A DNA stretch of 64,000 bases from Nitrospira sp. (GTDB taxonomy: Bacteria > Nitrospirota > Nitrospiria > Nitrospirales > Nitrospiraceae): assembly GCA_016788885.1 (NCBI GenBank), contig JAEURX010000008.1, forward strand, positions 1 through 64,000, given 5' to 3'. Numbering within the stretch: the first letter of the stretch is position 1; each line of letters opens with the position of its first letter. This document shows positions 1 through 64,000 of this stretch, one piece after another. Made by a program: the position numbers and the translations under genes. The notes under the pieces are model-generated. The model was not told where the DNA came from. It made no database searches and was given only the letters and a program-made list of their open reading frames with translations.

Positions 1-81
1 CTGCGCCATGGTCACCCCCCGCTCTCGAACCAGGTTCACGGCCTCCAGCTTAAACTCTCGCGTAAACGTGCGTCGCGCCAT
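1..81 (-). CDS. IS3-family transposase OrfA, N-terminal 27 codons (partial)
   Basis: Minus-strand reading from the ATG at 79-81 gives MARRTFTREFKLEAVNLV followed by RERGVTMAQ and runs off the left edge. This is the typical start of the helix-turn-helix OrfA of IS3-group elements (F-T-x-E-F-K-x-E-A-V-x-L-V). It is preceded by a good ribosome site, GGAGG, seven bases before the ATG. OrfA binds the element ends and, fused to OrfB by frameshifting, forms the transposase. The catalytic part is not in the window. Confidence 0.75.
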   Translation of the reverse strand, partial: MARRTFTREFKLEAVNLVRERGVTMAQ

Positions 82-136
82 GCCCACCTCCAGGTTCCTT
101 CATACACCTAACTCGGTGTCTTTGAAACCGGCAGCA
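1..136 (-). mobile_element. End of an IS3-family-like insertion sequence, cut by the window edge
   Basis: The stretch holds the first codons of a transposase OrfA and its untranslated leader. The outer end is placed near 136, where the upstream coding sequence (methyltransferase fragment) stops resembling its family and the sequence TGCTGCCGGTTTC begins on the minus strand, a plausible terminal inverted repeat. The other end and the second inverted repeat lie outside the window, so neither the exact boundary nor a target-site duplication can be verified. Confidence 0.7.
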
Positions 137-347
137 GGCCAGACTGCAGCACCGGCGGAAGGTGCGGGTTGTATTCATAGCGGATCCTCGGTACTTCACG
201 AATCACACCATGTGACTCCAAGCCTGCAGGAGGGATATTTTTTCGTTTGGTTGGATACTTGTAGCTGGTGACTGAATCAGCCGCTATGGGTTTGACTTCA
301 ACGGCTTTCGCAGGCTTTTTCTTTGGCTCCGTGCTCTTCTTAGCCAT
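108..347 (-). pseudogene. DNA methyltransferase (probable adenine-specific), N-terminal fragment interrupted by IS
   Basis: The frame gives 79 residues. It has a Lys-rich start (MAKKSTEPKKKPAKA), then YKYPTKRKNIPPAGLES and IRYEYNPHLPPVL, which I recognise as the N-terminal lead of site-specific DNA methyltransferases of the type III Mod / adenine-specific class. From about residue 68 the reading passes into the insertion-sequence end (GLLPVSKTPS) and stops, so the catalytic domain (DPPY region) is separated or lost. The ATG lies 9 bases after the stop of the Z1-domain gene, so the two were one operon. The family assignment rests on a short N-terminal stretch. The rest of the gene, if kept, should lie left of the window beyond the IS. 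Confidence 0.6.
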
Positions 348-356
348 GTCCGATCC

Positions 357-2534
357 TTAGGGTGCCGTTTCGTGAGCAAATATCGATAGCGGGATGCTCT
401 CTTGAGCCATGATGACCGGCCAATAGAACGGTGTTCCCTTCCAACCCTGCTCCTCAGTTCCATTCTGCCGAATCATGATGAGCATTGGCATATCGATCGC
501 TACACGGCGAGCAATGGCACCTTCACGTTGAGCCGTGTCGGGTGCATCAGAAAAATACGGTACTCCAAGTGCAGGCTGAAACCGGCTGATGTTCCTATCT
601 TTGCGGACGAGAACCCATACCTTGCCACGATTATTGGGATTACTTGCCCGGCTACTCAAATACTCCAGCGCCGCTCGAGTAGCCTCCCAGTCAAACTCGT
701 AGCCCATCTCTGTTTCCATAATGAGAGTCGGCTCAAGCCTTTGCAGGAGATCCAGCGCAAATGCCAGAGTCACCTCTACCGGGGCAGTTGGCTCTTGCCC
801 TGCAATCGCTTGATCCAGAATGGCATCTACTTGGCGCACAATAGGTTGCACACGAGTTTTCACATCGGTCTGAAACCCTATCGGCAAGATGCGCTTGAAG
901 GGTCTGAGCGTCGTGGTGTTCGAGATCAGAATCTTATTGGGACTGCAGGGGACGATCTGCCCGCGTGGATCACGCTGAATGAATACTACAGCCCGACTCG
1001 GGTTGGTTTGAATTGACTCTCGTAAGGCCACATCGCTCTCGTGCATGCGCCGCATTGCGGCATGAATGGTCGGCTCGGTATAAAACCTCGTGACAGTGAG
1101 ATCTTCGATTGGTCTAAAGCCAAACATTCGTGAGTGCTGGAGGACGGTATCCTGCTGGTATATCTGGGGCCGACGCCCATAGAAAAAGCCGATCAAGTTG
1201 GCGAGCGTGATGCCCCGGTCGAGGATCTGCCCACCAATAAAGATATTGAGCGGCGTTCGAAGGCGAAGCTGTCCTTCACGATCAAGCAATTCCTCCACTT
1301 GCTGCTCAGAATTGACCTTCGTGACCATCAGCCACCCTTCCCTAAGAGCAGCAAAGGCCTGCTCAATGACCGCATCGAGAGGCGGGAGATAGCGATCGAG
1401 AACTCGCACCGAATTGGCTAGATCGTTGTAAGACTCGGTGAGCAATTGACGGAGCAATTCGGTCTGAGCACTGACCGCCTCCATAAGCTTTTGGTTTAAA
1501 GCAGCGACGACTCGCTCCTGCCAGGCATGAGCGGCTTTCGCGGCTTCCGTGTGAAACAGAAAACTAAACTTCCTTGGGGGCTGCCCTACCTGCTCATCTT
1601 GCAATCGACGCAGACAACCGCCGACCACGAAATTACAGATCGCTCTTCTTAAGGAACTCACCGCATCGCTAGTCAGACAATCCTCAATACGAAACCTTCG
1701 TCGGTCTTCCTGTCGAAGGATTTCCAGGTCGTCTAGCGTGAGCGGCCGAAAGACATATGACGCGACGGTGTTGTCTTCCTGACTTCTGTCGAAGTAGTAC
1801 TCACTCCCAATGTATCGCTCATTGACAGGCACGAGTTCTGTGAACGCTGGACGGACAGGCCTAAACTCTACCCCATTCACGACCATGTCTTGGGGCTGAA
1901 GGTAGAGCGAATACGGCGTCGCCGTGACTTGCAAGAATGCCGACTTGGCGAGGAGCTGCCGCAGCTCCTCGATTTGTCGAGTGGTCTTGTTGATGACGAT
2001 GCCTTCTTCTTTTGTGTTCTTGAATCCGATGCTCGCGTAGTCTGCTTCGTCGTCGATAATCAGCACTCGCTTCCGAGCAAGTTGGGGGTATGTTTCTCGA
2101 AAGAGTTTAGCCAGCCGGTCTAAATTATCCGTCTGTTTTTTCGCAACGAAGATGAGCTTCTGATTCAATTCCCAAGGAGTTAGCCCAGACGGAATGGTCA
2201 TAATGTCATGGATTTGCAGTTTATCGTTTATGGTAAATCGAGCGAAGTCCCGTCGTACACGCTCCAAAGTCTGTCGGGCTAAGGCTTTCGTCCCTTTTGT
2301 GAGGATAACGGCAATATCGAAACTGTTATCAAAGACTAAGCCAATTACTCCGAGAAAGGTCTTGGTCTTTCCTGATTGGATTTTGCCGAGCAACATACCT
2401 GGCTGAGCGGCGCTGGTTTCTACCGAGAGGAGGCGCTCAGCAACCTGCTGAATGCAGGCTTTGTCGGCTTGACCGTAAATGACTGCGTTATCAGTGAAAG
2501 CGGGATAGAAATCGCCTGAAAGGTTTAGGGGCAT
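357..2534 (-). CDS. Z1-domain (DEAD-like) ATPase, putative restriction/defence protein
   Basis: 725 residues. A P-loop GKIQSGKT lies at about 50-57, a Walker B / DEAD-type box IIDDEAD at about 159-165, and the motif III-like TATPY at about 204-208, so the N-terminal half is a superfamily 2 helicase-like ATPase. Residues ~420-520 carry the Z1 signature: IFIGGQILDRGITL, then QQDTVLQHSRMFGFR and EDLTVTRFY. Z1 proteins are found in bacterial defence islands next to DNA methyltransferases and MORC/HSP90-type ATPases, and this one directly precedes a methyltransferase fragment. An AGAGGA ribosome site supports the ATG at 2534. The gene is intact even though its partner has been cut by an IS. The nucleic-acid substrate and exact role are unknown. 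Confidence 0.8.
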   Translation of the reverse strand: MPLNLSGDFYPAFTDNAVIYGQADKACIQQVAERLLSVETSAAQPGMLLGKIQSGKTKTFLGVIGLVFDNSFDIAVILTKGTKALARQTLERVRRDFARFTINDKLQIHDIMTIPSGLTPWELNQKLIFVAKKQTDNLDRLAKLFRETYPQLARKRVLIIDDEADYASIGFKNTKEEGIVINKTTRQIEELRQLLAKSAFLQVTATPYSLYLQPQDMVVNGVEFRPVRPAFTELVPVNERYIGSEYYFDRSQEDNTVASYVFRPLTLDDLEILRQEDRRRFRIEDCLTSDAVSSLRRAICNFVVGGCLRRLQDEQVGQPPRKFSFLFHTEAAKAAHAWQERVVAALNQKLMEAVSAQTELLRQLLTESYNDLANSVRVLDRYLPPLDAVIEQAFAALREGWLMVTKVNSEQQVEELLDREGQLRLRTPLNIFIGGQILDRGITLANLIGFFYGRRPQIYQQDTVLQHSRMFGFRPIEDLTVTRFYTEPTIHAAMRRMHESDVALRESIQTNPSRAVVFIQRDPRGQIVPCSPNKILISNTTTLRPFKRILPIGFQTDVKTRVQPIVRQVDAILDQAIAGQEPTAPVEVTLAFALDLLQRLEPTLIMETEMGYEFDWEATRAALEYLSSRASNPNNRGKVWVLVRKDRNISRFQPALGVPYFSDAPDTAQREGAIARRVAIDMPMLIMIRQNGTEEQGWKGTPFYWPVIMAQESIPLSIFAHETAP

Positions 2535-2714
2535 AGTTCCTCTTGAATGCAGCGCCGTGAGAATCGGATTGCGGGCGCCCGGAGAATACCTTTTTCCAAC
2601 CTTTTAATCACTCGCATTCTTACGGGGAAAATCAGCTGAGGCGTACCGGCCTGCCTTTGGAGACGTCCTCTTGTCCTACGTGAAGCGTATCGCCCTGGGA
2701 TACGGGAATGACGC

Positions 2715-3095
2715 TCATCTCCTCTTCCCCATCCCTCCCCCACCATCCAACGGCGCAAACGGCACGGTGGGATTGAATTCATTGATCGGGTTCAATGGAT
2801 TGTCCGGGCGATACCGATTCACCGGATTGAAGGGATTGTTGGGATTGAACTGGTTGATCGGATTGGCGGGGTTGCCGGAATCGAACCGGTTGATCGGATT
2901 AAACGGGTTTGCCGGATCGTAGGCGTTGATCGGATTGAGCGGATTGGTGGGCTGGTACTGGTTAATGGGGTTGAAGATATTGAAGCCGCGCTGGTACTTC
3001 TCGTCGAAACCCGGCTCGGCCCGGACCGTTCCGGTCATCGCCGCCAGGAGAAACCATCCGACGATGATTGCGCGTTGCACCTGAGTTTGTCGCAT
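2715..3095 (-). CDS. Secreted Asn-Pro repeat protein
   Basis: 126 residues. An N-terminal signal peptide (hydrophobic AIIVGWFLLAAM, cleavage likely after TVRA near residue 26) is followed by six 12-residue repeats at ~42-113 of the pattern NP(I/V)N-x-(F/Y)-x-P-x-NP-x, and a Gly-rich basic end (GGGGMGKRR). No Cys and no enzymatic motif. The regular spacing of Pro and Asn suggests an extended or beta-solenoid-like wall or matrix protein, but this is inference. It stands alone between the defence fragment and the toxin-antitoxin remnant. I do not recognise a named family. Confidence 0.7.
   Translation of the reverse strand: MRQTQVQRAIIVGWFLLAAMTGTVRAEPGFDEKYQRGFNIFNPINQYQPTNPLNPINAYDPANPFNPINRFDSGNPANPINQFNPNNPFNPVNRYRPDNPLNPINEFNPTVPFAPLDGGGGMGKRR
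2757..2972 (-). repeat. 36-bp tandem coding repeat (about six units)
   Basis: The DNA under the Asn-Pro repeats repeats every 36 bases; on the plus strand it recurs as GGATTGA-x-xGG(A/G)TTG with drift between copies. All units keep the frame, so selection or slippage acts on whole 12-residue units. It is a coding minisatellite and not a CRISPR, because the units are contiguous with no spacers. Confidence 0.75.
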
Positions 3096-3292
3096 AGCCG
3101 CCTCCCTTGTACCTGTTTACTGCTGGCGGCAGCATACTTCCCTGCCGTGACATCCGGGGTCACGACAGGGCGTAAAAGGTGAACGTTAAAACGTCAAACG
3201 TACAGCGGCTCGAGAGCGTGGGTATATCTGGAGGTGTTGAGGTTGAGTCTGAGTCCGGGATCTCACTGGCCCATGGCTTGGGGAATGGACGC

Positions 3293-3634
3293 CTACGCTG
3301 CTCGCCCCTTCTTGCTCCGGCCTTCGCCTCGGATGGTGTTGGCCAGGTCGCTGGAACTCGCGCCGAGAAGCAGGAGCGAACTGACAAGAAGATCCATGGA
3401 CACAGACGGATCTCCGGCTTCCATCTTCGCTACTCGCGATTGACTGGATTGAAGGCGTTCGGCGAGCTGGACTTGTGATAGGCCCTGTTTATTCCGCCGG
3501 TCCCGCAAGCTCCGGCTCAGGGCCAGCTTCATGTCGATGAGCGCCGCATCCGCATCTGACAGGTCCAGAAACTCCTGCACCGATCCGACGGCCCATCCGG
3601 CGGCTTCCAGCTTGGCTCGTTTTGTGTTCTTCAT
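3293..3634 (-). CDS. XRE-family antitoxin / HTH transcriptional regulator
   Basis: 113 residues. The N-terminal part (SVQEFLDLSDADAALIDMKL) is the lead seen in HigA-like or Gp49-associated antitoxins. It is followed by a helix-turn-helix at ~46-75 (RRNKQGLSQVQLAERL, SQSRVAKMEAG) and a basic tail (RGEGRSKKGRAA). The ATG is 14 bases beyond the restored stop of the adjacent toxin gene, the usual toxin-then-antitoxin order of this family. It would neutralise the toxin and repress the pair by binding the palindrome at 4003-4032. The antitoxin frame is intact although the toxin is broken, so it may persist as an orphan repressor. Confidence 0.8.
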   Translation of the reverse strand: MKNTKRAKLEAAGWAVGSVQEFLDLSDADAALIDMKLALSRSLRDRRNKQGLSQVQLAERLQSSQSRVAKMEAGDPSVSMDLLVSSLLLLGASSSDLANTIRGEGRSKKGRAA

Positions 3635-3648
3635 CGTGATGTTCCTCC

Positions 3649-3971
3649 CTACGAACCCATTACTCGGTCATACTCTCGAAGCCGGTGTCTGCAGGTCTCA
3701 ATGATCGATTGAGGCGTCTGCTCAGTCTTCTTCTTAAACACATCGAGAATGATGATCGCATCAGCATCTGCTCTGTATATGATACTAAATGTGCCGCCCT
3801 CATCGGTGATCCGTAATTCATGACATCGTGTTCCAATAACCGGCAGGGGCCGTGAGTGAGGAAGTTCAAGAGCCTCAACAGGTATCCCGCCTCAAGTCGC
3901 GCGGCTTGGGAAAAAGGTGGCGTCTTGACTTCACCACGAAGCCAGATAAGTGGGTTATCTATCCTGCCCAT
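3649..3971 (-). pseudogene. RelE/Gp49-like toxin, frameshifted
   Basis: From the ATG at 3971 the frame reads MGRIDNPLIWLRGEVKTPPF and SQAARLEAGYLLR, the start of a phage-derived Gp49-like (RelE superfamily) toxin. The continuation of that frame is nonsense. In another frame of the same strand the rest of the family appears: ELPHSRPLPVIGTRCHELR, ITDEGGTFSIIYRADADA, IIILDVFKKKTEQTP and ETCRHRLREYDRV, ending at the TAG at 3649-3651. Aligned to the family pattern, about six residues between GYLLR and ALELPHSR are missing, so a small deletion that is not a multiple of three near 3870-3885 fits best. The toxin is probably inactive. Confidence 0.75.
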
Positions 3972-4002
3972 CAGTCACGCGTCGACGATTTGTTCGGCGA
4001 CA

Positions 4003-4032
4003 TGACAATATGTCATATCTGACATATTGTCA
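4003..4032. promoter_or_regulatory. 30-bp palindromic operator upstream of the toxin-antitoxin pair
   Basis: Two perfect 13-base arms, TGACAATATGTCA at 4003-4015 and TGACATATTGTCA at 4020-4032, are separated by TATC. The centre lies 46 bases upstream of the toxin ATG, where the promoter should be. A perfect palindrome here is the expected autoregulatory operator for an XRE antitoxin dimer or tetramer. Binding by the neighbouring antitoxin is inferred. Confidence 0.7.
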
Positions 4033-4099
4033 AGCAAATGAATGTCCGCACGCACACAATGGGCTGCCATCACTACGTCACGGATCAGTTGCACTGTGG

Positions 4100-5113
4100 T
4101 TAAGGCTTCGATACTGACGACGCTGCGACGAGTTCGCTGGTGACGTTCCACGCCTCCTCGATCGTGGTGATCTGCTGGACGAGCAGCTCACGCATGGCGA
4201 CGCGGACCTGGTCATTCGAGGTGGGCGGGAGCAAGGCCTCCGGATGTTCCTGGATGATGCTAGCCCAGGACTGCTGCCTCGCTTTCCTGTAGCCGTCTTC
4301 CTTCAATGTATAGCCGAAGAATTTTGCCATCCAATAGGAATAAAAGAGTCCGAATCGAGCTCGTTCCGATGGTTTCAAAACACCGAACAAGTTCGAGAGG
4401 CTGAGCAGAAACCGTTGGATGCCATAGAGCAACTGACTGAATCGCTCGGAACGGTTTATGACCCCCCCAAGCAGGTATGAGCGAAAGGCTGCCTGCTCCT
4501 CCCGGTCACGCACATAGTCGTCGAGGAATCCTAACCACGAGCGGAGCGCCGTGTCTTCCACCCAGTCGGTAAACTGGGCCAGGAAAATGGCAAACCTAGT
4601 GCTCGCTTCCGGGTTGACCGGCGGCGGATCCACGTTTCGAACCCCTGTGATACCCACCCGGCGAGCCAAATACTCAATAGTGACGTAGTCGTAGTACCGG
4701 ATGAACTGCTGCGCGCCTTCCGACCAGAGCAGCATCAACAGCTCCTGCTGCGCGTCATGACGGATCACCTCCAACGGCAGATAGCCCGTCTCTACCGCCA
4801 GCTCCAGGAGCATGAGGTGTGCAAGCGCATAGTCCAGGGAATCGCGGATGGCAATTTCCTCACGATCGTCAACGTCGTGGCCTCCCCCATGCCATCTGAG
4901 AATGTGCTGCAGTTTCGTGTCACCAGACGGATCCTGCTCCCCGAACGTCAATGCAAGGGCTCGAAGGTCGATGGACGCAGCTTGATCGAAACGCGAGCGA
5001 ATTCGCGGTGGCGGCGTCAAAAACGTCCGTGCTTGATCGCCCATCGCCCGCCAGGGTCCCTTGCGCAGGCTGGCGTATCGAGCGTTGTCTTCCAATTCGT
5101 GTTCTTGAGGCAC
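4100..5113 (-). CDS. Hypothetical protein coupled to a serine hydrolase
   Basis: 337 residues, soluble, mostly helical by composition, with no signal peptide or membrane span. Acidic and Trp/Tyr-rich stretches stand out (QQFIRYYDYVTIEYLARR near 140, FGLFYSYWMAKFFGYTLKEDG near 255-275). I do not recognise the family. Its ATG at 5113 begins two bases after the stop of the alpha/beta hydrolase, so translation is coupled and the two products probably act together. An effector-like or membrane-lipid role for the pair is possible but unsupported. Confidence 0.55.
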   Translation of the reverse strand: MPQEHELEDNARYASLRKGPWRAMGDQARTFLTPPPRIRSRFDQAASIDLRALALTFGEQDPSGDTKLQHILRWHGGGHDVDDREEIAIRDSLDYALAHLMLLELAVETGYLPLEVIRHDAQQELLMLLWSEGAQQFIRYYDYVTIEYLARRVGITGVRNVDPPPVNPEASTRFAIFLAQFTDWVEDTALRSWLGFLDDYVRDREEQAAFRSYLLGGVINRSERFSQLLYGIQRFLLSLSNLFGVLKPSERARFGLFYSYWMAKFFGYTLKEDGYRKARQQSWASIIQEHPEALLPPTSNDQVRVAMRELLVQQITTIEEAWNVTSELVAASSVSKP

Positions 5114-5115
5114 GG

Positions 5116-5862
5116 CTATCTTGCTCTCAATCCCTGGCCGACATAATCCACGACGGCCGATTGCCAGGTCTTCGGTTTCACCATGGTGCTGTGGTCGAAG
5201 TTCGTGATGATCGACGGCTTCTCATCACCATCCCACTGGATCAATTCGTCGTACTCGTGCCCCACGACCTGGTCGTCGAGCCCCAAGATGAGACGGATCG
5301 GGGGCCATTGTTGACGGAGATAGGCGCTTGCGGACCAAGACTTTAACATTCGGAGCTGCGGATTCTTCGGCTTGAGTGCATCCCCAATAGGTCCGCCGGA
5401 CCAGCCGAACCACGAGGCCAAGGAACTGCCGTTCAGCGGACTGCCGAACAGTGTGATGCTGTGGATACAGCCATGCATGGTCTTCGGTTGTTCGGCCCAG
5501 GCGCAGAGCAATTGACGAATACCGAGCGTGCCGAGCGAATGCCCGAAGAGGGCGAGCTTCTCATAGGGTTGATTGTAGGGACGCTGGCCGGTCGCGGCCT
5601 TGTTCCACTCGGTGATGATCAGTTTCGAGATATCGAGGTAGGTCTGGACGGCCGTCGTATCGTACCCCAGGAAGAGGAAATCCCAGTCGGCGAAATCCTC
5701 GTCCTTGTCGGCTTCCTTTTCGAAGAGATCAGGGAGAGTGCCCCACGTGGTGAGATAATTCCCCTTGAAGCCATGGATGAACAGGGCCAGTTTCCTATTG
5801 GCTTGATCGGTGCGCCTGAGGAGAGCCCAGGCTTCGTCATTGCGAGGAAGGAGTGTTCGCAT
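5116..5862 (-). CDS. Alpha/beta hydrolase (lipase/serine esterase-like)
   Basis: 248 residues from the ATG at 5862. It shows LALFIHGFKGNYLTTWG (oxyanion-hole HG), the nucleophile elbow GHSLG within EKLALFGHSLGTLG, an Asp in LGLDDQVVG and a late His in NFDHSTM, a complete catalytic triad for a DUF676/lipase-like alpha/beta hydrolase. The open frame extends upstream to 5931, but a consensus promoter at 5893-5921 places the transcript start inside that extension, so MRTLLPRN is the start. No signal peptide, so it is probably cytoplasmic. Substrate unknown; the partner is the coupled downstream hypothetical gene. Confidence 0.75.
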   Translation of the reverse strand: MRTLLPRNDEAWALLRRTDQANRKLALFIHGFKGNYLTTWGTLPDLFEKEADKDEDFADWDFLFLGYDTTAVQTYLDISKLIITEWNKAATGQRPYNQPYEKLALFGHSLGTLGIRQLLCAWAEQPKTMHGCIHSITLFGSPLNGSSLASWFGWSGGPIGDALKPKNPQLRMLKSWSASAYLRQQWPPIRLILGLDDQVVGHEYDELIQWDGDEKPSIITNFDHSTMVKPKTWQSAVVDYVGQGLRAR

Positions 5863-5892
5863 GGCTGAACATACAGGCTCGAATGATGCGCA

Positions 5893-5921
5893 AGAATAGA
5901 GCAAGCAGAACGCGCTGTCAA
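5893..5921 (-). promoter_or_regulatory. Sigma-70 promoter of the hydrolase gene pair
   Basis: On the minus strand, -35 TTGACA (5916-5921) and -10 TATTCT (5893-5898) are separated by exactly 17 bases. The transcript would start near 5886, giving a ~24-base leader to the ATG at 5862. An inverted repeat GGAACCAT / ATGGTTCC at 5924-5946 lies just upstream and could be an activator site. Confidence 0.7.
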
Positions 5922-6034
5922 AAGGAACCATGCGCGAAATGGTTCCATTCCTGCTGCGGTCCCTTGCGTATGTCTCATTACAGGAGTACCCTTTTTGCTA
6001 CTCATCCGCCCTATTCTCGCCAAGGAGGCCGACT

Positions 6035-7216
6035 ATGAGATGCGTTCGACTCCTCACCTGCCTTTCTCTGCTGTTTCTTTCCTGGACCTCGGTGGCCTCA
6101 GCTGAACTGCTGGCGCTGCTCAACTACGAAAGCAAGCCGAACCAGCCGGTGCGTCGCGAAGGAATCGCGATTATGGACATCGATCCCGAGTCTACCGACT
6201 TCGGCAAAATTTTGATGGAGGTGCCGCTGCCGCCCGATCTCGTCGCGCACCACATCTTCTTCAATCGCGACCGGACCAAGGCCTACATCACGGCGCTGAA
6301 CAAAAGCGTGTTGCATGCCGTGGATCTGACGCGCTTTCCGTATCGCCTGCGTCCCATCGAGGTGCCGGAGTGCCAGGTGTTGGAGGACCTCGTGGTGTCG
6401 GAAGACAACCGGACCTGGTTCCTCACCTGCATGGGCTCGAGCACGGTCATCATGGGTGACGCGGTCACGGATAAGCCGACCAAGGTGGTGCGGACGAACG
6501 AAGGCGCCCCGGTCTCCGTGCGGTATCCGCACGGCATCGCGATTCACAACGGGATCAACCGCGTGTTGATCACCAGCACGGTCAAGCCCGACATGTCCGA
6601 GGCGGGTGATTCCGTTACGGTGATCGAGGCCACCACGGGCGCGGTGCTTTCGACGCATCGTGTGTCGTCCAAAGAGGCGCCGTCGAAATCTGCGCCGGTC
6701 GAGGTGATGTTTTCGCCGAACGTGACCCCGCCGGTGGTTCACATCACGAACATGATGGAAGGCACGCTCTGGGCCGGCGTGTGGGACCCGACGACCATGT
6801 CGTTCTCGTTTCACGAGATCGACGACTTCGGGCCGCGACAGCAGGGCGTGCCGTTGGAAATGCTGTACAACGCCAAGGGCGACCGCCTGTTTGTCACCAC
6901 GGCGAAGCCGGGCTTCGTGAATGTGTATGACAACAGCGATCCGCGCCACCCGAAATTTCTGCAGGCCATTCCTGCCGCCAACGGCGCGCACCATTCCCTG
7001 CTCTCGCCGGATGAGCATTACCTGTTTGTGCAGAACAGCCTGCTCAACCTGGAGGGCATGAGCGACGGGTCCGTCACGGTGATCGACCTGCGCAAGGGCG
7101 GCACGGTGGTAGGCAGTATCGACACGCTGAAATCGCAAGGGTTCAATCCCAACTGTATCATGCTGCTGCCGAACCATTTTCGCGGAGAGTCGTTACGCGC
7201 GGATGTACGGCCGTGA
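6035..7216 (+). CDS. Secreted YVTN/lactonase-like beta-propeller protein
   Basis: 393 residues from the ATG at 6035, chosen because AAGGAGG lies at 6022-6028 and a clear signal peptide follows (MRCVRLLTCLSLLFLSW, cut after SVASA). The mature part has repeated blade-like units, for example AYITALNKSVLHAVDL, VTVIEATTGAVLS, FVNVYDNSDPRHPKF and DGSVTVIDLRKGG, as in YncE / 7-bladed lactonase-type propellers. These serve as periplasmic binding or scaffold proteins, and some are enzymes. No catalytic residues can be assigned. Divergent from the hydrolase pair. Confidence 0.75.
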   Translation: MRCVRLLTCLSLLFLSWTSVASAELLALLNYESKPNQPVRREGIAIMDIDPESTDFGKILMEVPLPPDLVAHHIFFNRDRTKAYITALNKSVLHAVDLTRFPYRLRPIEVPECQVLEDLVVSEDNRTWFLTCMGSSTVIMGDAVTDKPTKVVRTNEGAPVSVRYPHGIAIHNGINRVLITSTVKPDMSEAGDSVTVIEATTGAVLSTHRVSSKEAPSKSAPVEVMFSPNVTPPVVHITNMMEGTLWAGVWDPTTMSFSFHEIDDFGPRQQGVPLEMLYNAKGDRLFVTTAKPGFVNVYDNSDPRHPKFLQAIPAANGAHHSLLSPDEHYLFVQNSLLNLEGMSDGSVTVIDLRKGGTVVGSIDTLKSQGFNPNCIMLLPNHFRGESLRADVRP

Positions 7217-7264
7217 GAGTGTGAAGAGAACGAAGGCTCGGAGAATGCTGAGCCAGATGCAGGG

Positions 7265-8617
7265 CTAGGAGAGCGGAGATTCGGAACGCCGGACTCGCTC
7301 CGGCTGGTACCGTGCCGGGGCTGGTTGGGCAGCAGGCGTTGCGTGCCCCGCATCCAGCAGAATCGCCACGAGCATGTCGCTCATGACGTTCACGCCGGAG
7401 CGCGCGCGGGCGATGATCCAATCCACCGTCATGATGAGCGGAATGGCCGCGGCGATGACTGTATCCGGCAGTCCGGCTGCCGACAGCACAAGGGGCAACA
7501 CGATCAATCCGGCCTCGGGAATACCCGCCACGCCGGCCCCCGCAATGATCGAGGCCGCCACGATCAGGAACTGGCTCGTCAACGACAGGTCATATCCCAA
7601 CGCCTGAGCGAGAAACAACGCGGCCATCGCCTCGTAGAGTGTGATGCCGTCGTTGTTGAGATTCGTGCCGACACAGGCTGCCAGGCGCGCCGATTGCGCG
7701 GAGACGTTCATACGGTGCAGGCACTGCAGCGTCACCGGCACGGTCGCCAGGCTACTGTTGCACGACATGGCCGTCATGATCGCATCGGCCCCCTCTCCGA
7801 CATAGACCTTCGGCGACTTCTTCCCCACGAACCAGGCCACCAGCGGGTAATAGATGAGGGAGTGGATGGTCAGTCCGGCAAGCATAGCCACGAGAAAGAT
7901 CCAGAGCACGGAAAAGACGCCCACGCCCGACTTGCCGACCACCTGCGCCACCACGCCGAACACCGCCAGCGGCACCAGATGAATGATCCAGCCGAGGATG
8001 CGCACGAGCCATTCATAGATCCATTCGACAGCACGCACGATGGCATGATCATCCGCGCCGGTTCTGGCGGCCCTCACATGCAGACGGCGCAAGCCTGTAC
8101 CCAACACCAGCGCCAATAGCACGACGCCGATGATGTTGTTCGTGGAGAACGGCGACAGGATCGTGCGGGGGATATACGCGGCCAGATCTTCAATCGGCGT
8201 TTGCGAGGTCGCCACCTTGGCCGGCCCCTTGGACCCGGGCACGAGCTGTAGCAACTGATCGACATGCCCTTGCCAGGACAGGCCCGGCTGCCAGGTGTTC
8301 ATGATCACCAGGCCGATCGTCATCGCCACCGTGACATTGACCAGGCAGATGACCAGCAGCCTGGTGCCCTGACTCAGCGGCAGACTGGTGCGAATGAGCG
8401 CATCGAGAATCGCAAAGAAGATCAGCGGAATGGCCAGCGTCTTGAGCAGCTGCACGACAACCATGCCGAGCTTGCCCAACTGCGCGTTCGTGATCCCGCC
8501 CAGGTAAGGCTCCTGGCCGAAGATCACCCCGAGCAGACCGCCGAATATCACGGCGATGAGCACCTGAGTGTACAGGGGCATCGGCAGGCGGTTGGCTGTG
8601 GCATTGGTCGTGGTCAT
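7265..8617 (-). CDS. Dicarboxylate/amino acid:cation symporter (DAACS family)
   Basis: 450 residues with about eight hydrophobic segments plus two re-entrant loops. The Ser-rich hairpin reads AMSCNSSLATVPVT and the cation-binding segment GTNLNNDGITLYEA corresponds to the NMDGT motif of GltP/DctA transporters. Such proteins import C4-dicarboxylates or acidic amino acids with H+ or Na+ across the inner membrane. The variant NNDGI in place of NMDGT may change substrate. It lies convergent with the beta-propeller gene and has no operon partner. The C-terminal tail (PAPARYQPERVRRSE) is unusually basic. Confidence 0.88.
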   Translation of the reverse strand: MTTTNATANRLPMPLYTQVLIAVIFGGLLGVIFGQEPYLGGITNAQLGKLGMVVVQLLKTLAIPLIFFAILDALIRTSLPLSQGTRLLVICLVNVTVAMTIGLVIMNTWQPGLSWQGHVDQLLQLVPGSKGPAKVATSQTPIEDLAAYIPRTILSPFSTNNIIGVVLLALVLGTGLRRLHVRAARTGADDHAIVRAVEWIYEWLVRILGWIIHLVPLAVFGVVAQVVGKSGVGVFSVLWIFLVAMLAGLTIHSLIYYPLVAWFVGKKSPKVYVGEGADAIMTAMSCNSSLATVPVTLQCLHRMNVSAQSARLAACVGTNLNNDGITLYEAMAALFLAQALGYDLSLTSQFLIVAASIIAGAGVAGIPEAGLIVLPLVLSAAGLPDTVIAAAIPLIMTVDWIIARARSGVNVMSDMLVAILLDAGHATPAAQPAPARYQPERVRRSESPLS

Positions 8618-8749
8618 AAATAGCCGAATTGTGGAGAATACCCCGTTTCACGGTCGGAATGCACCATGTAGAGCGTGAACGGTGAGACAGGAACGTGAAG
8701 AGGTCGGAAAACGCCGGAGAGGTGAATGACTATACAACTGACAGTTCGC

Positions 8750-8980
8750 TCAGTAACATATCAGCAGAGCCCGTCGTATAGCGCGTGCAGCCACCGGCCG
8801 TTTGGTGCGGCGGCGACTCAACAGAGAGTCGATCGCGTCACTCCGCCGTTTCAGCATGAGCTGCTCCTCGACCGCCTGCACCATCAAATCGGCGATCACA
8901 CGGCTCTTGTTTCTACCGGCAAATGCCCTGTCGAATTTCTTCTTCACGTCCTCCGGGACGCTGAAATTCACCCTTGCCAC
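8750..8980 (-). CDS. Ribbon-helix-helix DNA-binding protein (orphan antitoxin-like)
   Basis: 76 residues. ARVNFSVPEDVKKKFDRAF is a ribbon-helix-helix strand and first helix, followed by NKSRVIADLMVQAVEEQ, the second helix typical of CopG/ParD-like proteins. The C-terminus is Arg-rich. Such proteins are usually the antitoxin half of a toxin-antitoxin pair, but the 130 bases downstream hold no PIN, RelE or MazF frame, so it is either an orphan regulator or a remnant. Adjacent to, and on the same strand as, the WYL regulator. Confidence 0.7.
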   Translation of the reverse strand: MARVNFSVPEDVKKKFDRAFAGRNKSRVIADLMVQAVEEQLMLKRRSDAIDSLLSRRRTKRPVAARAIRRALLICY

Positions 8981-9004
8981 CGTGGCCTCCTCATTCGAAT
9001 GCAG

Positions 9005-9988
9005 CTATGCCCTGCTGATACGTATGGCTTCGTCAACTACGGCCTGACGCAGGCTCTCCGGCTTGAGGACCTTCACGCCGCTGCCGAAACTGAGCACCCA
9101 GCCGACCAACTCACGGGTATCGGCAACGGAGAGGGTCATACGCAGACCGCCGCCTCGCACCCGTTTCGTTCCCTGCGTGGCATGCCACACGCGATCCTTC
9201 ACCCAGGCCGCCGTGGCCTTGGTGAATTCCAGTTCCACCTCGATACGCGGCCCACGCATGACGGTGAGCGCGTCCTGCACGAAGGCATCGAGATCGAAAT
9301 GGAGCGGCATCTGATAGGGATGGTCCGTCGGCGTGACGGACTTGATTCGCTCCACGGCGAACAGGCGCGGCTCGCGCCGCAGGTGACAATAGGCAATGAG
9401 ATAGAGACCACCCGAGGCGTACCAGAGCCGATAGGGATCCACCTCACGCCTGGTGGTACGGCCGCGCGACACCGAGTCGTACCGGATCTGCACCGTGGTG
9501 GCATTGGCGATGGCGCGGGTGAGCCGGTCGATGGTTTCGCGATGTTGGCGATAATGTTTGTGCGGGCCGAGTCCGACGCTGAACGTGCCGTCGAGCTGTT
9601 GCACCAGCGCCACGCCTTGCGGCGGCAGCGCGGCCGCGGCTTTGCCCAGGGCGGATTGGAGCGAGGTATGAAGTTCGGTGCCTTCCAGCGGAGAAATGAG
9701 GCGTCGACTGAACGTGAGCGCCATCAATTCTGATGGCGAAAAGCGCAGAGCCGGCACGTTGCGGAATCCTTCCAACAATCGCCAGCAGGTCTGCCCATTG
9801 ATCCGCTCGGTCACCAGCGGATAGCCGGCTTCTTCCAACGCGGCGAGGTCGCGCCGGAGCGTGCGAGGATGGCGGGTGGAACCGGGCGCCAGCGACTCCG
9901 CCAGTTGCTCCAGCGTGAGGCCCTGCCGCGATGCCTCCAACTGCTTCAACACCACCAAAAGACGCACGGCCTGATCATTACGCGCCAT
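9005..9988 (-). CDS. WYL-domain HTH transcriptional regulator
   Basis: 327 residues from the ATG at 9988; an in-frame GTG at 10000 is the alternative. The N-terminal winged HTH (RLLVVLKQLEASRQGLTLEQLAE, RTLRRDLAALEEAGYPL) is of the DeoR/HTH_11 type. The middle carries the WYL fold: TVQIRYDSVSRGRTTRREVDP, YRLWYASGGLYLIAYCH, RLFAVERIKSV. A WCX-like C-terminus ends in LRQAVVDEAIRIS. WYL proteins sense ligands, sometimes nucleic acids, and control defence or stress genes. It lies last in the minus-strand run that begins with the oxidase at 13430, but is 25 bases from its neighbour and may have its own start. Confidence 0.82.
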   Translation of the reverse strand: MARNDQAVRLLVVLKQLEASRQGLTLEQLAESLAPGSTRHPRTLRRDLAALEEAGYPLVTERINGQTCWRLLEGFRNVPALRFSPSELMALTFSRRLISPLEGTELHTSLQSALGKAAAALPPQGVALVQQLDGTFSVGLGPHKHYRQHRETIDRLTRAIANATTVQIRYDSVSRGRTTRREVDPYRLWYASGGLYLIAYCHLRREPRLFAVERIKSVTPTDHPYQMPLHFDLDAFVQDALTVMRGPRIEVELEFTKATAAWVKDRVWHATQGTKRVRGGGLRMTLSVADTRELVGWVLSFGSGVKVLKPESLRQAVVDEAIRISRA

Positions 9989-10013
9989 CGCTGCCCTCAC
10001 TCAGGCTGACGAA

Positions 10014-10292
10014 TCAGGTGGGGATATCTGTCGTGCCGTCGTAGGAGGCTCGGGACTGATGGGCGATTTTCAACGTGTCGCCGTCTTTCACCAGCGAGTC
10101 CAGCGAGCCGACTTTGCGATTCACGGTCACGAGCAATTCGCCGCGCACCACGAACGGAGCCAGCGCGTCCATCAACTCCGCATTGCCTTCAATCAACATC
10201 TTGATGGCCGTCGGGCCCTCGACTTCCACATCCAATTCCGGCTCGGTCACCCGCTGCAGTAGCGTCGGCCCTAGAATTAACACCTTCACCAT
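10014..10292 (-). CDS. MoaD/ThiS-like beta-grasp protein lacking the terminal di-glycine
   Basis: 92 residues. A ubiquitin-like pattern is visible: MVKVLILGPTLLQR start, PTAIKMLIEG, then VNRKVGSLDSLVKDGDTLKIAHQS, where the V-N-x-x-x-x-x-L-x-x-x-DGD segment is the typical late strand of MoaD/ThiS. The true sulphur carriers end in Gly-Gly, whereas this one continues RASYDGTTDIPT with no GG end. It may therefore not be a sulphur carrier, or it needs trimming. It lies between the cytochrome and the WYL regulator, with a 31-base gap to the former. Confidence 0.55.
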   Translation of the reverse strand: MVKVLILGPTLLQRVTEPELDVEVEGPTAIKMLIEGNAELMDALAPFVVRGELLVTVNRKVGSLDSLVKDGDTLKIAHQSRASYDGTTDIPT

Positions 10293-10323
10293 GGTCGATG
10301 ACTCCTCCTCTTCACGTCACGTG

Positions 10324-10572
10324 TTACGTTTCGCGTCCTGCCCGCGCGTGGCAATGCAGGCAATCCTGCCGCTTGGGATGCTGCGCCGGCAAGGGGCGCA
10401 CGCCTTGGGGTGCATGACAGGTCACACACTGACTTTCCACCGTGATCGCCTGGTGCACGCTGTTGGCCGGCACCTTCGGATTGCGGTCACGCGGCGACGG
10501 CAACGAGGCCACGCCCCCGACGACGAGCAGCGCCAGCACCACAAAAATCAAATCCACTTTGCGAAAGGTCAT
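10324..10572 (-). CDS. Membrane-anchored di-haem cytochrome c
   Basis: 82 residues. One N-terminal membrane segment (LIFVVLALLVVGGVASL, ~9-25) is uncleaved by appearance and leaves the rest in the periplasm. Two c-type haem sites follow, CVTCH and CLHCH, 21 residues apart. It starts within the stop of the upstream FAD/Fe-S oxidase (ATGA overlap), so the two are translationally coupled. It probably takes electrons from that oxidase to the respiratory chain. Very short for a di-haem protein, with no visible distal Met or His assignment. Confidence 0.8.
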   Translation of the reverse strand: MTFRKVDLIFVVLALLVVGGVASLPSPRDRNPKVPANSVHQAITVESQCVTCHAPQGVRPLPAQHPKRQDCLHCHARAGRET

Positions 10573-13430
10573 TGGCCGGCTCCTGGTCGTCTTGCTGTCT
10601 GTTGCGCTCCTGCTTGCTGATGCGCGCCCGCTTCATAGGCCTCGTTCAACACTTGCGCCACATGTTTCACCGCCGCGCGCCCGCGCAGACCGTTGTTGAG
10701 CTGAATCATACAGGCCGGGCAACTGGTGGCCACGGTGTCCGCGCCGCTCTGCTCGATGTTCCGGCGCTTCCGCTCGAATACCTTCTGCGACGTGTCGTAG
10801 TCCTTCACGAGGTACGTGCCCGCCCCACCGGCGCAGCGGTCCGCATCCGTCATCTCGACATACTCCGATCCCGGCACCTGCTTGAGCAATTGGCGCGGCT
10901 CCTTCGTGACGCCCGCCGCCCGCAGGTGGCAGGAGGAATGGTACGTCACCCGATGGCCTGCGCCTTCCGCCGTCCCCATGGGAGGATGTTCCTCCGAGCG
11001 CGCCACAAACTCCGTGATGTGTACCACCTTCTTCGCCAGCGCGTCGGCCGCCTGCCGCTCCGGCCCGCCCTCGAAGAACTTCTTGTATTCCTTGAGCATC
11101 AACGTGCAGGAAGCGCAGCCTGTGACGACCTGATCGTAGCCAGCCAGCGATTGCAGATTGAATCGCGCATTCTCCTTCACCAGGTCTACATGGCCGTAGG
11201 TTTCGATCGGCGTACCAGAACAACGCTGCGGCGGAAGCTCAGGATTCACTTTATGTTTTCTCAAGACGCCGATTACCGCATCCCCCACTCCGTCGTCAAA
11301 ATAGTTCGCCGCGCAACCATGGAAGTAAGCGACGCGCGGACTAGCTGCGGTCGGGTTCGGTTGCGTAAGCTCGGGGTACCGATCGCGCAGATGCCGGGGA
11401 GCCAACTTGGGCAGTACCATGTCGGCCGGCAATTTGGCCGTGGGTGCGATGCGCTTCAACACGGGCGCTGCCAGCCGTTCGAGCAACGCGCGTGGGCCGG
11501 GACGATCCCACAGGCGTTGCGTTTTCGCCAGGAGTTTAAGTATCGATTCAAATATCGGCAGCTTGGCCTGGAGCGCAAACAGCCATCGGCTTCCTTGATT
11601 CGGTTGTTCCGCGCGCCGCTGGAGGATGAGTTCCGAGACATCGACGCCGGCCGGACAAATCGTGCGGCAGGACTTACAGTTCAGACAGGCCTCCACCACC
11701 CGCTTCGAATTCAGATAGGAGTAATCCTTGGCCGTGACGATTTCGTACCAGCCGCGCGAGCTCATATCTTCAGACTGAAACACATCGTAGACCGGGCAGA
11801 CGGAATTGCACTTGGCACAGGTCGCGCAGGACTTGGACAACCGTTGGTAGTCGATATGGTCGGTGAACGGCGCGTCGCTGATCTTAATGCCGGGGTTCAT
11901 CACATTCGCGGGATCGATGGTGCGTTTCACCTCCACGAAGAGTTGATAGAGGTCCTCGCCGAACATCTTGCGGACGTATTCGGCGCGCACCCGCCCGTCG
12001 CCATGCTCGCCGCAGATCGACCCGTCGAAGCGGGACAAGACGGCTTGATGGATCTCATGGTAGGCCTGCACCATCTTGTCGAAGTCCTGCCGGTCGTTCA
12101 CGTCGAGCAGCGGCGTGATATGCGCATTGCCGTTGCCGATATGGCCGAAGATCGCTACCGGCACATGCTGGCCCTCAAAGAATGTTTCGAGGTAGCGAAT
12201 CAGTTCGCTGATGCGTTCGGCGCGCACCACCACGTCATCGACGAAGTTGATCGGCTTCTTGCGGGGATCGAACCGGTAGAGCGTGGGATACAGCGCCTTC
12301 CTGGCTTTCCAGAGTTGGTCCCGCTGTTCCTTATCGTACGCGATCGTGAGGTCGCCGCAGAGCTGATATCGGCGGCAGATCGCGTTCATGCGGTCGGCGC
12401 GTTCGCGCAAGTCAGCCTCGCCGTCGCTGCTGTCGAGCTCGGCCAGCAACGTCGCGGCGGCATCGGCGGGAATGCCATGCGCGGCCCGGCCGATGAGGTT
12501 CAACGTGTTGGCGTCCATCACCTCGAGCGCACTCGGGCGAAGCCCCAGCAGATGCGGCACCGCCTCCCCGACTTCCTCCAGCCGCCGGAAATGAATCAAC
12601 GCGGTAAGGGTGCCTTGCGGCTTGGGCACGAGCCGGAGCCGCGCCTCGCTGACGACGCCCAACGTGCCTTCGCTGCCGACGAACAGCTTGGGAAGGTCGA
12701 ACAGGCCCTGCTTCAGCCCGTCGGCCAACCCGAACACATTGTACCCGCAACTGTTTTTGCTGATGGTCGGCTTCTTACTGTCGATCAAGGCGCGCTGCCG
12801 CTGCACGAGGTCGAGGATCGGCTTCAACGTGGGATGGGCCGTCAACAGATGCGCGAGCGCCGGATCGTCCAATCCCATCGGCGCGGCAGAAAGCCAGGAT
12901 CCCGACGGCAGACAGACTCGCAAGGCCTGCACGTTGTCTTTCACCGAACCGTAGATCAGCGTGTGCGGGCCAGAGGAATTGTTGGCGACCATGCCGCCGA
13001 GTTTGCACATGTCTCCGCTGGAAGGGTCCGGACCGAACAACAGATTGCGCCGCCCGAGTTGCTTGTTCAGCTCCGCCAGGACAATGCCCGGCTGCACCCG
13101 AGCCCACCGCTCCTCCTCGTTCAATTCGAGGATGCGATTCATCTTGGACACGTCGAGAATGATGCCTGACCCGACTGCCGAACCGGTGAGATTGGTCCCG
13201 GCGGCGCGCGGCGTGAGGGGGATGCCCTTCGCCACGGCAAACCGGACGACGGCGTCGATATCCGCCTCGTGCTCCGCCAAGACCACGGCCTTCGGCGTCA
13301 TGCGATAAATGCTCGCATCGACGGCATAGGCCGTGAGCGTCGGCACGTCGTCCTGGACCTTCGCAGATCCGAGGAGGTGCCGAAGATCGCTGGCGACAGC
13401 GGATGAGGTGTTGGGGAGAATGAGGGTCAT
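10569..13430 (-). CDS. Fused FAD-linked glycolate/D-lactate oxidase and Fe-S subunit (GlcD-GlcF type)
   Basis: 953 residues from ATG 13430. The N-terminal half is an FAD_binding_4 domain (TPRAAGTNLTGSAVG, LGGMVANNSSGPH) with the FAD-oxidase C-domain (PVAIFGHIGNGNAHI, GEHGDGR). The C-terminal half has two 4Fe-4S motifs (CATCAKCNSVCP, CLNCKSCRTICP) and two CCG domains (GCAANYF...CSGTP; SSCHLRA...CAGGAGTY). It oxidises a 2-hydroxyacid, probably glycolate or D-lactate, and passes electrons via Fe-S to the coupled cytochrome c. A -10 box TAGAAT at 13451-13456 leaves only ~14 bases before this ATG and rules out the longer in-frame start at 13496. GlcD and GlcF are separate in Escherichia coli and fused here. 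Confidence 0.88.
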   Translation of the reverse strand: MTLILPNTSSAVASDLRHLLGSAKVQDDVPTLTAYAVDASIYRMTPKAVVLAEHEADIDAVVRFAVAKGIPLTPRAAGTNLTGSAVGSGIILDVSKMNRILELNEEERWARVQPGIVLAELNKQLGRRNLLFGPDPSSGDMCKLGGMVANNSSGPHTLIYGSVKDNVQALRVCLPSGSWLSAAPMGLDDPALAHLLTAHPTLKPILDLVQRQRALIDSKKPTISKNSCGYNVFGLADGLKQGLFDLPKLFVGSEGTLGVVSEARLRLVPKPQGTLTALIHFRRLEEVGEAVPHLLGLRPSALEVMDANTLNLIGRAAHGIPADAAATLLAELDSSDGEADLRERADRMNAICRRYQLCGDLTIAYDKEQRDQLWKARKALYPTLYRFDPRKKPINFVDDVVVRAERISELIRYLETFFEGQHVPVAIFGHIGNGNAHITPLLDVNDRQDFDKMVQAYHEIHQAVLSRFDGSICGEHGDGRVRAEYVRKMFGEDLYQLFVEVKRTIDPANVMNPGIKISDAPFTDHIDYQRLSKSCATCAKCNSVCPVYDVFQSEDMSSRGWYEIVTAKDYSYLNSKRVVEACLNCKSCRTICPAGVDVSELILQRRAEQPNQGSRWLFALQAKLPIFESILKLLAKTQRLWDRPGPRALLERLAAPVLKRIAPTAKLPADMVLPKLAPRHLRDRYPELTQPNPTAASPRVAYFHGCAANYFDDGVGDAVIGVLRKHKVNPELPPQRCSGTPIETYGHVDLVKENARFNLQSLAGYDQVVTGCASCTLMLKEYKKFFEGGPERQAADALAKKVVHITEFVARSEEHPPMGTAEGAGHRVTYHSSCHLRAAGVTKEPRQLLKQVPGSEYVEMTDADRCAGGAGTYLVKDYDTSQKVFERKRRNIEQSGADTVATSCPACMIQLNNGLRGRAAVKHVAQVLNEAYEAGAHQQAGAQQTARRPGAGQ

Positions 13431-13450
13431 GCTTGTGTGTTCGCTGGCGC

Positions 13451-13456
13451 ATTCTA
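13451..13456 (-). promoter_or_regulatory. -10 box of the oxidase-cytochrome operon
   Basis: Minus-strand TAGAAT at 13451-13456, preceded 17 bases up by a poor -35. The start point would be near 13444, consistent with translation from 13430 on a very short leader. Confidence 0.4.
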
Positions 13457-13569
13457 GCAGGATACGGAAAAAGTCCGCCAGCAGCGTTCTCGACATCCGT
13501 GAATCGTGAAACGTGTCTCGTCAGGATCCGCAACCTCCTCGTCGGTCGGGTGGTGGGAGCACAAGCCGG

Positions 13570-13598
13570 TTGTTGCCTGTCGCGCGATCCGCTAAGAT
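13570..13598 (+). promoter_or_regulatory. Candidate promoter of the 2-hydroxyacid dehydrogenase
   Basis: -35 TTGTTG (13570-13575), 17-base spacer, -10 TAAGAT (13593-13598); start near 13605, 18 bases before the ATG at 13623. The -35 is weak. Confidence 0.4.
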
Positions 13599-13622
13599 GC
13601 TCGTCAGTTCGGCGAGGCCTCC

Positions 13623-14621
13623 ATGGCAGCTCCACTTCTGTATATTTCCCGGTTGCTTCCAGACCCGGTGATGGCGGCTGCACGTCAGCAGTTCCGGTTA
13701 CTCAACGAACCTCGCGATACGGCGCCCGCCGATGCCACCCTGGGCGCGGGGATTCGCGAAGCCGACGCCGCCATCTGCACCCTCACCGACCGCATCGATG
13801 CCTCCATGCTGGCTGCCGCATCCCGGCTTACGATCCTCGCGAACTACGCGGTCGGCTACAACAACATCGACCTCGCCGCCGCATCGGCGCGCGGGATCGT
13901 GGTGACCAATACCCCGGACGTCTTGACGGACGCCACGGCGGATCTGACCTGGGCGTTGTTGTTGGCGGTGGCGCGGCGAGTGGCGGAAGGAGACGCCTAC
14001 GTACGTTCCGGGGATTGGTCCGGGTGGGCGCCGACGCAGATGCTGGGAACGGATGTGTCGGGGAAAACGTTGGGTATCGTCGGCATGGGACGCATCGGAC
14101 AAGCCGTTGCGCAGCGGGCAATCGGTTTCAATATGCGGATTCGTTACACCTCCCGCGCCGGCGCGCCCCTCGAACGGTTGCCGTCCCAGTGGGAATCACG
14201 GCCGCTCCCCGATTTGTTGAAGGAAGCCGATTTCGTGAGTCTGCATGTGCCGCTAACCACCGTCACGCATCACCTGATCGGCGCGCGCCAGCTGGCCCTC
14301 ATGAAACCGACGGCGTTCCTGATCAACACGTCACGCGGGCCGGTGGTCGAAGAAGCCGCGCTGGTCGACGCCCTCTTGCAACGTCGCCTGGCTGGTGCAG
14401 GGCTGGATGTGTTTGAACAGGAGCCCTTGTTTCACCCCAGCCTGCGGGAACTGCGGCAGGTCGTGCTGCTGCCCCACCTGGGTTCAGCCACGCTGGCGAC
14501 GAGGGTCCGGATGGGTATGATCTGTCTGGAAAATATTGCGGCGGCCTGTGCAGGCAAACCGGCCCCGAATCAAGTCAACCAGATTGCACAACGAGACGGC
14601 AGGTCGGGGCTCACCGCCTGA
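13623..14621 (+). CDS. D-2-hydroxyacid dehydrogenase (glyoxylate/hydroxypyruvate reductase-like)
   Basis: 332 residues. Nucleotide-binding Rossmann motif LGIVGMGRIGQAVAQRA near 150-165 and the three catalytic residues of the family in order: Arg in NTSRGPVVEE, Glu in DVFEQEP, His in LPHLGSAT. The substrate-loop NYAVGYNNIDL is typical of glyoxylate reductases. It reduces glyoxylate, hydroxypyruvate or a similar 2-oxoacid with NAD(P)H in the cytosol. It is divergent from the fused glycolate-type oxidase, so the pair may interconvert glycolate and glyoxylate, for example in phosphoglycolate salvage. A GAGG ribosome site lies 8 bases before the ATG. Confidence 0.85.
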   Translation: MAAPLLYISRLLPDPVMAAARQQFRLLNEPRDTAPADATLGAGIREADAAICTLTDRIDASMLAAASRLTILANYAVGYNNIDLAAASARGIVVTNTPDVLTDATADLTWALLLAVARRVAEGDAYVRSGDWSGWAPTQMLGTDVSGKTLGIVGMGRIGQAVAQRAIGFNMRIRYTSRAGAPLERLPSQWESRPLPDLLKEADFVSLHVPLTTVTHHLIGARQLALMKPTAFLINTSRGPVVEEAALVDALLQRRLAGAGLDVFEQEPLFHPSLRELRQVVLLPHLGSATLATRVRMGMICLENIAAACAGKPAPNQVNQIAQRDGRSGLTA

Positions 14622-14650
14622 TCCTCAAGACTCTACACGGGTGCGACGGG

Positions 14651-16555
14651 TCAATGCCCGGCTAACGGAAGGGAACTCGACGGTGCGGACGCAGGCACGC
14701 CCGAATGGGCATTCCCGTTCACCAGTTGGAGGCGCAAGGCTTCGACGCGGCGGGGTACGTCGTGGAAGGACGGAATGGATTGATACATGCTGAGCGCCCG
14801 ATCGCGAGCGCCGGTCGTTTCGTACAGCAACCCGAGTTCGTACCGGACGAGCTGCCCATTGCCGCCACGGCAGCGGGAGTCAGCCATCAATCGTTCCAAC
14901 AATTGAATGGCCTGATCCGGATGGCCCTGTTCCTTACAACAGAGCGCCATCATCATGCAGGAATCGACGAAGAAGCCTGAATCCTTCATCGACAACAAAA
15001 ACTCCTCCTTCGCTTCATCCCATAACCCCATATCCTTATAGGCCATGCCGAGGGCGTAGCGGGTTTCCACATCCACGGTCTCCACGGGCGGAGCAACGGG
15101 CTGCGCCACCGTAGGCTGGGGCTCAGGCGCGGCGTGAAGCACAGGGGCCGGGGCCTCAACGGGAGGTTCGACAGGCGACAGGACGACTGGTTCGACGACA
15201 GGGGGTGGCGCGGATGCGACCTCAACGGGAGCAGCCGAGGCATCCACCAGTCTGAACGCACTCTCCACCACCGGCTCTTCGGCCATGACCACGGGAGACG
15301 GTTCGGGCTCCGGCGTGAGCGGTTGGACCGCCGCCACGACCGAGGCGATAGGTTCCGGTTCCAGGGTCGATCCGGCATTGGGGTCGAACGCCGGTGCAAG
15401 TTTTCGCGCAATGGGGCTGCCGGGCGCCAAGGCCTGCACCTTCTCAAACAACTCGGCCGGCAAGGTCGGCATGCCCGGCTCCGGATGCTCCAACAGAATT
15501 TCGACTGCCCGGCCGAAATGCTGCGCGGCCGTCGCGGGATCGCCCTTTTCCTGATAGAGCTCGCCCAGCAGTTCCAACATGGGAACGGACGAGGGCTCCA
15601 CCTTGAGATAGTCGGAGATGAGCGACTCCGCCATGACATAGTCCTGCGCACGGAGAGCACCTCCGGCTAGGAATCGATATTCCCCAAGCGCGACCACCAG
15701 GTTCCCCTGCAGGAGATGCATGCGCGCCAGGAGCTGGCAGATTTCCGGATTGCCCGGCTCGCGGCTCAGGAGTTGGGTCAACATGGCTTCGGCGCCCGCG
15801 TACTGGCCCTCTTCGATGCGGCGTGTGGCTTCGGCCATGAGATCGCCGGCGTCTCCCGACTTGGCCGAAGCGGCAACCGGTTTGGCCGCCCGCGTGGACG
15901 CGACCGACGGACCACCGCCCGTCTCCATCATGGTCGTGATTTCTTTGGCCTCGGCGTTCTCCGGATCCAACCGCAGCACCACCGTGTACATGGCCTTGGC
16001 CTGATCGTACTGTTGCGCGGCGGACCGTTCCCGTCCGAGCTGGAGATACATCCGCACCGCTTCGTCGACCAGCCCCTCCTCTACGCACAACTCCGCGACG
16101 CGAAGCTGCGCATCCATGTTCGAGGGATCCTGCGCGACGATCTTGCGATAGATCTCCAACGCCTCTGTATTGCGACCGTCTTTGGAATAGTGCTTCCCCA
16201 GCGTCAGATAATCCTGGACGGCGCTGCTGAGCAGGCCACGTTCGGCGTTCAGATCGCCGAGATGCCGATAGATCTCGATCCGGGTGGGATCGACCTTGAG
16301 AATTTTCTTATAGGCGGCGATGGCCTTGAGGACCGACCCTTCGGAACGGAAGGCGCCGGCCGCCTGGAGAAATGCAGAGACGGCATCGGGTGTGGCGTTG
16401 CGTTTGAGTTGAAGGTCACCGATGGAGTTGAAGATGGTCCCGTCGGCAGGCGTGTCCGTGGTCAGCTTTCGCCACTCGGCAATGGCCGCCTCATACTGCC
16501 CTTTGGACGCGAAGAGCTGCGCGTTTTGAAGCACTGTACGGCGGTCGACAGCCAA
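14651..16555 (-). CDS. TPR-repeat protein with Pro/Val/Glu-rich linker
   Basis: 634 residues without signal peptide. TPR units begin at the N-terminus (LQNAQLFASKGQYEAAIAEW; TIFNSIGDLQLKRNATPDA; ALEIYRKIVAQDPSNMDAQL; MYTVVLRLDPENAEA), with a second group at ~235-380. A low-complexity linker rich in Pro, Val, Glu and Ala spans ~395-505, and two to three more TPR units follow (RYALGMAYKDMGLWDEAKEE; YELGLLYETTGARDRAL). TPR arrays hold protein complexes together; the long flexible linker suggests two separate docking modules. Large family-less proteins of this layout are common in Nitrospira-like genomes as far as I know. Partners unknown. Convergent with the dehydrogenase. Confidence 0.8.
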   Translation of the reverse strand: MAVDRRTVLQNAQLFASKGQYEAAIAEWRKLTTDTPADGTIFNSIGDLQLKRNATPDAVSAFLQAAGAFRSEGSVLKAIAAYKKILKVDPTRIEIYRHLGDLNAERGLLSSAVQDYLTLGKHYSKDGRNTEALEIYRKIVAQDPSNMDAQLRVAELCVEEGLVDEAVRMYLQLGRERSAAQQYDQAKAMYTVVLRLDPENAEAKEITTMMETGGGPSVASTRAAKPVAASAKSGDAGDLMAEATRRIEEGQYAGAEAMLTQLLSREPGNPEICQLLARMHLLQGNLVVALGEYRFLAGGALRAQDYVMAESLISDYLKVEPSSVPMLELLGELYQEKGDPATAAQHFGRAVEILLEHPEPGMPTLPAELFEKVQALAPGSPIARKLAPAFDPNAGSTLEPEPIASVVAAVQPLTPEPEPSPVVMAEEPVVESAFRLVDASAAPVEVASAPPPVVEPVVLSPVEPPVEAPAPVLHAAPEPQPTVAQPVAPPVETVDVETRYALGMAYKDMGLWDEAKEEFLLSMKDSGFFVDSCMMMALCCKEQGHPDQAIQLLERLMADSRCRGGNGQLVRYELGLLYETTGARDRALSMYQSIPSFHDVPRRVEALRLQLVNGNAHSGVPASAPSSSLPLAGH

Positions 16556-16679
16556 GAAGACTCCTCACCCGACGTTGAGAGTCCACGCTAACAGTCAACT
16601 AATTCTTTGTCAAACAAATGGACAAAAGAGAAACACCGCGAACGCGGCGTCTGGAGCGGATATGCGATGGGGGAAACCT

Positions 16680-16708
16680 GCGGCCCCTCGATACCGTGGA
16701 GGGGCCGC
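16680..16708 (-). terminator. Strong hairpin downstream of the cold-shock gene
   Basis: Perfect 10-bp stem GCGGCCCCTC / GAGGGGCCGC with a 9-base loop, 25 bases after the cold-shock stop codon. Followed on the minus strand only by CAGGTTTCCC, so there is no real T tract. It may end transcription weakly or protect the 3' end from exonucleases. Confidence 0.5.
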
Positions 16709-16732
16709 TGGACTACGTAGAGGCCCAGCCGC

Positions 16733-16951
16733 TTAGGGAGCCGGCGCGAGGTCCTTCAACACGTTCGCCGCCTGGGGACCTTTGGCACCCTGAACGATGT
16801 CAAACTCGACGTTCTCACCCTCTTTCAGAGTTTTGAATCCCTCGCCCTGCAACGCAGAGTAGTGCACGAAGACATCGTCTCCGCCATCGAGTCGGATAAA
16901 TCCGAACCCCTTGCGATCATTGAACCACTTCACTGTGCCCTTCGTCTTCAT
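16733..16951 (-). CDS. Cold-shock domain protein (CspA family)
   Basis: 72 residues. Both RNA-binding motifs are present: RNP1 as KGFGFIRL and RNP2 as DVFVHYSAL, with the usual start [13 protein letters not shown] and end GPQAANVLK. It binds single-stranded RNA/DNA and melts structures in mRNA in the cold or during growth changes. A strong AAAGGAGG site sits 7 bases before the ATG. Monocistronic: TPR gene far downstream on the same strand, hairpin at 16680-16708. Confidence 0.93.
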
Positions 16952-17196
16952 ACAGTCCTCCTTTTCTCAACACACGAACATTATGAGCGCACCAGCGTCT
17001 GCTGACCTGCTTGGCATGAGATGACTATGATGACGATAAAAAGGAGAAGGAACAGCGGCACGCGCGGCGGCTCTTGCGGGGGCGTTGAGACAATGTTCAA
17101 CCCGAACCATCATAACCTGCTGAAAAGTGCGCAGCGATGTACCATGGGGTGAAATGCTTGTCAAGCGGATCTTTTGGCCCGGGCCTATCTACTCTG
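16952..17196. other. Divergent intergenic region between csp and lptF
   Basis: The 314 bases between the cold-shock ATG and the lptF GTG carry the csp leader (AAAGGAGG site, possible -10 CATAAT on the minus strand near 16980) and the lptF promoter just right of this stretch. No open frame with coding character, no tRNA and no clear hairpin was seen. Confidence 0.5.
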
Positions 17197-17225
17197 TTTA
17201 CAACCCAGGCAGACTCTTCTATAGT
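17197..17225 (+). promoter_or_regulatory. Sigma-70 promoter of the lptF-lptG operon
   Basis: -35 TTTACA (17197-17202), 17-base spacer, -10 TATAGT (17220-17225), start expected near 17232. It lies downstream of the earlier in-frame ATG at 17137 and so supports translation from the GTG at 17266. Confidence 0.7.
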
Positions 17226-17265
17226 GCAGCAACCAATCTTCCGATGTAGGACCCCGACCGCCCCC

Positions 17266-18351
17266 GTGCTGCACACCATCCTCGATCGTTACATTTTTCG
17301 CGAGCTGCTCTCCCCGTTTTGCATCAGCTTGGGCGCACTCTGCTTCGTGATGCTGACGAAGGAGTTGCTCCGCCTGGTAGAACTGCTGGTCACGAAGGGG
17401 ATCGGCTTTCTGTCCGTCCTGAAGGTCTTCGCACACTTGCTCCCCTCATTCCTGGTGCTGACGCTGCCCATTGCCGGCATCATCGCGTCGATTACCGCCT
17501 TTGGCCGCCTCTCGCTCGATAAAGAGCTGGTGGCGATGCGCGCCGCCGGATTCAGCCTGTTGCGGTTGTCTCAGGCGGTGTTTCTGTTTGCGGCACTGGT
17601 CTGCGGCTTGACGCTCATCATGGCGCAATACGGTCAGCCCTGGAGCAATGTCAATCTCAAGAAGGTGGCGCTCAACCTGTTGCGTGATGAACTCGTGCTG
17701 GAACTCGATCGCGGCGTCTTCAATGAAGCCATCCCCAAGATGGTGATCTACGTACCCGACGCGCAGGAGGGACGGGACAACCGCGGGATCTTCGTGGCCG
17801 ACGAACGCAATCCTGCCGACCCGCGCATCATCGTGGCACAGCAGTACCAAGTCATGACTGACCCGGCCACCAGCCAGGTGGCGCTGCGACTGATGAACGG
17901 CGTGATCCATAGCCGCCCCCAAAACGCCGAGGAGTATCAGAAAATTTCGTTTGCGGCCTACGACTTGAAGCTGAGCATCGCCGCAAGCCTGTACGGAGCC
18001 GAAGAGCGCACACCGATGGAGGTCATCCGCGCGAAGTTGGAAAGTTCCAACTGGACCGACACCAACGCCCTCCGGCGTATGATGGAATACTACAAGGACC
18101 TGGCATTTCCCGCCGCTTCACTGGTGTTTTGCATTCTGGGCGTGCCGGTCGGGATCGTCTCCAAACGCTCCGGCAGCATCGGCGGATTCGCGGTCGGCGT
18201 GCTCGTGGTCATCGCCTATTACGTCCTCAACGTCGCCTGTGAATTTCTCGTCACCACGCTCTGGATCTCTCCGTTCGCCGGCGCCTGGTTGCCCAACGTC
18301 GTCTTCACCATCGTCACGATTTTCTGGTTCTATCGGGTGAGCCGGCAGTAA
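17266..18351 (+). CDS. lptF: LPS export ABC transporter permease LptF
   Basis: 361 residues from GTG 17266 (V-LHTILDRYIFRELLSPF). The YjgP/YjgQ layout is clear: three membrane segments in the first ~110 residues, a periplasmic beta-jellyroll domain (~130-265), then three more segments. The LAFPAASLVFCILGVPVGI segment near 285 is characteristic. With LptG it forms the inner-membrane permease that, powered by LptB, extracts lipopolysaccharide. It is followed after 4 bases by lptG. The start is decided by the promoter and by the family pattern, since the longer reading adds 43 residues of non-family sequence. No good Shine-Dalgarno precedes the GTG. Confidence 0.88.
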   Translation: MLHTILDRYIFRELLSPFCISLGALCFVMLTKELLRLVELLVTKGIGFLSVLKVFAHLLPSFLVLTLPIAGIIASITAFGRLSLDKELVAMRAAGFSLLRLSQAVFLFAALVCGLTLIMAQYGQPWSNVNLKKVALNLLRDELVLELDRGVFNEAIPKMVIYVPDAQEGRDNRGIFVADERNPADPRIIVAQQYQVMTDPATSQVALRLMNGVIHSRPQNAEEYQKISFAAYDLKLSIAASLYGAEERTPMEVIRAKLESSNWTDTNALRRMMEYYKDLAFPAASLVFCILGVPVGIVSKRSGSIGGFAVGVLVVIAYYVLNVACEFLVTTLWISPFAGAWLPNVVFTIVTIFWFYRVSRQ

Positions 18352-18355
18352 CACG

Positions 18356-19447
18356 ATGACTATTCTCTTTCGCTACATGCTGCGCGAGTATGTGAAGATT
18401 TTCGGCATGTGCTTTTCCGGGCTCATGACGATCTACCTGGTCATCGACTTTTTCGAGAAGGTCCGCCGGTTCCTGCGGTATGACGCGCACGCGCTGGATG
18501 TGCTGGCCTACTTCGTGTTGAAAATGCCGGCCATCTCCTATCAGATCGCTCCGCTGGCGGTGCTGATGGCGACCCTGTTGACCATCGGCCTGCTCTCGCG
18601 CAGCCATGAAATCACGGCCATGCGCAGTTGCGGCATCAGTCTCTATTGGATTACCTCCCCGTTCATCTTCCTGGGGACCGTGCTGGCCATGGTGCTGTTC
18701 CTGTTCAGTTCCACAGTGATTCCGTTGGCCTTGGCGAAAGCCGAGCAGATCAAGACGACGCAGATCGAGAAACGCACCACTCCGGTCTCACTCAAGGCGG
18801 CGCAGCCCTGGGTGAGCCTCGGCGGCCAGACCTTGATGAACATCGATACCATCGACCCGGGCGGGGCGGTGCTGCGCAACATCCGGCTATATCGTCTGAG
18901 CCCGACGTTCCAACTCCAAGAAATCGCCGAAGCCAAACGCGCGGTCTATTCCCCACAAGGCTGGGCCCTGCACGAAGGCTTCTCCCGCGCCTTCCGCGAG
19001 GACGGCACCGTCTCGGTCACCAGTTTTCAGACGCAGCCGCTGGCACTTCCACACATTCCGGACGACTTCACCACCTGGGCGGAGTTGGACCCGGACACGA
19101 TGACGCTTCGAGAGATTCGCGCGTACGTCGATCGGCTGCAATTGGGGGGAACGCTCCTGCCGCGCCTGCTGACGGATTACTATGGGCGCATCGCTTTTCC
19201 CTGCGTGACGCTTATCATGGTGATCATCGGCATCGCGTTGAGCCTTCGCCGCACCGGCGTTCGCGGCAGCGGCATGGCTATGGGTATCGGCCAGGCGATG
19301 GCCGTAGGCTTTTTCTACTGGTCCACCCACTCCGTGGCGATTGCGTTAGGTCGCGGAGGCGCACTTTCGCCGATGCTGGCCGGATGGATGGCGAATATGG
19401 TGTTTCTGACGTTCGGCCTGTATCTGCTGTTAAAGGTCCGCTACTGA
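18356..19447 (+). CDS. lptG: LPS export ABC transporter permease LptG
   Basis: 363 residues, starting ILFRYMLREYVKIF, with six membrane segments and the central periplasmic domain of the YjgP/YjgQ family. The IAFPCVTLIMVIIGIALSL segment after the jellyroll matches that in LptF. Partner of LptF in the LptB2FG extractor. It starts 4 bases after lptF stops, so the two are co-translated. LptA, LptB and LptC are not in the window. Confidence 0.88.
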   Translation: MTILFRYMLREYVKIFGMCFSGLMTIYLVIDFFEKVRRFLRYDAHALDVLAYFVLKMPAISYQIAPLAVLMATLLTIGLLSRSHEITAMRSCGISLYWITSPFIFLGTVLAMVLFLFSSTVIPLALAKAEQIKTTQIEKRTTPVSLKAAQPWVSLGGQTLMNIDTIDPGGAVLRNIRLYRLSPTFQLQEIAEAKRAVYSPQGWALHEGFSRAFREDGTVSVTSFQTQPLALPHIPDDFTTWAELDPDTMTLREIRAYVDRLQLGGTLLPRLLTDYYGRIAFPCVTLIMVIIGIALSLRRTGVRGSGMAMGIGQAMAVGFFYWSTHSVAIALGRGGALSPMLAGWMANMVFLTFGLYLLLKVRY

Positions 19448-19499
19448 CAGGACACTGAAATTGTCGTCCAACAGAGATCTCGAATGCGTGCCTCCGGCA

Positions 19500-19528
19500 T
19501 TGACTGTGACGCCACCGTGCGGTAAGTA
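19500..19528 (+). promoter_or_regulatory. Candidate promoter of fabF
   Basis: -35 TTGACT (19500-19505), 17-base spacer, -10 TAAGTA (19523-19528), start near 19535, 38 bases before the fabF ATG. Confidence 0.55.
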
Positions 19529-19572
19529 GACAGGCCGCACACACCATTCTCACGGGGCAGCGAAAGGGTTGT

Positions 19573-20829
19573 ATGTCGACGAGGGTTGTCATCACAGGGC
19601 TGGGGGTCGTCTCCCCCATCGGCATCGGTGTGCCGCAGTTCTGGAAAGCGGCGCTGGAAGGCCGGTCCGGGATTTCCGCCATTCCCTCCTTCGATCCTTT
19701 TCCACTGGAAGGCTACCGGTCGCGTATCGCGGGGCGCATCGTCGGCTTCTCCCCTGAGCAATACCTCCCTGCCGGCCAGGGCGATCGTGTGGATCGCTAT
19801 GCCCAATTTGCGCTCGTGGCGGCCAAGGAAGCGCTTGCCGATGCCGACTTCAAAATGGAACGTGAAGACCCGCACCGGGTCGGCGTGATCGTCGGCGCGG
19901 GTATGGGCGGGATGGTGATGGGCGAGCGCGAGATCACGCAACTCTATGAACAGAAACGTCCCCACCGGGTACATCCGAATTTCATTCCGGTCATCACGCT
20001 CAATTCCGCCTCCGGCATCGTGGCGATGGCCTATGGGGCGAAGGGCCCGAACCTGACGATTTCCACCGCCTGTTCTTCGAGCGCCCATGCCCTGGGGCAA
20101 GCCATGCATGCCATTCGTGCCGGCACGGCAGACGCCGTGATCGTGGTCGGCGCTGATGCCAGCATCACTCCCCTGGTCTTCGCCGGATTTTGCTCGCTTC
20201 GGGCGCTCTCGACGAAGTATAACGATGCCCCGGAGAAAGCCTCCCGTCCCTTCGACCTTGGACGGGACGGGTTCGTGATGGGAGAAGGCGCCGGCGCACT
20301 CATCCTCGAGTCGTCGGCCCATGCCAAGAAGCGCAAGGCTCGGATCTATGCGGAAGTGGCCGGGTATGCCGCCACGAGCGAGGCGCATCATATGGTCATC
20401 CCCCGTGAAGACGGCGAGGAAGTCGCCACGACCATGCGGCTCGCACTCAAGGATGCGGGCGTCACGCCGGCGCAGGTGGATTACATCAACGCCCACGCCA
20501 CGTCGACATCGGTCGGCGATGCGGTGGAGGTCAAGGCGATTCGCCTGGTGTTTAAGTCGCGGGCGGACAAACTTGCCATAAACGCCACCAAGTCGCTGGT
20601 GGGTCATACGTTGGGCGCCGCCGGATCACTCGCCGGTGTGGTGTCGGCCCTCACGCTCACGAGCGGACAGATCCACCCGACGCTCAATCTGGATGATCCC
20701 GACCCGGCTTGCGCTCTGGCGGGCCTGTCGAAGGATTCGCAAACCCGCAAGGCCAAGGTGGCCCTCATCAACGCATTTGGATTCGGCAGCAACAATGCTG
20801 CGGTCGTCTTACAAGCTGTCTCCTCCTGA
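19573..20829 (+). CDS. fabF: Beta-ketoacyl-ACP synthase II (FabF-like)
   Basis: 418 residues. The catalytic Cys sits in STACSSSAHALG, the two His in NAHATSTSVGD and LVGHTLGAAG, giving the Cys-His-His triad of elongating KAS II enzymes. Start RVVITGLGVVSPIG is typical. It condenses malonyl-ACP with acyl-ACP in fatty-acid elongation. It is followed at 20901 by an acyl carrier protein and then lpxD, so this copy may be tuned to supply hydroxyacyl chains for lipid A. Whether it is the housekeeping FabF or a dedicated paralogue cannot be told from the window. Confidence 0.88.
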   Translation: MSTRVVITGLGVVSPIGIGVPQFWKAALEGRSGISAIPSFDPFPLEGYRSRIAGRIVGFSPEQYLPAGQGDRVDRYAQFALVAAKEALADADFKMEREDPHRVGVIVGAGMGGMVMGEREITQLYEQKRPHRVHPNFIPVITLNSASGIVAMAYGAKGPNLTISTACSSSAHALGQAMHAIRAGTADAVIVVGADASITPLVFAGFCSLRALSTKYNDAPEKASRPFDLGRDGFVMGEGAGALILESSAHAKKRKARIYAEVAGYAATSEAHHMVIPREDGEEVATTMRLALKDAGVTPAQVDYINAHATSTSVGDAVEVKAIRLVFKSRADKLAINATKSLVGHTLGAAGSLAGVVSALTLTSGQIHPTLNLDDPDPACALAGLSKDSQTRKAKVALINAFGFGSNNAAVVLQAVSS

Positions 20830-20900
20830 TCCCTGTCCGGAACGGCAGCGATCGTGGAGTGACTCACAAGACAAGGAACGAAGGAACAAGGAACCAGGGC

Positions 20901-21248
20901 ATGGCCAACACCACAGACGTTTCCGACAAAATCATTCAAGCGCTGGCGGAGTATCTGAAGCGGGATGCGGCGTCCATCAAGCCGACGCACCACCTGCGGG
21001 AAGATCTTGGATTGGATTCGATGGCAGTCATTGAAATGTTGTACCGGATCGAAGAGGTCTTCAACCTGCAGATTCCCGACCAGGATTTGGTGGGCCTGAC
21101 CACGGTCGGCCATGTCATCGGCTACGTACAAGGGCGCGTCGCACCGGCCCCGGCCAAGACCGCTGCAAAGACTCCGGCAAAGACATCAACCAAGACCGCG
21201 ACCAAAAAGCCCGCCGCGAAACGCTCGACCAAGAGTAAAAAGGCCTAA
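20901..21248 (+). CDS. Acyl carrier protein with a basic, histone H1-like tail
   Basis: 115 residues from ATG 20901. Residues 1-80 are an ordinary ACP: the phosphopantetheine Ser40 lies in [12 protein letters not shown], followed by [12 protein letters not shown]. Residues 81-115 form a tail of Ala, Pro, Thr and Lys ([19 protein letters not shown] and on to SKKA) with ten Lys and one Arg and no acidic residue, as in histone H1-like proteins. Ordinary ACPs are strongly acidic and ~80 residues long. The tail could bind membrane, nucleic acid or the acidic face of the ACP itself. It lies between fabF (71-base gap) and lpxD (4-base gap). Confidence 0.85.
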
Positions 21249-21252
21249 CAGG

Positions 21253-22335
21253 ATGAGCACGGCACCCAGGCCCACCCCGCTGACACTCCGGGAACTTCAC
21301 GAGTATGTGGGAGGCGAACTGGTCGGCTCGCCGGAGGCCACCGTCATCGGCGTGGCCAGTCTGGATCAGGCTGGACCAGGCGATCTGGCGTTTGTCACCT
21401 CAGAGCGCCATCTGAAATCTCCCCAGACGGCTACCATCGGCGCATTATTAGTTGGACGGCGGATCGCCGACTGCCCTTCGCCACAAATCGTGGTGGACAA
21501 CCCGGCCTATGCCTTCGCGCGAGCCGCGCAACAGTTTTTTGCGCGACCGGCCCGGATGCGAGGGATCGCAGAAGGCATCACACGCGGTGACGGCGTGACA
21601 ATCGGAGCCGACGTCTCGATTTGGCCCGGCGTGACCTTGGGCGATCGCGTGACCATCGGCGCGCGAGTGACACTGTATCCCGGCGTCTTCATCGGGGACG
21701 ACAGCGTCATTGGGGACGACAGCCTCCTCTACCCCAATGTGGTCGTGCGGGAAGGATGCCGTCTGGGAGCCCGCGTCATCGTGCACAGTGGAACGGTGAT
21801 CGGCAGTGACGGCTTCGGGTATGTCCAATACCAGGGCCGCCACCAGAAGATTCCTCAACTCGGCGGGGTCCTCATCGAAGACGACGTGGAACTGGGTGCC
21901 AACGTTGCCGTCGATCGCGCCACGTTCGGCGATACCATCATCAAACGGGGCAGCAAGATCGACAACCTCGTGCAGATCGCCCATAACGTCGTTGTCGGTG
22001 AACACAACATCCTGGTGGCGCAGGTCGGCATTGCCGGCAGCACCACGCTGGGACGCTACGTGATGGTGGGGGGGCAGGCAGGTTTAGCCGATCATTTGCA
22101 GATCGGCGATCAGGTGATGATCGCGGCGAAATCCGGCGTCACCCGAAGCTTGGAACCGAACCAGATCGTCTCCGGCGCACCGGTGATGCCGCACACGACC
22201 TTTCTCAAAGCACAGGCGGTCATTCCTCAGTTGCCGGAACTACGCCAACGGGTTCGCGAACTCGAGGAACGACTCGCGACACTGGAACAAGCCACCAAAT
22301 CTTCCGCCAAATCCCGGAAGTCTCGCCGTACGTAG
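21253..22335 (+). CDS. lpxD: UDP-3-O-(3-hydroxyacyl)glucosamine N-acyltransferase LpxD
   Basis: 360 residues. An N-terminal uridine-binding domain ([28 protein letters not shown]) is followed by left-handed hexapeptide repeats from ~100 to 300 with the catalytic His in [14 protein letters not shown] and the loop SDGFGYVQ. It ends in a predicted coiled coil ([19 protein letters not shown]) and a basic tail. It adds the N-linked hydroxyacyl chain, delivered by ACP, to the lipid A precursor in the cytosol. Start: ATG 21253 behind AACAGG, four bases after the ACP stop; translation is probably coupled. Confidence 0.92.
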
Positions 22336-22352
22336 CGAACTCACCCCTATCG

Positions 22353-22877
22353 TCAGGGTTTCAGTAGCGACTTCCAGAAGAACAGCTTGGCCCAGAAGAA
22401 TCCGGCCCACGGCAGGAAGCACGCCGGAATTGGATGGACTGCGCCGTACAACACCGCGATGGTCGATCCCGCTAACAACAAGGCCAAACCCACCATATAG
22501 GCGCCAGGAGCCCATGGGGATCCGGTGGGCGACTCCTGACTTTTTCCGCTTTCCCGTTTCGGTTTGCCGCTCTTCGAGAGCGCAGGCTGCCGCATGCGTT
22601 CGGCAAAAACCTCCGGACGATTGGCCAGGATCCAGCGATGGTACGTGGTCTGCACCCACCCCAACACTCCCCCAAGCAGCAATAACCCGGAACTTTCCAG
22701 AAACGTCGTCCAGCTATAGGTATCGGTAGCGATGAGTTGATAGCCCAAGCCGCCGACTCCGCCAAGCATGGAGATCAGGCCGAGAATGCCGGCCGGAAAC
22801 AACATGTAAGCTTTGATATAGGCCGTCGCCCGCGCGTCGTGCCCTTCCTGCTGTTTGACTGAGACAAGTTTTGGCAT
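22353..22877 (-). CDS. Hypothetical inner-membrane protein
   Basis: 174 residues from the ATG at 22877 (MPKLVSVKQQEGHDAR). Four hydrophobic segments are visible: YMLFPAGILGLISMLGG, TFLESSGLLLLGGVLGW, GAYMVGLALLLAGSTIAVL and PAWF-type end FLPWAGFFWAKLFFW. A basic, Ser/Lys-rich cytoplasmic loop lies between the second and third (SKSGKPKRESGKSQES). The longer frame to 23012 lacks family character and is not used. I do not recognise the family. Convergent with lpxD. Confidence 0.55.
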   Translation of the reverse strand: MPKLVSVKQQEGHDARATAYIKAYMLFPAGILGLISMLGGVGGLGYQLIATDTYSWTTFLESSGLLLLGGVLGWVQTTYHRWILANRPEVFAERMRQPALSKSGKPKRESGKSQESPTGSPWAPGAYMVGLALLLAGSTIAVLYGAVHPIPACFLPWAGFFWAKLFFWKSLLKP

Positions 22878-23006
22878 GGCCGTGATGGTCGTACAATCGT
22901 CGTCCCAACCGCAAGAGGAAATGCACCGATCAGGAACAATTTCTCTGGCGCAGATCGGGCGGAATTTACTCGCGATGCCTTGTGCGTTGAGTCCATTGTG
23001 GGACCT

Positions 23007-23050
23007 GTCCACAAGAACTGTGGACGGGCTGTGCGCAACCGTGTGGATAG
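23007..23050. repeat. Small inverted repeat with DnaA-box-like words
   Basis: GTCCACA-AGAAC-TGTGGAC (23007-23025) is a perfect 7-base inverted repeat; TGTGGATAG (23042-23050) differs at one base from the complement of a DnaA box. No dnaA, dnaN or parAB is near, so an origin is not supported. The ~297 bases between 22877 and 23175 otherwise look empty. Confidence 0.35.
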
Positions 23051-23174
23051 GCGCTCCACCGCAAGGCCAGCGTATGAGAAATCACAAACTGCTCAAGGAT
23101 TGGGCGACTGAGGCATTCGAGGGCGGACACAACAGAGGGGGAGAGAGACTGTGAAAAACGAGACTCGCGATTGA

Positions 23175-25250
23175 TTAGCCCATCGGAAGAATGTCGAAAA
23201 TAGCCGCGCGCTCGACCCGGCCAACATCCACCCACTGCTGGGCCAACGGAATCAGCGTCGCCAGTCGCTCTTCCACGGCTGCCAACCGCTCACGAATCGC
23301 AGCCGGCTTGTGTTGCGCCGTGACTCGCAGGAAGGTTCGTAGCCCTTGAAGAAACAGGTTGATATTGGCCGCGCACACCTGTTCCGCCGAGCCGGACAAG
23401 TCATCGATATCCTCAAAAATCGGCTCCAGCGCCTGAGGGCGCAACGGACGTTCCTCGCCGGCACGCGTAATCCGTCGGAGCGTATCGATTACTTTGGGCA
23501 CGCGTGCCTGCATGTGCTCAAGAAACCGCTCGTCCAAGGTATCCAACTCCTCCAGCATCCGTCCGATGGCCCGCGCATCGACCGGCTTCGCTCCGCCGGC
23601 GGCTTCTGCCTCCGCGCGATCAATCACCGTCTCGAGGACGTCCCGCACCGGCTCGCGCGAACGTCCACGGGCCAGATGTAACTGCCTCAATGCATCCAGG
23701 ATCGAAGGCGCAGCTGGCTGTCGGGTCGCCACAGGCTCTGTCTCGGCGTGTTCGCTTGACGCCGGTGCCACTGGAGACATGGCCGGGTTGCGTGCCGCGT
23801 CATCCGCCGGTTCCTGTCCAGCTGAATCAGCAGGCGGTTCCCCCTTCTCCGTAACCGGTTCCAGCTCTCGCACGGTCTTACTAATTTCCAACAAACCTTC
23901 TCGAAGTGACGCGACATGATGTGCAGCCACGGCCCGCTCATGTCTGGCGGCCGCCTGCAGTAACGGAAACAGTCTGGTTGCCATCTCTTCTACACCGGTT
24001 AACCCGACGGTCGCGGCGGAACGCGCAAGATTACCGACGCTTTGCCACAGAATCGTCGCCAATTGTGACCGGCGTGCTTGTTCACTGGTCGTATCCAGCC
24101 GCTCCAAGGCCGTCTGAATCTGATTGAGCCACTCCCTGGCTTCCAACACGAACAGGCCAAGGATCTCGCGTCGTACCGGGATCGTGGCGTCGACCGGTTC
24201 AGACTCTGATGAAACCCTGGGCGAGACCGGTCTGATCGCAGGTTGATCCACGGCGGCCTGAATCACTCCGGCAATGGCATCGAGGCTTTCCAGCAAGGCG
24301 GCAAATTGATCTGAGACAGTCGTGGACGTGGCAAGGACCTTCGCCGCCGCATGAACAGGTTCGAAGCTGACGCGCTCCAAAGCCGGTGGTTCGACGGTAT
24401 CCACCACCGACACGTGGGGCAGCAGACTCAAATCGATCAGGCGCGGCGGTTCTGACGTCGAGGCGTTCTCCGCATCCATGACGCGCAACACCGGGCGTGA
24501 GGGATATCGGGCGGTGATGCGTACCACCACCCCTTCTTCTCCGCTGCTGAGACGCACCCTGGTTCCGAGCGGATAGACCGACAATTGTTCGACCAACGCC
24601 TTCATGATTTCCCGGGGAAATGCGGTACGCTCTGTCGTGAGCAACTCACGAACGGCTTCATGCGGCAACAATCGACGACGATAGGGACGCGGGCTGACCA
24701 ACGCATCGAAGATGTCGACCAAACCAATAATTTGCGCCAACTCGTTGATCTCACGCCCTTTCAGGCGATGAGGATACCCCTGTCCCCTCCCCCGCTCATG
24801 AGCCTGCAAGACAACATCCGCCAGCCACGCATGGTCTGCACCGAGTCGAGTGATGACGTCGGCTCCCATGCGCGGATGCTGTTCAATGAGGCGGCGCTCC
24901 TCAGCCGACAGCCGGCCGGTTTTGGTGAGCAGCTCTTGCGGAACCGCAAAAATGCCAATGTCGTGCAGCAGGCCTGCCAAGGCGAGCCGTCGCAACTCGG
25001 TTCCGAAATAACCAAGACCGATGCCGACCTTCGTGGCCAAGATGCCGACATTGATGAGATTGGTGACCAGTGGAGAGCCTGGGGGGCTCGACAAGGCCTC
25101 AACAACTAACTGATCGCTGGTGTGAAGTGAATCGACGAGACTAGAAGCCAGTTGGGTGACCTCGGAAAGGTCGAGGTCTTCCTGCCGTTGCACAGCGGCG
25201 GCCACCTTGGCAAGCGCTGCCTCTGCTTGCCGATACTGATGCTGGTCCAT
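23175..25250 (-). CDS. Variant HD-GYP protein with a histidine-less Hpt-like domain
   Basis: 691 residues. Residues ~55-230 are an HD-GYP domain: LLHDIGIF (HD at 96-97), EQHPRMG (H125), AHERGRGQGYP (150-160), DIFDALVSPRPYR (D179). Two usual ligand positions look changed: HHE reads AHE, and the first His position reads Asn (VTNLIN). Residues ~365-435 (LFVLEAREWLNQIQTALERL, then VGNLARSAATVGLTGVE) match an Hpt helix bundle, but the phospho-accepting His is replaced by Gly406. A Pro/Glu-rich linker and a third helical region follow. It could degrade or only bind cyclic di-GMP. Last gene of the chemosensory run; the domain at ~365-435 is a relative of the preceding gene. Confidence 0.75.
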   Translation of the reverse strand: MDQHQYRQAEAALAKVAAAVQRQEDLDLSEVTQLASSLVDSLHTSDQLVVEALSSPPGSPLVTNLINVGILATKVGIGLGYFGTELRRLALAGLLHDIGIFAVPQELLTKTGRLSAEERRLIEQHPRMGADVITRLGADHAWLADVVLQAHERGRGQGYPHRLKGREINELAQIIGLVDIFDALVSPRPYRRRLLPHEAVRELLTTERTAFPREIMKALVEQLSVYPLGTRVRLSSGEEGVVVRITARYPSRPVLRVMDAENASTSEPPRLIDLSLLPHVSVVDTVEPPALERVSFEPVHAAAKVLATSTTVSDQFAALLESLDAIAGVIQAAVDQPAIRPVSPRVSSESEPVDATIPVRREILGLFVLEAREWLNQIQTALERLDTTSEQARRSQLATILWQSVGNLARSAATVGLTGVEEMATRLFPLLQAAARHERAVAAHHVASLREGLLEISKTVRELEPVTEKGEPPADSAGQEPADDAARNPAMSPVAPASSEHAETEPVATRQPAAPSILDALRQLHLARGRSREPVRDVLETVIDRAEAEAAGGAKPVDARAIGRMLEELDTLDERFLEHMQARVPKVIDTLRRITRAGEERPLRPQALEPIFEDIDDLSGSAEQVCAANINLFLQGLRTFLRVTAQHKPAAIRERLAAVEERLATLIPLAQQWVDVGRVERAAIFDILPMG

Positions 25251-25396
25251 GGTCTTCGTTCCTCACCCGAATACACGTGTCCCCAGAACCTGCCCTGTCT
25301 GCCGCTTCGTTTCCTCCGACCACAGCCGCAGCACGCTCATCCGGCGATGACTAGCACGTGGGGAGACGACGACCTTCGGACCTGTGTTGAATCTGC

Positions 25397-26344
25397 TTAG
25401 GCAGCCGGAACGAGACGACTCATCACATCCAACTCTTTCTGCCCGTTCGCGACCCACTCGTCGACCATGCTTGCCATGGCGAGAATACGCCGTTCCACCG
25501 CTTGCAGACGAGACTCGCCGACGCTGACACGACGCTGGACGAGCAGAGAAAGGAAATTCTGAAGGCCTGAGAGGAACGTCACAAGTACCGTCGCGTTCGT
25601 CTGCTTGGCCACACCGTGAAGATGCTCGAGGCTCTGCAGAGAGGGAGCAAGGAGAGTCTCCGTCCCTGAGTCTCCAAATCCTTCGACTCTCAGCCGATTC
25701 ATGTGCTGGGCAATGGCGGGTAGCTCCTGACGAAGTACCTCCAAGCACTGAGTATCCGCACTGTGGAGTTCGCGAAGGATGTGCTGAAATGCGGCGGACT
25801 GAATCTGGCCCGACCCCTGGCGCGCCTCCTGTTCAAACCGCTGAAGCACCAACGGAATGAGGCTACGTGAGACACCGGCCTCTGTGGCCTGCTGGTCCTG
25901 CAAGGCACGCAACGCATTCAAGAGGGTCAGGAAATCGATGGCCGGTTCGGGATCTGGCGCGGCTTCCCGCGCGGGCTCGATCTCGAGCACGATGCCGGTC
26001 GCGCCTTTCACGGAGGCGACCATCAACCGGAACTGCTCACGTACCGTACTGAAATCTTGCGCGGTGACCGTCGTCCGATCTTTAATGGTGTCGATAAAGG
26101 GAAGCAGCGCGAAGGTGGTCCGTTCCACATCGGGAAGATTAATCGTGGCCGCAGAGCCGCCCAAACTTGTGATGCCTCGTACGATCACATCGACCAATTG
26201 TGCGTATCGCTCCAGGTCCGGCTGGCCTTCAAGTTCGGTCAGCGCTGAATGGATCTGAACGAGCCACTCCTGCGCCTCCTGCCCAAAGAGCTCGATCAGT
26301 TCCTTTTGGAAATCGTCTTGGGTTTGTTCTGAGTCCATAGACAC
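25397..26344 (-). CDS. Pseudo-Hpt protein of the chemosensory cluster
   Basis: 315 residues. ELFGQEAQEWLVQIHSALTEL and VRGITSLGGSAATINLPDVE follow the Hpt pattern of the CheA in the same cluster (EAQEYLESLETDLLRM, AHTLKGSAYTVGF), but the His is Thr59 and the following Lys is Gly62, so it cannot accept phosphate by this site. A second helical region follows at ~150-315 with no other motif. It shares EWLxQIxxALxxL with the HD-GYP protein, suggesting duplication. It could bind receivers or compete with CheA for CheY. A 52-base gap separates it from the receiver/coiled-coil gene upstream and 146 bases from the HD-GYP gene. Confidence 0.65.
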   Translation of the reverse strand: MSMDSEQTQDDFQKELIELFGQEAQEWLVQIHSALTELEGQPDLERYAQLVDVIVRGITSLGGSAATINLPDVERTTFALLPFIDTIKDRTTVTAQDFSTVREQFRLMVASVKGATGIVLEIEPAREAAPDPEPAIDFLTLLNALRALQDQQATEAGVSRSLIPLVLQRFEQEARQGSGQIQSAAFQHILRELHSADTQCLEVLRQELPAIAQHMNRLRVEGFGDSGTETLLAPSLQSLEHLHGVAKQTNATVLVTFLSGLQNFLSLLVQRRVSVGESRLQAVERRILAMASMVDEWVANGQKELDVMSRLVPAA

Positions 26345-26403
26345 GGCGCTACCCTGCCCCTCGCCCCATCCACTCGCCTCTGGATACGGCGAGTGACGGT
26401 TTC

Positions 26404-27879
26404 CTATCGTTTCCCGGCGCCGAGTTGAGACGCGAGACCGGCAATCTCGCCCAGTTTTCTCGCCAGGTCTTCAAACCGACGGGTCGATTGATCGGCCAGC
26501 TGTTCGGCCTCGGCCGCGCGTTGCGCCAGTTCCTGCGACCGCTCCTGTTCGGCAGCCAGCGCATGTTCCATTTCTTGGACCCGCGCGGCGCCCTCTTCCA
26601 ACTGTTTGACTTGTCCCAACAGCGCGGCGCCGGCTTCGCGCTCCGCCGACAGCGCGCGCTCCAGTTCCGTCATCTGAGTGCGTGCCTGTTCTCCCGCTTC
26701 TTCCAGCACCGGCACCATCGCTGCTACTTTCTCCAACTGCGCACGCTCACCGCGGTGCGTTTCGCACTCGTCGCGCACAGTCGACAGTGTCCGCTCCAAT
26801 TCGCGCACACGATCTTCCACGTGTTCCAGATTGGTAATCTGCTGGACCAATTGGTTGGCGGCTTCCCGTTCTGCCTCCAGATGCGCTTCCAACTCCACGA
26901 TTCTCGCGGCATGATGCGCCGCATCGGACAATTGCTGCGACAGATGCTCCACACGATGGCGTTCCTCAGCCAATGCGGATTCCACTTCTCCGACACGATG
27001 CGCCTGCCGCACCGCCACGTCCAGCTGTTGAGTCAACGCGGTCTGTTGTGTACGTTCATCGGCTACAGTCTGTTCAAGCCGTTGAATGCGAGACATCAGG
27101 GCGTCATTGTGTTCCTGTTGTTCGTTCAGCGCCGCTTGCACCTGTCGCATCTGCTCCTGCGTCAACCGCCGTTCCTCCACAAGCTGCCGTTCGAGCTCGG
27201 CGATTCGGGCATCCCGCTGAGCCAGCAGTGCCTGATGCTGTTCCTCGGCCTGGGAGGACAGAGGCGACTCAGGAGCGTGCTGTACGGGCGCTTCGTCAAC
27301 AGACAGCTCGTGGCTGAGATGCGCCATTACGGGTTCCGGCACGTTCATCGTGACCGGCTCGAATGGCCGGACCTCTTCCACACTCTGAGGTTGGATCGGA
27401 GCCACGGCTTGTGTGACAGAAGGATCAGGAGCGACGACCACGGCCTGAATCTCCGGCGACTCCGGTACCACCTGCACCTGAGGTGGCTCGGGAGCCGGCG
27501 CAGGCCTATGCGGCCGCTTCATCAAAAGGTCCAACACGCGATCTTTGAGAGACGTACCCTGAAACGGTTTCTTCAACACCCCATCAGCCTTGCACGTCTC
27601 GGCTTGTCGTGACACTTCGTCGTTCACGATGCCACTGATCAGCAGGACCGGCAGATCAGCCAAATTGGCTTGCCCACGGACATAGGCACAGACTTCGTAT
27701 CCACTCTTATCAGGCATGATCACGTCGGACACCACGAGGTCCGGACGATCCTTCGCCAATAACGCCAGGGCTTCCGACCCATTGGCCGCCAGGGTGACTC
27801 CCATTCCGGCCTCGGTCAACAGACGCTCGGCTACCTTGCGAACCGCAATGCTGTCGTCGGCGATCAGAATCTTTGGCAT
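26404..27879 (-). CDS. Response regulator with long coiled-coil output
   Basis: 491 residues. A receiver domain fills 1-120: acidic pair DD8-9, phospho-acceptor Asp52 in VVSDVIMPD, and KKPF for the conserved Lys. A Pro/Val-rich linker (~125-215) leads into a heptad-rich coiled coil from ~215 to 480 (ELERQLVEERRLTQEQMRQ, LEAHLEAEREAANQL and so on), Glu/Gln/Ala/Arg-rich. There is no DNA-binding domain. Receiver plus coiled coil resembles FrzS/RomR-like polarity or scaffold proteins, but the match is architectural only. It sits between the CheW-like genes and the pseudo-Hpt genes. Confidence 0.8.
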   Translation of the reverse strand: MPKILIADDSIAVRKVAERLLTEAGMGVTLAANGSEALALLAKDRPDLVVSDVIMPDKSGYEVCAYVRGQANLADLPVLLISGIVNDEVSRQAETCKADGVLKKPFQGTSLKDRVLDLLMKRPHRPAPAPEPPQVQVVPESPEIQAVVVAPDPSVTQAVAPIQPQSVEEVRPFEPVTMNVPEPVMAHLSHELSVDEAPVQHAPESPLSSQAEEQHQALLAQRDARIAELERQLVEERRLTQEQMRQVQAALNEQQEHNDALMSRIQRLEQTVADERTQQTALTQQLDVAVRQAHRVGEVESALAEERHRVEHLSQQLSDAAHHAARIVELEAHLEAEREAANQLVQQITNLEHVEDRVRELERTLSTVRDECETHRGERAQLEKVAAMVPVLEEAGEQARTQMTELERALSAEREAGAALLGQVKQLEEGAARVQEMEHALAAEQERSQELAQRAAEAEQLADQSTRRFEDLARKLGEIAGLASQLGAGKR

Positions 27880-27907
27880 GTCATTCCTCTACGCGATGTC
27901 AGGGTCA

Positions 27908-28384
27908 TCAAGCGTGACGACTCGATGAAACCCCGAGGGTTGCCAGGTTGATGATAGGAAGCTGCTCACCACCGGCGACACATGATCCGGCCATGTCCGG
28001 ATCGTCGCCGTGCTGATACTGTAACGACGAGCGCGGCACCATCTGCAGGGAGGGCACCTCGGCATCAATGCAGATGGCCAGCGGTCCATCCACGTGCTTC
28101 ACGACCAGACACAGAGATTCGCGTTCGTGCATGGTGCGTTGGAACTTTGCCGCAAGATCAAATACCGGCAGACATCTGTCCTCGTGTCTGACCAAAGAGG
28201 TCACGAACCGCGTCTCACTCGGAACCGGGATCGCGCCTGGCCAGGGCATCACCCCGCCGATCTCCTCGGTTCTGGCGGCCAACCGTTGCCCCGCAACGGA
28301 AAACACCACCAGACGGAGCATTCGGTTTTCTGCCGTGCTTCTTGCCGCTGTCTGGCCCTGTTTGCGAGATTGACTGCGAAGCAT
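27908..28384 (-). CDS. CheW-like coupling protein
   Basis: 158 residues from ATG 28384. MLRLVVFSVAGQRLAARTEEI and GVMPWPGAIPVP start a CheW SH3-like fold, then VTSLVRHEDRCLPVFDLAAKF and LCLVVKHVDGPLAICIDAEV, and the end QLPIINLATLG. CheW proteins join receptors to CheA. It is one of three CheW-like proteins in the cluster, besides the CheW domain in CheA, so several arrays or a mixed one may form. The longer frame to 28525 overlaps the upstream gene and is not used. Confidence 0.75.
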   Translation of the reverse strand: MLRSQSRKQGQTAARSTAENRMLRLVVFSVAGQRLAARTEEIGGVMPWPGAIPVPSETRFVTSLVRHEDRCLPVFDLAAKFQRTMHERESLCLVVKHVDGPLAICIDAEVPSLQMVPRSSLQYQHGDDPDMAGSCVAGGEQLPIINLATLGVSSSRHA

Positions 28385-28406
28385 GTTCGATCCTCGAGTC
28401 CGACGA

Positions 28407-28982
28407 TTACCCCAGGTGACCAACCGGCGCCGACGGAACAGCCTCAAGCGTGGCGGCGACAGGCAATTCTGGCCTGGTTTCGCATTCTTCAGGCCTATGT
28501 TCAGACAGCCGCAACGCAAACACATCGAGCGCGTTACTCCGAAGCGGGAGACCCAGCACCCAAAACGGATTAGCGATCAGCGCGACAGTTTCTTTATCGG
28601 CAAATAATCCCAATAATCGATCCCGCTCTGCACCGCGAAACTGGGGAGGCAATGGTTGAATCATGGTGCGTTCCACGTCGAGTAGCCCCAAGACCTTGTC
28701 TACGGGGAAGAATCGGAGGTGGTGGTCATGACCATACAGGACCAACCTCGTCTCTGAGCTCGGAGCTTGCGGCTGAAGCTTCAAGCGGCCGACGAGATCG
28801 GTGTGCTCATAGGTCACATGGGCCCAGGTTACGCGCCCATCCAGCCCTGCAGCTGCGGGCGTCACAATGCCGCGAACCCACTGGGCGGGAAATGCGATGG
28901 AAGAACGACCGATCAGCGTGACCAGAAATCTGACCGCGTGTCCGCTGACCAACGTGACTGCCTGACTTCCCCGGAGTCCCAT
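28407..28982 (-). CDS. Divergent CheW-like protein
   Basis: 191 residues. VRFLVTLIGRSSIAFPAQWV, RGIVTPAAAGLDG, LVLYGHDHHLRFFPVDKVLGL and RLLGLFADKETVALIANPFWVL follow the CheW strand order (inner-face Ala/Phe-Pro, V-x-G-I-V). It is divergent enough that I call the family at moderate confidence. It starts 47 bases downstream of cheA and ends 22 bases before the next CheW. Confidence 0.6.
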   Translation of the reverse strand: MGLRGSQAVTLVSGHAVRFLVTLIGRSSIAFPAQWVRGIVTPAAAGLDGRVTWAHVTYEHTDLVGRLKLQPQAPSSETRLVLYGHDHHLRFFPVDKVLGLLDVERTMIQPLPPQFRGAERDRLLGLFADKETVALIANPFWVLGLPLRSNALDVFALRLSEHRPEECETRPELPVAATLEAVPSAPVGHLG

Positions 28983-29029
28983 CTGCGACCTTTATTCTGC
29001 CAGCAACGACATGAATCGCCAAAACGTTC

Positions 29030-32000
29030 CTATTTTTCGACCCCTGCCTCACGGCTCGTCCACTTGCGAACTTCTTGGATCAGGGCCCGCTCCTCCACCG
29101 GTTTGGCAATATAGCCTGAGGCGCCGACACTGACGGCCATCTGGCGATGCTTCTCCCCTGCGCGCGTGGTCATGACCAAAATCGGCGTGCTGTGCGTCTG
29201 GGGTCTTGCACGAAGCGCCTGGATCACTTCATACCCATTTAACTTTGGCATTTCTAGGTCGGTAATGATGAGCTGATAGGGCTGGACCATGGCTTTGCGG
29301 CAGCCTTCTTCGCCGTCGACCGCCGTTTCCACCGTATATCCGGCAGACTCCAGCATCCGACCAACAAACTTTCTAATGCTGAGCGAGTCATCGATCAACA
29401 ACAGCGGCAATTGGGTCGCGCCATGCTGTGCTGACTCTAACGCAGCAGGTGGCTCCTGAATCGATGGCACCCCGTGCATATGGGATTGCGCCAGAACATC
29501 ATGGTACTCGCGCGTCGTCAGGCGGCTCACATCTAAGACGAGTATGACGCGGCCTTCCGGATCAATCGTGGCACCGCCGAACACCGACCGTTCGTACGGC
29601 TTCAGGCCGCCCAGTGATTTAATGACGATTTCCTGCCGCCCCAGCAATTCATCCACTGCGCAGCCGAGCACTCCGGTGGAGGTCCGCACGATCACAACGG
29701 GGGACACTCCATCGATGATGCTTGCCTCCCGGCGAATGAGGCTGGCCAGCGGATACACCTCGATCGCTTCGTCACCGATTTGTAGCACCGAACGATCGCC
29801 CATCTGTTGCACGCTTGAGCTGACGGACATCGTGACTTCGCGCACACTCGGCAGAGGAATCGCGTACCGTTCACTGCCGACGCGCACCAGCAACGCCGTG
29901 GCAATGAGCAAGGTGAGCGGCAGATGCATCGTAAATTTCGTACCCTGCCCGTACACGGACTCCACTTCGATGTGGCCGTTCATCGTCTCAATGACACGCT
30001 TCACCACGTCCATGCCCACGCCGCGCCCCGCCTGACCTCCGACGGCATCAGCGGTAGTGAACCCCGGCAGGAAGATGAACTTGATCAGTTCGCTTTCAGG
30101 CAACGTGTCGGCGACGTCCTGCCTCACCAGCCCCAGCTTCACCGCCTTGGCCTTAATTTTGACGAGATCGAGACCGGCGCCATCGTCTTCGACTTCGATG
30201 AGCACCGAGTTCCCCCGATGAGCGGCGTGCAGATAGATGGTGCCGGCGGCCGGTTTCCCCTGTGCGACACGAGCGGCCGCGGGTTCGATTCCGTGGTACA
30301 CCGCATTTCGGACCAAATGAACCAACGGATCGACCAATCGCTCGACCACACCGGTATCGATTTCCGTATGTTCACCGGACGTGATGAGGGTCACCTCTTT
30401 CCCCGTAGCCCTAGCCATTTCCCGAGCGGCACGCCGGAACCGGGTAAACGGGGTTCCGATCGGCACCATGCGAGCACGAGCAATCTCATCGCGCATGCTC
30501 AGGGTCAATTGCTGCAAGGACCCCATGTCGTCTTGCGCGCGATGGATCGACCCCGACAGTTGCGCCATCGATTCGGAGATATCGGCAGTCACTTCACTGA
30601 TGCGGCGGGCCAAAATGTTGAAATCGTCGTACCGGTCGAACTCCAGGCTGCCGAAATCGTTGACGCCCGGCACATCAACAGGCATCGGACCTTCAGGAGG
30701 CACCGGAGACGGCTGGAACGAAAACGTATGTTTGTCCTCGAATGTCCGCACCGCATCGGTCAAACGGTTCTTATTGGCCAACACCTGCATCGCCAACTGA
30801 TCCAGCGTGCGCAAGCGTTGTTCGAGGCGACCTCGATCAATGACCAATTCGCCGACCAGATTCAGCAGACGTTCCAAGCGGTCGCGGTTGACGCGAATGA
30901 CCTCCCGCTCTTCGCCTGTCTTCCCCTCACTCGATTTCACCGACTCAACGCCGCTACTCTCGGGAGTCCCGGCCTGGGCCACCGCCTCAGCGACTGCCTG
31001 TGCGGACTCCGGCATGGGAGATTCCGTTGCCCCCCCCCCACACAACTGCTTCAGTTCCTGCAGCGCCGTAACAAACCGTTGTCTGGTGCGAGTGAGCAGG
31101 GACAGATCCCGCCGCATGAGACTACGAATCACATCGATCGCACGGAGCAACACATCTGTATGGCCAGGACGAAATTCAAGGCGTTCCTCGCGAACAGCCC
31201 CCATAAAGTCTTCGATGTGATGAGTCAGGTCGCCGATGGATTGGAATCCGACCGTATAGGCGGACCCTTTCAACGTGTGTGCCGTGCGGAACAACTGGTG
31301 GATGGTATCGGGATTGGCCGCATCCTTGTCCATTCGCAGTAAATCGGTTTCGAGACTTTCCAGGTACTCCTGAGCCTCCGGAGCGAAGTATGAAATGACG
31401 TCCGCATCAAGGGACGGCACCAAGTAGGCTTCGGTCAGTTCCTCATCCTGGTCGCCCATGAGAGCCGGCACAGGCAACGGCAGCGCAACAGCCTCTTGCG
31501 CCACGGACATCGTTGAGGAAACCCTGTCCTGAATCGCTGCTGCGCTCCCTACCTCTTCGGCACGGGGCTCGCCCTCTTGCAACTCGCGAAGCATCGCCAG
31601 GATGCACGGTACATCCTGCCGCAATTTCGACAACTGTTGTGCGTCTCTCGCTATCAACGTCCGCATAACATCTACGGCATGCCGAATCGTCGCGATCCAA
31701 TTCGGCGCCATGCTGGTGGTCCCCTCGCGGACCGCCGTCATGCAGGTTTCGATGGGATAGGCGATATCGCCCACCACCTCACATCCGACGGTATAGGCTG
31801 ATCCTTTCAACGTGTGTGCGACTCGATACAATTGATGAATCGTGTCGGCATCCGCCATATCTCTCTCCAAACGCCGGAGAAGAGTCTGGATAGTGTGGAG
31901 ATATTCTTCCGCTTCGGGGGAAAAATACGACAAGACCTCGCCGTCGATGACCGGAATGAGATAATCGTCAGAAGGCGCAGCTGAGGACTCGGCCGGCTCA

Positions 32001-32413
32001 GGCACCAGCGAATCAGCGACGGCCGGCAGGAACTCGGCACAGCGACGAACGAACCCTTCAACGACAGACGCGTCCTCGCCTCCCCCACGCCCGATCGCCG
32101 CAACTTGCGTTCGAAAGGAGACGACAATCTCGCGCAGGACTTCAAGAGCAAGAGGCCATTTCGCCGGGGAAATCTCCCCGACGCGTTCCAGGGTCTCCTC
32201 GAGCAACGCACCCAATTGGCCGAGGCCGGGGAACCCGTAAAGCAGCGCCGCGCCTTTTAACTTGTGCCCGACCGTATGCAGATCGGCAACGTCGGCAGGG
32301 CCCGGAGTTCCGTGGTCCTCCGGGTGTAATGCCTGCCAAAACCGCGCCATATCATCGCCGGCTTCTGCAACGAAGATGTCCAGCAGTTGGTCGCGATCGA
32401 AATCAGCGCTCAT
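29030..32413 (-). CDS. Hybrid CheA histidine kinase with three Hpt domains and a receiver
   Basis: 1127 residues. Hpt boxes: GHKLKGAALLYG (His50), AHTLKGSAYTVG (His200) and AHTLKGSAYTVG (His379); the last two are near-copies. Next come a P3 dimerisation region (RLERLLNLVGELVIDRGRL), the ATPase (N-box HLVRNAVYHGIE, G-boxes DDGAGLD and GRGVGMDVVK), a CheW domain, and a receiver (LLLIDDSLSIRK, TDLEMPKLNG, AKPV) at ~1000-1127. It phosphorylates its Hpt His and then receivers in the cluster. The layout resembles ChpA/PilL and FrzE-like kinases. It lies between the MCP (47-base gap) and two CheW-like genes. No gene symbol beyond cheA-like is warranted. Confidence 0.9.
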   Translation of the reverse strand: MSADFDRDQLLDIFVAEAGDDMARFWQALHPEDHGTPGPADVADLHTVGHKLKGAALLYGFPGLGQLGALLEETLERVGEISPAKWPLALEVLREIVVSFRTQVAAIGRGGGEDASVVEGFVRRCAEFLPAVADSLVPEPAESSAAPSDDYLIPVIDGEVLSYFSPEAEEYLHTIQTLLRRLERDMADADTIHQLYRVAHTLKGSAYTVGCEVVGDIAYPIETCMTAVREGTTSMAPNWIATIRHAVDVMRTLIARDAQQLSKLRQDVPCILAMLRELQEGEPRAEEVGSAAAIQDRVSSTMSVAQEAVALPLPVPALMGDQDEELTEAYLVPSLDADVISYFAPEAQEYLESLETDLLRMDKDAANPDTIHQLFRTAHTLKGSAYTVGFQSIGDLTHHIEDFMGAVREERLEFRPGHTDVLLRAIDVIRSLMRRDLSLLTRTRQRFVTALQELKQLCGGGATESPMPESAQAVAEAVAQAGTPESSGVESVKSSEGKTGEEREVIRVNRDRLERLLNLVGELVIDRGRLEQRLRTLDQLAMQVLANKNRLTDAVRTFEDKHTFSFQPSPVPPEGPMPVDVPGVNDFGSLEFDRYDDFNILARRISEVTADISESMAQLSGSIHRAQDDMGSLQQLTLSMRDEIARARMVPIGTPFTRFRRAAREMARATGKEVTLITSGEHTEIDTGVVERLVDPLVHLVRNAVYHGIEPAAARVAQGKPAAGTIYLHAAHRGNSVLIEVEDDGAGLDLVKIKAKAVKLGLVRQDVADTLPESELIKFIFLPGFTTADAVGGQAGRGVGMDVVKRVIETMNGHIEVESVYGQGTKFTMHLPLTLLIATALLVRVGSERYAIPLPSVREVTMSVSSSVQQMGDRSVLQIGDEAIEVYPLASLIRREASIIDGVSPVVIVRTSTGVLGCAVDELLGRQEIVIKSLGGLKPYERSVFGGATIDPEGRVILVLDVSRLTTREYHDVLAQSHMHGVPSIQEPPAALESAQHGATQLPLLLIDDSLSIRKFVGRMLESAGYTVETAVDGEEGCRKAMVQPYQLIITDLEMPKLNGYEVIQALRARPQTHSTPILVMTTRAGEKHRQMAVSVGASGYIAKPVEERALIQEVRKWTSREAGVEK

Positions 32414-32460
32414 CGTTCCACTTCACATCCGAGCGGCGACACCGCTCTTCTAGAGTTCCG

Positions 32461-34335
32461 CTAGGCCAACTTGAACTGCGCGACCGAGGTATTGAGCCCT
32501 TCGGCCAGTTTAGCCATATCCTCAATCGTCAAGCGCGTAGAGTCCGTTTGCTTCTGCGTCGCCACGGCGCCGCCGGTGAATTCCTTAATGGCGCGACCGA
32601 CCTTTTCCGTCGAATTCGTTTGCTCGGACGCCGCACTGGCGATGTTCTGCGCCAACTCAGAGGACCGTTTCGCGATGTCTGAAATTTCAGCGAACACGTC
32701 ACCGGTGCGAAGAGCGGAGGCCGATCCGGCTTCCACCGCCTGCGTTTCATGCTCCATCGCCACCACCGCATCCTGCGTTTCTGTCTGAATCACCTTCACC
32801 AGGTCGGCGATTTCTCGCGTGGCTTGGGTGGAACTTTCGGCCAATTTTCGAACCTGGTCGGCGACGACCGCGAACCGCGCGCCGGCCTCACCTGCACCTG
32901 CCGCTTCGATGGCGGCGTTCAGCGCGAGCAGGTTGGTTTGATTCGCAATATCTCGAATCGTCGACACAATCTGAGAAATTTCGAGGGAGCGGTCACCAAG
33001 ACCCTTGACCTGTTTGGACATCCTTTGCACCGCCGAGCGAATACTTTGCATATCGCGCACGGTTTCCTGCACCGCGACGTTTCCGCGTTCGGTTGCGGAT
33101 AACACCTGCTTTGCAGACTCGGAAGACGCGCCGGCCGTGCTGGCAACCTGACGCATACCGGCGGCCAACTGTTCGACCGCGCCCAGCGTTCGCACGGACT
33201 CTTCGGCCTGAACCCGGGCGGTTCCGGACATGTGTCCGGCCGAATCCCGCAGCGTCCCGGCCGACTTGTTCACGCGATCAGCCGCTTCACGGACCTGCTT
33301 CAACAACTGTCCGAACCTGGCGATCATGAGGTTGAAGCCGTCGGCCAGGTTTCCGAACATGTCGGCGGTCACCTCGCCTCGACGGGTCAAGTCTCCTTTA
33401 CCAACCTCGGATACGAGCACCAGGAATTGCATCAGGCGCTTCTGCATGAGGTCGCGTTCTTCCTCTGTCGACACCAAGGCGGTAATACGGTCGAGCATGG
33501 AGTTGAACGCGGTAGCCATCTGCCCCAACTCATCGTGCGACTCAATTTTCGCGCGCGCCTGGAGATTTCCCCCGGCAGCCTGGGTCGCCACGTTGGCGAT
33601 GTGTGTGATGTTGCGGGCCAAGAAGGTCGCCAGGAGATATCCGACGAACAACCCGAGGGCCACGGCCACCACACCACCGACGACGAGAATGAAGGTACCG
33701 TTCGTCGCGAGTGCCTGCGCATCCTCGTTCAGGTCCTTGGCAATCGCCTCAATGGTATTTACCTGCTCGTTGTGGCGCTTCACGACGCTTTCGAACGATG
33801 GCGTCAGGTTGACGGTCAGCGCCAGGACACCGAGGGCTCGCATCTGCTCGGCTTGGGAAGCAGAGAGCGTGTTGCGATCGAAGCTGTCCGCCATGGCACT
33901 CAACGCGCCGTCGGCATCTTGAAAGTATTTTTTCAGCGCCGGCTCGAACAGGGTCAGGTCTGCCTGTTCATCCCGCCCCGTGCGCGACACTCGGAGATTG
34001 GTGCTCTTGTAATGGGTGACGGCTTTCTCGATCTCGGCTTTCAATGCCGGGAGCTTGGCCACGTCCTGCGCGAAGTCCGCCTGTTTCGTCGCCGAAGCCA
34101 CGTCCAACAGAATTTGATGATGTTTGGTCAGCGCGGTTCCCATCTGGGCGAAATCGGCCAGAGGCACCGTATAGTCCGCATACACGGTTTGAGAATGCGT
34201 ACTGAGCTGGCGCAGGGTGAACACACCGACACTGGCCATGATCATGATAATGAGACTGACCAGGCCGAAGCCGAGGAACAGCTTCGATCGTGTCTTCATG
34301 TCCTGAAATCGATTCGTGACGCCTTGGCCGATCAT
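32461..34335 (-). CDS. Methyl-accepting chemotaxis protein (4HB-HAMP-MA)
   Basis: 624 residues. Membrane span ~18-40 ([21 protein letters not shown]), a periplasmic four-helix-bundle domain ~41-210 that includes long heptad helices, second span ~215-240 ([19 protein letters not shown]), HAMP ~240-290, and a signalling domain to the end with the hairpin tip around [24 protein letters not shown]-type sequence. It should bind a ligand directly or through a partner and control CheA. The nearest cheR/cheB are absent from the window, so methylation of this receptor must come from elsewhere or not occur. Confidence 0.9.
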
Positions 34336-34431
34336 GGTGCGCTCCTCCTTGTTACTGCTGTTCCAGCGGTTCGCCGGCCGGTTGATGTGCTCCCTCCCCG
34401 CGCGGCGGTCGAACCTGTATGGCTTCGTCGT

Positions 34432-34977
34432 TTAGATTCCCGGCAATGCCGCACTGCCTCCATCCACCTGCGCAAACACTTGCGGAACCTCCAAGACTCC
34501 CCCGAGACGCTGATCCACACGAAGTACCGCCGACACACAGGGACGCGCACCGGCAGGCCCGGCCTGCATGGCAGGCAAGAATTGCTCTCGCGCGACGGTG
34601 TGAATTTCTGGAACGTGGTCGACGAGGACACCGATCTGCTTCGCGCCATGACGGACCACCACCGCGATCGACAGTGCCGTCTGGGCCGACGGGAGGCCAA
34701 GACTTCCGCGCAAATCCACCAGGGTGATGACGGTGCCCCGCAGGTTGGTCACACCCGTCAGGTAGCTGGGCATACTCGGCACAGCCGTGACGGTCTCCAC
34801 CTCGAAGACTTCACTGACATGACGAAGATCGATCGCGAAGAGTTCGCCGCCCAGCGTCAACAGACACATCCTCAGAGGACCGTCGCTCGACCCGGCGGAC
34901 GATCTCGATGCACCGGTGGATACGGCAACCGGAGATGATGCGGCAGGTTGGGATGGAATGGTCGGAACGTCGCTCAT
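34432..34977 (-). CDS. cheW: CheW coupling protein
   Basis: 181 residues. An N-terminal Ser/Ala/Pro-rich lead of ~30 residues is followed by a classical CheW fold: LRMCLLTLGGELFAIDLRHVSEVFE, AVPSMPSYLTGVTNLRGTVITLVDLR, IAVVVRHGAKQIGVLVDHV. The NLRG motif is the most conserved receptor/CheA contact of the family. It starts 3 bases after the CheY-like gene stops. Confidence 0.87.
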   Translation of the reverse strand: MSDVPTIPSQPAASSPVAVSTGASRSSAGSSDGPLRMCLLTLGGELFAIDLRHVSEVFEVETVTAVPSMPSYLTGVTNLRGTVITLVDLRGSLGLPSAQTALSIAVVVRHGAKQIGVLVDHVPEIHTVAREQFLPAMQAGPAGARPCVSAVLRVDQRLGGVLEVPQVFAQVDGGSAALPGI

Positions 34978-34980
34978 GAG

Positions 34981-35343
34981 TTAGTTCAAAGCCCGTTTCA
35001 CCGCGGCCACCAGATCTTCCGCCTTGAACGGCTTCACCACATACCCGTTGGCGCCCTGCTGTTGCCCCCAAAACTTGTCGCTCTCCTGCCCTTTGGAAGT
35101 GCACAGGACGATCGGAATCCCCTTGAAGCGGTCGTCACTCTTCAAATCACGGCACGCTTGAAATCCATTCCGACCTGGCATAACGACGTCCAACACAATC
35201 AGATCCGGTTTATCCAACGCCAATTTGTCTTCCAGTTTGTCCGCATTGGGATAGGACACCACCGTATGGTTGGCGGACTTGAGATACCCTTCGATCAATT
35301 GCAACTCAGCGTAGGAATCATCGACGACGACGATCTTGCTCAT
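34981..35343 (-). CDS. Single-domain response regulator (CheY/PilG-like)
   Basis: 120 residues from ATG 35343. All receiver residues are present: DD8-9, phospho-acceptor Asp52 in VLDVVMPGRNG, Thr82 in CTSKG, Lys104 in VKPF. It accepts phosphate from the CheA of the cluster and gives the output, perhaps to type IV pili or to surface behaviour; the VLCTSKGQESDKFWGQQQGANGY stretch is of the PilG/PilH type. The longer frame to 35400 has no family match. It lies 63 bases after the Tll0287-like gene. Confidence 0.88.
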   Translation of the reverse strand: MSKIVVVDDSYAELQLIEGYLKSANHTVVSYPNADKLEDKLALDKPDLIVLDVVMPGRNGFQACRDLKSDDRFKGIPIVLCTSKGQESDKFWGQQQGANGYVVKPFKAEDLVAAVKRALN

Positions 35344-35406
35344 GCGTACTCCCCTTCGGACGGCTAAATGTGCGCAGCAATCATTGACCCGACTCAGCAT
35401 CGGGGT

Positions 35407-36141
35407 CTATTTCATGGGAATGACGATACTGATGGCGCCGGCAAGATCCCCTTCATGCCATCCTTCTTTCTTGGCACCAGTGACATCGCGATCCCCTTTG
35501 GGATTGCCATGACAGCTGAGACAGGTGGTCGCGGCATATTCCGGATCCATCATGCGGAGCACCGGACGACCGTCGAGCATGGTGGCCTTGCTGTAGGGCT
35601 GCCCTTTGGGATGGCGCGTATCGGCAAACAGTCTCAACACTTCGGATTCAAATTCATCGGGACGATTGCCTGGAAAACGATAGTCCATACTCGTCAACTT
35701 CACGCGAATTCCGGTCTTGCGATAAAAGCGCTCACCGGATTTCCTCGCGAAAACGGCGGGGATCATGCCCTTAAATCCAACCCCCTGCTTATTGATCACC
35801 GGTTGCGCTTCATCGATCACTTCCTTCTCGGATTCCACCATGGCAAGGAATAAGGGCGCCTGCGGCACCGTCGCGGGGCGACTCAAGTCGATCTTGGTCG
35901 CCTTGCGGAACCGTTCGATCACCTGGTTGGCGACAAAGTCGCCCGTGAATCCTTTGTCGCCCTTGCCTGCGTCATTGATGATCGCCTGATTTTCGGACAG
36001 AACCCCGCGCCCGACCTGCACCAATTTGATGAGGAGTTCAGCTGTTTCCACTTCGGTATTGGCCGATACAGGCACGGCCACCCCGATACTTGTCGCCATC
36101 AATGCAGCCACCAGGATTCTGCTGATGTAATGGTTCGCCAT
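35407..36141 (-). CDS. Periplasmic Tll0287-like c-type haem sensor protein
   Basis: 244 residues from ATG 36141. Signal peptide: SRILVAALMATSIGVAVPVSA, cut near residue 28. The mature protein is a Tll0287-like (DUF3365) domain: ELLIKLVQVGRGVLSENQAIIND, FVANQVIERF, GERFYRKTGIRVKLTS, and the single haem site ATTCLSCHG near 216-221. Such domains carry covalently bound haem and are thought to sense gas or redox. Being first in the chemosensory operon it probably supplies a redox or ligand signal to the MCP, but no membrane span links it directly. Confidence 0.82.
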   Translation of the reverse strand: MANHYISRILVAALMATSIGVAVPVSANTEVETAELLIKLVQVGRGVLSENQAIINDAGKGDKGFTGDFVANQVIERFRKATKIDLSRPATVPQAPLFLAMVESEKEVIDEAQPVINKQGVGFKGMIPAVFARKSGERFYRKTGIRVKLTSMDYRFPGNRPDEFESEVLRLFADTRHPKGQPYSKATMLDGRPVLRMMDPEYAATTCLSCHGNPKGDRDVTGAKKEGWHEGDLAGAISIVIPMK

Positions 36142-36212
36142 GCCCCCTCCTTCTCCCTGCCTCTCGGTCACCCACAAGCCCGCACGCTGCTAAGTCCGCT
36201 GATCTGTTGTCA

Positions 36213-36249
36213 AAGATAGCGCAAAATTATGGGTTGACAATTTTTGCGC
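36213..36249 (-). promoter_or_regulatory. Promoter with overlapping operator for the chemosensory operon
   Basis: Minus strand: -35 TTGTCA (36235-36240), 16-base spacer, -10 TATCTT (36213-36218), start near 36206. A perfect inverted repeat GCGCAAAA / TTTTGCGC (36219-36226 and 36242-36249) covers the -35 and abuts the -10, so a repressor would block polymerase directly. Confidence 0.6.
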
Positions 36250-36532
36250 CCACGGGAAGCTGCGTCAGCCCCTAAGACCCCGGGCTGGCTTGTGCACAAT
36301 TGGTGCCAAGCAAAACACCTACTTAGCGTTCGGGAGGCAGACTGGGGCGAATGTATGAAGTCGGCGATTTTGCGGATGATTCGGTGTGGACGACGACCAA
36401 GACACGATACGGTCCACCGAAGGACCTCGGATTGCGTGTTGTTCAAGATGTCGAGGGAAGCGCCAAAGTTTGGTCGCTTTGAAGGAAGAGCGTCAAAATG
36501 ACCGTCAGGGCGCCCCAGCCCCTGCGTTCACC
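36250..36532. other. Gap between cob operon end and chemosensory promoter
   Basis: About 280 bases with no recognised gene. The minus strand just past the cbiP stop holds an imperfect hairpin (36506-36524, arms CAGGGGC / GCGCCCTG) that could be a weak terminator. A plus-strand frame of 43 residues at 36351-36482 (MYEVGDFADDSVWTT through GLRVVQDVEG to VWSL) vaguely resembles the end of a formylglycine-generating-type domain, but it has no good ribosome site and is not called a gene. Confidence 0.4.
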
Positions 36533-38104
36533 CTAACGACGTGTTCGAGAATGGAGAAGGCCCCAGATTGGACTGAGATCGAGATGTTGCTCGAGATGAT
36601 CGGCCCAGCGATCCAATGCATGCCGTCTGGTGTGATTCACCTGCTGGGAGCGCGCAAGCTCAATTGGCTCAAGTCCCTTTCGACATCGTACCCGATTCAA
36701 CCAGGCTCGTCGGAACTGCGGCTGATCGAACAGGCCGTGAATGTACGTGCCCCAGACCAATCCATCTTCCCGCACCGCTCCATCGGAACAGCGAACATCG
36801 GATGTACCCATAGAAGCGTGATCGTGAGACGACTCCATCCTGCCGTTCAGTTGGAAACAGGGCTGATGGGGACCGGGATCCGTGCGTCCCATGTGGACGA
36901 AGTAGCCACGAACCACCACCGGTCCCGCCTCTTCAAGGTGCAGCGCTGATGCCTCAACCTGTTCCGTGATTTTGTCGGACATCATGACGGTTGTCGTCTG
37001 CAACAACCCCAGACCATCAGCCTCACCGCCGGTCTCTACTGCGTCAGGGTCGGCAATCCAACGCCCTAACATTTGATAGCCTCCGCAGATCCCCACCAAC
37101 TCCCGACCGCTGCGAACATGGTGCTGCACCACAGCTTCGAATCGCTGTTCACGCAGGTAGGCCAAGTCTGCCAACGTGCTCTTTGAACCGGGAATGATCA
37201 CCGCATCCGCTCCGGCTGCCTCTCCAGGCGTCGCGACATACCGCAGCGCCACGTCGGCCTCTTGTGCCAGCATGTTGAAATCCGTGAAATTGCTCATGTG
37301 GGGCAGAAGCAGGACCGCAATATTGACGCGGTCCTCCGCAAACACGACCTGCCGGCGAACCTCGACATCCAAACTGTCTTCCTGGTCCAGTGCAAGTTCG
37401 CGGAGAAACGGCAGTACGCCCAGCACCGGAACCCCCGTCCGCTCGCGAAGAAACCGAACACCGTCCGCAAACAGCGTCCGGTCGCCGCGAAACTTGTTGA
37501 TCACGAGCCCGCACACCCTGGCACGTTCCTCCCGTGTAATGAGATCGAGCGTGCCGATCAGTTGGGCAAACACACCGCCGCGATCGATGTCACCGACTAA
37601 CACCACCCGGGCGTCTGCTAATTCCACGGTCGCCCAGTTGACCAGGTCGCGGTCGCGCAAGTTCACCTCGGCCGCGCTGCCGGCGCCCTCGATGACAATC
37701 ACTTCATACTGTGCGGCGAGCCGTTCGTAGCTCTCCTGCACCGCTTGAAACAACGCCGAATTCCGGCCACGCGAAAAATAGGACTGCGCGTCCAACGTAG
37801 AATAGACACGCCCCTGCACCACCACCTGTGCCCTCGCATCGGATTCCGGCTTGAGCAAGATGGGGTTCATGTCCACGTGGGGAGCAATGCCGCAGGCTTC
37901 AGCCTGCAGGGCTTGCGCACGCCCGATCTCGCCGCCTTCCGGAGTCACGAACGAGTTCAGCGACATATTCTGCGCCTTGAACGGAGCCACGTTCAGACCC
38001 GCCCGATGCAGCGATCGACAGAGGCCCGCCGCGACCAGACTCTTTCCGACGTCGGAACCGGTCCCTAGAACGGCGATGGCTGTGGCGCGAGCGAGGAGAG
38101 ACAT
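36533..38104 (-). CDS. cbiP: Cobyric acid synthase (CobQ/CbiP)
   Basis: 523 residues. N-terminal DTBS-like P-loop ATPase: VLGTGSDVGKS, then FKAQNMSLNSF, EGAGSAAEVNLRD and GDIDRGGVFAQ. C-terminal class I glutamine amidotransferase with the nucleophile in LVGICGGYQMLG and a catalytic His in GTYIHGLFD. It amidates adenosyl-cobyrinic acid a,c-diamide at four side chains. It lies last in the btuB-led operon, 16 bases after cbiZ, so in salvage it acts before CbiB. Confidence 0.92.
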   Translation of the reverse strand: MSLLARATAIAVLGTGSDVGKSLVAAGLCRSLHRAGLNVAPFKAQNMSLNSFVTPEGGEIGRAQALQAEACGIAPHVDMNPILLKPESDARAQVVVQGRVYSTLDAQSYFSRGRNSALFQAVQESYERLAAQYEVIVIEGAGSAAEVNLRDRDLVNWATVELADARVVLVGDIDRGGVFAQLIGTLDLITREERARVCGLVINKFRGDRTLFADGVRFLRERTGVPVLGVLPFLRELALDQEDSLDVEVRRQVVFAEDRVNIAVLLLPHMSNFTDFNMLAQEADVALRYVATPGEAAGADAVIIPGSKSTLADLAYLREQRFEAVVQHHVRSGRELVGICGGYQMLGRWIADPDAVETGGEADGLGLLQTTTVMMSDKITEQVEASALHLEEAGPVVVRGYFVHMGRTDPGPHQPCFQLNGRMESSHDHASMGTSDVRCSDGAVREDGLVWGTYIHGLFDQPQFRRAWLNRVRCRKGLEPIELARSQQVNHTRRHALDRWADHLEQHLDLSPIWGLLHSRTRR

Positions 38105-38120
38105 ACCACTCCACTTGGAT

Positions 38121-38852
38121 TTACCTTCGGTGATTCGCGGCCCATTGCGCGGCGCGCGCGAGCCCGGCCGTCACACACTCTCCCACCACGAGGCCGATCA
38201 TGGAACCGAGGTCCGTATGTGTGCCCGCATAGGGGTGCCATGGCCCATGCCCCCGCAAGGCGCAGGCGGCCACCACCGCATCCGTCCCCGTCCCCGTGGC
38301 GCCGGGCAAACCGGTCCAGCTCGGTACCGCATGATCCCGCAATACGCCGGTCTTACTCTCCGTGGCAACCTGTACTGCACCGACCAAGGCAGGGACCGCG
38401 AGGCAGGCATTGGTGACCACGATCAGATTGATCGTTCCTGTCTTGCCATGGCTCGCATGCCCTTCGTTCTGTCTGGGAATTTCGCCGGCCCGTACGGCAT
38501 TGGTGACCCCGACGGTCGCAAAACATTCCACCCAGAGCCCATCCCGTTCCTCACGACAGGTGACGACCTGCGTCATGGGAACCGCCGTCATCAGACCGAC
38601 GCAATCCGACTCAATCCCGAGCGACTCTGCGAGACGTCTCAGGTAGCGGGAAGGATTGTCCCACGTTCCCACTGCACCATTCGACATTGGATTGGAAGGC
38701 ACCTGGTGATTGAGAATGTACCGGGTGGTTCGAAGCCCCCCTCCTCGTGGAGCAGAGGACAGGACGCGCATGCGAGCCCCCAGATCGACGATCAACGTCT
38801 CGCGAGCCACGCGTGATCGCGTCGAGAAGCGAGTCGAATCAGGCCTGCTCAT
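38121..38852 (-). CDS. cbiZ: Adenosylcobinamide amidohydrolase (CbiZ)
   Basis: 243 residues. IVDLGARMRVLSSAPRGGGL, NHQVPSN, VGLMTAVPMTQ, FATVGVTNAVRAGE, INLIVVTNACL, and the C-terminal GTGTDAVVAA are the signature blocks of CbiZ. It cleaves the aminopropanol or lower-ligand arm of adenosylcobinamide or of pseudocobalamin, giving adenosylcobyric acid that can be rebuilt as cobalamin. Its presence marks corrinoid salvage and remodelling. The start overlaps the stop of the threonine-phosphate decarboxylase by 4 bases (ATGA). Confidence 0.9.
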   Translation of the reverse strand: MSRPDSTRFSTRSRVARETLIVDLGARMRVLSSAPRGGGLRTTRYILNHQVPSNPMSNGAVGTWDNPSRYLRRLAESLGIESDCVGLMTAVPMTQVVTCREERDGLWVECFATVGVTNAVRAGEIPRQNEGHASHGKTGTINLIVVTNACLAVPALVGAVQVATESKTGVLRDHAVPSWTGLPGATGTGTDAVVAACALRGHGPWHPYAGTHTDLGSMIGLVVGECVTAGLARAAQWAANHRR

Positions 38853-39946
38853 CTCGTCACTCGCACGATGGAAGCCAAGGCCTTCAGCAGCCGATCATTC
38901 TCGTCTCTTGTTCGCACCGCCACCCGCAGCGAGCGATCGTTCAAGCCCGGCACCTGTGAACAGTCACGGAGCAGCAGGCCTTGCCGTCGCAGCGCCGACA
39001 CCACCCGCGCGGCCTTGTACCCGACCGGCAGTTCCATCAGGATAAAATTGGCCTTCGTGGGAAACACCTGGACACCTGAGAGCCGTTCGAGTCCCCGCTG
39101 CAACCGTATCCGTTCTCGATCCATGAACTGCAGGCTTCGCCGACGATGCCGGTCGTCCTGCAATGCCGCCACGGCAGCACGCTGCGCCAACATGTTCACC
39201 GACCACGGAGGCTGGTGGGCGCTTAGCCGCTTCGTCACTGCGGGTGGCGCGACCACATACCCCACACGAAGCCCTGGAAGCCCGTAGAACTTTGTAAAAC
39301 TCCGCAGCACGATCGTCTTGGGAGGAAGGACAGTTCCCAGAATCGATACCGATTCGCAATAGTCCGCAAACGTTTCATCAACGACGCACCAGAGTCCGAG
39401 CCGCGCCGTCTCACGAGCGAGCCTCCGCACGGTTCCTGCCTCCCACGCGACGCCGGTCGGGCTATTGGGATTGCACAGCAACACCGCATCGAGCGACCGC
39501 CCAACAGTGCTCGCCCGTCTCATGGTCTCCAACACCAACTCCGGCTGTGGTTGATACAGATCATGCCGCGCCGCCACGATCAGGCTGATCTGTCCACCGG
39601 ATCGTGCCATCGCCGTCGCGTATTCGGAAAACGTCGGACCCACCACCAACAGATGTTGTATCTGCAGTGCTGCCGGAAGGAGATGGATCAATTCCGTCGA
39701 TCCATTCCCGATAAGAAAGGCATCGGGGGAACGACACCAATAGGCGGCCAGTGCCTGCCGCAAGTCCCAGCACAACGGATCCGGATAGTGCCGGAGCAGT
39801 GTCGTCGCACCTTTGAGCACCCGAGACACTGCGGGAGCGGGGCCCAGCGGATTGATGCTGGCACTGAAATCGAGGAGTCGATCGGGCGCTCGCTTCAAGT
39901 CACGAGCCGCGCCGTACACATCTCCGCCGTGCCTCGCGCGCGTCAT
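38849..39946 (-). CDS. cobD: L-threonine-O-3-phosphate decarboxylase (CobC/CobD)
   Basis: 365 residues from ATG 39946, which overlaps the cbiB stop as ATGA. PLP-dependent class I aminotransferase fold: RHGGDVYG start, LLDFSASINPLGP, LRHYPDPLCWDLR, IGNGSTELIHLLP, LLCNPNSPTG, VVDETFADYCES and the PLP-Lys in LRSFTKFYGLPGLRVGY. It decarboxylates threonine phosphate to (R)-1-aminopropanol phosphate for the nucleotide-loop arm. Named cobD in Salmonella and cobC in Pseudomonas; here cobD is given in the Salmonella sense. HisC-like paralogues are possible, but the operon decides. Confidence 0.85.
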   Translation of the reverse strand: MTRARHGGDVYGAARDLKRAPDRLLDFSASINPLGPAPAVSRVLKGATTLLRHYPDPLCWDLRQALAAYWCRSPDAFLIGNGSTELIHLLPAALQIQHLLVVGPTFSEYATAMARSGGQISLIVAARHDLYQPQPELVLETMRRASTVGRSLDAVLLCNPNSPTGVAWEAGTVRRLARETARLGLWCVVDETFADYCESVSILGTVLPPKTIVLRSFTKFYGLPGLRVGYVVAPPAVTKRLSAHQPPWSVNMLAQRAAVAALQDDRHRRRSLQFMDRERIRLQRGLERLSGVQVFPTKANFILMELPVGYKAARVVSALRRQGLLLRDCSQVPGLNDRSLRVAVRTRDENDRLLKALASIVRVTR

Positions 39947-40899
39947 GCGACCCATAAGGACAGCAAGGCGAAGAAGAGGCCCAGCGCATAGGTGACCAGC
40001 ATGATGCGCGAAGCGTGACGGATATGTTCGGGAGCGACCTCGGCCGGACCATCACCGAGCAACTCGCCATCGTGCGGAACGCCGTCGTAATAGTTTCGCC
40101 CTCCGAGCTGTACGCCCAACGCGCCGGCCATGGCGGCCTCCGGCTGTCCGCTGTTCGGACTGGGATGCTTGTCGCCGTCCCGATGCAGGATATACCAACT
40201 GTCGTGAATGCGATGCCACTGGCCGGTAGACAAGCCGGCAGACAGCGCGATGAATCCACCGGACAGTCGGGCCGGCACCCAGTTGACCACATCGTCAAGG
40301 CGAGCGGAGGCCCAGCCGAAATGTGCATATCGTTCGTCGCGATGCCCGATCATGGAGTCGAGCGTATTCACCGCCTTATACGCCAGCGCCAGCGGCGCGC
40401 CACCGAGCGACAGGTAGACCAGCGGGGCAATGATTCCGTCGGAACTGCTTTCGGCAATTGTTTCGACGGTCGCGCGTGCGATCTCTCCTTCCGACAACGT
40501 CTCACTGTCGCGGCCCACAATCATCGACACCGCCTTCCGCGCACCGGCCAAATCACCGGCCGCCAAGGCGCCGGTCACCGCCTGAACATGGTCATAGAGA
40601 TCACGTCCGGCCAGCGTGGTATACGCCAGACCGATGCCGACTGCCTGCCCAAGGATCGGATTCACCGTTGCAGCCTGGGCGATCACCCAAGTCGCGGCGC
40701 CGTAGACTGCCGCAGGAAGGCCGAGCGCCAGACCGGCGCCGGCGATGTGTAGTGCCTGTTCACTGCGGCAGATGTTGCGGATACGACCATCGACCCAACC
40801 AATGACCGCGCCCATCCCTTTCACGGGATGAGGCAACCATCGCGGATCTCCCGCCGCCACATCAAGCAGCACCGCCAACAGCAAGTCGACGCCGGTCAT
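39943..40899 (-). CDS. cbiB: Adenosylcobinamide-phosphate synthase (CbiB)
   Basis: 318 residues with four to five membrane segments. DVAAGDPRWLPHPVKGMG start, then VGRDSETLSEGEIARATVE, IAESSSDGIIAPLVY, AYKAVNTLDSMIGHRDERY and FGWASARLDDVVNWVPARL are the invariant blocks. It joins cobyric acid with aminopropanol (phosphate) at the inner membrane. ATGA overlap with cobS upstream and cobD downstream. Confidence 0.92.
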   Translation of the reverse strand: MTGVDLLLAVLLDVAAGDPRWLPHPVKGMGAVIGWVDGRIRNICRSEQALHIAGAGLALGLPAAVYGAATWVIAQAATVNPILGQAVGIGLAYTTLAGRDLYDHVQAVTGALAAGDLAGARKAVSMIVGRDSETLSEGEIARATVETIAESSSDGIIAPLVYLSLGGAPLALAYKAVNTLDSMIGHRDERYAHFGWASARLDDVVNWVPARLSGGFIALSAGLSTGQWHRIHDSWYILHRDGDKHPSPNSGQPEAAMAGALGVQLGGRNYYDGVPHDGELLGDGPAEVAPEHIRHASRIMLVTYALGLFFALLSLWVA

Positions 40900-41657
40900 C
40901 GAGACAGCACCAGCAGAGGAACCAGCAACAGAAACAAAATCTCGATCAGCTCATTGGTGGCACCGAGCAGATCACCGGTCACGCCGCCGAACCATGCGCG
41001 ACATCCCTGCCGCACCCACAGGATCAAGAGGGCACCCAGTCCCATCGTGGCCAGGGCCGGCCATGCGCCCAAGGCTGCGGTGAGGACCACGGCCACCACC
41101 AGAGTCGAGACCAGCACATGCCGCCACGAGAGATTCGTGAGGAATGCCGCCGCCAACCCTCCGTCGCGCCGCGCGTAGGGAGAGGCGCAGGCGACGCACA
41201 CCATCGCCAAACGACCCACCGCCGGCATACAGAGCAGCACGGGAACACGCCACGCTTGCGGTACCGCCAACAGTCCGGCATAGCGCAACAGGAGGGACAG
41301 AAAGAGGCCTGTCGCGCCGAGCGCCCCGACGCTCGGGTCGCGCATGATGCGCAGCCGGTCCTCTACCGTCCTGCCGCCGGCCAATCCATCGATGGTGTCC
41401 GCCAGTCCGTCTTGATGGAGTCCGCGCGTCAGCAGCACCAACAGTACGATCACCAGTACGCTCGCCACCTCGACTGTCATCCACCCGCGCAACGCCTGGT
41501 CAACAAGCGCGAGAAGCCCGCCGATCATCACCCCGACCGTCGAATACCAGGCCATCGACGCAGCCAATTCATCGGCCGTCGGATCATGATGACGACGGCT
41601 GAGCGGGATCGCCGTCAGGAAATGCCAGGCAAACACAAACGGTCTGGTCACAGCCAT
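40896..41657 (-). CDS. cobS: Adenosylcobinamide-GDP ribazoletransferase (cobalamin synthase)
   Basis: 253 residues from ATG 41657 (MAVTRPFVFAWHFLTAIPLSRR), preferred over the in-frame ATG at 41690, which would overlap cobT by 29 bases and add a non-family lead. LVLLTRGLHQDGLADTIDGL and the GALGATGLFLSLLLRY segment are the CobS signature; about six membrane segments follow. It joins alpha-ribazole to adenosylcobinamide-GDP at the membrane. Confidence 0.9.
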   Translation of the reverse strand: MAVTRPFVFAWHFLTAIPLSRRHHDPTADELAASMAWYSTVGVMIGGLLALVDQALRGWMTVEVASVLVIVLLVLLTRGLHQDGLADTIDGLAGGRTVEDRLRIMRDPSVGALGATGLFLSLLLRYAGLLAVPQAWRVPVLLCMPAVGRLAMVCVACASPYARRDGGLAAAFLTNLSWRHVLVSTLVVAVVLTAALGAWPALATMGLGALLILWVRQGCRAWFGGVTGDLLGATNELIEILFLLLVPLLVLSR

Positions 41658-41661
41658 GGCC

Positions 41662-42714
41662 TCAGTCACGTTGCGAGACACCGGCTTCATCGAAGGTTGC
41701 CATCTCAGTCAGAATCTTGATCGATGCCTGCACCAACCCCATGCCGAGACAGGCCCCCGTCCCTTCACCAAGCCGCAAGTCGAGATCCAGGAGCGCCTTG
41801 AGACCCAGATGATCCAGGATCGCCTGGTGTCCTCGTTCGACCGATCGATGCGAGGCGATCAGGTAGTCGCAGCAGAGTGGCTGTATCCCCACGGCGATCA
41901 ACGCGGCTGCGCCGGCAATGAACCCATCCAACACCACCGGCACTCGTGCCCTTGCCGCACCCAGGATCAGTCCGGCCAAGCCGGCGATCTCCAACCCGCC
42001 CACTTTCGCCAGGACGTCGACCGCATCGGCGCGGTCTGGACGATGTCGATCCATGGCCTCCTGAATCACCTGAATCTTATGGGCGCGACCGGCTTCGTCG
42101 ATGCCGGTGCCGCGTCCGGTCACGTCGGCCACGGACCGACCTGTCATCACGGCCGTGATCGCCGCACTGGGAGTCGTATTGCCGATGCCCATCTCACCGG
42201 TACCGATGAGCCCGATGCCTTCTCGAGCGGCCTCAGTCGCCAGATCAAGACCGACCTGCATCGCTTGCACGGCGTCGGTCCGGCTCATGGCCGGTTCTCG
42301 CCGGAGATTTCCCGTCCCCTGTCGGACTTTTTTTTGAATGAGCCCCTGTACCGAGCCGAAGTCATACGCGACGCCGATATCCACCACCCGAACTTCGAGG
42401 TCGGTATGTCGCGCCAGCACATTCACGCCTGCACCGCCGCGGAGAAAATTCAGTACCATCTGAGGCGTGACCTCACTCGGGTACGCGCTCACCCCTTCCG
42501 TCGCTACTCCGTGATCGGCCGCAAACGTAACCACGACACCACGCGGCACGTTCGGTTTTAGCTCTCCCGTGATGGCAGCGTACCGTACGGCCGTTTCTTC
42601 CAGCCTCCCCAGGCTGCCGAGAGGTTTGGTCAACCCGTCCAGACGGATTTGAGCCTTCGCAGCACTCTCGCGATCCACCGGCTGAATCTGTCGCACCGCC
42701 TCATCGAGCATCAT
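41662..42714 (-). CDS. cobT: Nicotinate-nucleotide--dimethylbenzimidazole phosphoribosyltransferase
   Basis: 350 residues. TKPLGSLGRLEETAVRYAAITG start, FAADHGVATEGVSAYP, FLRGGAGVNVLARH, IGTGEMGIGNTTPSAA, TGRGTGID, and the C-terminal EGTGACLGMGLVQASIKILTEMATF block (catalytic Glu) are typical of CobT. It activates the lower ligand base as alpha-ribazole phosphate. 16 bases downstream of cobU. Confidence 0.94.
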   Translation of the reverse strand: MMLDEAVRQIQPVDRESAAKAQIRLDGLTKPLGSLGRLEETAVRYAAITGELKPNVPRGVVVTFAADHGVATEGVSAYPSEVTPQMVLNFLRGGAGVNVLARHTDLEVRVVDIGVAYDFGSVQGLIQKKVRQGTGNLRREPAMSRTDAVQAMQVGLDLATEAAREGIGLIGTGEMGIGNTTPSAAITAVMTGRSVADVTGRGTGIDEAGRAHKIQVIQEAMDRHRPDRADAVDVLAKVGGLEIAGLAGLILGAARARVPVVLDGFIAGAAALIAVGIQPLCCDYLIASHRSVERGHQAILDHLGLKALLDLDLRLGEGTGACLGMGLVQASIKILTEMATFDEAGVSQRD

Positions 42715-42730
42715 ACCTTCACTCCCCTGT

Positions 42731-43267
42731 TCACTTCAGTCTAAGCGGTTGCCCGGCCATGACGAAATACACTTCGTCGGCTGCAGCGGCGAACTGCTGA
42801 TTGACGCGACCCGCGATGTCGCGAAACGCGCGCGCGTCCCGGCTCGTGGGCACCAACCCGAACCCCAGTTCGTTGCTCACCAACACGACCCGCGCCGAAG
42901 TCCGGCGAATCGCCTGCAGCAGTTCCTCCACACGGCCAGTCATGTCCTGGCCGACCATGCGACGGCCACACAGATTGCTCAACCAGAGGGTCAGACAATC
43001 CACGACGATCGTGCGGTATCGCGAGCCATCCGATCGAAACCACTCGGCCAGCGCACGAGGAACCTCCGCCGTGCACCAGTCGGCCGAACGGGTCGCACGG
43101 TGCCGCTCGATACGCGCGGTCATTTCGCCGTCAAGTGCCTGCCCGGTCGCCACAAACGCCCGTGGTCCCCCGCGGCCGGCCTTCTCCAACGCCACCTGGC
43201 TTTTCCCAGAAGCCGCCCCTCCCAGCACGAGAATGAGACGGGAACGTGAACGTCGGCGCTGCGCCAT
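42731..43267 (-). CDS. cobU: Adenosylcobinamide kinase / guanylyltransferase
   Basis: 178 residues from ATG 43267 (MAQRRRSRSRLILVLGG), the start closest to the usual ~180-residue length; ATG 43288 is the alternative. P-loop GGAASGKSQVALEKA, then FVATGQALDGEMTARIERHRA (His for guanylylation), IVVDCLTLWLSNL, VLVSNELGFGLVP and FRDIAGRVNQQFAAAADEVYFV. It phosphorylates adenosylcobinamide and transfers GMP to it. Start lies 4 bases beyond the pduO stop. Confidence 0.92.
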   Translation of the reverse strand: MAQRRRSRSRLILVLGGAASGKSQVALEKAGRGGPRAFVATGQALDGEMTARIERHRATRSADWCTAEVPRALAEWFRSDGSRYRTIVVDCLTLWLSNLCGRRMVGQDMTGRVEELLQAIRRTSARVVLVSNELGFGLVPTSRDARAFRDIAGRVNQQFAAAADEVYFVMAGQPLRLK

Positions 43268-43271
43268 CGAC

Positions 43272-43868
43272 TTACTTGGCAGCGGCATCGGACTCACGCT
43301 GCCACAAAAATTCCGGTTCACCTTGGGTTTTGGCTACCCATCGCGCCATGACGAACAAGGCATCACTCAACCGGTTCAGATACTTATTGAGCTCGGCGGA
43401 CACGTCCTCTTCGCGGCTCAGCTTAATACACTCTCGCTCGGCTCGCCGACAGATGGTTCGGGCCTGATGGAGCGTCGCCGAGACCATGCCCCCGCCCGGC
43501 AGAATAAACTCCTTCAGCGGAGCCAATTCCTCCTGACAACGATCGATCATCTGCTCGAGCCTGGTCACATCGTCGGCCGTGACGGTCGGCATGTTCGGAA
43601 AGGTCTGCCCTGGCGCAGTGGCGAGCAGACTCCCGACATCGAACAATTTATTCTGAACCCAGCGCAGGTCAGCCTCGAGTTGCGCCGCAGCGGCAGACGT
43701 GCCCCCGCCCTCGGCATTCATGGCTCGGACCAAGCCCACGGACGCATTCAGCTCATCGACCGTGCCGTAGGCCTCGACTCGCTGGCAATCCTTCCACACC
43801 TGCTGCCCGCCGGCCAGCCGTGTTTGGCCTGCGTCGCCCGTTCTTGTATAGACCTTGGTGATCCGCAT
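43272..43868 (-). CDS. PduO-type ATP:cob(I)alamin adenosyltransferase
   Basis: 198 residues from ATG 43868, chosen for the AAAGGA site before it and for the family start RITKVYTRTGDAGQTRLAGG. KDCQRVEAYGTVDELNASVGL, LFDVGSLLATAPG, ILPGGGMVSATLHQARTICRRAERE and LNRLSDALFVMARW complete the trimeric PduO/MMAB pattern. It attaches the adenosyl group to cob(I)alamin. A second, unrelated adenosyltransferase (CobO) lies two genes upstream, so adenosylation is covered twice. Confidence 0.9.
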   Translation of the reverse strand: MRITKVYTRTGDAGQTRLAGGQQVWKDCQRVEAYGTVDELNASVGLVRAMNAEGGGTSAAAAQLEADLRWVQNKLFDVGSLLATAPGQTFPNMPTVTADDVTRLEQMIDRCQEELAPLKEFILPGGGMVSATLHQARTICRRAERECIKLSREEDVSAELNKYLNRLSDALFVMARWVAKTQGEPEFLWQRESDAAAK

Positions 43869-43944
43869 GCCCGTATCCTTTCCCATGGGTCGCCCACAGT
43901 TCCAGGTTCACTCTCGTGGGACCTACGCATAGACGCGCGCTGTC

Positions 43945-44151
43945 TCAGGACATGGGCCGCATGGGCTCAGGTCCCAGCTTCCCGTCTGCCACCAGTTGAA
44001 GGCACACAGGGCAGAGACAGTCCTGATACCGCGCCGCAATCCAATCCATTTGCGCTTCAGTGATCCCGATCTTCCCGCACCAACATTGATACCCCACACA
44101 CGCAAAGGGCTGCCGGCAGTGCTCACAGGTCTTGCTGACCGGCCCTCTCAA
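43945..44151 (-). CDS. Small cysteine-rich CWC-type protein
   Basis: 68 residues with seven Cys: CEHCRQPFACVGYQCWC and DCLCPVCLQLVADG. The C-W-C centre and C-x-x-C ends match the Cys-rich_CWC family, presumed metal-binding. It starts inside the stop of cobO (ATGA) and lies 76 bases before pduO. No cobalamin role is known to me; as a member of the operon it may bind cobalt or another metal, or protect an enzyme. Function unproven. Confidence 0.65.
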   Translation of the reverse strand: MRGPVSKTCEHCRQPFACVGYQCWCGKIGITEAQMDWIAARYQDCLCPVCLQLVADGKLGPEPMRPMS

Positions 44152-44747
44152 AACTCCACCCCCGCCTGTGCCTTGATCCCCTTCCGAAAGGGATGCTTCA
44201 CCTGTTTCATTTCCGTGACCAGATCCGCCGCCTCGATCAGCCCCGGAGGCGCTCCTCGGCCGGTGATCACCACGTGCTGCATGGGAGGACGAGCCTGTAC
44301 GCGCGGCAGCACCTGATCGAGATCCACATACCCATGCTGAAGAACAATGTTGAATTCGTCGAGAATCACCATCGCATAGGACGCGTCCGTCAGCAACTCA
44401 CAGGCCTTCGCCCAGGCCTCCTGCGCACATCTCGTATCGCGCTCACGATCCTGTGTTTCCCAGGTGTACCCCTCGCCCATCCGCAGAAACGTCACGCGGT
44501 CGCCGAATGACCGGAGCATCCGCTCTTCGGCCGTGTCGATGGCACCCTTGATGAACTGCACGACCGCCACTTTCATCCCGTGGCCGAGCACACGCAGCGC
44601 CATGCCGAGCGCGGCCGTGGTCTTACCCTTCCCCGCCCCGGTATGGACGATCAACAAGCCCTTCTCCTCCTGCGCCGCTTCAATACGGCGATCCACCGAC
44701 GCCTTCAGGCGCTGCATTCTGGCTGTATGGTCGTCTGGCTGCGTCAT
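44148..44747 (-). CDS. cobO: Cob(I)yrinic acid a,c-diamide adenosyltransferase (CobO/BtuR)
   Basis: 199 residues. GLLIVHTGAGKGKTTAALGMAL (P-loop), VAVVQFIKGAIDTAEE, YAMVILDEFNIVLQHGYVD, HVVITGRGAPPGLIEAADLVTEM. This is the CobA/CobO/BtuR family, which adenosylates corrinoids at an early or salvage stage. One base separates it from the cbiA stop. Confidence 0.93.
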   Translation of the reverse strand: MTQPDDHTARMQRLKASVDRRIEAAQEEKGLLIVHTGAGKGKTTAALGMALRVLGHGMKVAVVQFIKGAIDTAEERMLRSFGDRVTFLRMGEGYTWETQDRERDTRCAQEAWAKACELLTDASYAMVILDEFNIVLQHGYVDLDQVLPRVQARPPMQHVVITGRGAPPGLIEAADLVTEMKQVKHPFRKGIKAQAGVEF

Positions 44748-44748
44748 C

Positions 44749-46149
44749 TCATTCCGTTCGGCATGAGGTCATATCCCGGCGCGCCTGACGTGCTGCCGCA
44801 AGCAGGTGGCCGACGACCTCTGGACAACTGGCGAAGTGCTGATGACTATACAACGCCAGGGTGTTTCGCCTCACCACCCCGTCTGATCCAACCGGCTTGC
44901 CGTCGGCATCCGCGAGCGCACAGGCATAGTGCAGGTCGCCGGTGGGCTCAAGCCGCGAATAGTGGAACTCATGCCCTCGCAGCTCCGTGCCCTCCAGGCC
45001 GAGCAGACAAGAATGAGTCACCCGCACGGTTCGATACCCCAACGTCATCCCGTCGTTCCGCATCACCGCCTCGGCAGGCACGACGCCGACCATATCGTGT
45101 CGGCGCCCTGCCCCGTCACGGATTGCCTCCGTCAGATACATCAATCCACCACACTCCGCATAGATTGCCCCACCCTGCGTGCTGAATGTCCGCACGGCGG
45201 ATCGCATGGCGACATTGGCCGCTAAGCTCTCCGCATACAGCTCGGGATACCCGCCACCGAGGTACAACAGATCCACATCGGGTACGACGGCATCACGCAA
45301 GGGCGAAAACCGGATGATCTCGGCCCCTGCCGCTTTCAACAACTCCAGGTTATCCTGATAGTAAAAACAGAACGCCGGATCATAGGCCACCCCGACCCGC
45401 ACCGTCGGCTGTTGACTCGTCGAGGTACCCGGCACTGGCTCATCCGACAGAATAAGATCCTCAGCCGATCCTGCCAACGAGGCAACCCGGTCCAGATCAA
45501 TCGTCCTTGCCGCGGACTCTGCCAACCGAGCAGAGATCCCGCGCTCCCCCTCTTCGATCGCCGTCCGAAGCCCAAGATGCCGGTCGGCGATCGTCACGGT
45601 TGAGTCCGGCTCCAGATACCCAACCACCTCCAAATCCGTGGCCGACGTGACCGCGTCCCGCAGCAACCGATAATGGCCTTCACTCTTCACCCGATTGAAG
45701 AGGACTCCGGCGACGCGCACCGCCGGATCGATTCTCGCATACCCCGCGGCCATCGCCGCAGCCGAACGGGCCATGGCGCTGCCGTCGATCACCAACAACA
45801 CCGGAGCCTTCAGCTGTTTCGCCAATTCGGCGGTGCTGCCGCTGTCCTGCGTCGACGAACTTCCGTCGAAGAGCCCCATCATCCCTTCGATGATCGACAG
45901 GTCCGCATCAGCCGACGCCCGCGCGAATATCCCGCGATTCACAGCTTCGCCCAGCATCCACCCGTCCAGATTGCGTGAAGGCCGGCCGGTCGCCATTTGG
46001 TGGTGACCCGGATCGATGAAATCCGGGCCGGCCTTGAATGGCTGCACGATACGCCCCTTCCCCTTGAGCGCCGAGAGCAGCGCCAGGGTGACGGTGGTTT
46101 TGCCGACCCCGCTATGGGTGCCGGCGATGACGAGTCGAGGACGACGCAT
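44749..46149 (-). CDS. cbiA: Cobyrinic acid a,c-diamide synthase (CobB/CbiA)
   Basis: 466 residues. N-terminal P-loop GTHSGVGKTTVTLALLSAL, then VQPFKAGPDFIDPGHH and IEGMMGLFDGSS; C-terminal glutamine amidotransferase with Cys in GAIYAECGGLMYL and a His in LYSHQHFAS. It amidates cobyrinic acid at positions a and c. Located 22 bases after the btuB stop. The corrin-ring enzymes that would precede it are not in this window. Confidence 0.93.
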   Translation of the reverse strand: MRRPRLVIAGTHSGVGKTTVTLALLSALKGKGRIVQPFKAGPDFIDPGHHQMATGRPSRNLDGWMLGEAVNRGIFARASADADLSIIEGMMGLFDGSSSTQDSGSTAELAKQLKAPVLLVIDGSAMARSAAAMAAGYARIDPAVRVAGVLFNRVKSEGHYRLLRDAVTSATDLEVVGYLEPDSTVTIADRHLGLRTAIEEGERGISARLAESAARTIDLDRVASLAGSAEDLILSDEPVPGTSTSQQPTVRVGVAYDPAFCFYYQDNLELLKAAGAEIIRFSPLRDAVVPDVDLLYLGGGYPELYAESLAANVAMRSAVRTFSTQGGAIYAECGGLMYLTEAIRDGAGRRHDMVGVVPAEAVMRNDGMTLGYRTVRVTHSCLLGLEGTELRGHEFHYSRLEPTGDLHYACALADADGKPVGSDGVVRRNTLALYSHQHFASCPEVVGHLLAAARQARRDMTSCRTE

Positions 46150-46171
46150 CGGTCACACGGTCAGCCTTGAA

Positions 46172-48154
46172 TCACGACTTGCCCCCGAGCGTGACGCGGA
46201 CGCCGCCGAAGATCGACCGGATCGGCACCCCTGCGCTGGCAATTTCTTCGTACTTCTCATTGAACAGATTCTCGGCTCGCAGGTACGCCTGGAGCTGTTT
46301 CGTCACATCGTAGGTCACCGCCAGCGACCAGACGTCAAAGGCCCGCATCGCCTGCTGTTCGCCGGTGGTGTTGAACCGCGATCCGACGTACCGCCCGATG
46401 ACGGTAATCCACAAGGGATCGATGGGTTGATAACTCACCGAGGCGCTCCACTGGTCGGTCGGCCAACGAGGCAATCTGGTGTGCGCCTCGATATCGCGTG
46501 TGAGCGTATTCGTATACTGCGCTTGCACGACCACGCCGCGCAGGAATGGCCGCTCGCCTGCATAGGTGTAGGTCAGTCCCGCTTCCCATCCCTTGGTCGA
46601 CGCCGACCCGACCTGCTGCGAACAGAACCCGAAGGTACTGAACGGCGCACAAAATCCCGGATCGAACGTCGTGACAATGAGATTGCGATAATGATTCCAG
46701 AACAAGCCGCCCGACAGCTTCAACTGTTTCGAGAGGAAATACTGGTCGATGCCCGCATCCATACTTTGATTCTTTTCCGGTCCTAAATTCGGGTTGCCGA
46801 AATTCGGAAAGTACAGTTCGTTCATGCTGGGCGCTCGGAAACCGGTGGCATAGCCGACGCGCAGCTTGGTATCGGTTTCCTTCTGGTAATACCCCCCGGT
46901 GAGCCGATAGGTGGTGGCATCGCCGAAGACGTTGTAACTGTCGTGTCGCACGCCGGCCGTCGCAAACACTCGATCCCACAAGTTGAATTGCGCCTGCGCA
47001 AAACCGGCATGGGAACTGAGTACCTTATTCGTCAGTCCGGTGTCATTCTCGCCCTGCTGTTCTCGAAATTGATAGCCCAGACTCACCAACAGCAATTTCG
47101 TGAGCTGAACATTGTGCTGCCACTCCACACGGTTGGACAGCACCCGCGTTTCATTCGGGGAGCCGAACGGCGTGCTGAAGGACCCGTCGATGAGATTGCG
47201 CTGCAGGGTCCCCGGAAGAAACAGCGAGGCTTCCTGCGCTCGCGAGAGCGTCAGCTTCTGCGACCACCACCCGGTCATAGGTTGCTCGTAACTGCCGCTG
47301 AACACATACTGCTGACTGCGCAGCTTTGAACCATACACATCGGCCGGAAACGTCGCCGAGACGTTGTCGAGTTGCGTATCGGCATTCATCCACCGCATCG
47401 TGAAATCGAGCCGTCCGTCGTGCGGCAGGTCGACGCCGATTCGTCCAGACCCCTGCCAATTGCGATAGGAATCTCGCTCGGTGGCGCCCCGGCGATAATT
47501 GACGGCGGAGAAAGACGACGTGTCCCAGCGAGAGAGGGACAGACTGTAATCAACGATGCCCTGCTTGCCCGACACCGTGCCGCCTTCGCGCAGAGACGCA
47601 AACGACCCGTATTCCATGAATCCGGTGGCGCTCAGTGGGCCCTGGCCTCGCTTCGTGACGATATTGATGACGCCCCCCATCGCATCAGATCCCCACAACA
47701 TGCTTTGCGCGCCGCGCAGAATCTCGACGCGCTCGATATTGTCGGTGGTCAGGTTGGCGAAGTCGTAGCTTCCCAAGGTCGCGCTGTTGACGATCGCGCC
47801 GTCGATCAACACCAGCGTCTGGCTGGAGCTGCCGCCGCGAATTCTCGCACTCACTTCGGTCCCCGGGCCGCCGCTCGAAAACACGGCGAGCCCCTGTGCC
47901 AGTCGGAGCGCGTCGACGACACTCCTGATGTTTTGTTTTTTCATATCCTGCGCGGTGATGACCTCGACCGCACTGGTCACCTGGCTCACCGGCACCGGAG
48001 TTTTCGTGGCCGAAACCACGACTTCTTCGGTCTCGACGATGGGAATCGGATCGGGCTGGTGCTCAGCAGGAATTTCTTCCGCGCGCACCAGTAGGGCACT
48101 CACCAGACACAACAGCACACAACAGACAGACCATCTCCAGGCAATACCGAACAT
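46172..48154 (-). CDS. btuB: TonB-dependent outer-membrane corrinoid receptor (BtuB-like)
   Basis: 660 residues. Signal peptide (WRWSVCCVLLCLVSALLVRAEE), then a TonB-box-like stretch TEEVVVSATKTPVPVSQVTS, the plug (SARIRGGSSSQTLVLIDG, VERVEILRGAQSMLWGSDAMGGVINIVTK), and a barrel ending in a C-terminal aromatic-type strand (IFGGVRVTLGG). Assigned as BtuB because a cobalamin riboswitch leads it and the whole cob operon follows. It would take up cobalamin and cobinamide with TonB energy. The barrel sequence alone does not prove the ligand. Confidence 0.87.
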   Translation of the reverse strand: MFGIAWRWSVCCVLLCLVSALLVRAEEIPAEHQPDPIPIVETEEVVVSATKTPVPVSQVTSAVEVITAQDMKKQNIRSVVDALRLAQGLAVFSSGGPGTEVSARIRGGSSSQTLVLIDGAIVNSATLGSYDFANLTTDNIERVEILRGAQSMLWGSDAMGGVINIVTKRGQGPLSATGFMEYGSFASLREGGTVSGKQGIVDYSLSLSRWDTSSFSAVNYRRGATERDSYRNWQGSGRIGVDLPHDGRLDFTMRWMNADTQLDNVSATFPADVYGSKLRSQQYVFSGSYEQPMTGWWSQKLTLSRAQEASLFLPGTLQRNLIDGSFSTPFGSPNETRVLSNRVEWQHNVQLTKLLLVSLGYQFREQQGENDTGLTNKVLSSHAGFAQAQFNLWDRVFATAGVRHDSYNVFGDATTYRLTGGYYQKETDTKLRVGYATGFRAPSMNELYFPNFGNPNLGPEKNQSMDAGIDQYFLSKQLKLSGGLFWNHYRNLIVTTFDPGFCAPFSTFGFCSQQVGSASTKGWEAGLTYTYAGERPFLRGVVVQAQYTNTLTRDIEAHTRLPRWPTDQWSASVSYQPIDPLWITVIGRYVGSRFNTTGEQQAMRAFDVWSLAVTYDVTKQLQAYLRAENLFNEKYEEIASAGVPIRSIFGGVRVTLGGKS

Positions 48155-48163
48155 CCTGACATC

Positions 48164-48180
48164 CCCTTTCGCTCGAAGGG
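48164..48180 (-). promoter_or_regulatory. Small hairpin over the btuB ribosome site
   Basis: Minus-strand CCCTT / AAGGG with a 7-base loop. The 3' arm overlaps AAGGGG, the only good Shine-Dalgarno 9 bases before the btuB ATG. No terminator with a T tract lies between the riboswitch and btuB, so ligand-dependent hiding of the ribosome site is the likely output. The stem is short. Confidence 0.45.
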
Positions 48181-48199
48181 CTCAGTCGTACTCTCCGTC

Positions 48200-48440
48200 A
48201 GTTGGGTCTCCTGACTTGCGGCTCATCGTGTCTCTGCGCCTTCCCGGCTGAGCATGAAACGTGACACGTCGTGGGTGAAACGGTCGGAGGACACCTCCTG
48301 CGCTTCACGAGAGACGATTCACGAACCACGCCACTCGCCAGTGGCTCACTGCAGAGTTACTCCCCGCTTACAGTGGCGGCACCGTGATGGATTTGCACCA
48401 TCTTCCCCGACGCTAACGGCGTCTTCCTGATACTCCGCTC
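48200..48440 (-). ncRNA. Cobalamin riboswitch upstream of btuB operon
   Basis: On the minus strand the conserved blocks of the class appear in order: GGTGCAAATCC, CACGGTGCCGCCACTGTAAG, GCCACTGG, CGGGAAGGCGC, then AGTCAGGAGACCCA near 48200-48216. An extra arm with the words TTCGTGAATCG and CTCGTGAAGCG lies in the middle. It controls the btuB-to-cbiP operon; btuD ends 74 bases upstream of it. No clear promoter was found in those 74 bases; an imperfect GC hairpin there may end the btuFCD transcript. Confidence 0.9.
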
Positions 48441-48514
48441 TCCAATGGATCACTCGCCCCATCACTGGACACGAGGGGGCCGGGCGCGAACCCCTCTCGC
48501 AACACCTGACTACC

Positions 48515-49432
48515 TCATCGACCAACCGGCACACGCGAGCTCGGCAGCGTAATTCTCGGAAGCCCCGACTGCGGGTGCGCGTCGATCAAGACTTCGCAGC
48601 CATACACCTCCCGCAACACCTCCACCGACATGACCTCGGCAGGCGCGCCGACCCTTCGCACCTGACCCGCCCGGAGCATCGCCACACGATCACAATACTG
48701 ACTGGCAAGGTTCAGATCGTGCGACACGATCACGACTGTCAGCCCACGCTCGTCACAGAGTCGACGCAGGGTCGAACAGATTTCCAGCTGGTGCGGCACA
48801 TCCAGAAATGCCGTGGGCTCATCGAGCAGCAACACTCTCGGAGATTGCGTCAACGCCCGCGCGATCATCGTCCGCTGGCGTTCGCCCCCGGACACATCCG
48901 TCACGGCGCGGGCGGCGAGATGCGCGATGTCCATGGTACGCATCGACTCGGCGGCTGCCTGACAATCTTCCCGGCCCTCCCAGCCGAATCCCAGAGTCCA
49001 TCCCGAACGCCGCCGATGTGGAAAGCGTCCCATCAGGACGGTTTCCGCGACCGTGAAGGGAAACATCTGCGGATTGTCCTGCGGGACGACCGCGACGGTG
49101 TCCGCGATCTGCTCCTGCGAGAGGGTGGTCAACGGCCGGCCGAACAGTGTGATCGCCCCGTCCTGCGGCACAGCCAGTTTTGCCAACAGTTTGAGCAGCG
49201 AGGTTTTTCCAGATCCGTTGGGGCCGACGATGCCGAGGATCTCTCCTTGCTCGACCTCCAGCGTGACATCCCGAAGAACCCATCGTCCGTCACTTGGCCG
49301 CGATTGTCCGTACGCAAAGTGCACCTCGCGGACGGCATAGGCACACTCAGGCTCCGTGCCCTGACCCATGGCTCCTCCCGCTGTCGAAGCCGACGCCTCC
49401 ATCCACGTCATGCCAATCGATCCTTTCGCCAC
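48515..49432 (-). CDS. btuD: Corrinoid ABC transporter ATP-binding protein (BtuD-like)
   Basis: 305 residues. Walker A VGPNGSGKTSLLK, Q-loop VVPQDN, signature DVSGGERQRTMIARAL, Walker B RVLLLDEPTAFLD, H-loop VIVSHDLNLA. FecE/BtuD class. The first ~25 residues are a poorly conserved lead that overlaps the btuC end by 25 bases, so a later start (for example MGQGTE) is possible. It powers import of corrinoid through BtuC. Confidence 0.88.
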   Translation of the reverse strand: MAKGSIGMTWMEASASTAGGAMGQGTEPECAYAVREVHFAYGQSRPSDGRWVLRDVTLEVEQGEILGIVGPNGSGKTSLLKLLAKLAVPQDGAITLFGRPLTTLSQEQIADTVAVVPQDNPQMFPFTVAETVLMGRFPHRRRSGWTLGFGWEGREDCQAAAESMRTMDIAHLAARAVTDVSGGERQRTMIARALTQSPRVLLLDEPTAFLDVPHQLEICSTLRRLCDERGLTVVIVSHDLNLASQYCDRVAMLRAGQVRRVGAPAEVMSVEVLREVYGCEVLIDAHPQSGLPRITLPSSRVPVGR

Positions 49433-50568
49433 ACCAGGAGGTAGACGAAAAATGGGCCGCCGGCTAACGCGGTAATCACCCCGACCGGTACCTCAGACGG
49501 CACGAACACCGTGCGCGCCACGGTGTCTGCCGCCATTAAAAAAGTTCCGCCGGCCAATGCCGAGGCCGGCAATAACAGGCGATGGTCGGCCCCGACCACG
49601 AGGCGGACGGCGTGGGGCACGATCATACCGATGAACCCGATCATGCCGCTGAAGGACACTACGGCCCCGGTCATGAGCGCTGACAGTAGAAAGATGAATC
49701 GTTTGACGCGTTCGGTGTCGATGCCGAGCGATCGTGCCGGCTCTTCACCCAAAGCGAGAATATTGAGTACCCGGACCTGCTTGAAGAGCAGCACCAGCCC
49801 AATCAGCAAATACGCGGCTAACGCCACCAGCACCGAGTAGGCCGGCGCAGTGAGCGAGCCCATCAGCCAGGCCATCATGCCGAAAGACCGATTCGGTTCC
49901 ATGATGGAGGTGATGAACATGATGAGCGCGGAGAAGATGGCATTAAGGATGACCCCGGTGAGCAGCACCGAGTGAGTCGGAAGACGGTCATGCGTCACCG
50001 CCATTCGATACATCACTGCGAGAGCCACCAGCCCGCCGACAAACCCGCAGACCGGCAGCAAGGACAAGGCCAGCACTGTGGTCCCGATGCCGAACAACAC
50101 GGCCACGGCCACTCCCAATGCGGCCCCGCTGGACACTCCCAGGACATACGGATCGGCGAGCGGATTGCGGAGCAAGGCCTGCAACGCGACGCCAACCGAG
50201 GCGAGACAACTCCCGACCAAAAAGCCGAGCACCACCCGTGGCAACCTGACCTGGAATAGAATGACGCCCGCCGTATCGACCATCTGATCGTCAACCGGTC
50301 GACTGAAAACCAGGGACGAGACGAGGCTGATGATGTGCCCCATCCCGATGTACTGCGTCCCCAATTGCAGGCACAGCATGGCGGACAGGCCTGCGATGAT
50401 CGCCAGCACCGTCATCACGCTCCACCAGCGGGACGGCGTCAGGATTGCTCCTTGAAACAGGCGCTCATCTGCGACCGTCGGCGGACCGGATGGCAAAGGA
50501 CCACTGGATAGCGCTTGCACGGTTACGGTGGGGGCAGGAGGCGTAGGGTGGCCGGCCGATGGCATCAT
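49408..50568 (-). CDS. btuC: Corrinoid ABC transporter permease (BtuC/FecCD-like)
   Basis: 386 residues. A Pro-rich cytoplasmic lead of ~40 residues is followed by about ten membrane segments of the FecCD family. Typical blocks: RLPRVVLGFLVGSCLASVGVALQALLRNPLADPYVLG-type region, GVILNAIFSALIMF, GFIGMIVPHAVRLVVGADHR. It overlaps btuF by 4 bases (ATGA). The assignment to corrinoid rests on the cobalamin riboswitch before btuF. Confidence 0.87.
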   Translation of the reverse strand: MMPSAGHPTPPAPTVTVQALSSGPLPSGPPTVADERLFQGAILTPSRWWSVMTVLAIIAGLSAMLCLQLGTQYIGMGHIISLVSSLVFSRPVDDQMVDTAGVILFQVRLPRVVLGFLVGSCLASVGVALQALLRNPLADPYVLGVSSGAALGVAVAVLFGIGTTVLALSLLPVCGFVGGLVALAVMYRMAVTHDRLPTHSVLLTGVILNAIFSALIMFITSIMEPNRSFGMMAWLMGSLTAPAYSVLVALAAYLLIGLVLLFKQVRVLNILALGEEPARSLGIDTERVKRFIFLLSALMTGAVVSFSGMIGFIGMIVPHAVRLVVGADHRLLLPASALAGGTFLMAADTVARTVFVPSEVPVGVITALAGGPFFVYLLVWRKDRLA

Positions 50569-51563
50569 GGCTGTCCGGGCGTGACTTCAGACGGAAAGGC
50601 TTCGGGGTGGATCACACGGACAAGCGATTCCAGCCCATCCATGACGCGCGGACCAGGCCGGTTGAGGGCATCGGCAGACACTTCACGAAGACGATTCTGC
50701 CGAACCGCCGTCACGGTGGTCCACCGTCTCCAGGCCTCCTGCTCGCTTCGCGGAACCGTTTCGACCGACCCTCTGGGAAACAGAAGAATTTCGGGATCTT
50801 CCTTCAACACCGTTTCCATGGTGAGGCGAGGATAGGGCGCAGTCGCCTCGGACGCGATATTCACCCCACCGGCGAGCCCGATCATCTGATGGATGTAACT
50901 TCCCGGCCCGACCGTGATGAGCGGTTCGCTGTTGATGACATACAACACCCGGACGCGCGCGAGCCGCTCCGTCCGAGCGGTGAGTTCCGCCATCCGGTTT
51001 CGCATGGCCAGCGTCATGGCATGCGCAGCCACGGAGCGATCGAAGATGCGCCCCAAGGTATGAAGGTGCGAAAAAATGCTTTCCAGCGATGTCGCGTCCA
51101 GGAGCAGCACCGGAATTTTCAATTCTTCCAGCTTGGCCAGGACATTGGCCCGGTGAAACTCGCGGGGCGCCACGATCAACTCGGGACGAAGCGCGATCAG
51201 TGATTCGAGATTGGGATTAGCGTAACCGACTTTCGATTTAGCCTTGGCCCCCGCCGGGAAATCGCAAAATTCGGTCACCCCGACGATCTGCTCATCCAGC
51301 CCCAGGGCGAACAACATTTCGGTGATGCTCGGCGCCAGCGAGACAACGCGTGCGGGCGCCTTAGCCACATAGAGTTTTCTCCCCGCATCGTCGATAAACG
51401 TGCGCGGCGTAATGTTGGCCATGAACGGCATACCCGTGAGGATGCCTTGTTGACGACGTTTCATCTCGGACTCATCCTCCGGTACCTGCGCGAAGGCAGG
51501 TAGAACACAAGCCAACACCGCATAACACAGGACTCCACATAGGACGAGAAGACATCGAGGCAT
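50565..51563 (-). CDS. btuF: Corrinoid-binding periplasmic protein (BtuF-like)
   Basis: 332 residues from ATG 51563. Signal peptide CLLVLCGVLCYAVLACVLPAFA, then RTFIDDAGRKLYVAKAPARVVSLAPSIT-type start of a class III binding protein, LFALGLDEQIVGVTEFCDFP, VGYANPNLESLIALRPELIVA, and VNIASEATAPYPRLTMETVL. The helical-backbone BtuF/FhuD fold. The frame open to 51662 runs through the terminator and riboswitch leader and is not coding. No clear ribosome site precedes the ATG. Confidence 0.87.
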   Translation of the reverse strand: MPRCLLVLCGVLCYAVLACVLPAFAQVPEDESEMKRRQQGILTGMPFMANITPRTFIDDAGRKLYVAKAPARVVSLAPSITEMLFALGLDEQIVGVTEFCDFPAGAKAKSKVGYANPNLESLIALRPELIVAPREFHRANVLAKLEELKIPVLLLDATSLESIFSHLHTLGRIFDRSVAAHAMTLAMRNRMAELTARTERLARVRVLYVINSEPLITVGPGSYIHQMIGLAGGVNIASEATAPYPRLTMETVLKEDPEILLFPRGSVETVPRSEQEAWRRWTTVTAVRQNRLREVSADALNRPGPRVMDGLESLVRVIHPEAFPSEVTPGQP

Positions 51564-51585
51564 GGGGAGGTATTGAGCGGCGCGC

Positions 51586-51626
51586 AAATAAAAAATCCCC
51601 AGGGCCAACGTGGAACCCTGAGGATT
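51586..51626 (-). terminator. Intrinsic terminator in the btuF leader (riboswitch expression platform)
   Basis: Minus strand AATCCTCAGGG, 11-base loop, CCCTGGGGATT, then TTTTATT: an 11-bp stem with one G-U pair and a T tract. It sits 60 bases beyond the riboswitch and 23 bases before the btuF ATG, so cobalamin binding should favour stopping here. Confidence 0.85.
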
Positions 51627-51685
51627 ACCCGCACCATCATCCTCGCCTATTCCCCAGCCCACGAGGGAATAAAGGGTCTTCCTCG

Positions 51686-51905
51686 GGCAGGTCTTCTGGC
51701 TTATGGTTCATCCTACTCCCCGCGCCTTCCCAGCAGGCCCGTGATTCGCCTCTCGTGAATCGTCTCTCGCGTCATGAACCAAACGCGTCACGCTTCACGA
51801 ACAATGATTCACGGCCACGCGAGTGGCATCGGCGGGTTTCGTCCCCATTTACAGCGGCGGGACCGCGAGGGTTTCACACCCTCTTCCCTTGACCCAAGGT
51901 GTCTT
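51686..51905 (-). ncRNA. Cobalamin riboswitch upstream of btuFCD
   Basis: Minus-strand blocks in order: GAGGGTGTGAAACCCTC, CGGTCCCGCCGCTGTAAAT, GATGCCACTCG, GGAAGGCGCGGGGAG and AAGCCAGAAGACCTGCC. Same class as the btuB leader, with divergent peripheral arms (AATCATTGTTCGTGAAGC). Works with the terminator at 51586-51626 for transcription attenuation. Confidence 0.9.
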
Positions 51906-51917
51906 GAAACGAGGCAA

Positions 51918-51947
51918 ACTCTAGGAGAGGATGGCCGATCTTGTCAA
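51918..51947 (-). promoter_or_regulatory. Promoter of the btuFCD riboswitch transcript
   Basis: Minus strand -35 TTGACA (51942-51947), 18-base spacer, -10 TAGAGT (51918-51923), start near 51911, just before the riboswitch core. Confidence 0.6.
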
Positions 51948-52021
51948 GGGGATCGATGAGCGGACGCTAATGCGCAGGCCTTCAAGACAGACCTCCGGCA
52001 TGAGAATCCCGGGGAAACAGG

Positions 52022-52279
52022 CTAAGAACGGTAACGAAGTTTGAGGACCAGAATGGCGAGCGTCAAGACGAGTGTGATGAGGTTCGCGAGGATGATGGGA
52101 AGGGCACCGAGAAGCAGTCCATACACTAACCAGAGAAACACACCGATCGTGAAGGTCAACAACATCCCCAATGACACATCCTGTGCGGAGCGGGTGCGCC
52201 AGGTTTGTTGGAGTTGCGGAATAAAGGCAATCGTGGTGAGAGTCCCTGCAAGCAAGCCGACGAGCGTGACCATATCCAT
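52022..52279 (-). CDS. SemiSWEET sugar transporter
   Basis: 85 residues, three membrane helices of one MtN3/SWEET half: LVGLLAGTLTTIAFIPQLQQTWRT (with the PQ-loop Pro-Gln), SLGMLLTFTIGVFLWLVYGLL, and ILANLITLVLTLAILVLKL. It dimerises to make a passive sugar (or small polyol) carrier. Divergent from rpmB. Confidence 0.85.
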   Translation of the reverse strand: MDMVTLVGLLAGTLTTIAFIPQLQQTWRTRSAQDVSLGMLLTFTIGVFLWLVYGLLLGALPIILANLITLVLTLAILVLKLRYRS

Positions 52280-52355
52280 AGGTGAAGTCTCCGCGAAGGT
52301 GACGGGCCTGACACAGGAAGGAGGGTATCCACAGAGGAGAATTCACCCCGACAGC

Positions 52356-52385
52356 TTGTCTTAGCCCGTGGCGCTATGGTAGCAT
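52356..52385 (+). promoter_or_regulatory. Candidate promoter of rpmB
   Basis: -35 TTGTCT (52356-52361), 18-base spacer, -10 TAGCAT (52380-52385), start near 52392, ~50 bases before the GTG start. Confidence 0.4.
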
Positions 52386-52440
52386 TCCGCTCCATTCACG
52401 CACTAGTCGTTGAAAGACGCCGCAACAAAGGAGTAGGGCC

Positions 52441-52632
52441 GTGGCATATGCCTGTGATCTCTGTGGGAAGAAGCACCAAACCGGTAATAACGTCAGCCAC
52501 GCGAACAACAGAACGAAACGCGTCTTCAATCCCAACTTGCAGCGTGTGAAAGCGCTTGTCAACGGCTCCGCCTTACGCATTCGCGTGTGCACGCGTTGCC
52601 TGCGGTCCGGGCTGGTCAAGAAAGCCGTCTAA
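52441..52632 (+). CDS. rpmB: 50S ribosomal protein L28, zinc-binding form
   Basis: 63 residues from GTG 52441, with AAAGGAG 8 bases before it. [23 protein letters not shown] is the L28 signature. Four Cys in two CxxC pairs (C5/C8, C50/C53) mark the zinc-binding C+ form, which many bacteria replace with a Cys-free paralogue when zinc is short. Stands alone, without rpmG. Confidence 0.95.
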
Positions 52633-52864
52633 CCACCTCATCCCGCTCCCCTCTTTTTTTCCGGATCTGGATTTCACACTCGTTCTCCGTCCGTTCGTCC
52701 CGGGTGAAGTTGGCCGTCCTTGCACGCCAACACTCAACCCGGCCCAAGGCCCCGCCATCGGCTTCCCAAACATCACGCCATAGGAGACGCCTCCACTGGA
52801 TCGGTGTACAATCCGAATGCGTTCACGACAACACCGGAAAGCGTAGCTTCGAACCGGAAGCATC

Positions 52865-53239
52865 ATGAGACGAATCAGCCGGGTATTGGGACTCCTGGCC
52901 GTAGCCCTCGGCATCGCTGCCTGCAGCCACCTCCAGAGCAAGGAAGCGGCCTACCTTGACTCCGCGAAAGGCCAGGCCACGCAAGCGAACGTCCGGCAGG
53001 AACTTGGCGCACCCAAGGCGGTTCGAAAAGGCGAAGCCGGCGAAGGCATCTGGGTCTACGAGTTTCGCGAGCAACAGTCCGGCAACCTCTACACGCCGCC
53101 CGGCACCTGGTGCGAGGAATACCTCCTCACCTTCGACAACAACGCCGTGCTACAGACATGGAAACACGTCTCCCACTTCCACAGCGGTGGACTCATGCCG
53201 AAGGAGTGTATTCCGGGGATCGACGCACCCAAACAGTAA
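52865..53239 (+). CDS. Small outer-membrane lipoprotein (SmpA/OmlA-like)
   Basis: 124 residues. Lipoprotein signal with lipobox IAAC (Cys20), then VRQELGAPKAVRKGEAGEGIWVYEF and EEYLLTFDNNAVLQTWKHVS, the BamE/SmpA-like alpha-beta pattern (tandem-helix 'GxP' start and two strands). Probably anchored in the outer membrane and exposed to the periplasm. Function unknown; similar proteins help assemble or stabilise envelope complexes. Confidence 0.7.
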   Translation: MRRISRVLGLLAVALGIAACSHLQSKEAAYLDSAKGQATQANVRQELGAPKAVRKGEAGEGIWVYEFREQQSGNLYTPPGTWCEEYLLTFDNNAVLQTWKHVSHFHSGGLMPKECIPGIDAPKQ

Positions 53240-53451
53240 CCCGCCCTTTTGTCTCTCCACGTTCCCCCCTGTCAGCGAAGCGTAGGCTCCGACTGAATGG
53301 TCTAAGCCGCAACCTGTACAAGAATGTGCCAACCCAGCGAACACGCCGTAAGGAAACTGCCGCGTTTTTAAACATTTTCCGGTTTCTAGTGCCCTCATCG
53401 CATGGTATGACGCTTGCTGAGTATCCAGCCAAGATACTTGGAGGTCTCATC

Positions 53452-54849
53452 GTGAAAAGACACATTGCCACCATCCTCGCGCTGAGTTTTGTGACGGGCC
53501 TCTGGATCTCCTTCGACTCCGTCTCACCTGCGGAAGCCCAAACCTGGCTTTCTCGAAAGAAACGGCAAGTGCAAACACAAGCAGTTACCACTCCCACGAC
53601 TCAGGCGACGACCACTCGTGACTACTCCGTACTCAAGATCGTACCTCCACCCGCAGCGGGTCTGTACATCGGCCAGTACGAATGGGTCCAGAACGATATC
53701 GCATCGTTTGAATCGGCGAGCGGACGGAAAACTGCACTCTGGTCAAAATATCGAGGCACTTGGGCTAACGGGTACGATGCAGCTGGCCAACCTCATTTCG
53801 ATGTGCAAGCCGCAAATCTTGCTTGGCAAGAAGGGAAAGTGATTGTGGTTCAGGCCTACAACACCCACCCGGCCCCCGGGGAATCGGAAGCGCCGGCAGG
53901 CTTCACCGTTGATAAGCTTCTCAGCGGCGTCTACGATGCAGAACTCAAACGATTTGCCGGAGAGCTTCGCCAGTATGGCAAACCAACCTTTTTTATCTCG
54001 GGGCGAGAACCCAATGGGATCGGAGCCGATTATTTTGGCGGCTTCGGCCCGGCAGGAGATAAATCATTACAATGGGCTATTGAAAACAAGCGTGGTTTTG
54101 CGGAGTTTAATCCGGGCTCCCTCCCCTACAGTTCCCTGTACAGCGACATCGGTACGCCACAAATCTGCGATGGAGTAGAACGCCTAAAAGCCGCGCAACG
54201 CTACTATTATGATTTCTTTGTACGCCGAGAGGGGCTGAAGTTTCTGACGTTTGATTCAATGGGTTGGGCTGTGCATCAAGCGAACCAGATTGATTATGAC
54301 GTCGCGGATCTTCCGGCCACCGTCGACAAGACCTACGCGAAGCAACTGCTTCAAAGCTGCCACTCATTTGCCAACTTTTATCCGGGAGACCAGTACGTCG
54401 ACTGGGTCAGTCTTGATTTTTATATGATCGATTATTATGCGAAGGACTGGCCGGGGCTCACTCAGGACTATGTGGTTCCCGTTGAGAATCACTTTGCAGC
54501 GCTCGATGCCGTTCTGCAAGAGGTGAAAACGGTGGCACCTACGAAACCCGTGTTTTTCATGGAATTGGGATTCCCCGACGGTACTCAACAAAATTCGAGC
54601 TGGGCGGCGCAGAAAATCGCTGCAGCCCTGCCCCGGATTGTCTCAAACTATCCACAGATACATGGCTTTGCGATGTGGTCAGCACATCCATCATGGATGG
54701 TCCCTGGGGTCTTCCCTTACGACTGCTTGATCCGTCCCGGAACCCAGCAGGCCACGGCGCTCAAAAATGCCGTTACGACAAATGGCTCGTCGTTTCTTTC
54801 CTGCGTGTACCTCTCCGATGGGCAACTACACCCGAACTGTGTGAACTAA
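53452..54849 (+). CDS. Secreted GH26-like glycoside hydrolase family protein
   Basis: 465 residues from GTG 53452, chosen for GGAGG 8 bases before it and the signal peptide (HIATILALSFVTGLWISF, cleavage near PAEA). The mature part follows a GH26/mannanase-like TIM barrel: LYIGQYEWVQND, KVIVVQAYNTHPAPGE, FFISGREPNGIG, DWVSLDFYMIDYY, KPVFFMELGFPD, GFAMWSAHP. The Glu in GREPN and the Glu in FMELGF are placed like the acid/base and nucleophile of the clan. Substrate could be a matrix polysaccharide. The frame upstream of the GTG is non-coding by comparison. Confidence 0.65.
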   Translation: MKRHIATILALSFVTGLWISFDSVSPAEAQTWLSRKKRQVQTQAVTTPTTQATTTRDYSVLKIVPPPAAGLYIGQYEWVQNDIASFESASGRKTALWSKYRGTWANGYDAAGQPHFDVQAANLAWQEGKVIVVQAYNTHPAPGESEAPAGFTVDKLLSGVYDAELKRFAGELRQYGKPTFFISGREPNGIGADYFGGFGPAGDKSLQWAIENKRGFAEFNPGSLPYSSLYSDIGTPQICDGVERLKAAQRYYYDFFVRREGLKFLTFDSMGWAVHQANQIDYDVADLPATVDKTYAKQLLQSCHSFANFYPGDQYVDWVSLDFYMIDYYAKDWPGLTQDYVVPVENHFAALDAVLQEVKTVAPTKPVFFMELGFPDGTQQNSSWAAQKIAAALPRIVSNYPQIHGFAMWSAHPSWMVPGVFPYDCLIRPGTQQATALKNAVTTNGSSFLSCVYLSDGQLHPNCVN

Positions 54850-54905
54850 CCGTGCCCAAGGAGCAGCGCCTCACAGTCTCAAGAGATCGGAAATCCAAGC
54901 ATGGA

Positions 54906-55863
<958 letters not shown>

Positions 55864-55865
55864 GA

Positions 55866-56873
55866 CTATCGTGCCCCTCTCGTGCCCTCGAGAATGCCAC
55901 GCTCCGCTCGAAGATCAGCTTCGACCATCATCACAATCAGTTCCTCAAATGACACTTTGGGCTCCCATCCCAGTACCCGTTTTGCTTTTGACGCATCACC
56001 GATCAGCAAATCGACTTCGGTAGGCCGATAGTAGCGTGGGTCAATCTTCACAAACTGTTTCCAATCCAGATCGAGATACCCGAAGGTACGCTCGAGAAAT
56101 TCGCGCACCGTGTGCGTTTCACCCGTGGCAATGACATAGTCATCAGGTTGATCTGCCTGCAGCATCATCCACATTGCGTTGACATAATCACCGGCAAATC
56201 CCCAATCTCGCTTGGCATCCAGATTGCCGAGAAATAGCTCTTGCTGAACACCCAATTTGATACGGGCGGCAGCACGTGTGATCTTCCGTGTGACGAACGT
56301 CTCGCCACGCCGCGGCGATTCATGGTTGAACAGAATGCCGCTGCACGCGAACAGGTTGTACGCCTCACGATAGTTCACCGTGATCCAATGGGCATACACT
56401 TTGGCCGCCCCATACGGACTGCGTGGGTAAAACGGCGTACTTTCTCGCTGGGGAATCTCCTGCACCATGCCAAACATTTCGCTGGATGACGCCTGATAAA
56501 ATTTTGGCTGGATACCCGACTCCCGAATTGCTTCCAAGAGTCGAACCGTTCCCAATGCCGTGACCTCGGCCGTGTATTCGGGCACATCGAAGCTCACACG
56601 TACATGACTCTGTGCACCTAAATTGTAAATTTCATCCGGCTGAATCATGCGCAGAATTTTATTCAATGAGCTTGCGTCGTTTAGATCTCCGTAGACCAGT
56701 CGCAACCTCGGTTCAGCGACGTGCGGATCCTGATAGATCGCGTCGATTCGGGCGGTATTGAAGGAACTCGAGCGCCGGACAATGCCATGCACTTCATATC
56801 CCTTCGACAACAACAGCTCTGCGAGATACGATCCATCCTGTCCACTGATGCCGGTAATCAATGCCTTTTTCAC
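55866..56873 (-). CDS. gmd: GDP-mannose 4,6-dehydratase
   Basis: 335 residues. NADP motif [45 protein letters not shown], catalytic SSSEMFG and [15 protein letters not shown] (YxxxK), [34 protein letters not shown]. It converts GDP-mannose to GDP-4-keto-6-deoxymannose. Its normal partner, the fucose synthase next to it, is broken, so the product must go to another enzyme or be lost. Confidence 0.94.
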
Positions 56874-56980
56874 GGTGTTGCCTCACTCCGTTGTTACAAC
56901 CTGACTACTTCGACCGACTCGGCTGCCGGCGCCGCCACAGACGGCACGACTGTCGGCTCTGCCCGTAACCACACGCATCT

Positions 56981-57994
56981 TTATCTTTGTCCCGCGCTTT
57001 GAAGAATCTGTCGTTCACACCACGCGTAGGTCTGCTCGAGTCCTTCTTGAATGCTCGTTCTCGGTGCCCAATCGAGGAGGGTGCGCGCCCTACTCCAATC
57101 TGCCGCCCTATCGACATCGCCTTCGGGCTTGCTCGTATCGAAGCGAATATCGATCTGCTTCCCTGAAATCGCACAGACCCGCTCGGCAATTTCCTTGATC
57201 GACGTACTGTAGTCAGGACCGATCTGAATGACGCCCTGATTCATGCCTTTCGTGGCCACGGCCACTAGGGCATCCACAATGTCGCTCACGAAGACGAACG
57301 CCCGACGCTGTTTGCCGGACCCCCATACCACGAATTCTTCGTCAGGATACCGAATAGCCTTGCGGATGAGTGAGGGAATGACCTGAGACTTTTCAGGCGA
57401 CATCTCACAATGAGGACCGTACACGTTGTGGAAGCGCAGAATGCCGATGTCGAGCAACTTTTCCTTTCGGGCCAAATCACAACCCATTTCACCCATCAGC
57501 TTGCTCCAGCCGTACGACGATTCGGGAGACGCGGGATAGGCATCTTCCTCCTTAAACGGCGGAGGGTTCAATTTGCTCTGCCGTTCGGCGGGATAACTAC
57601 ACGCGGTACCAACATACACGTATGAGGAGATTTTGTTGGCAACGGCCGCTCGTAACATATTTGAGTCGATGATCAGGTTGGTGTTGAACAACGAGAACTG
57701 ATTGCCGAACACATAATTGATGCCGGCAACCACGTCAGCCAGGTGATAGACGATGTCCTGTCCTTCCGTCGCTTGTTCACAGTTCCGGTAATCAGCGAGA
57801 TCGAGTTCCAAGAACCGATGCTCCATATCAATGACCGGCACACCGTTTTCCCCAAGCAAGTTCGTTTTCTTCCCGCGCCACAGATTGTCGGCTACGGTCA
57901 CCTGGGCGCCGGCGGCGGCGAGCCGCGCCACGAGGTGAGACCCGATCTGACCAGCCCCTCCGGTGACGAGTACACGTTTGTTTTTCCAGTACAT
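56981..57994 (-). CDS. NAD-dependent sugar epimerase (GDP-mannose 3,5-epimerase-like)
   Basis: 337 residues. LVTGGAGQIGSHLVARL, LADVVAGINYVF, VYVGTACSYPAE, catalytic SYGWSKLMGE, FHNVYGPHCEM, VIQIGPDYSTSIKEIAE. The CSYP and ED-AYPA-P blocks resemble GDP-mannose 3,5-epimerases, but a UDP-sugar epimerase/dehydratase is equally possible. Same strand as gmd, 107 bases from it. Confidence 0.75.
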   Translation of the reverse strand: MYWKNKRVLVTGGAGQIGSHLVARLAAAGAQVTVADNLWRGKKTNLLGENGVPVIDMEHRFLELDLADYRNCEQATEGQDIVYHLADVVAGINYVFGNQFSLFNTNLIIDSNMLRAAVANKISSYVYVGTACSYPAERQSKLNPPPFKEEDAYPASPESSYGWSKLMGEMGCDLARKEKLLDIGILRFHNVYGPHCEMSPEKSQVIPSLIRKAIRYPDEEFVVWGSGKQRRAFVFVSDIVDALVAVATKGMNQGVIQIGPDYSTSIKEIAERVCAISGKQIDIRFDTSKPEGDVDRAADWSRARTLLDWAPRTSIQEGLEQTYAWCERQILQSAGQR

Positions 57995-58023
57995 GGTGTT
58001 CCCTTTCTCACAACTATACGGTT

Positions 58024-59682
58024 TCAGTCCCGTATGATACCCGAGTGTGTCTTCTTGAGATGATCAGCGACGCGCAAGGCCATGGCGACGATGGTCAACG
58101 TCGGATTGGCATGGCTCGACGTCGGAAATACCGAACTGCTGGCGACAAACAAATTGTCGACGCCATGCACTCGGCAGTGTTCATCAACCACCCCCTGCGC
58201 AGGATCAGCCGCCATGCGCGTGGTCCCAATATGATGCCCCAGGACGGCTTTCACATCGTGCATCAATTGCGGCACGTCATCCCCGAGATACGTTAGATAG
58301 CCGCAGTCCTGCCTCCGAAGCTCTTGATCCAGAAGCCGGTGCGCTCGCTGCACGCTCTCCCGATCCTGCGCTGTCACCTGAAAGTGAAGCCGTAATCGCG
58401 GCATCCCCAATTCGTCCTGCACATCATCCAGGGTCACGCGATTGTCCCGATGCACAATTTGCTCGCTCTGAAAATAGAGATAGTATGTGTTCGAACGGGA
58501 CCGCATGAGCAGCGAGGGAATACGTCGCCGCTGGAGTAAGCGCTTTCGGCCAAACTTGGGAAGCACCGAAAGGGCTTGAGGCGATCCCATCAAGATGTTC
58601 TTCAAATGCCGCCAATACAGTGCGTACTTGCCCGTTCCCAGTTCCTCTTGCTGCCTTCCGCCCAACAGCCGTTTGAGCAGGAACGTGGCCGACAACACGG
58701 CGTTTCCGTGACCGGGATCTCCGAGCAGCGGCCGATCGAGAAGCATATACAGATTCAAGAGTTCGTGACGTCGCTGAGCAGCCTCTGAAAACCCGATCCG
58801 TCGCCTGCAGAAGACTCCTTGCGGATCGGCTTCGTATCCGAACATCACCTCTTGCCCAGCCGTGAGCGTGACGCTCGCGATCACCCCATGAATGTGGGAC
58901 ATGTACCCGCGCCCCAGCCAGTCCGAGTGGTTGCCGATCCCTCCCTGATGCACGCTCCGTGATGCCAGGAGCAGCCGCGTAGTCTCCAGCCCCCCCCCCG
59001 CCAGCACGATAGTGTGCGCGCGCACATGAAAACGACGCCTCGCGAACGTCGCCACTTCAACCGACTCGATTCGGGTCCCGTCCGGCGAGGGGTGCAATTC
59101 AACTGCAGGCGCGTGCAGCAGGACACGCACATGTTTCGCCTTGGTCAGATCGGATCGATACACCTTGCCAAATTGAGTCGGCGGACTCCATCGCTCGAGA
59201 CTTGAGGTACAGACATCTCCATCCTCAAAGCCAGGCAACATCGTGGGGAATGCACCGGGAAGCGCTGAAGCAACGTCGTAGTCGTATGCCCCACACTCGC
59301 AGTACACATGCGCACGTCGATAGTAATCGTGCATCTCTTTCTGCGAAAACGGCCAGCCGCTGTACGACACCCAGTCGCGTCGATCAAAGTCGAGAGAATC
59401 GAACGGGAGACAACGTCCCCCCCACAGCGAAGTGGTGCCTCCGAGTTGGCGATACCGGGCTTGATCCAAGGGGACGTGGCGGACCGAATCGTTGAGTGCC
59501 CCCTGATAGAGCGCTTGACTCTCGCCGGCACGTGTCTTCCCCCCGGCCTCCAGGAGAATGATGCTCTTCCCAGTCGCCTCGAGTTCTTTGGCCAGAGTGA
59601 TACCAGCAGCCCCTGCCCCCACGATGCAGACGTCCGCCGACAGCATCTGTCCATCTGGGACTGTTTTCGCGTCAAGCAACAT
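58024..59682 (-). CDS. GMC-family FAD oxidoreductase
   Basis: 552 residues. N-terminal FAD motif VCIVGAGAAGITLAKELEATG, TSLWGGRCLPFD, VLAGGGLETTRLLL, and C-terminal HHIGTTRMAADP and FPTSSHANPTLTIVAMALRVADHL, where the His-Asn pair (HAN) is the GMC active site. It oxidises an alcohol, possibly a sugar or sugar-derived lipid. It overlaps the aldo/keto reductase by 11 bases. Not a usual member of EPS clusters known to me. Confidence 0.85.
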   Translation of the reverse strand: MLLDAKTVPDGQMLSADVCIVGAGAAGITLAKELEATGKSIILLEAGGKTRAGESQALYQGALNDSVRHVPLDQARYRQLGGTTSLWGGRCLPFDSLDFDRRDWVSYSGWPFSQKEMHDYYRRAHVYCECGAYDYDVASALPGAFPTMLPGFEDGDVCTSSLERWSPPTQFGKVYRSDLTKAKHVRVLLHAPAVELHPSPDGTRIESVEVATFARRRFHVRAHTIVLAGGGLETTRLLLASRSVHQGGIGNHSDWLGRGYMSHIHGVIASVTLTAGQEVMFGYEADPQGVFCRRRIGFSEAAQRRHELLNLYMLLDRPLLGDPGHGNAVLSATFLLKRLLGGRQQEELGTGKYALYWRHLKNILMGSPQALSVLPKFGRKRLLQRRRIPSLLMRSRSNTYYLYFQSEQIVHRDNRVTLDDVQDELGMPRLRLHFQVTAQDRESVQRAHRLLDQELRRQDCGYLTYLGDDVPQLMHDVKAVLGHHIGTTRMAADPAQGVVDEHCRVHGVDNLFVASSSVFPTSSHANPTLTIVAMALRVADHLKKTHSGIIRD

Positions 59683-60538
59683 GGACGCACCTCAGAGTTT
59701 CTTCGATCGCACCGAGATTTTCGCGCAAATGCGTCCGGCATCCCATGCCGGCCAACATCACCCCAACCTCCGGGCGTTGAACGAGCGGCCGGAATGCGGC
59801 GGATACGGACCCGGCAGCCATCGCGTCATGGGACAAAATCTCGCGCGCAATCACGCCGACGCCGAGCACACCTGCACGTTCCAGGAGCGGCAGGGCCGAT
59901 TCAATTCGACTACGGTCGAGGGGAACTTGCACGCAGGCGACGCCCGGGTGCTCGACCCATGAATCGGCATCCTCCAATGAACGGCAGGAGACTCCGAAGT
60001 GACGCAGCTTCCCGTCTGCCCTCAAACGCAACAAGAGTTCAAACACCTCATTGCGCTGGGGAAGATCAACCGGAGGATTGTGCAAGAGGAAGAGATCGAT
60101 GCGATCCACGCCTAAGCGCCGCAAACTTCCTTCAATCCGGCGACAGAGATAGTCCGGATTGAAACACTGCCCCTCCTGACAACGCCGAGTGCGTGTTGTG
60201 GCCCCACGGGCGGACGGCCAGCGCCGCAGCAGAACATTCAGGACCGGCTTGACCATGCGAACAAGGCCTTCCACCGGACCAACTGTTAAACCTGCTTTGG
60301 TGCAAAGAATCATCCCGTCGCCCTGATCACGATAGACACGCCCGAGCAGTCGCTCGCTATCACCTTGTCCATACACGTCCGCCGTGTCGAAGAAGGTAAT
60401 GCCGGAATCTCTTGCTGCACGGAGCGTCGCCTCGATTTCGCCGGGCGAATGGCGGGTCGCCAGTGAGGCGATCATCGAGCACCCGAAACCCAACAGAGAG
60501 GGAGTCAGATCCGAATTACCGAGCCTGCGATACTGCAC
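59672..60538 (-). CDS. Aldo/keto reductase family protein
   Basis: 288 residues. MQYRRLGNSDLTPSLLGFG start, active-site Asp/Tyr in FFDTADVYGQGDSERLLG, Lys in ILCTKAGLTVG, His in IDLFLLHNPP, and RRLGVDRID. A reductase of aldehydes or ketones with NADPH; with the GMC oxidase it could make a two-step conversion of an EPS sugar. Its start lies inside the end of the glycosyltransferase (23-base overlap). Confidence 0.86.
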   Translation of the reverse strand: MQYRRLGNSDLTPSLLGFGCSMIASLATRHSPGEIEATLRAARDSGITFFDTADVYGQGDSERLLGRVYRDQGDGMILCTKAGLTVGPVEGLVRMVKPVLNVLLRRWPSARGATTRTRRCQEGQCFNPDYLCRRIEGSLRRLGVDRIDLFLLHNPPVDLPQRNEVFELLLRLRADGKLRHFGVSCRSLEDADSWVEHPGVACVQVPLDRSRIESALPLLERAGVLGVGVIAREILSHDAMAAGSVSAAFRPLVQRPEVGVMLAGMGCRTHLRENLGAIEETLRCVHVA

Positions 60539-61667
60539 AATCAGCTCCCGTCCTCAGGAGATCCGCATACCGCGCCCCGGTCAGACCCGCAATAGTCTCC
60601 CAGGAGATCTCAGTCGCGGCCGCTCGGACATTCGCACTCATGCGTGAGTACAACGCTTCATCTCTCAGCAGTCGCACCATGGCTTTCGCCAACAAGTCTG
60701 GATCCTTCGGAGGCACGAGCAATCCCGTCGATTCATCCGTCACCACTTCATCAAATCCACCGACCCGGGTGGCGATCACCGGCTTCCCGAACCCGAACGC
60801 CGAGGCGAGGACCCCACTGTTCCATCCATTTTCATACGGCAGAACGAGAAACCTGGCGGCGGTGAAGTAGCCAGCCATTTGTGCAAAACTGGCATATTCC
60901 GGCACCAACCGCACGCGCTCCTGCAGCCCCAACTCCTCCACCTGACGCTGCAAGGGAGCGATATCCATCAAGGGTTTTCCGACGATCAAGATCAGCGTGT
61001 TCGGGACCTGCCGAATGACTTCCGGTGCGGCAGAGAGCAGCGTATGGATGCCTTTTCTCGGCTCAATCAGACCGAAGCAGAGCACGACATGAGCGCCATC
61101 CGGAACGTTCGGCGACTCTCGCGCCGCATGCGTTCGCACGAACGCGGTCAGGTCAGCGATCGGTAGCACCGTGATCCGTTCGCGCGGTACCGAAAAATGT
61201 TCGATGACCAGCGGCTCATTCTGTTTGGCATTGAGAAATACATGCCTCATGCGGGCGTAGAGAAAGCGAAACGCCTTGATGTGATACGGTCGCAACGAGT
61301 TGGGTAAGACATCCTGCGGGGTATACACAAATGTGGCCTGACTCATGACTCTCAAGATCATCCAGAGCAGAATATACAGAGCCGGATGCTGGGCCCCCTG
61401 AAGGTGAATGATCTGCGGCTGAAACCTTAGGCAATACCAAAGCCACTTCAACAGCCTGACCGGTCTGGGTCGGTATCGATCAAACACCTCGAGCGCCCTG
61501 TACCGTTTGGGATAATCCGCCAATTCAAATCCCAACCCGGTCACAAGCGCTACGCAATGCCCTCTGTCTGCCAGTGCGTTGGCTAGGTTATGGGTATATT
61601 GCACCGTGCCGGCCCTGGGAGCCGGGGCGATGAACATAACGCGCAATCCGTCGGTCGCTGTTCCCAT
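60516..61667 (-). CDS. Glycosyltransferase family 4
   Basis: 383 residues. VMFIAPAPRAGTVQYTHNLANAL N-domain start; GT-B C-domain with VVLCFGLIEPRKGIHTLLSAAPEV, RVRLVPEYASFAQMAGYFTAA, and LPYENGWNSGVLASAFGFGKPVIATRVGGFDEVV, which carries the donor-sugar Glu. No signal peptide. It adds a sugar to a lipid-linked or polymer acceptor in the cytosol. Same operon as the exporter and barrel upstream. Confidence 0.9.
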   Translation of the reverse strand: MGTATDGLRVMFIAPAPRAGTVQYTHNLANALADRGHCVALVTGLGFELADYPKRYRALEVFDRYRPRPVRLLKWLWYCLRFQPQIIHLQGAQHPALYILLWMILRVMSQATFVYTPQDVLPNSLRPYHIKAFRFLYARMRHVFLNAKQNEPLVIEHFSVPRERITVLPIADLTAFVRTHAARESPNVPDGAHVVLCFGLIEPRKGIHTLLSAAPEVIRQVPNTLILIVGKPLMDIAPLQRQVEELGLQERVRLVPEYASFAQMAGYFTAARFLVLPYENGWNSGVLASAFGFGKPVIATRVGGFDEVVTDESTGLLVPPKDPDLLAKAMVRLLRDEALYSRMSANVRAAATEISWETIAGLTGARYADLLRTGADCAVSQAR

Positions 61668-61726
61668 TTCTACTGCCGCCTTTTCTTGTACATCATGCCG
61701 CGCACGGATTGCTCCACCACACCCGG

Positions 61727-63079
61727 TCAGAACGTCGCAACCAGCCGTAAGCTCACTTTGTTGGCGAGGCGATTCGCCGAAGTCCCCAAAATGTCTTCCC
61801 GTTGATCGAACATGTCATACCCCAGTCGCGTCACAAACCAGGAGGCGGGGGTATACGAAATGCCGACGTTCCACTTCAGTGTGTGCACGGTCAAATCGTC
61901 CGAGCTGGTGCTCGTCAAAACCCAGGTCAACCCGGCATCGAACAGAAAGTCATTCGCAAGACGAATTTTCGTCGAGGCTCGGATGAAATCTCCGACAAGC
62001 GGTTGACTCAGGCCTCCCGACGGAGGAAACACATCGCGCATATAACCAATCTCGTACAAGGCGTTGCCGATCGACTTCTTGATGGAAGCCTGCGCAAGCA
62101 CTTCGATCGTGGAAGGGTTAGGTTCCACGCGTACCGCTCCAATTGTTCCGCTCACGACCAACGTTTCCGACAGATCGAACTCCTGAGCAAGGAGAGCAGA
62201 ATGAGACTGAAAGTCCCGCCCCTGGTCGAAGTCAAAGAAGCGAAACCGGTACTTCAGCGTGGTCCGCCCCCACTCAGTTTCCCGTACTCTTGCCCCTATC
62301 TCACCTTCGTGAGTCATACTGTTGTTGGCACCCGGCGTCTCAGTGGACCAGAGAAAGTTGGCATAGTTGGCCAGTAGATCCACCGACGGCGTCAGACGAT
62401 GTCGCATCATCAAGGCGCCGAGATTGATTGAGGTTCGTCCAAAGGCGCCCATGACCCCGGGTGTCACTTGCTCAGTAGGATCCTGAAACGACTCGAACCG
62501 TTCAAACAACGTTACCGTCGTCCGATCGCTCAGATTCCACAATCCGAACAATTCTCCGTTCTGCCGCGACACGGCGCGGTTTTGATTCGTGTTGTTCGCA
62601 TATACTCTGGACTCTATCGAATAATCAGCCGTCAGCTGCCCATCCCGTCCCGAGGTGGTGTATCCGAGTCCGGGTGCAATCTTCGTGATGAAATCGGTTC
62701 CGCGATTCTGAGCCGTAAAAAACACATTGTCCGTATACTGCTCGGTGACGGTGAGGCGTGGCGTAACCCCCTCCCGGCGAGTCGGAACACCCAGCAATAG
62801 TTTCTCGGAGGTCGGCATTCGCTCATACCCCATTTGATTCTGCCAGGATGGCAACTCGCCGAACTCTCGCTTCGGCCGAACAAACTCCCCGCTGTCCGGT
62901 TCCTCCGCCGAGACTATCGACGGAGTCAGCCAGGGCCACGCCGCCAATGCCATCCCCACCATCGGAAGACGCAACCAACGGAACACCACATCGACCAGCA
63001 CGTTCCCACCGTTCAACACGGTGTCCCGCCTGCTGCTGCCTTCCACGGCTGTCATCAGGCCCTGCATTCTCTGTAACAC
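61727..63079 (-). CDS. Outer-membrane beta-barrel protein (TIGR03016-like)
   Basis: About 450 residues in the longest frame; true start uncertain (candidates near VLVDVVF and PMVGMALAAWPWL, before the signal peptide that cleaves near SAEE). The rest is strand-rich with alternating aromatic residues (VTEQYTDNVFF, LTADYSIESRVYAN, TTLKYRFRFFDFD, FVTRLGYDMFDQRED) and a C-terminal LRLVATF typical of barrel proteins. It resembles the outer-membrane protein that accompanies PEP-CTERM/XrtA exopolysaccharide loci, but no exosortase is in the window. May form a secretin-independent export pore. Confidence 0.75.
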   Translation of the reverse strand: MLQRMQGLMTAVEGSSRRDTVLNGGNVLVDVVFRWLRLPMVGMALAAWPWLTPSIVSAEEPDSGEFVRPKREFGELPSWQNQMGYERMPTSEKLLLGVPTRREGVTPRLTVTEQYTDNVFFTAQNRGTDFITKIAPGLGYTTSGRDGQLTADYSIESRVYANNTNQNRAVSRQNGELFGLWNLSDRTTVTLFERFESFQDPTEQVTPGVMGAFGRTSINLGALMMRHRLTPSVDLLANYANFLWSTETPGANNSMTHEGEIGARVRETEWGRTTLKYRFRFFDFDQGRDFQSHSALLAQEFDLSETLVVSGTIGAVRVEPNPSTIEVLAQASIKKSIGNALYEIGYMRDVFPPSGGLSQPLVGDFIRASTKIRLANDFLFDAGLTWVLTSTSSDDLTVHTLKWNVGISYTPASWFVTRLGYDMFDQREDILGTSANRLANKVSLRLVATF

Positions 63080-63121
63080 GCGACTTCGCTTTCGTCCCGG
63101 AGTTGTGAGTGATCGTCGCGG

Positions 63122-63724
63122 CTACGGAACGATCACCGTATCTCCAGGCCGAAGCATGACATTCTGGTTACTATCTTCACCCTGCACAAACTTGCTGTAG
63201 TTGAATGGAATCCGCTGCTCTCCGCTTCGGCCAGGATTCACGATGAAAATCTTATTTCGCGAAGCAAACGTGGTCAGACCGCGCGCCATCGCCAACGCTT
63301 GAATCACGGTGACCGGGCCCTTCAAATCAAACACACCAGGCTGCATGACTTCGCCCAGGACGAAGATGCGGAAACTGTGCGTGGCCTCCAAGATCACAGT
63401 GACCTGCGGGTCCTGGATGTGCTGCTTGAGCTGTTTGTTGATCCGCTCCTCGATTTCTCCCAGCGTAAGTCCCTTTGCCTCAATTTCGCCGATCAATGGA
63501 TAGTTGATCTTTCCGTCCGGACGGACCGTGACAATAGTCGAGAGCTCCTTGTGTTTCCAGATGAAGACATTCAGCACATCCCCTGCCCCCAACCGGAACG
63601 GGCCACTCCAGCCCATTTCCGGTGTCGGCACCAACGCCGCTTCGGGCTCAGATGCCTGTGCTCCACCCGCAAAACACAACGCCATAAAGAGAACCACCCA
63701 GATCGTGCGAAGAATTCGTTGCAT
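63122..63724 (-). CDS. Polysaccharide export protein (Wza/EpsE-like)
   Basis: 200 residues. Signal peptide (ILRTIWVVLFMALCFAGG, cut after AQA), Poly_export domain FRLGAGDVLNVFIWKHKELS, VRPDGKINYPLIGEIEAKG, then an SLBB domain FRIFVLGEVMQPGVFDLKG and the end RPGDTVIVP. It forms the periplasmic/outer-membrane gate for the polymer. Strong GGAGGGG site before the ATG. No lipobox Cys at the cut site, unlike Wza. Confidence 0.9.
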   Translation of the reverse strand: MQRILRTIWVVLFMALCFAGGAQASEPEAALVPTPEMGWSGPFRLGAGDVLNVFIWKHKELSTIVTVRPDGKINYPLIGEIEAKGLTLGEIEERINKQLKQHIQDPQVTVILEATHSFRIFVLGEVMQPGVFDLKGPVTVIQALAMARGLTTFASRNKIFIVNPGRSGEQRIPFNYSKFVQGEDSNQNVMLRPGDTVIVP

Positions 63725-63748
63725 GACTCGCCCCTCCGTAACGTGAAC

Positions 63749-63998
63749 TTAATTGGTCTTACTGAGTAACATCGGCACCGTGCGCATCAGCCCGGTGGCC
63801 ATCACCGCGGCCCGGCACACCAATAGGAATGGTGCAGCCAGCCGCAATCCAGAATCCTCACGCGGCAACTGCCATAGAAACGGAGCCGCCGTGGCGGCAA
63901 ACAGACCGCCGGCAAGCCCAGCCACAGACGCGGCATGGGGGACAACCGGACTGAGGACTAGCGCGCCGGCACCCAACACCACCGAACCGATCTGCAGT
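63749..63998 (-). CDS. Membrane protein, C-terminal part (cut by window edge)
   Basis: The frame stays open to the right edge, so only ~83 C-terminal residues are seen. Two to three hydrophobic segments (VVLGAGALVLSPVVPHA, VAGLAGGLFAATAAPFLWQ, APFLLVCRAAVMATGLM). The layout suggests the end of a membrane-bound glycosyltransferase or a related EPS membrane protein. I cannot name the family. 24 bases before the exporter gene and on its strand. Confidence 0.5.
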   Translation of the reverse strand, partial: LQIGSVVLGAGALVLSPVVPHAASVAGLAGGLFAATAAPFLWQLPREDSGLRLAAPFLLVCRAAVMATGLMRTVPMLLSKTN

Positions 63999-64000
63999 TT

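Follow-up and report, generated by a model that had tools for sequence, protein, structure and literature searches.

Tandem pseudo-Hpt proteins of a Nitrospira chemosensory operon, one of them fused to a degenerate HD-GYP domain, as candidate docking adaptors for receivers

What could be the role of two neighboring proteins that resemble the Hpt domains of a chemosensory kinase encoded in the same operon, and yet carry no histidine to be phosphorylated? The question is raised by P2 and P1, two proteins encoded on contig C8 of a 3.9-Mb Nitrospira genome, within the stretch of 64,000 nucleotides analyzed here (the window; Table 1). On the minus strand, ten genes follow each other in the order Tll0287-like haem protein, receiver, CheW, MCP, CheA, CheW, CheW, receiver/coiled coil, P2 and P1. 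P2 is preceded by a gap of 59 bp and separated from P1 by about 146 bp; gaps of this size are consistent with all ten genes forming one operon, although they are no proof of it. A promoter/terminator scan found fewer sites than in shuffles. Judged by gene order, the operon includes the REC-CheW-MCP-multi-Hpt CheA-REC series that we take to be that of the Pil-Chp (Tfp-class) system. Our literature searches returned nothing on the Nitrospira sensing cluster that encodes P2 and P1. As to its surroundings and possible input, the haem protein encoded by the first gene suggests that the system responds to a redox or gas signal. Directly upstream of the operon there are genes for cobalamin biosynthesis (CobQ/CobB-like, CbiZ, an aminotransferase and CobD/CbiB; 36533-40899), and next to P1 there is a 219-aa minus-strand ORF (22353-23012) with no Pfam match at E 0.001.

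Table 1. Features of the P2/P1 locus (positions in the window)
Feature	Position	Strand	Details
P2, stand-alone module, 315 aa	25397..26344	-	pseudo-Hpt D1 ~residues 5-116, helical D2 ~138-313
P1	23175..25250	-	degenerate HD-GYP ~60-225, short beta domain, linker, module (pseudo-Hpt ~358-462, D2 ~515-691)
HD-GYP core of P1	24576..25073	-	N64, I100 and A150 replace PmGH H189, K225 and H276
Receiver + coiled coil, candidate docking partner	26404..27879	-	D8/D9, D52, S82, K104 intact
Two CheW-like proteins	27908..28982	-	listed ORFs overlap; true start of the second probably further downstream
CheA	29030..32413	-	three true Hpt domains (His50, His200, His379) and C-terminal receiver
Chemoreceptor	32461..34335	-	4HB_MCP, HAMP, MCP signal domain
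CheW	34432..34977	-	
Single-domain receiver, second candidate docking partner	34981..35400	-	
Tll0287-like protein	35407..36177	-	CLSCH haem c motif; first gene of conserved order

An earlier note on this DNA had described P2 and P1 as tandem, duplicated pseudo-Hpt proteins. Both ORFs are present on the minus strand with the EAxEWLxQIxxAL and GSAAT/RSAAT blocks that it had pointed out, and profile alignments place Thr59 of P2 and Gly406 of P1 at the phospho-His column of the CheA Hpts, as it had proposed. The duplication reaches beyond the Hpt boxes: P2 and the last 330 residues of P1, its entire C-terminal half, are paralogues throughout the length that they share, with similarity over ~310 residues. 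The shared module consists of the pseudo-Hpt domain, D1, and a second conserved helical domain, D2. The original observation is thus confirmed and turns out to be larger than noted, including a longer similarity, the second domain D2 and a degenerate HD-GYP domain.

Several lines of evidence bear on the identity of D1. By profile it matches the P1 domains of CheA in PDB and the Hpts of the same-operon CheA; with the D1 alignment as the PDB query, the top matches are the CheA P1 domains 2ld6 (3.6e-7) and 1tqg (9.2e-7). Against the Hpts of the same-operon CheA, hhalign probabilities are 96-97% (E 1e-9 to 4e-11), the best match being that to Hpt2+3 (97.2%, E 4e-11), whereas the helical controls of the same operon (coiled coil, MCP and CheA dimerisation domains) stay below 2.5%. 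The four-helix Hpt bundle is predicted with good confidence (AlphaFold2 mean pLDDT of 88 for P2). Foldseek aligns the P2 model with 1tqg at a TM-score of 0.78 (rmsd 2.5) and with CheA3 P1, taken from the CheY6 complex, at 0.65, and the P1 model with 1tqg at 0.77. The structural argument rests on these TM-scores, which are normalised to the target (0.64-0.78); the whole-chain E-values are weak (0.2-0.3), as is expected when a short all-helical domain lies inside a longer chain. The window copies score below the cut-off of the Pfam Hpt family PF01627 (16.8 and 12.8 vs 24.6 bits), and two divergent relatives score above it. The profile matches and predicted structures strongly support the assignment of D1 as a genuine Hpt homologue with the Hpt fold.

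To describe the active site of D1, we considered 60 P2 relatives, 35 fused (P1-type) relatives and 49 CheA rows from the same genome set at four positions, which we take to be the active site of the CheA P1 domain. The phospho-His site is occupied by Thr in 53 of the 60 P2 relatives (otherwise Ala in four, Ser in two and Asn in one) and by Thr (18), Asn (8), Ser (5) or Gly (4) in the 35 fused relatives; neither the aligned nor any different His stands at the site in any of the 95. The active-site Lys has become Gly in 55/60 P2 relatives (G62) and Ala in 33/35 P1 relatives (A409). Among P2 relatives, the second His is replaced by Phe in 51/60 (F78; it is His in two) and the Glu by Leu, Ile or Val in all 60 (L81 in 49/60). 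The three CheA Hpts of the same genomes, by contrast, retain their active-site residues, with His in 49/49, 43/49 and 49/49 rows. By its residues, D1 is classed as a pseudo-Hpt and not as a phosphotransfer domain, because both the phosphorylatable His and its Lys/Glu neighbors are absent. His32 of P2 was considered as a substitute phospho-His and rejected; although conserved in 53/60 relatives, it is part of helix A, and P1 mostly has Gln there.

The same counts bear on three functions that would involve phosphate chemistry. Thr59 of P2 might itself accept the phosphate, a role that has been proposed for the Thr/Ser phosphotransfer domains of ChpA, and the predominance of Thr, with Ser in a further two P2 relatives, agrees with this idea. 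However, five of the P2 relatives have Ala or Asn at the site, 12/35 P1 relatives have Gly or Asn, and in ChpA four of nine Xpt domains are without phosphorylation (PMC12632253), so that we regard such a role of Thr59 as very improbable. Among the functions offered by the earlier note (phosphatase, sponge or docking), docking fits best, given the conserved face, the intact partner receiver and the FimL precedent, whereas the other two are left without support. With no phosphorylatable His at the site of either domain, they are unlikely to be a phosphate sponge. That P2 and P1 are phosphatases of the receivers would agree with the lack of a CheZ/CheX-like gene among the operon genes examined, but there is no phosphatase family match in Pfam or NCBIfam, and the site shows no acid/amide pair; we give this option very little credence.

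Since the active site is lost in both copies, P2 and P1 might also be viewed as functionless, decaying relics of a duplicated CheA Hpt. Yet the dN/dS of D1 is only 0-0.19 over 17 close pairs, strongly indicative of purifying selection; its core identity (0.67) is above that of CheA Hpt1 (0.49) and Hpt2 (0.55), and the module is kept in nearly all genomes of the family (see below). Decay was rejected on the D1 dN/dS, and its probability seems to us negligible. At the lost site and around it, P2 residues 57, 59, 62-64, 66 and 67 are near-invariant, whereas the same helix is variable at 52, 55 and 56. The Gly and Asn tolerated at the site in P1 could mean relaxed constraint there. A conserved but unphosphorylatable Hpt might alternatively act on the kinase, occupying the surface of CheA P4 or of the receiver that the true Hpts use and thereby inhibiting or tuning the relay, as thought for AHP6. 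The fold and the helix-A pattern common to D1 and the CheA Hpts, the Asn found at the site in some copies and the precedent of plant pseudo-HPts (PMC12115143) all speak for such a role. On the other hand, D1 has also lost the Lys and Glu that accompany the His in the CheA Hpts, and with them the kinase-facing chemistry; a pure competitor would need neither HD-GYP nor D2. We thus consider an action on the kinase unlikely.

D2 has its own invariant residues and looks weakly Hpt-like, with an hhalign probability of 40% (E 3e-4) when combined profiles are used, compared with less than 0.4% for controls. The register of the alignment puts L242/A246 on L61/A65, and there is no His at the D2 site (A32, E15). 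From these profile comparisons, D2 could be another Hpt-like bundle, one that has diverged further than D1.

The HD-GYP fold of P1 is supported by Pfam (HD_5, 9.9e-28) and by Foldseek matches to 4r8z, 4mcw and 9rbz. In PmGH, the H189A, H276A and K225A substitutions essentially abolish hydrolysis, whereas alanine changes in GYP, R314 and K317 do not (PMC4159591). It is the former set, comprising two metal ligands (H189, H276) and a Lys (K225), that is replaced in P1, and the replacements are shared by the fused relatives (N64 and A150 in 35/35, I/L100 in 34/35), N64 being invariant also in stand-alone HD-GYP relatives. P1 retains H96/D97, H125, H151, D179, GYP, R188 and R191, and the equivalents of GYP and R314/K317 (K317 as Arg) are found in 35/35 fused relatives. 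The eight other HD-GYP matches in the same genome all have both His of the HH pair (8/8), and seven of the eight have the first His. Judging from these residues, P1 is without the complete metal ligands and the catalytic Lys of HD-GYP c-di-GMP phosphodiesterases but keeps the residues for c-di-GMP recognition. We consider the chances about even that its HD-GYP domain would be a c-di-GMP reader, binding the nucleotide without hydrolyzing it. Elsewhere in the genome, metal ligands are also missing from the HD-GYP proteins L099 (H250 to Y, D305 to Q) and L100 (H189 to R, H221 to L), on contigs C14 and C27.

A D2 profile search over 296 genomes of the phylum, 80 of them from the family of the window, found the module in 75/80 family genomes; one copy (G102) is a broken remnant, and in the remaining 74/80 the module is intact and resides in a chemosensory operon of fixed order. 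Outside the family, the same 296 genomes yielded a single further genome with the module, from a different family of the order, and a weak partial match in one other place. All six family genomes that have no intact copy lack this CheA as well, and P2 is not missing from any genome that has this CheA. Beyond the phylum, a single-sequence scan matched Nitrospira records, one of them labelled Nitrosospira; because only a single sequence was used there, the restriction of the module to the family is a statement on the phylum sample. In the tree, the P2 and P1 copies of the module form two groups with one fully supported branch between them, which strongly argues for one duplication; with it, one copy became fused to the HD-GYP domain. 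The HD-GYP tree requires three changes between fused and lone forms, which we read as at least two losses of the fused copy inside one genus, plus one long-branch lone case that is unplaced. In several relatives, P2 has no HD-GYP next to it. The interval from P2 to HD-GYP, so short in the window, holds a gene for an AAA_22 ATPase (~265-300 aa, WGLxxxPFENVPDP motif) in many relatives, as in L047, L049, L066, L067, L073, L080, L081 and L083, and in L050 the AAA_22 ORF runs on into a coiled-coil-looking tail. L059 and L061 represent a diverged P2 branch having an eroded GSAAT motif, a shorter CheA and no adjacent HD-GYP.

On balance, it seems probable that P2, like the C-terminal half of P1, is an Hpt paralogue without catalytic function that serves as a docking adaptor for the receivers of the operon, P1 having a c-di-GMP arm in addition. 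The receiver of the coiled-coil protein has D52, S82 and K104 in 71/71 sequences; with these phosphorylation residues intact, CheA should be able to pass phosphate to receivers, whereas no relay is possible through P2 and P1. In the mechanism that we propose, CheA would phosphorylate the receiver/coiled-coil protein and the single-domain receiver, and a receiver would bind both P2 and P1 at the Hpt-like face, with no phosphotransfer taking place. By analogy with FimL we infer this docking to be phosphorylation-independent, a step that we hold to be rather likely. P2 would then keep the receiver in place, as FimL holds PilG, and P1 would link this complex to a domain able to bind c-di-GMP but not to hydrolyze it; chemosensory and c-di-GMP signals would meet on one scaffold. 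The output would probably be the steering of type IV pili or surface attachment. This link to type IV pili is a weaker one, suggested by the pilus-type ATPases encoded in the genome together with the gene order, and it also draws on the presumed similarity of the operon to Pil-Chp. Some observations count against this explanation: at least two losses of the fused copy, in relatives keeping HD-GYP, make it dispensable there, the relatives that have P2 without an adjacent HD-GYP imply that the c-di-GMP link is not essential to P2, and the Gly and Asn at the site of P1 may reflect a relaxed constraint. It is more speculative still, though possible, that the locus represents a family-wide chemosensory output arm made of pseudoenzymes, a pseudo-Hpt scaffold fused to a c-di-GMP-reading HD-GYP, in which docking and c-di-GMP binding would control each other with neither phosphotransfer nor hydrolysis.

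Pseudo-Hpts as such are not new, FimL and AHP6 being known examples, but their mode of action is poorly understood. P2 and P1 provide a family-wide set of ~100 natural sequences with a clear duplication, natural one-copy losses and an intact receiver adjoining, and they would show a chemosensory reading of receivers and c-di-GMP through dead enzymes in Nitrospira. The closest parallel is FimL of the Pseudomonas Pil-Chp system, in which the phospho-His is likewise replaced and a multi-Hpt CheA with its own receiver is present alongside (PMC3019171, PMC10519157). In both of its Hpt-like domains FimL carries Gln in place of the His (PMC3019171), and it is needed for proper receiver localisation: together with ChpA it is required for polar PilG, and it helps to recruit also PilG D58A and D58E, variants changed at the phosphorylation site (PMC10519157). 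In our case, D1 is without the His and D2 looks only weakly Hpt-like. FimL, compared here by its published description, differs in having Gln at the sites and in resembling the ChpA N-terminus, whereas P2 and P1 have Thr, Asn, Ser or Gly, are of different size, operon-encoded and duplicated, and have one copy fused to HD-GYP. The Xpt domains of ChpA also have Thr or Ser for His, and several of them are unphosphorylated (PMC12632253), but they sit inside the kinase, whereas P2 and P1 are separate proteins. The plant pseudo-phosphotransfer protein AHP6 is similarly a stand-alone unphosphorylatable Hpt retained as a regulator (PMC12115143), although it belongs to the cytokinin pathway and has no fused output domain. 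As for the HD-GYP part, DvhD is a solved inactive HD-GYP that binds c-di-GMP (PMC13090378), and its example implies that a degenerate HD-GYP of this kind can be a c-di-GMP receptor. Like DvhD, P1 has the HD-GYP fold with metal ligands lost; however, DvhD, which controls a periplasmic protease, has lost the HD pair itself, whereas P1 keeps HD and has lost the equivalents of H189, H276 and K225.
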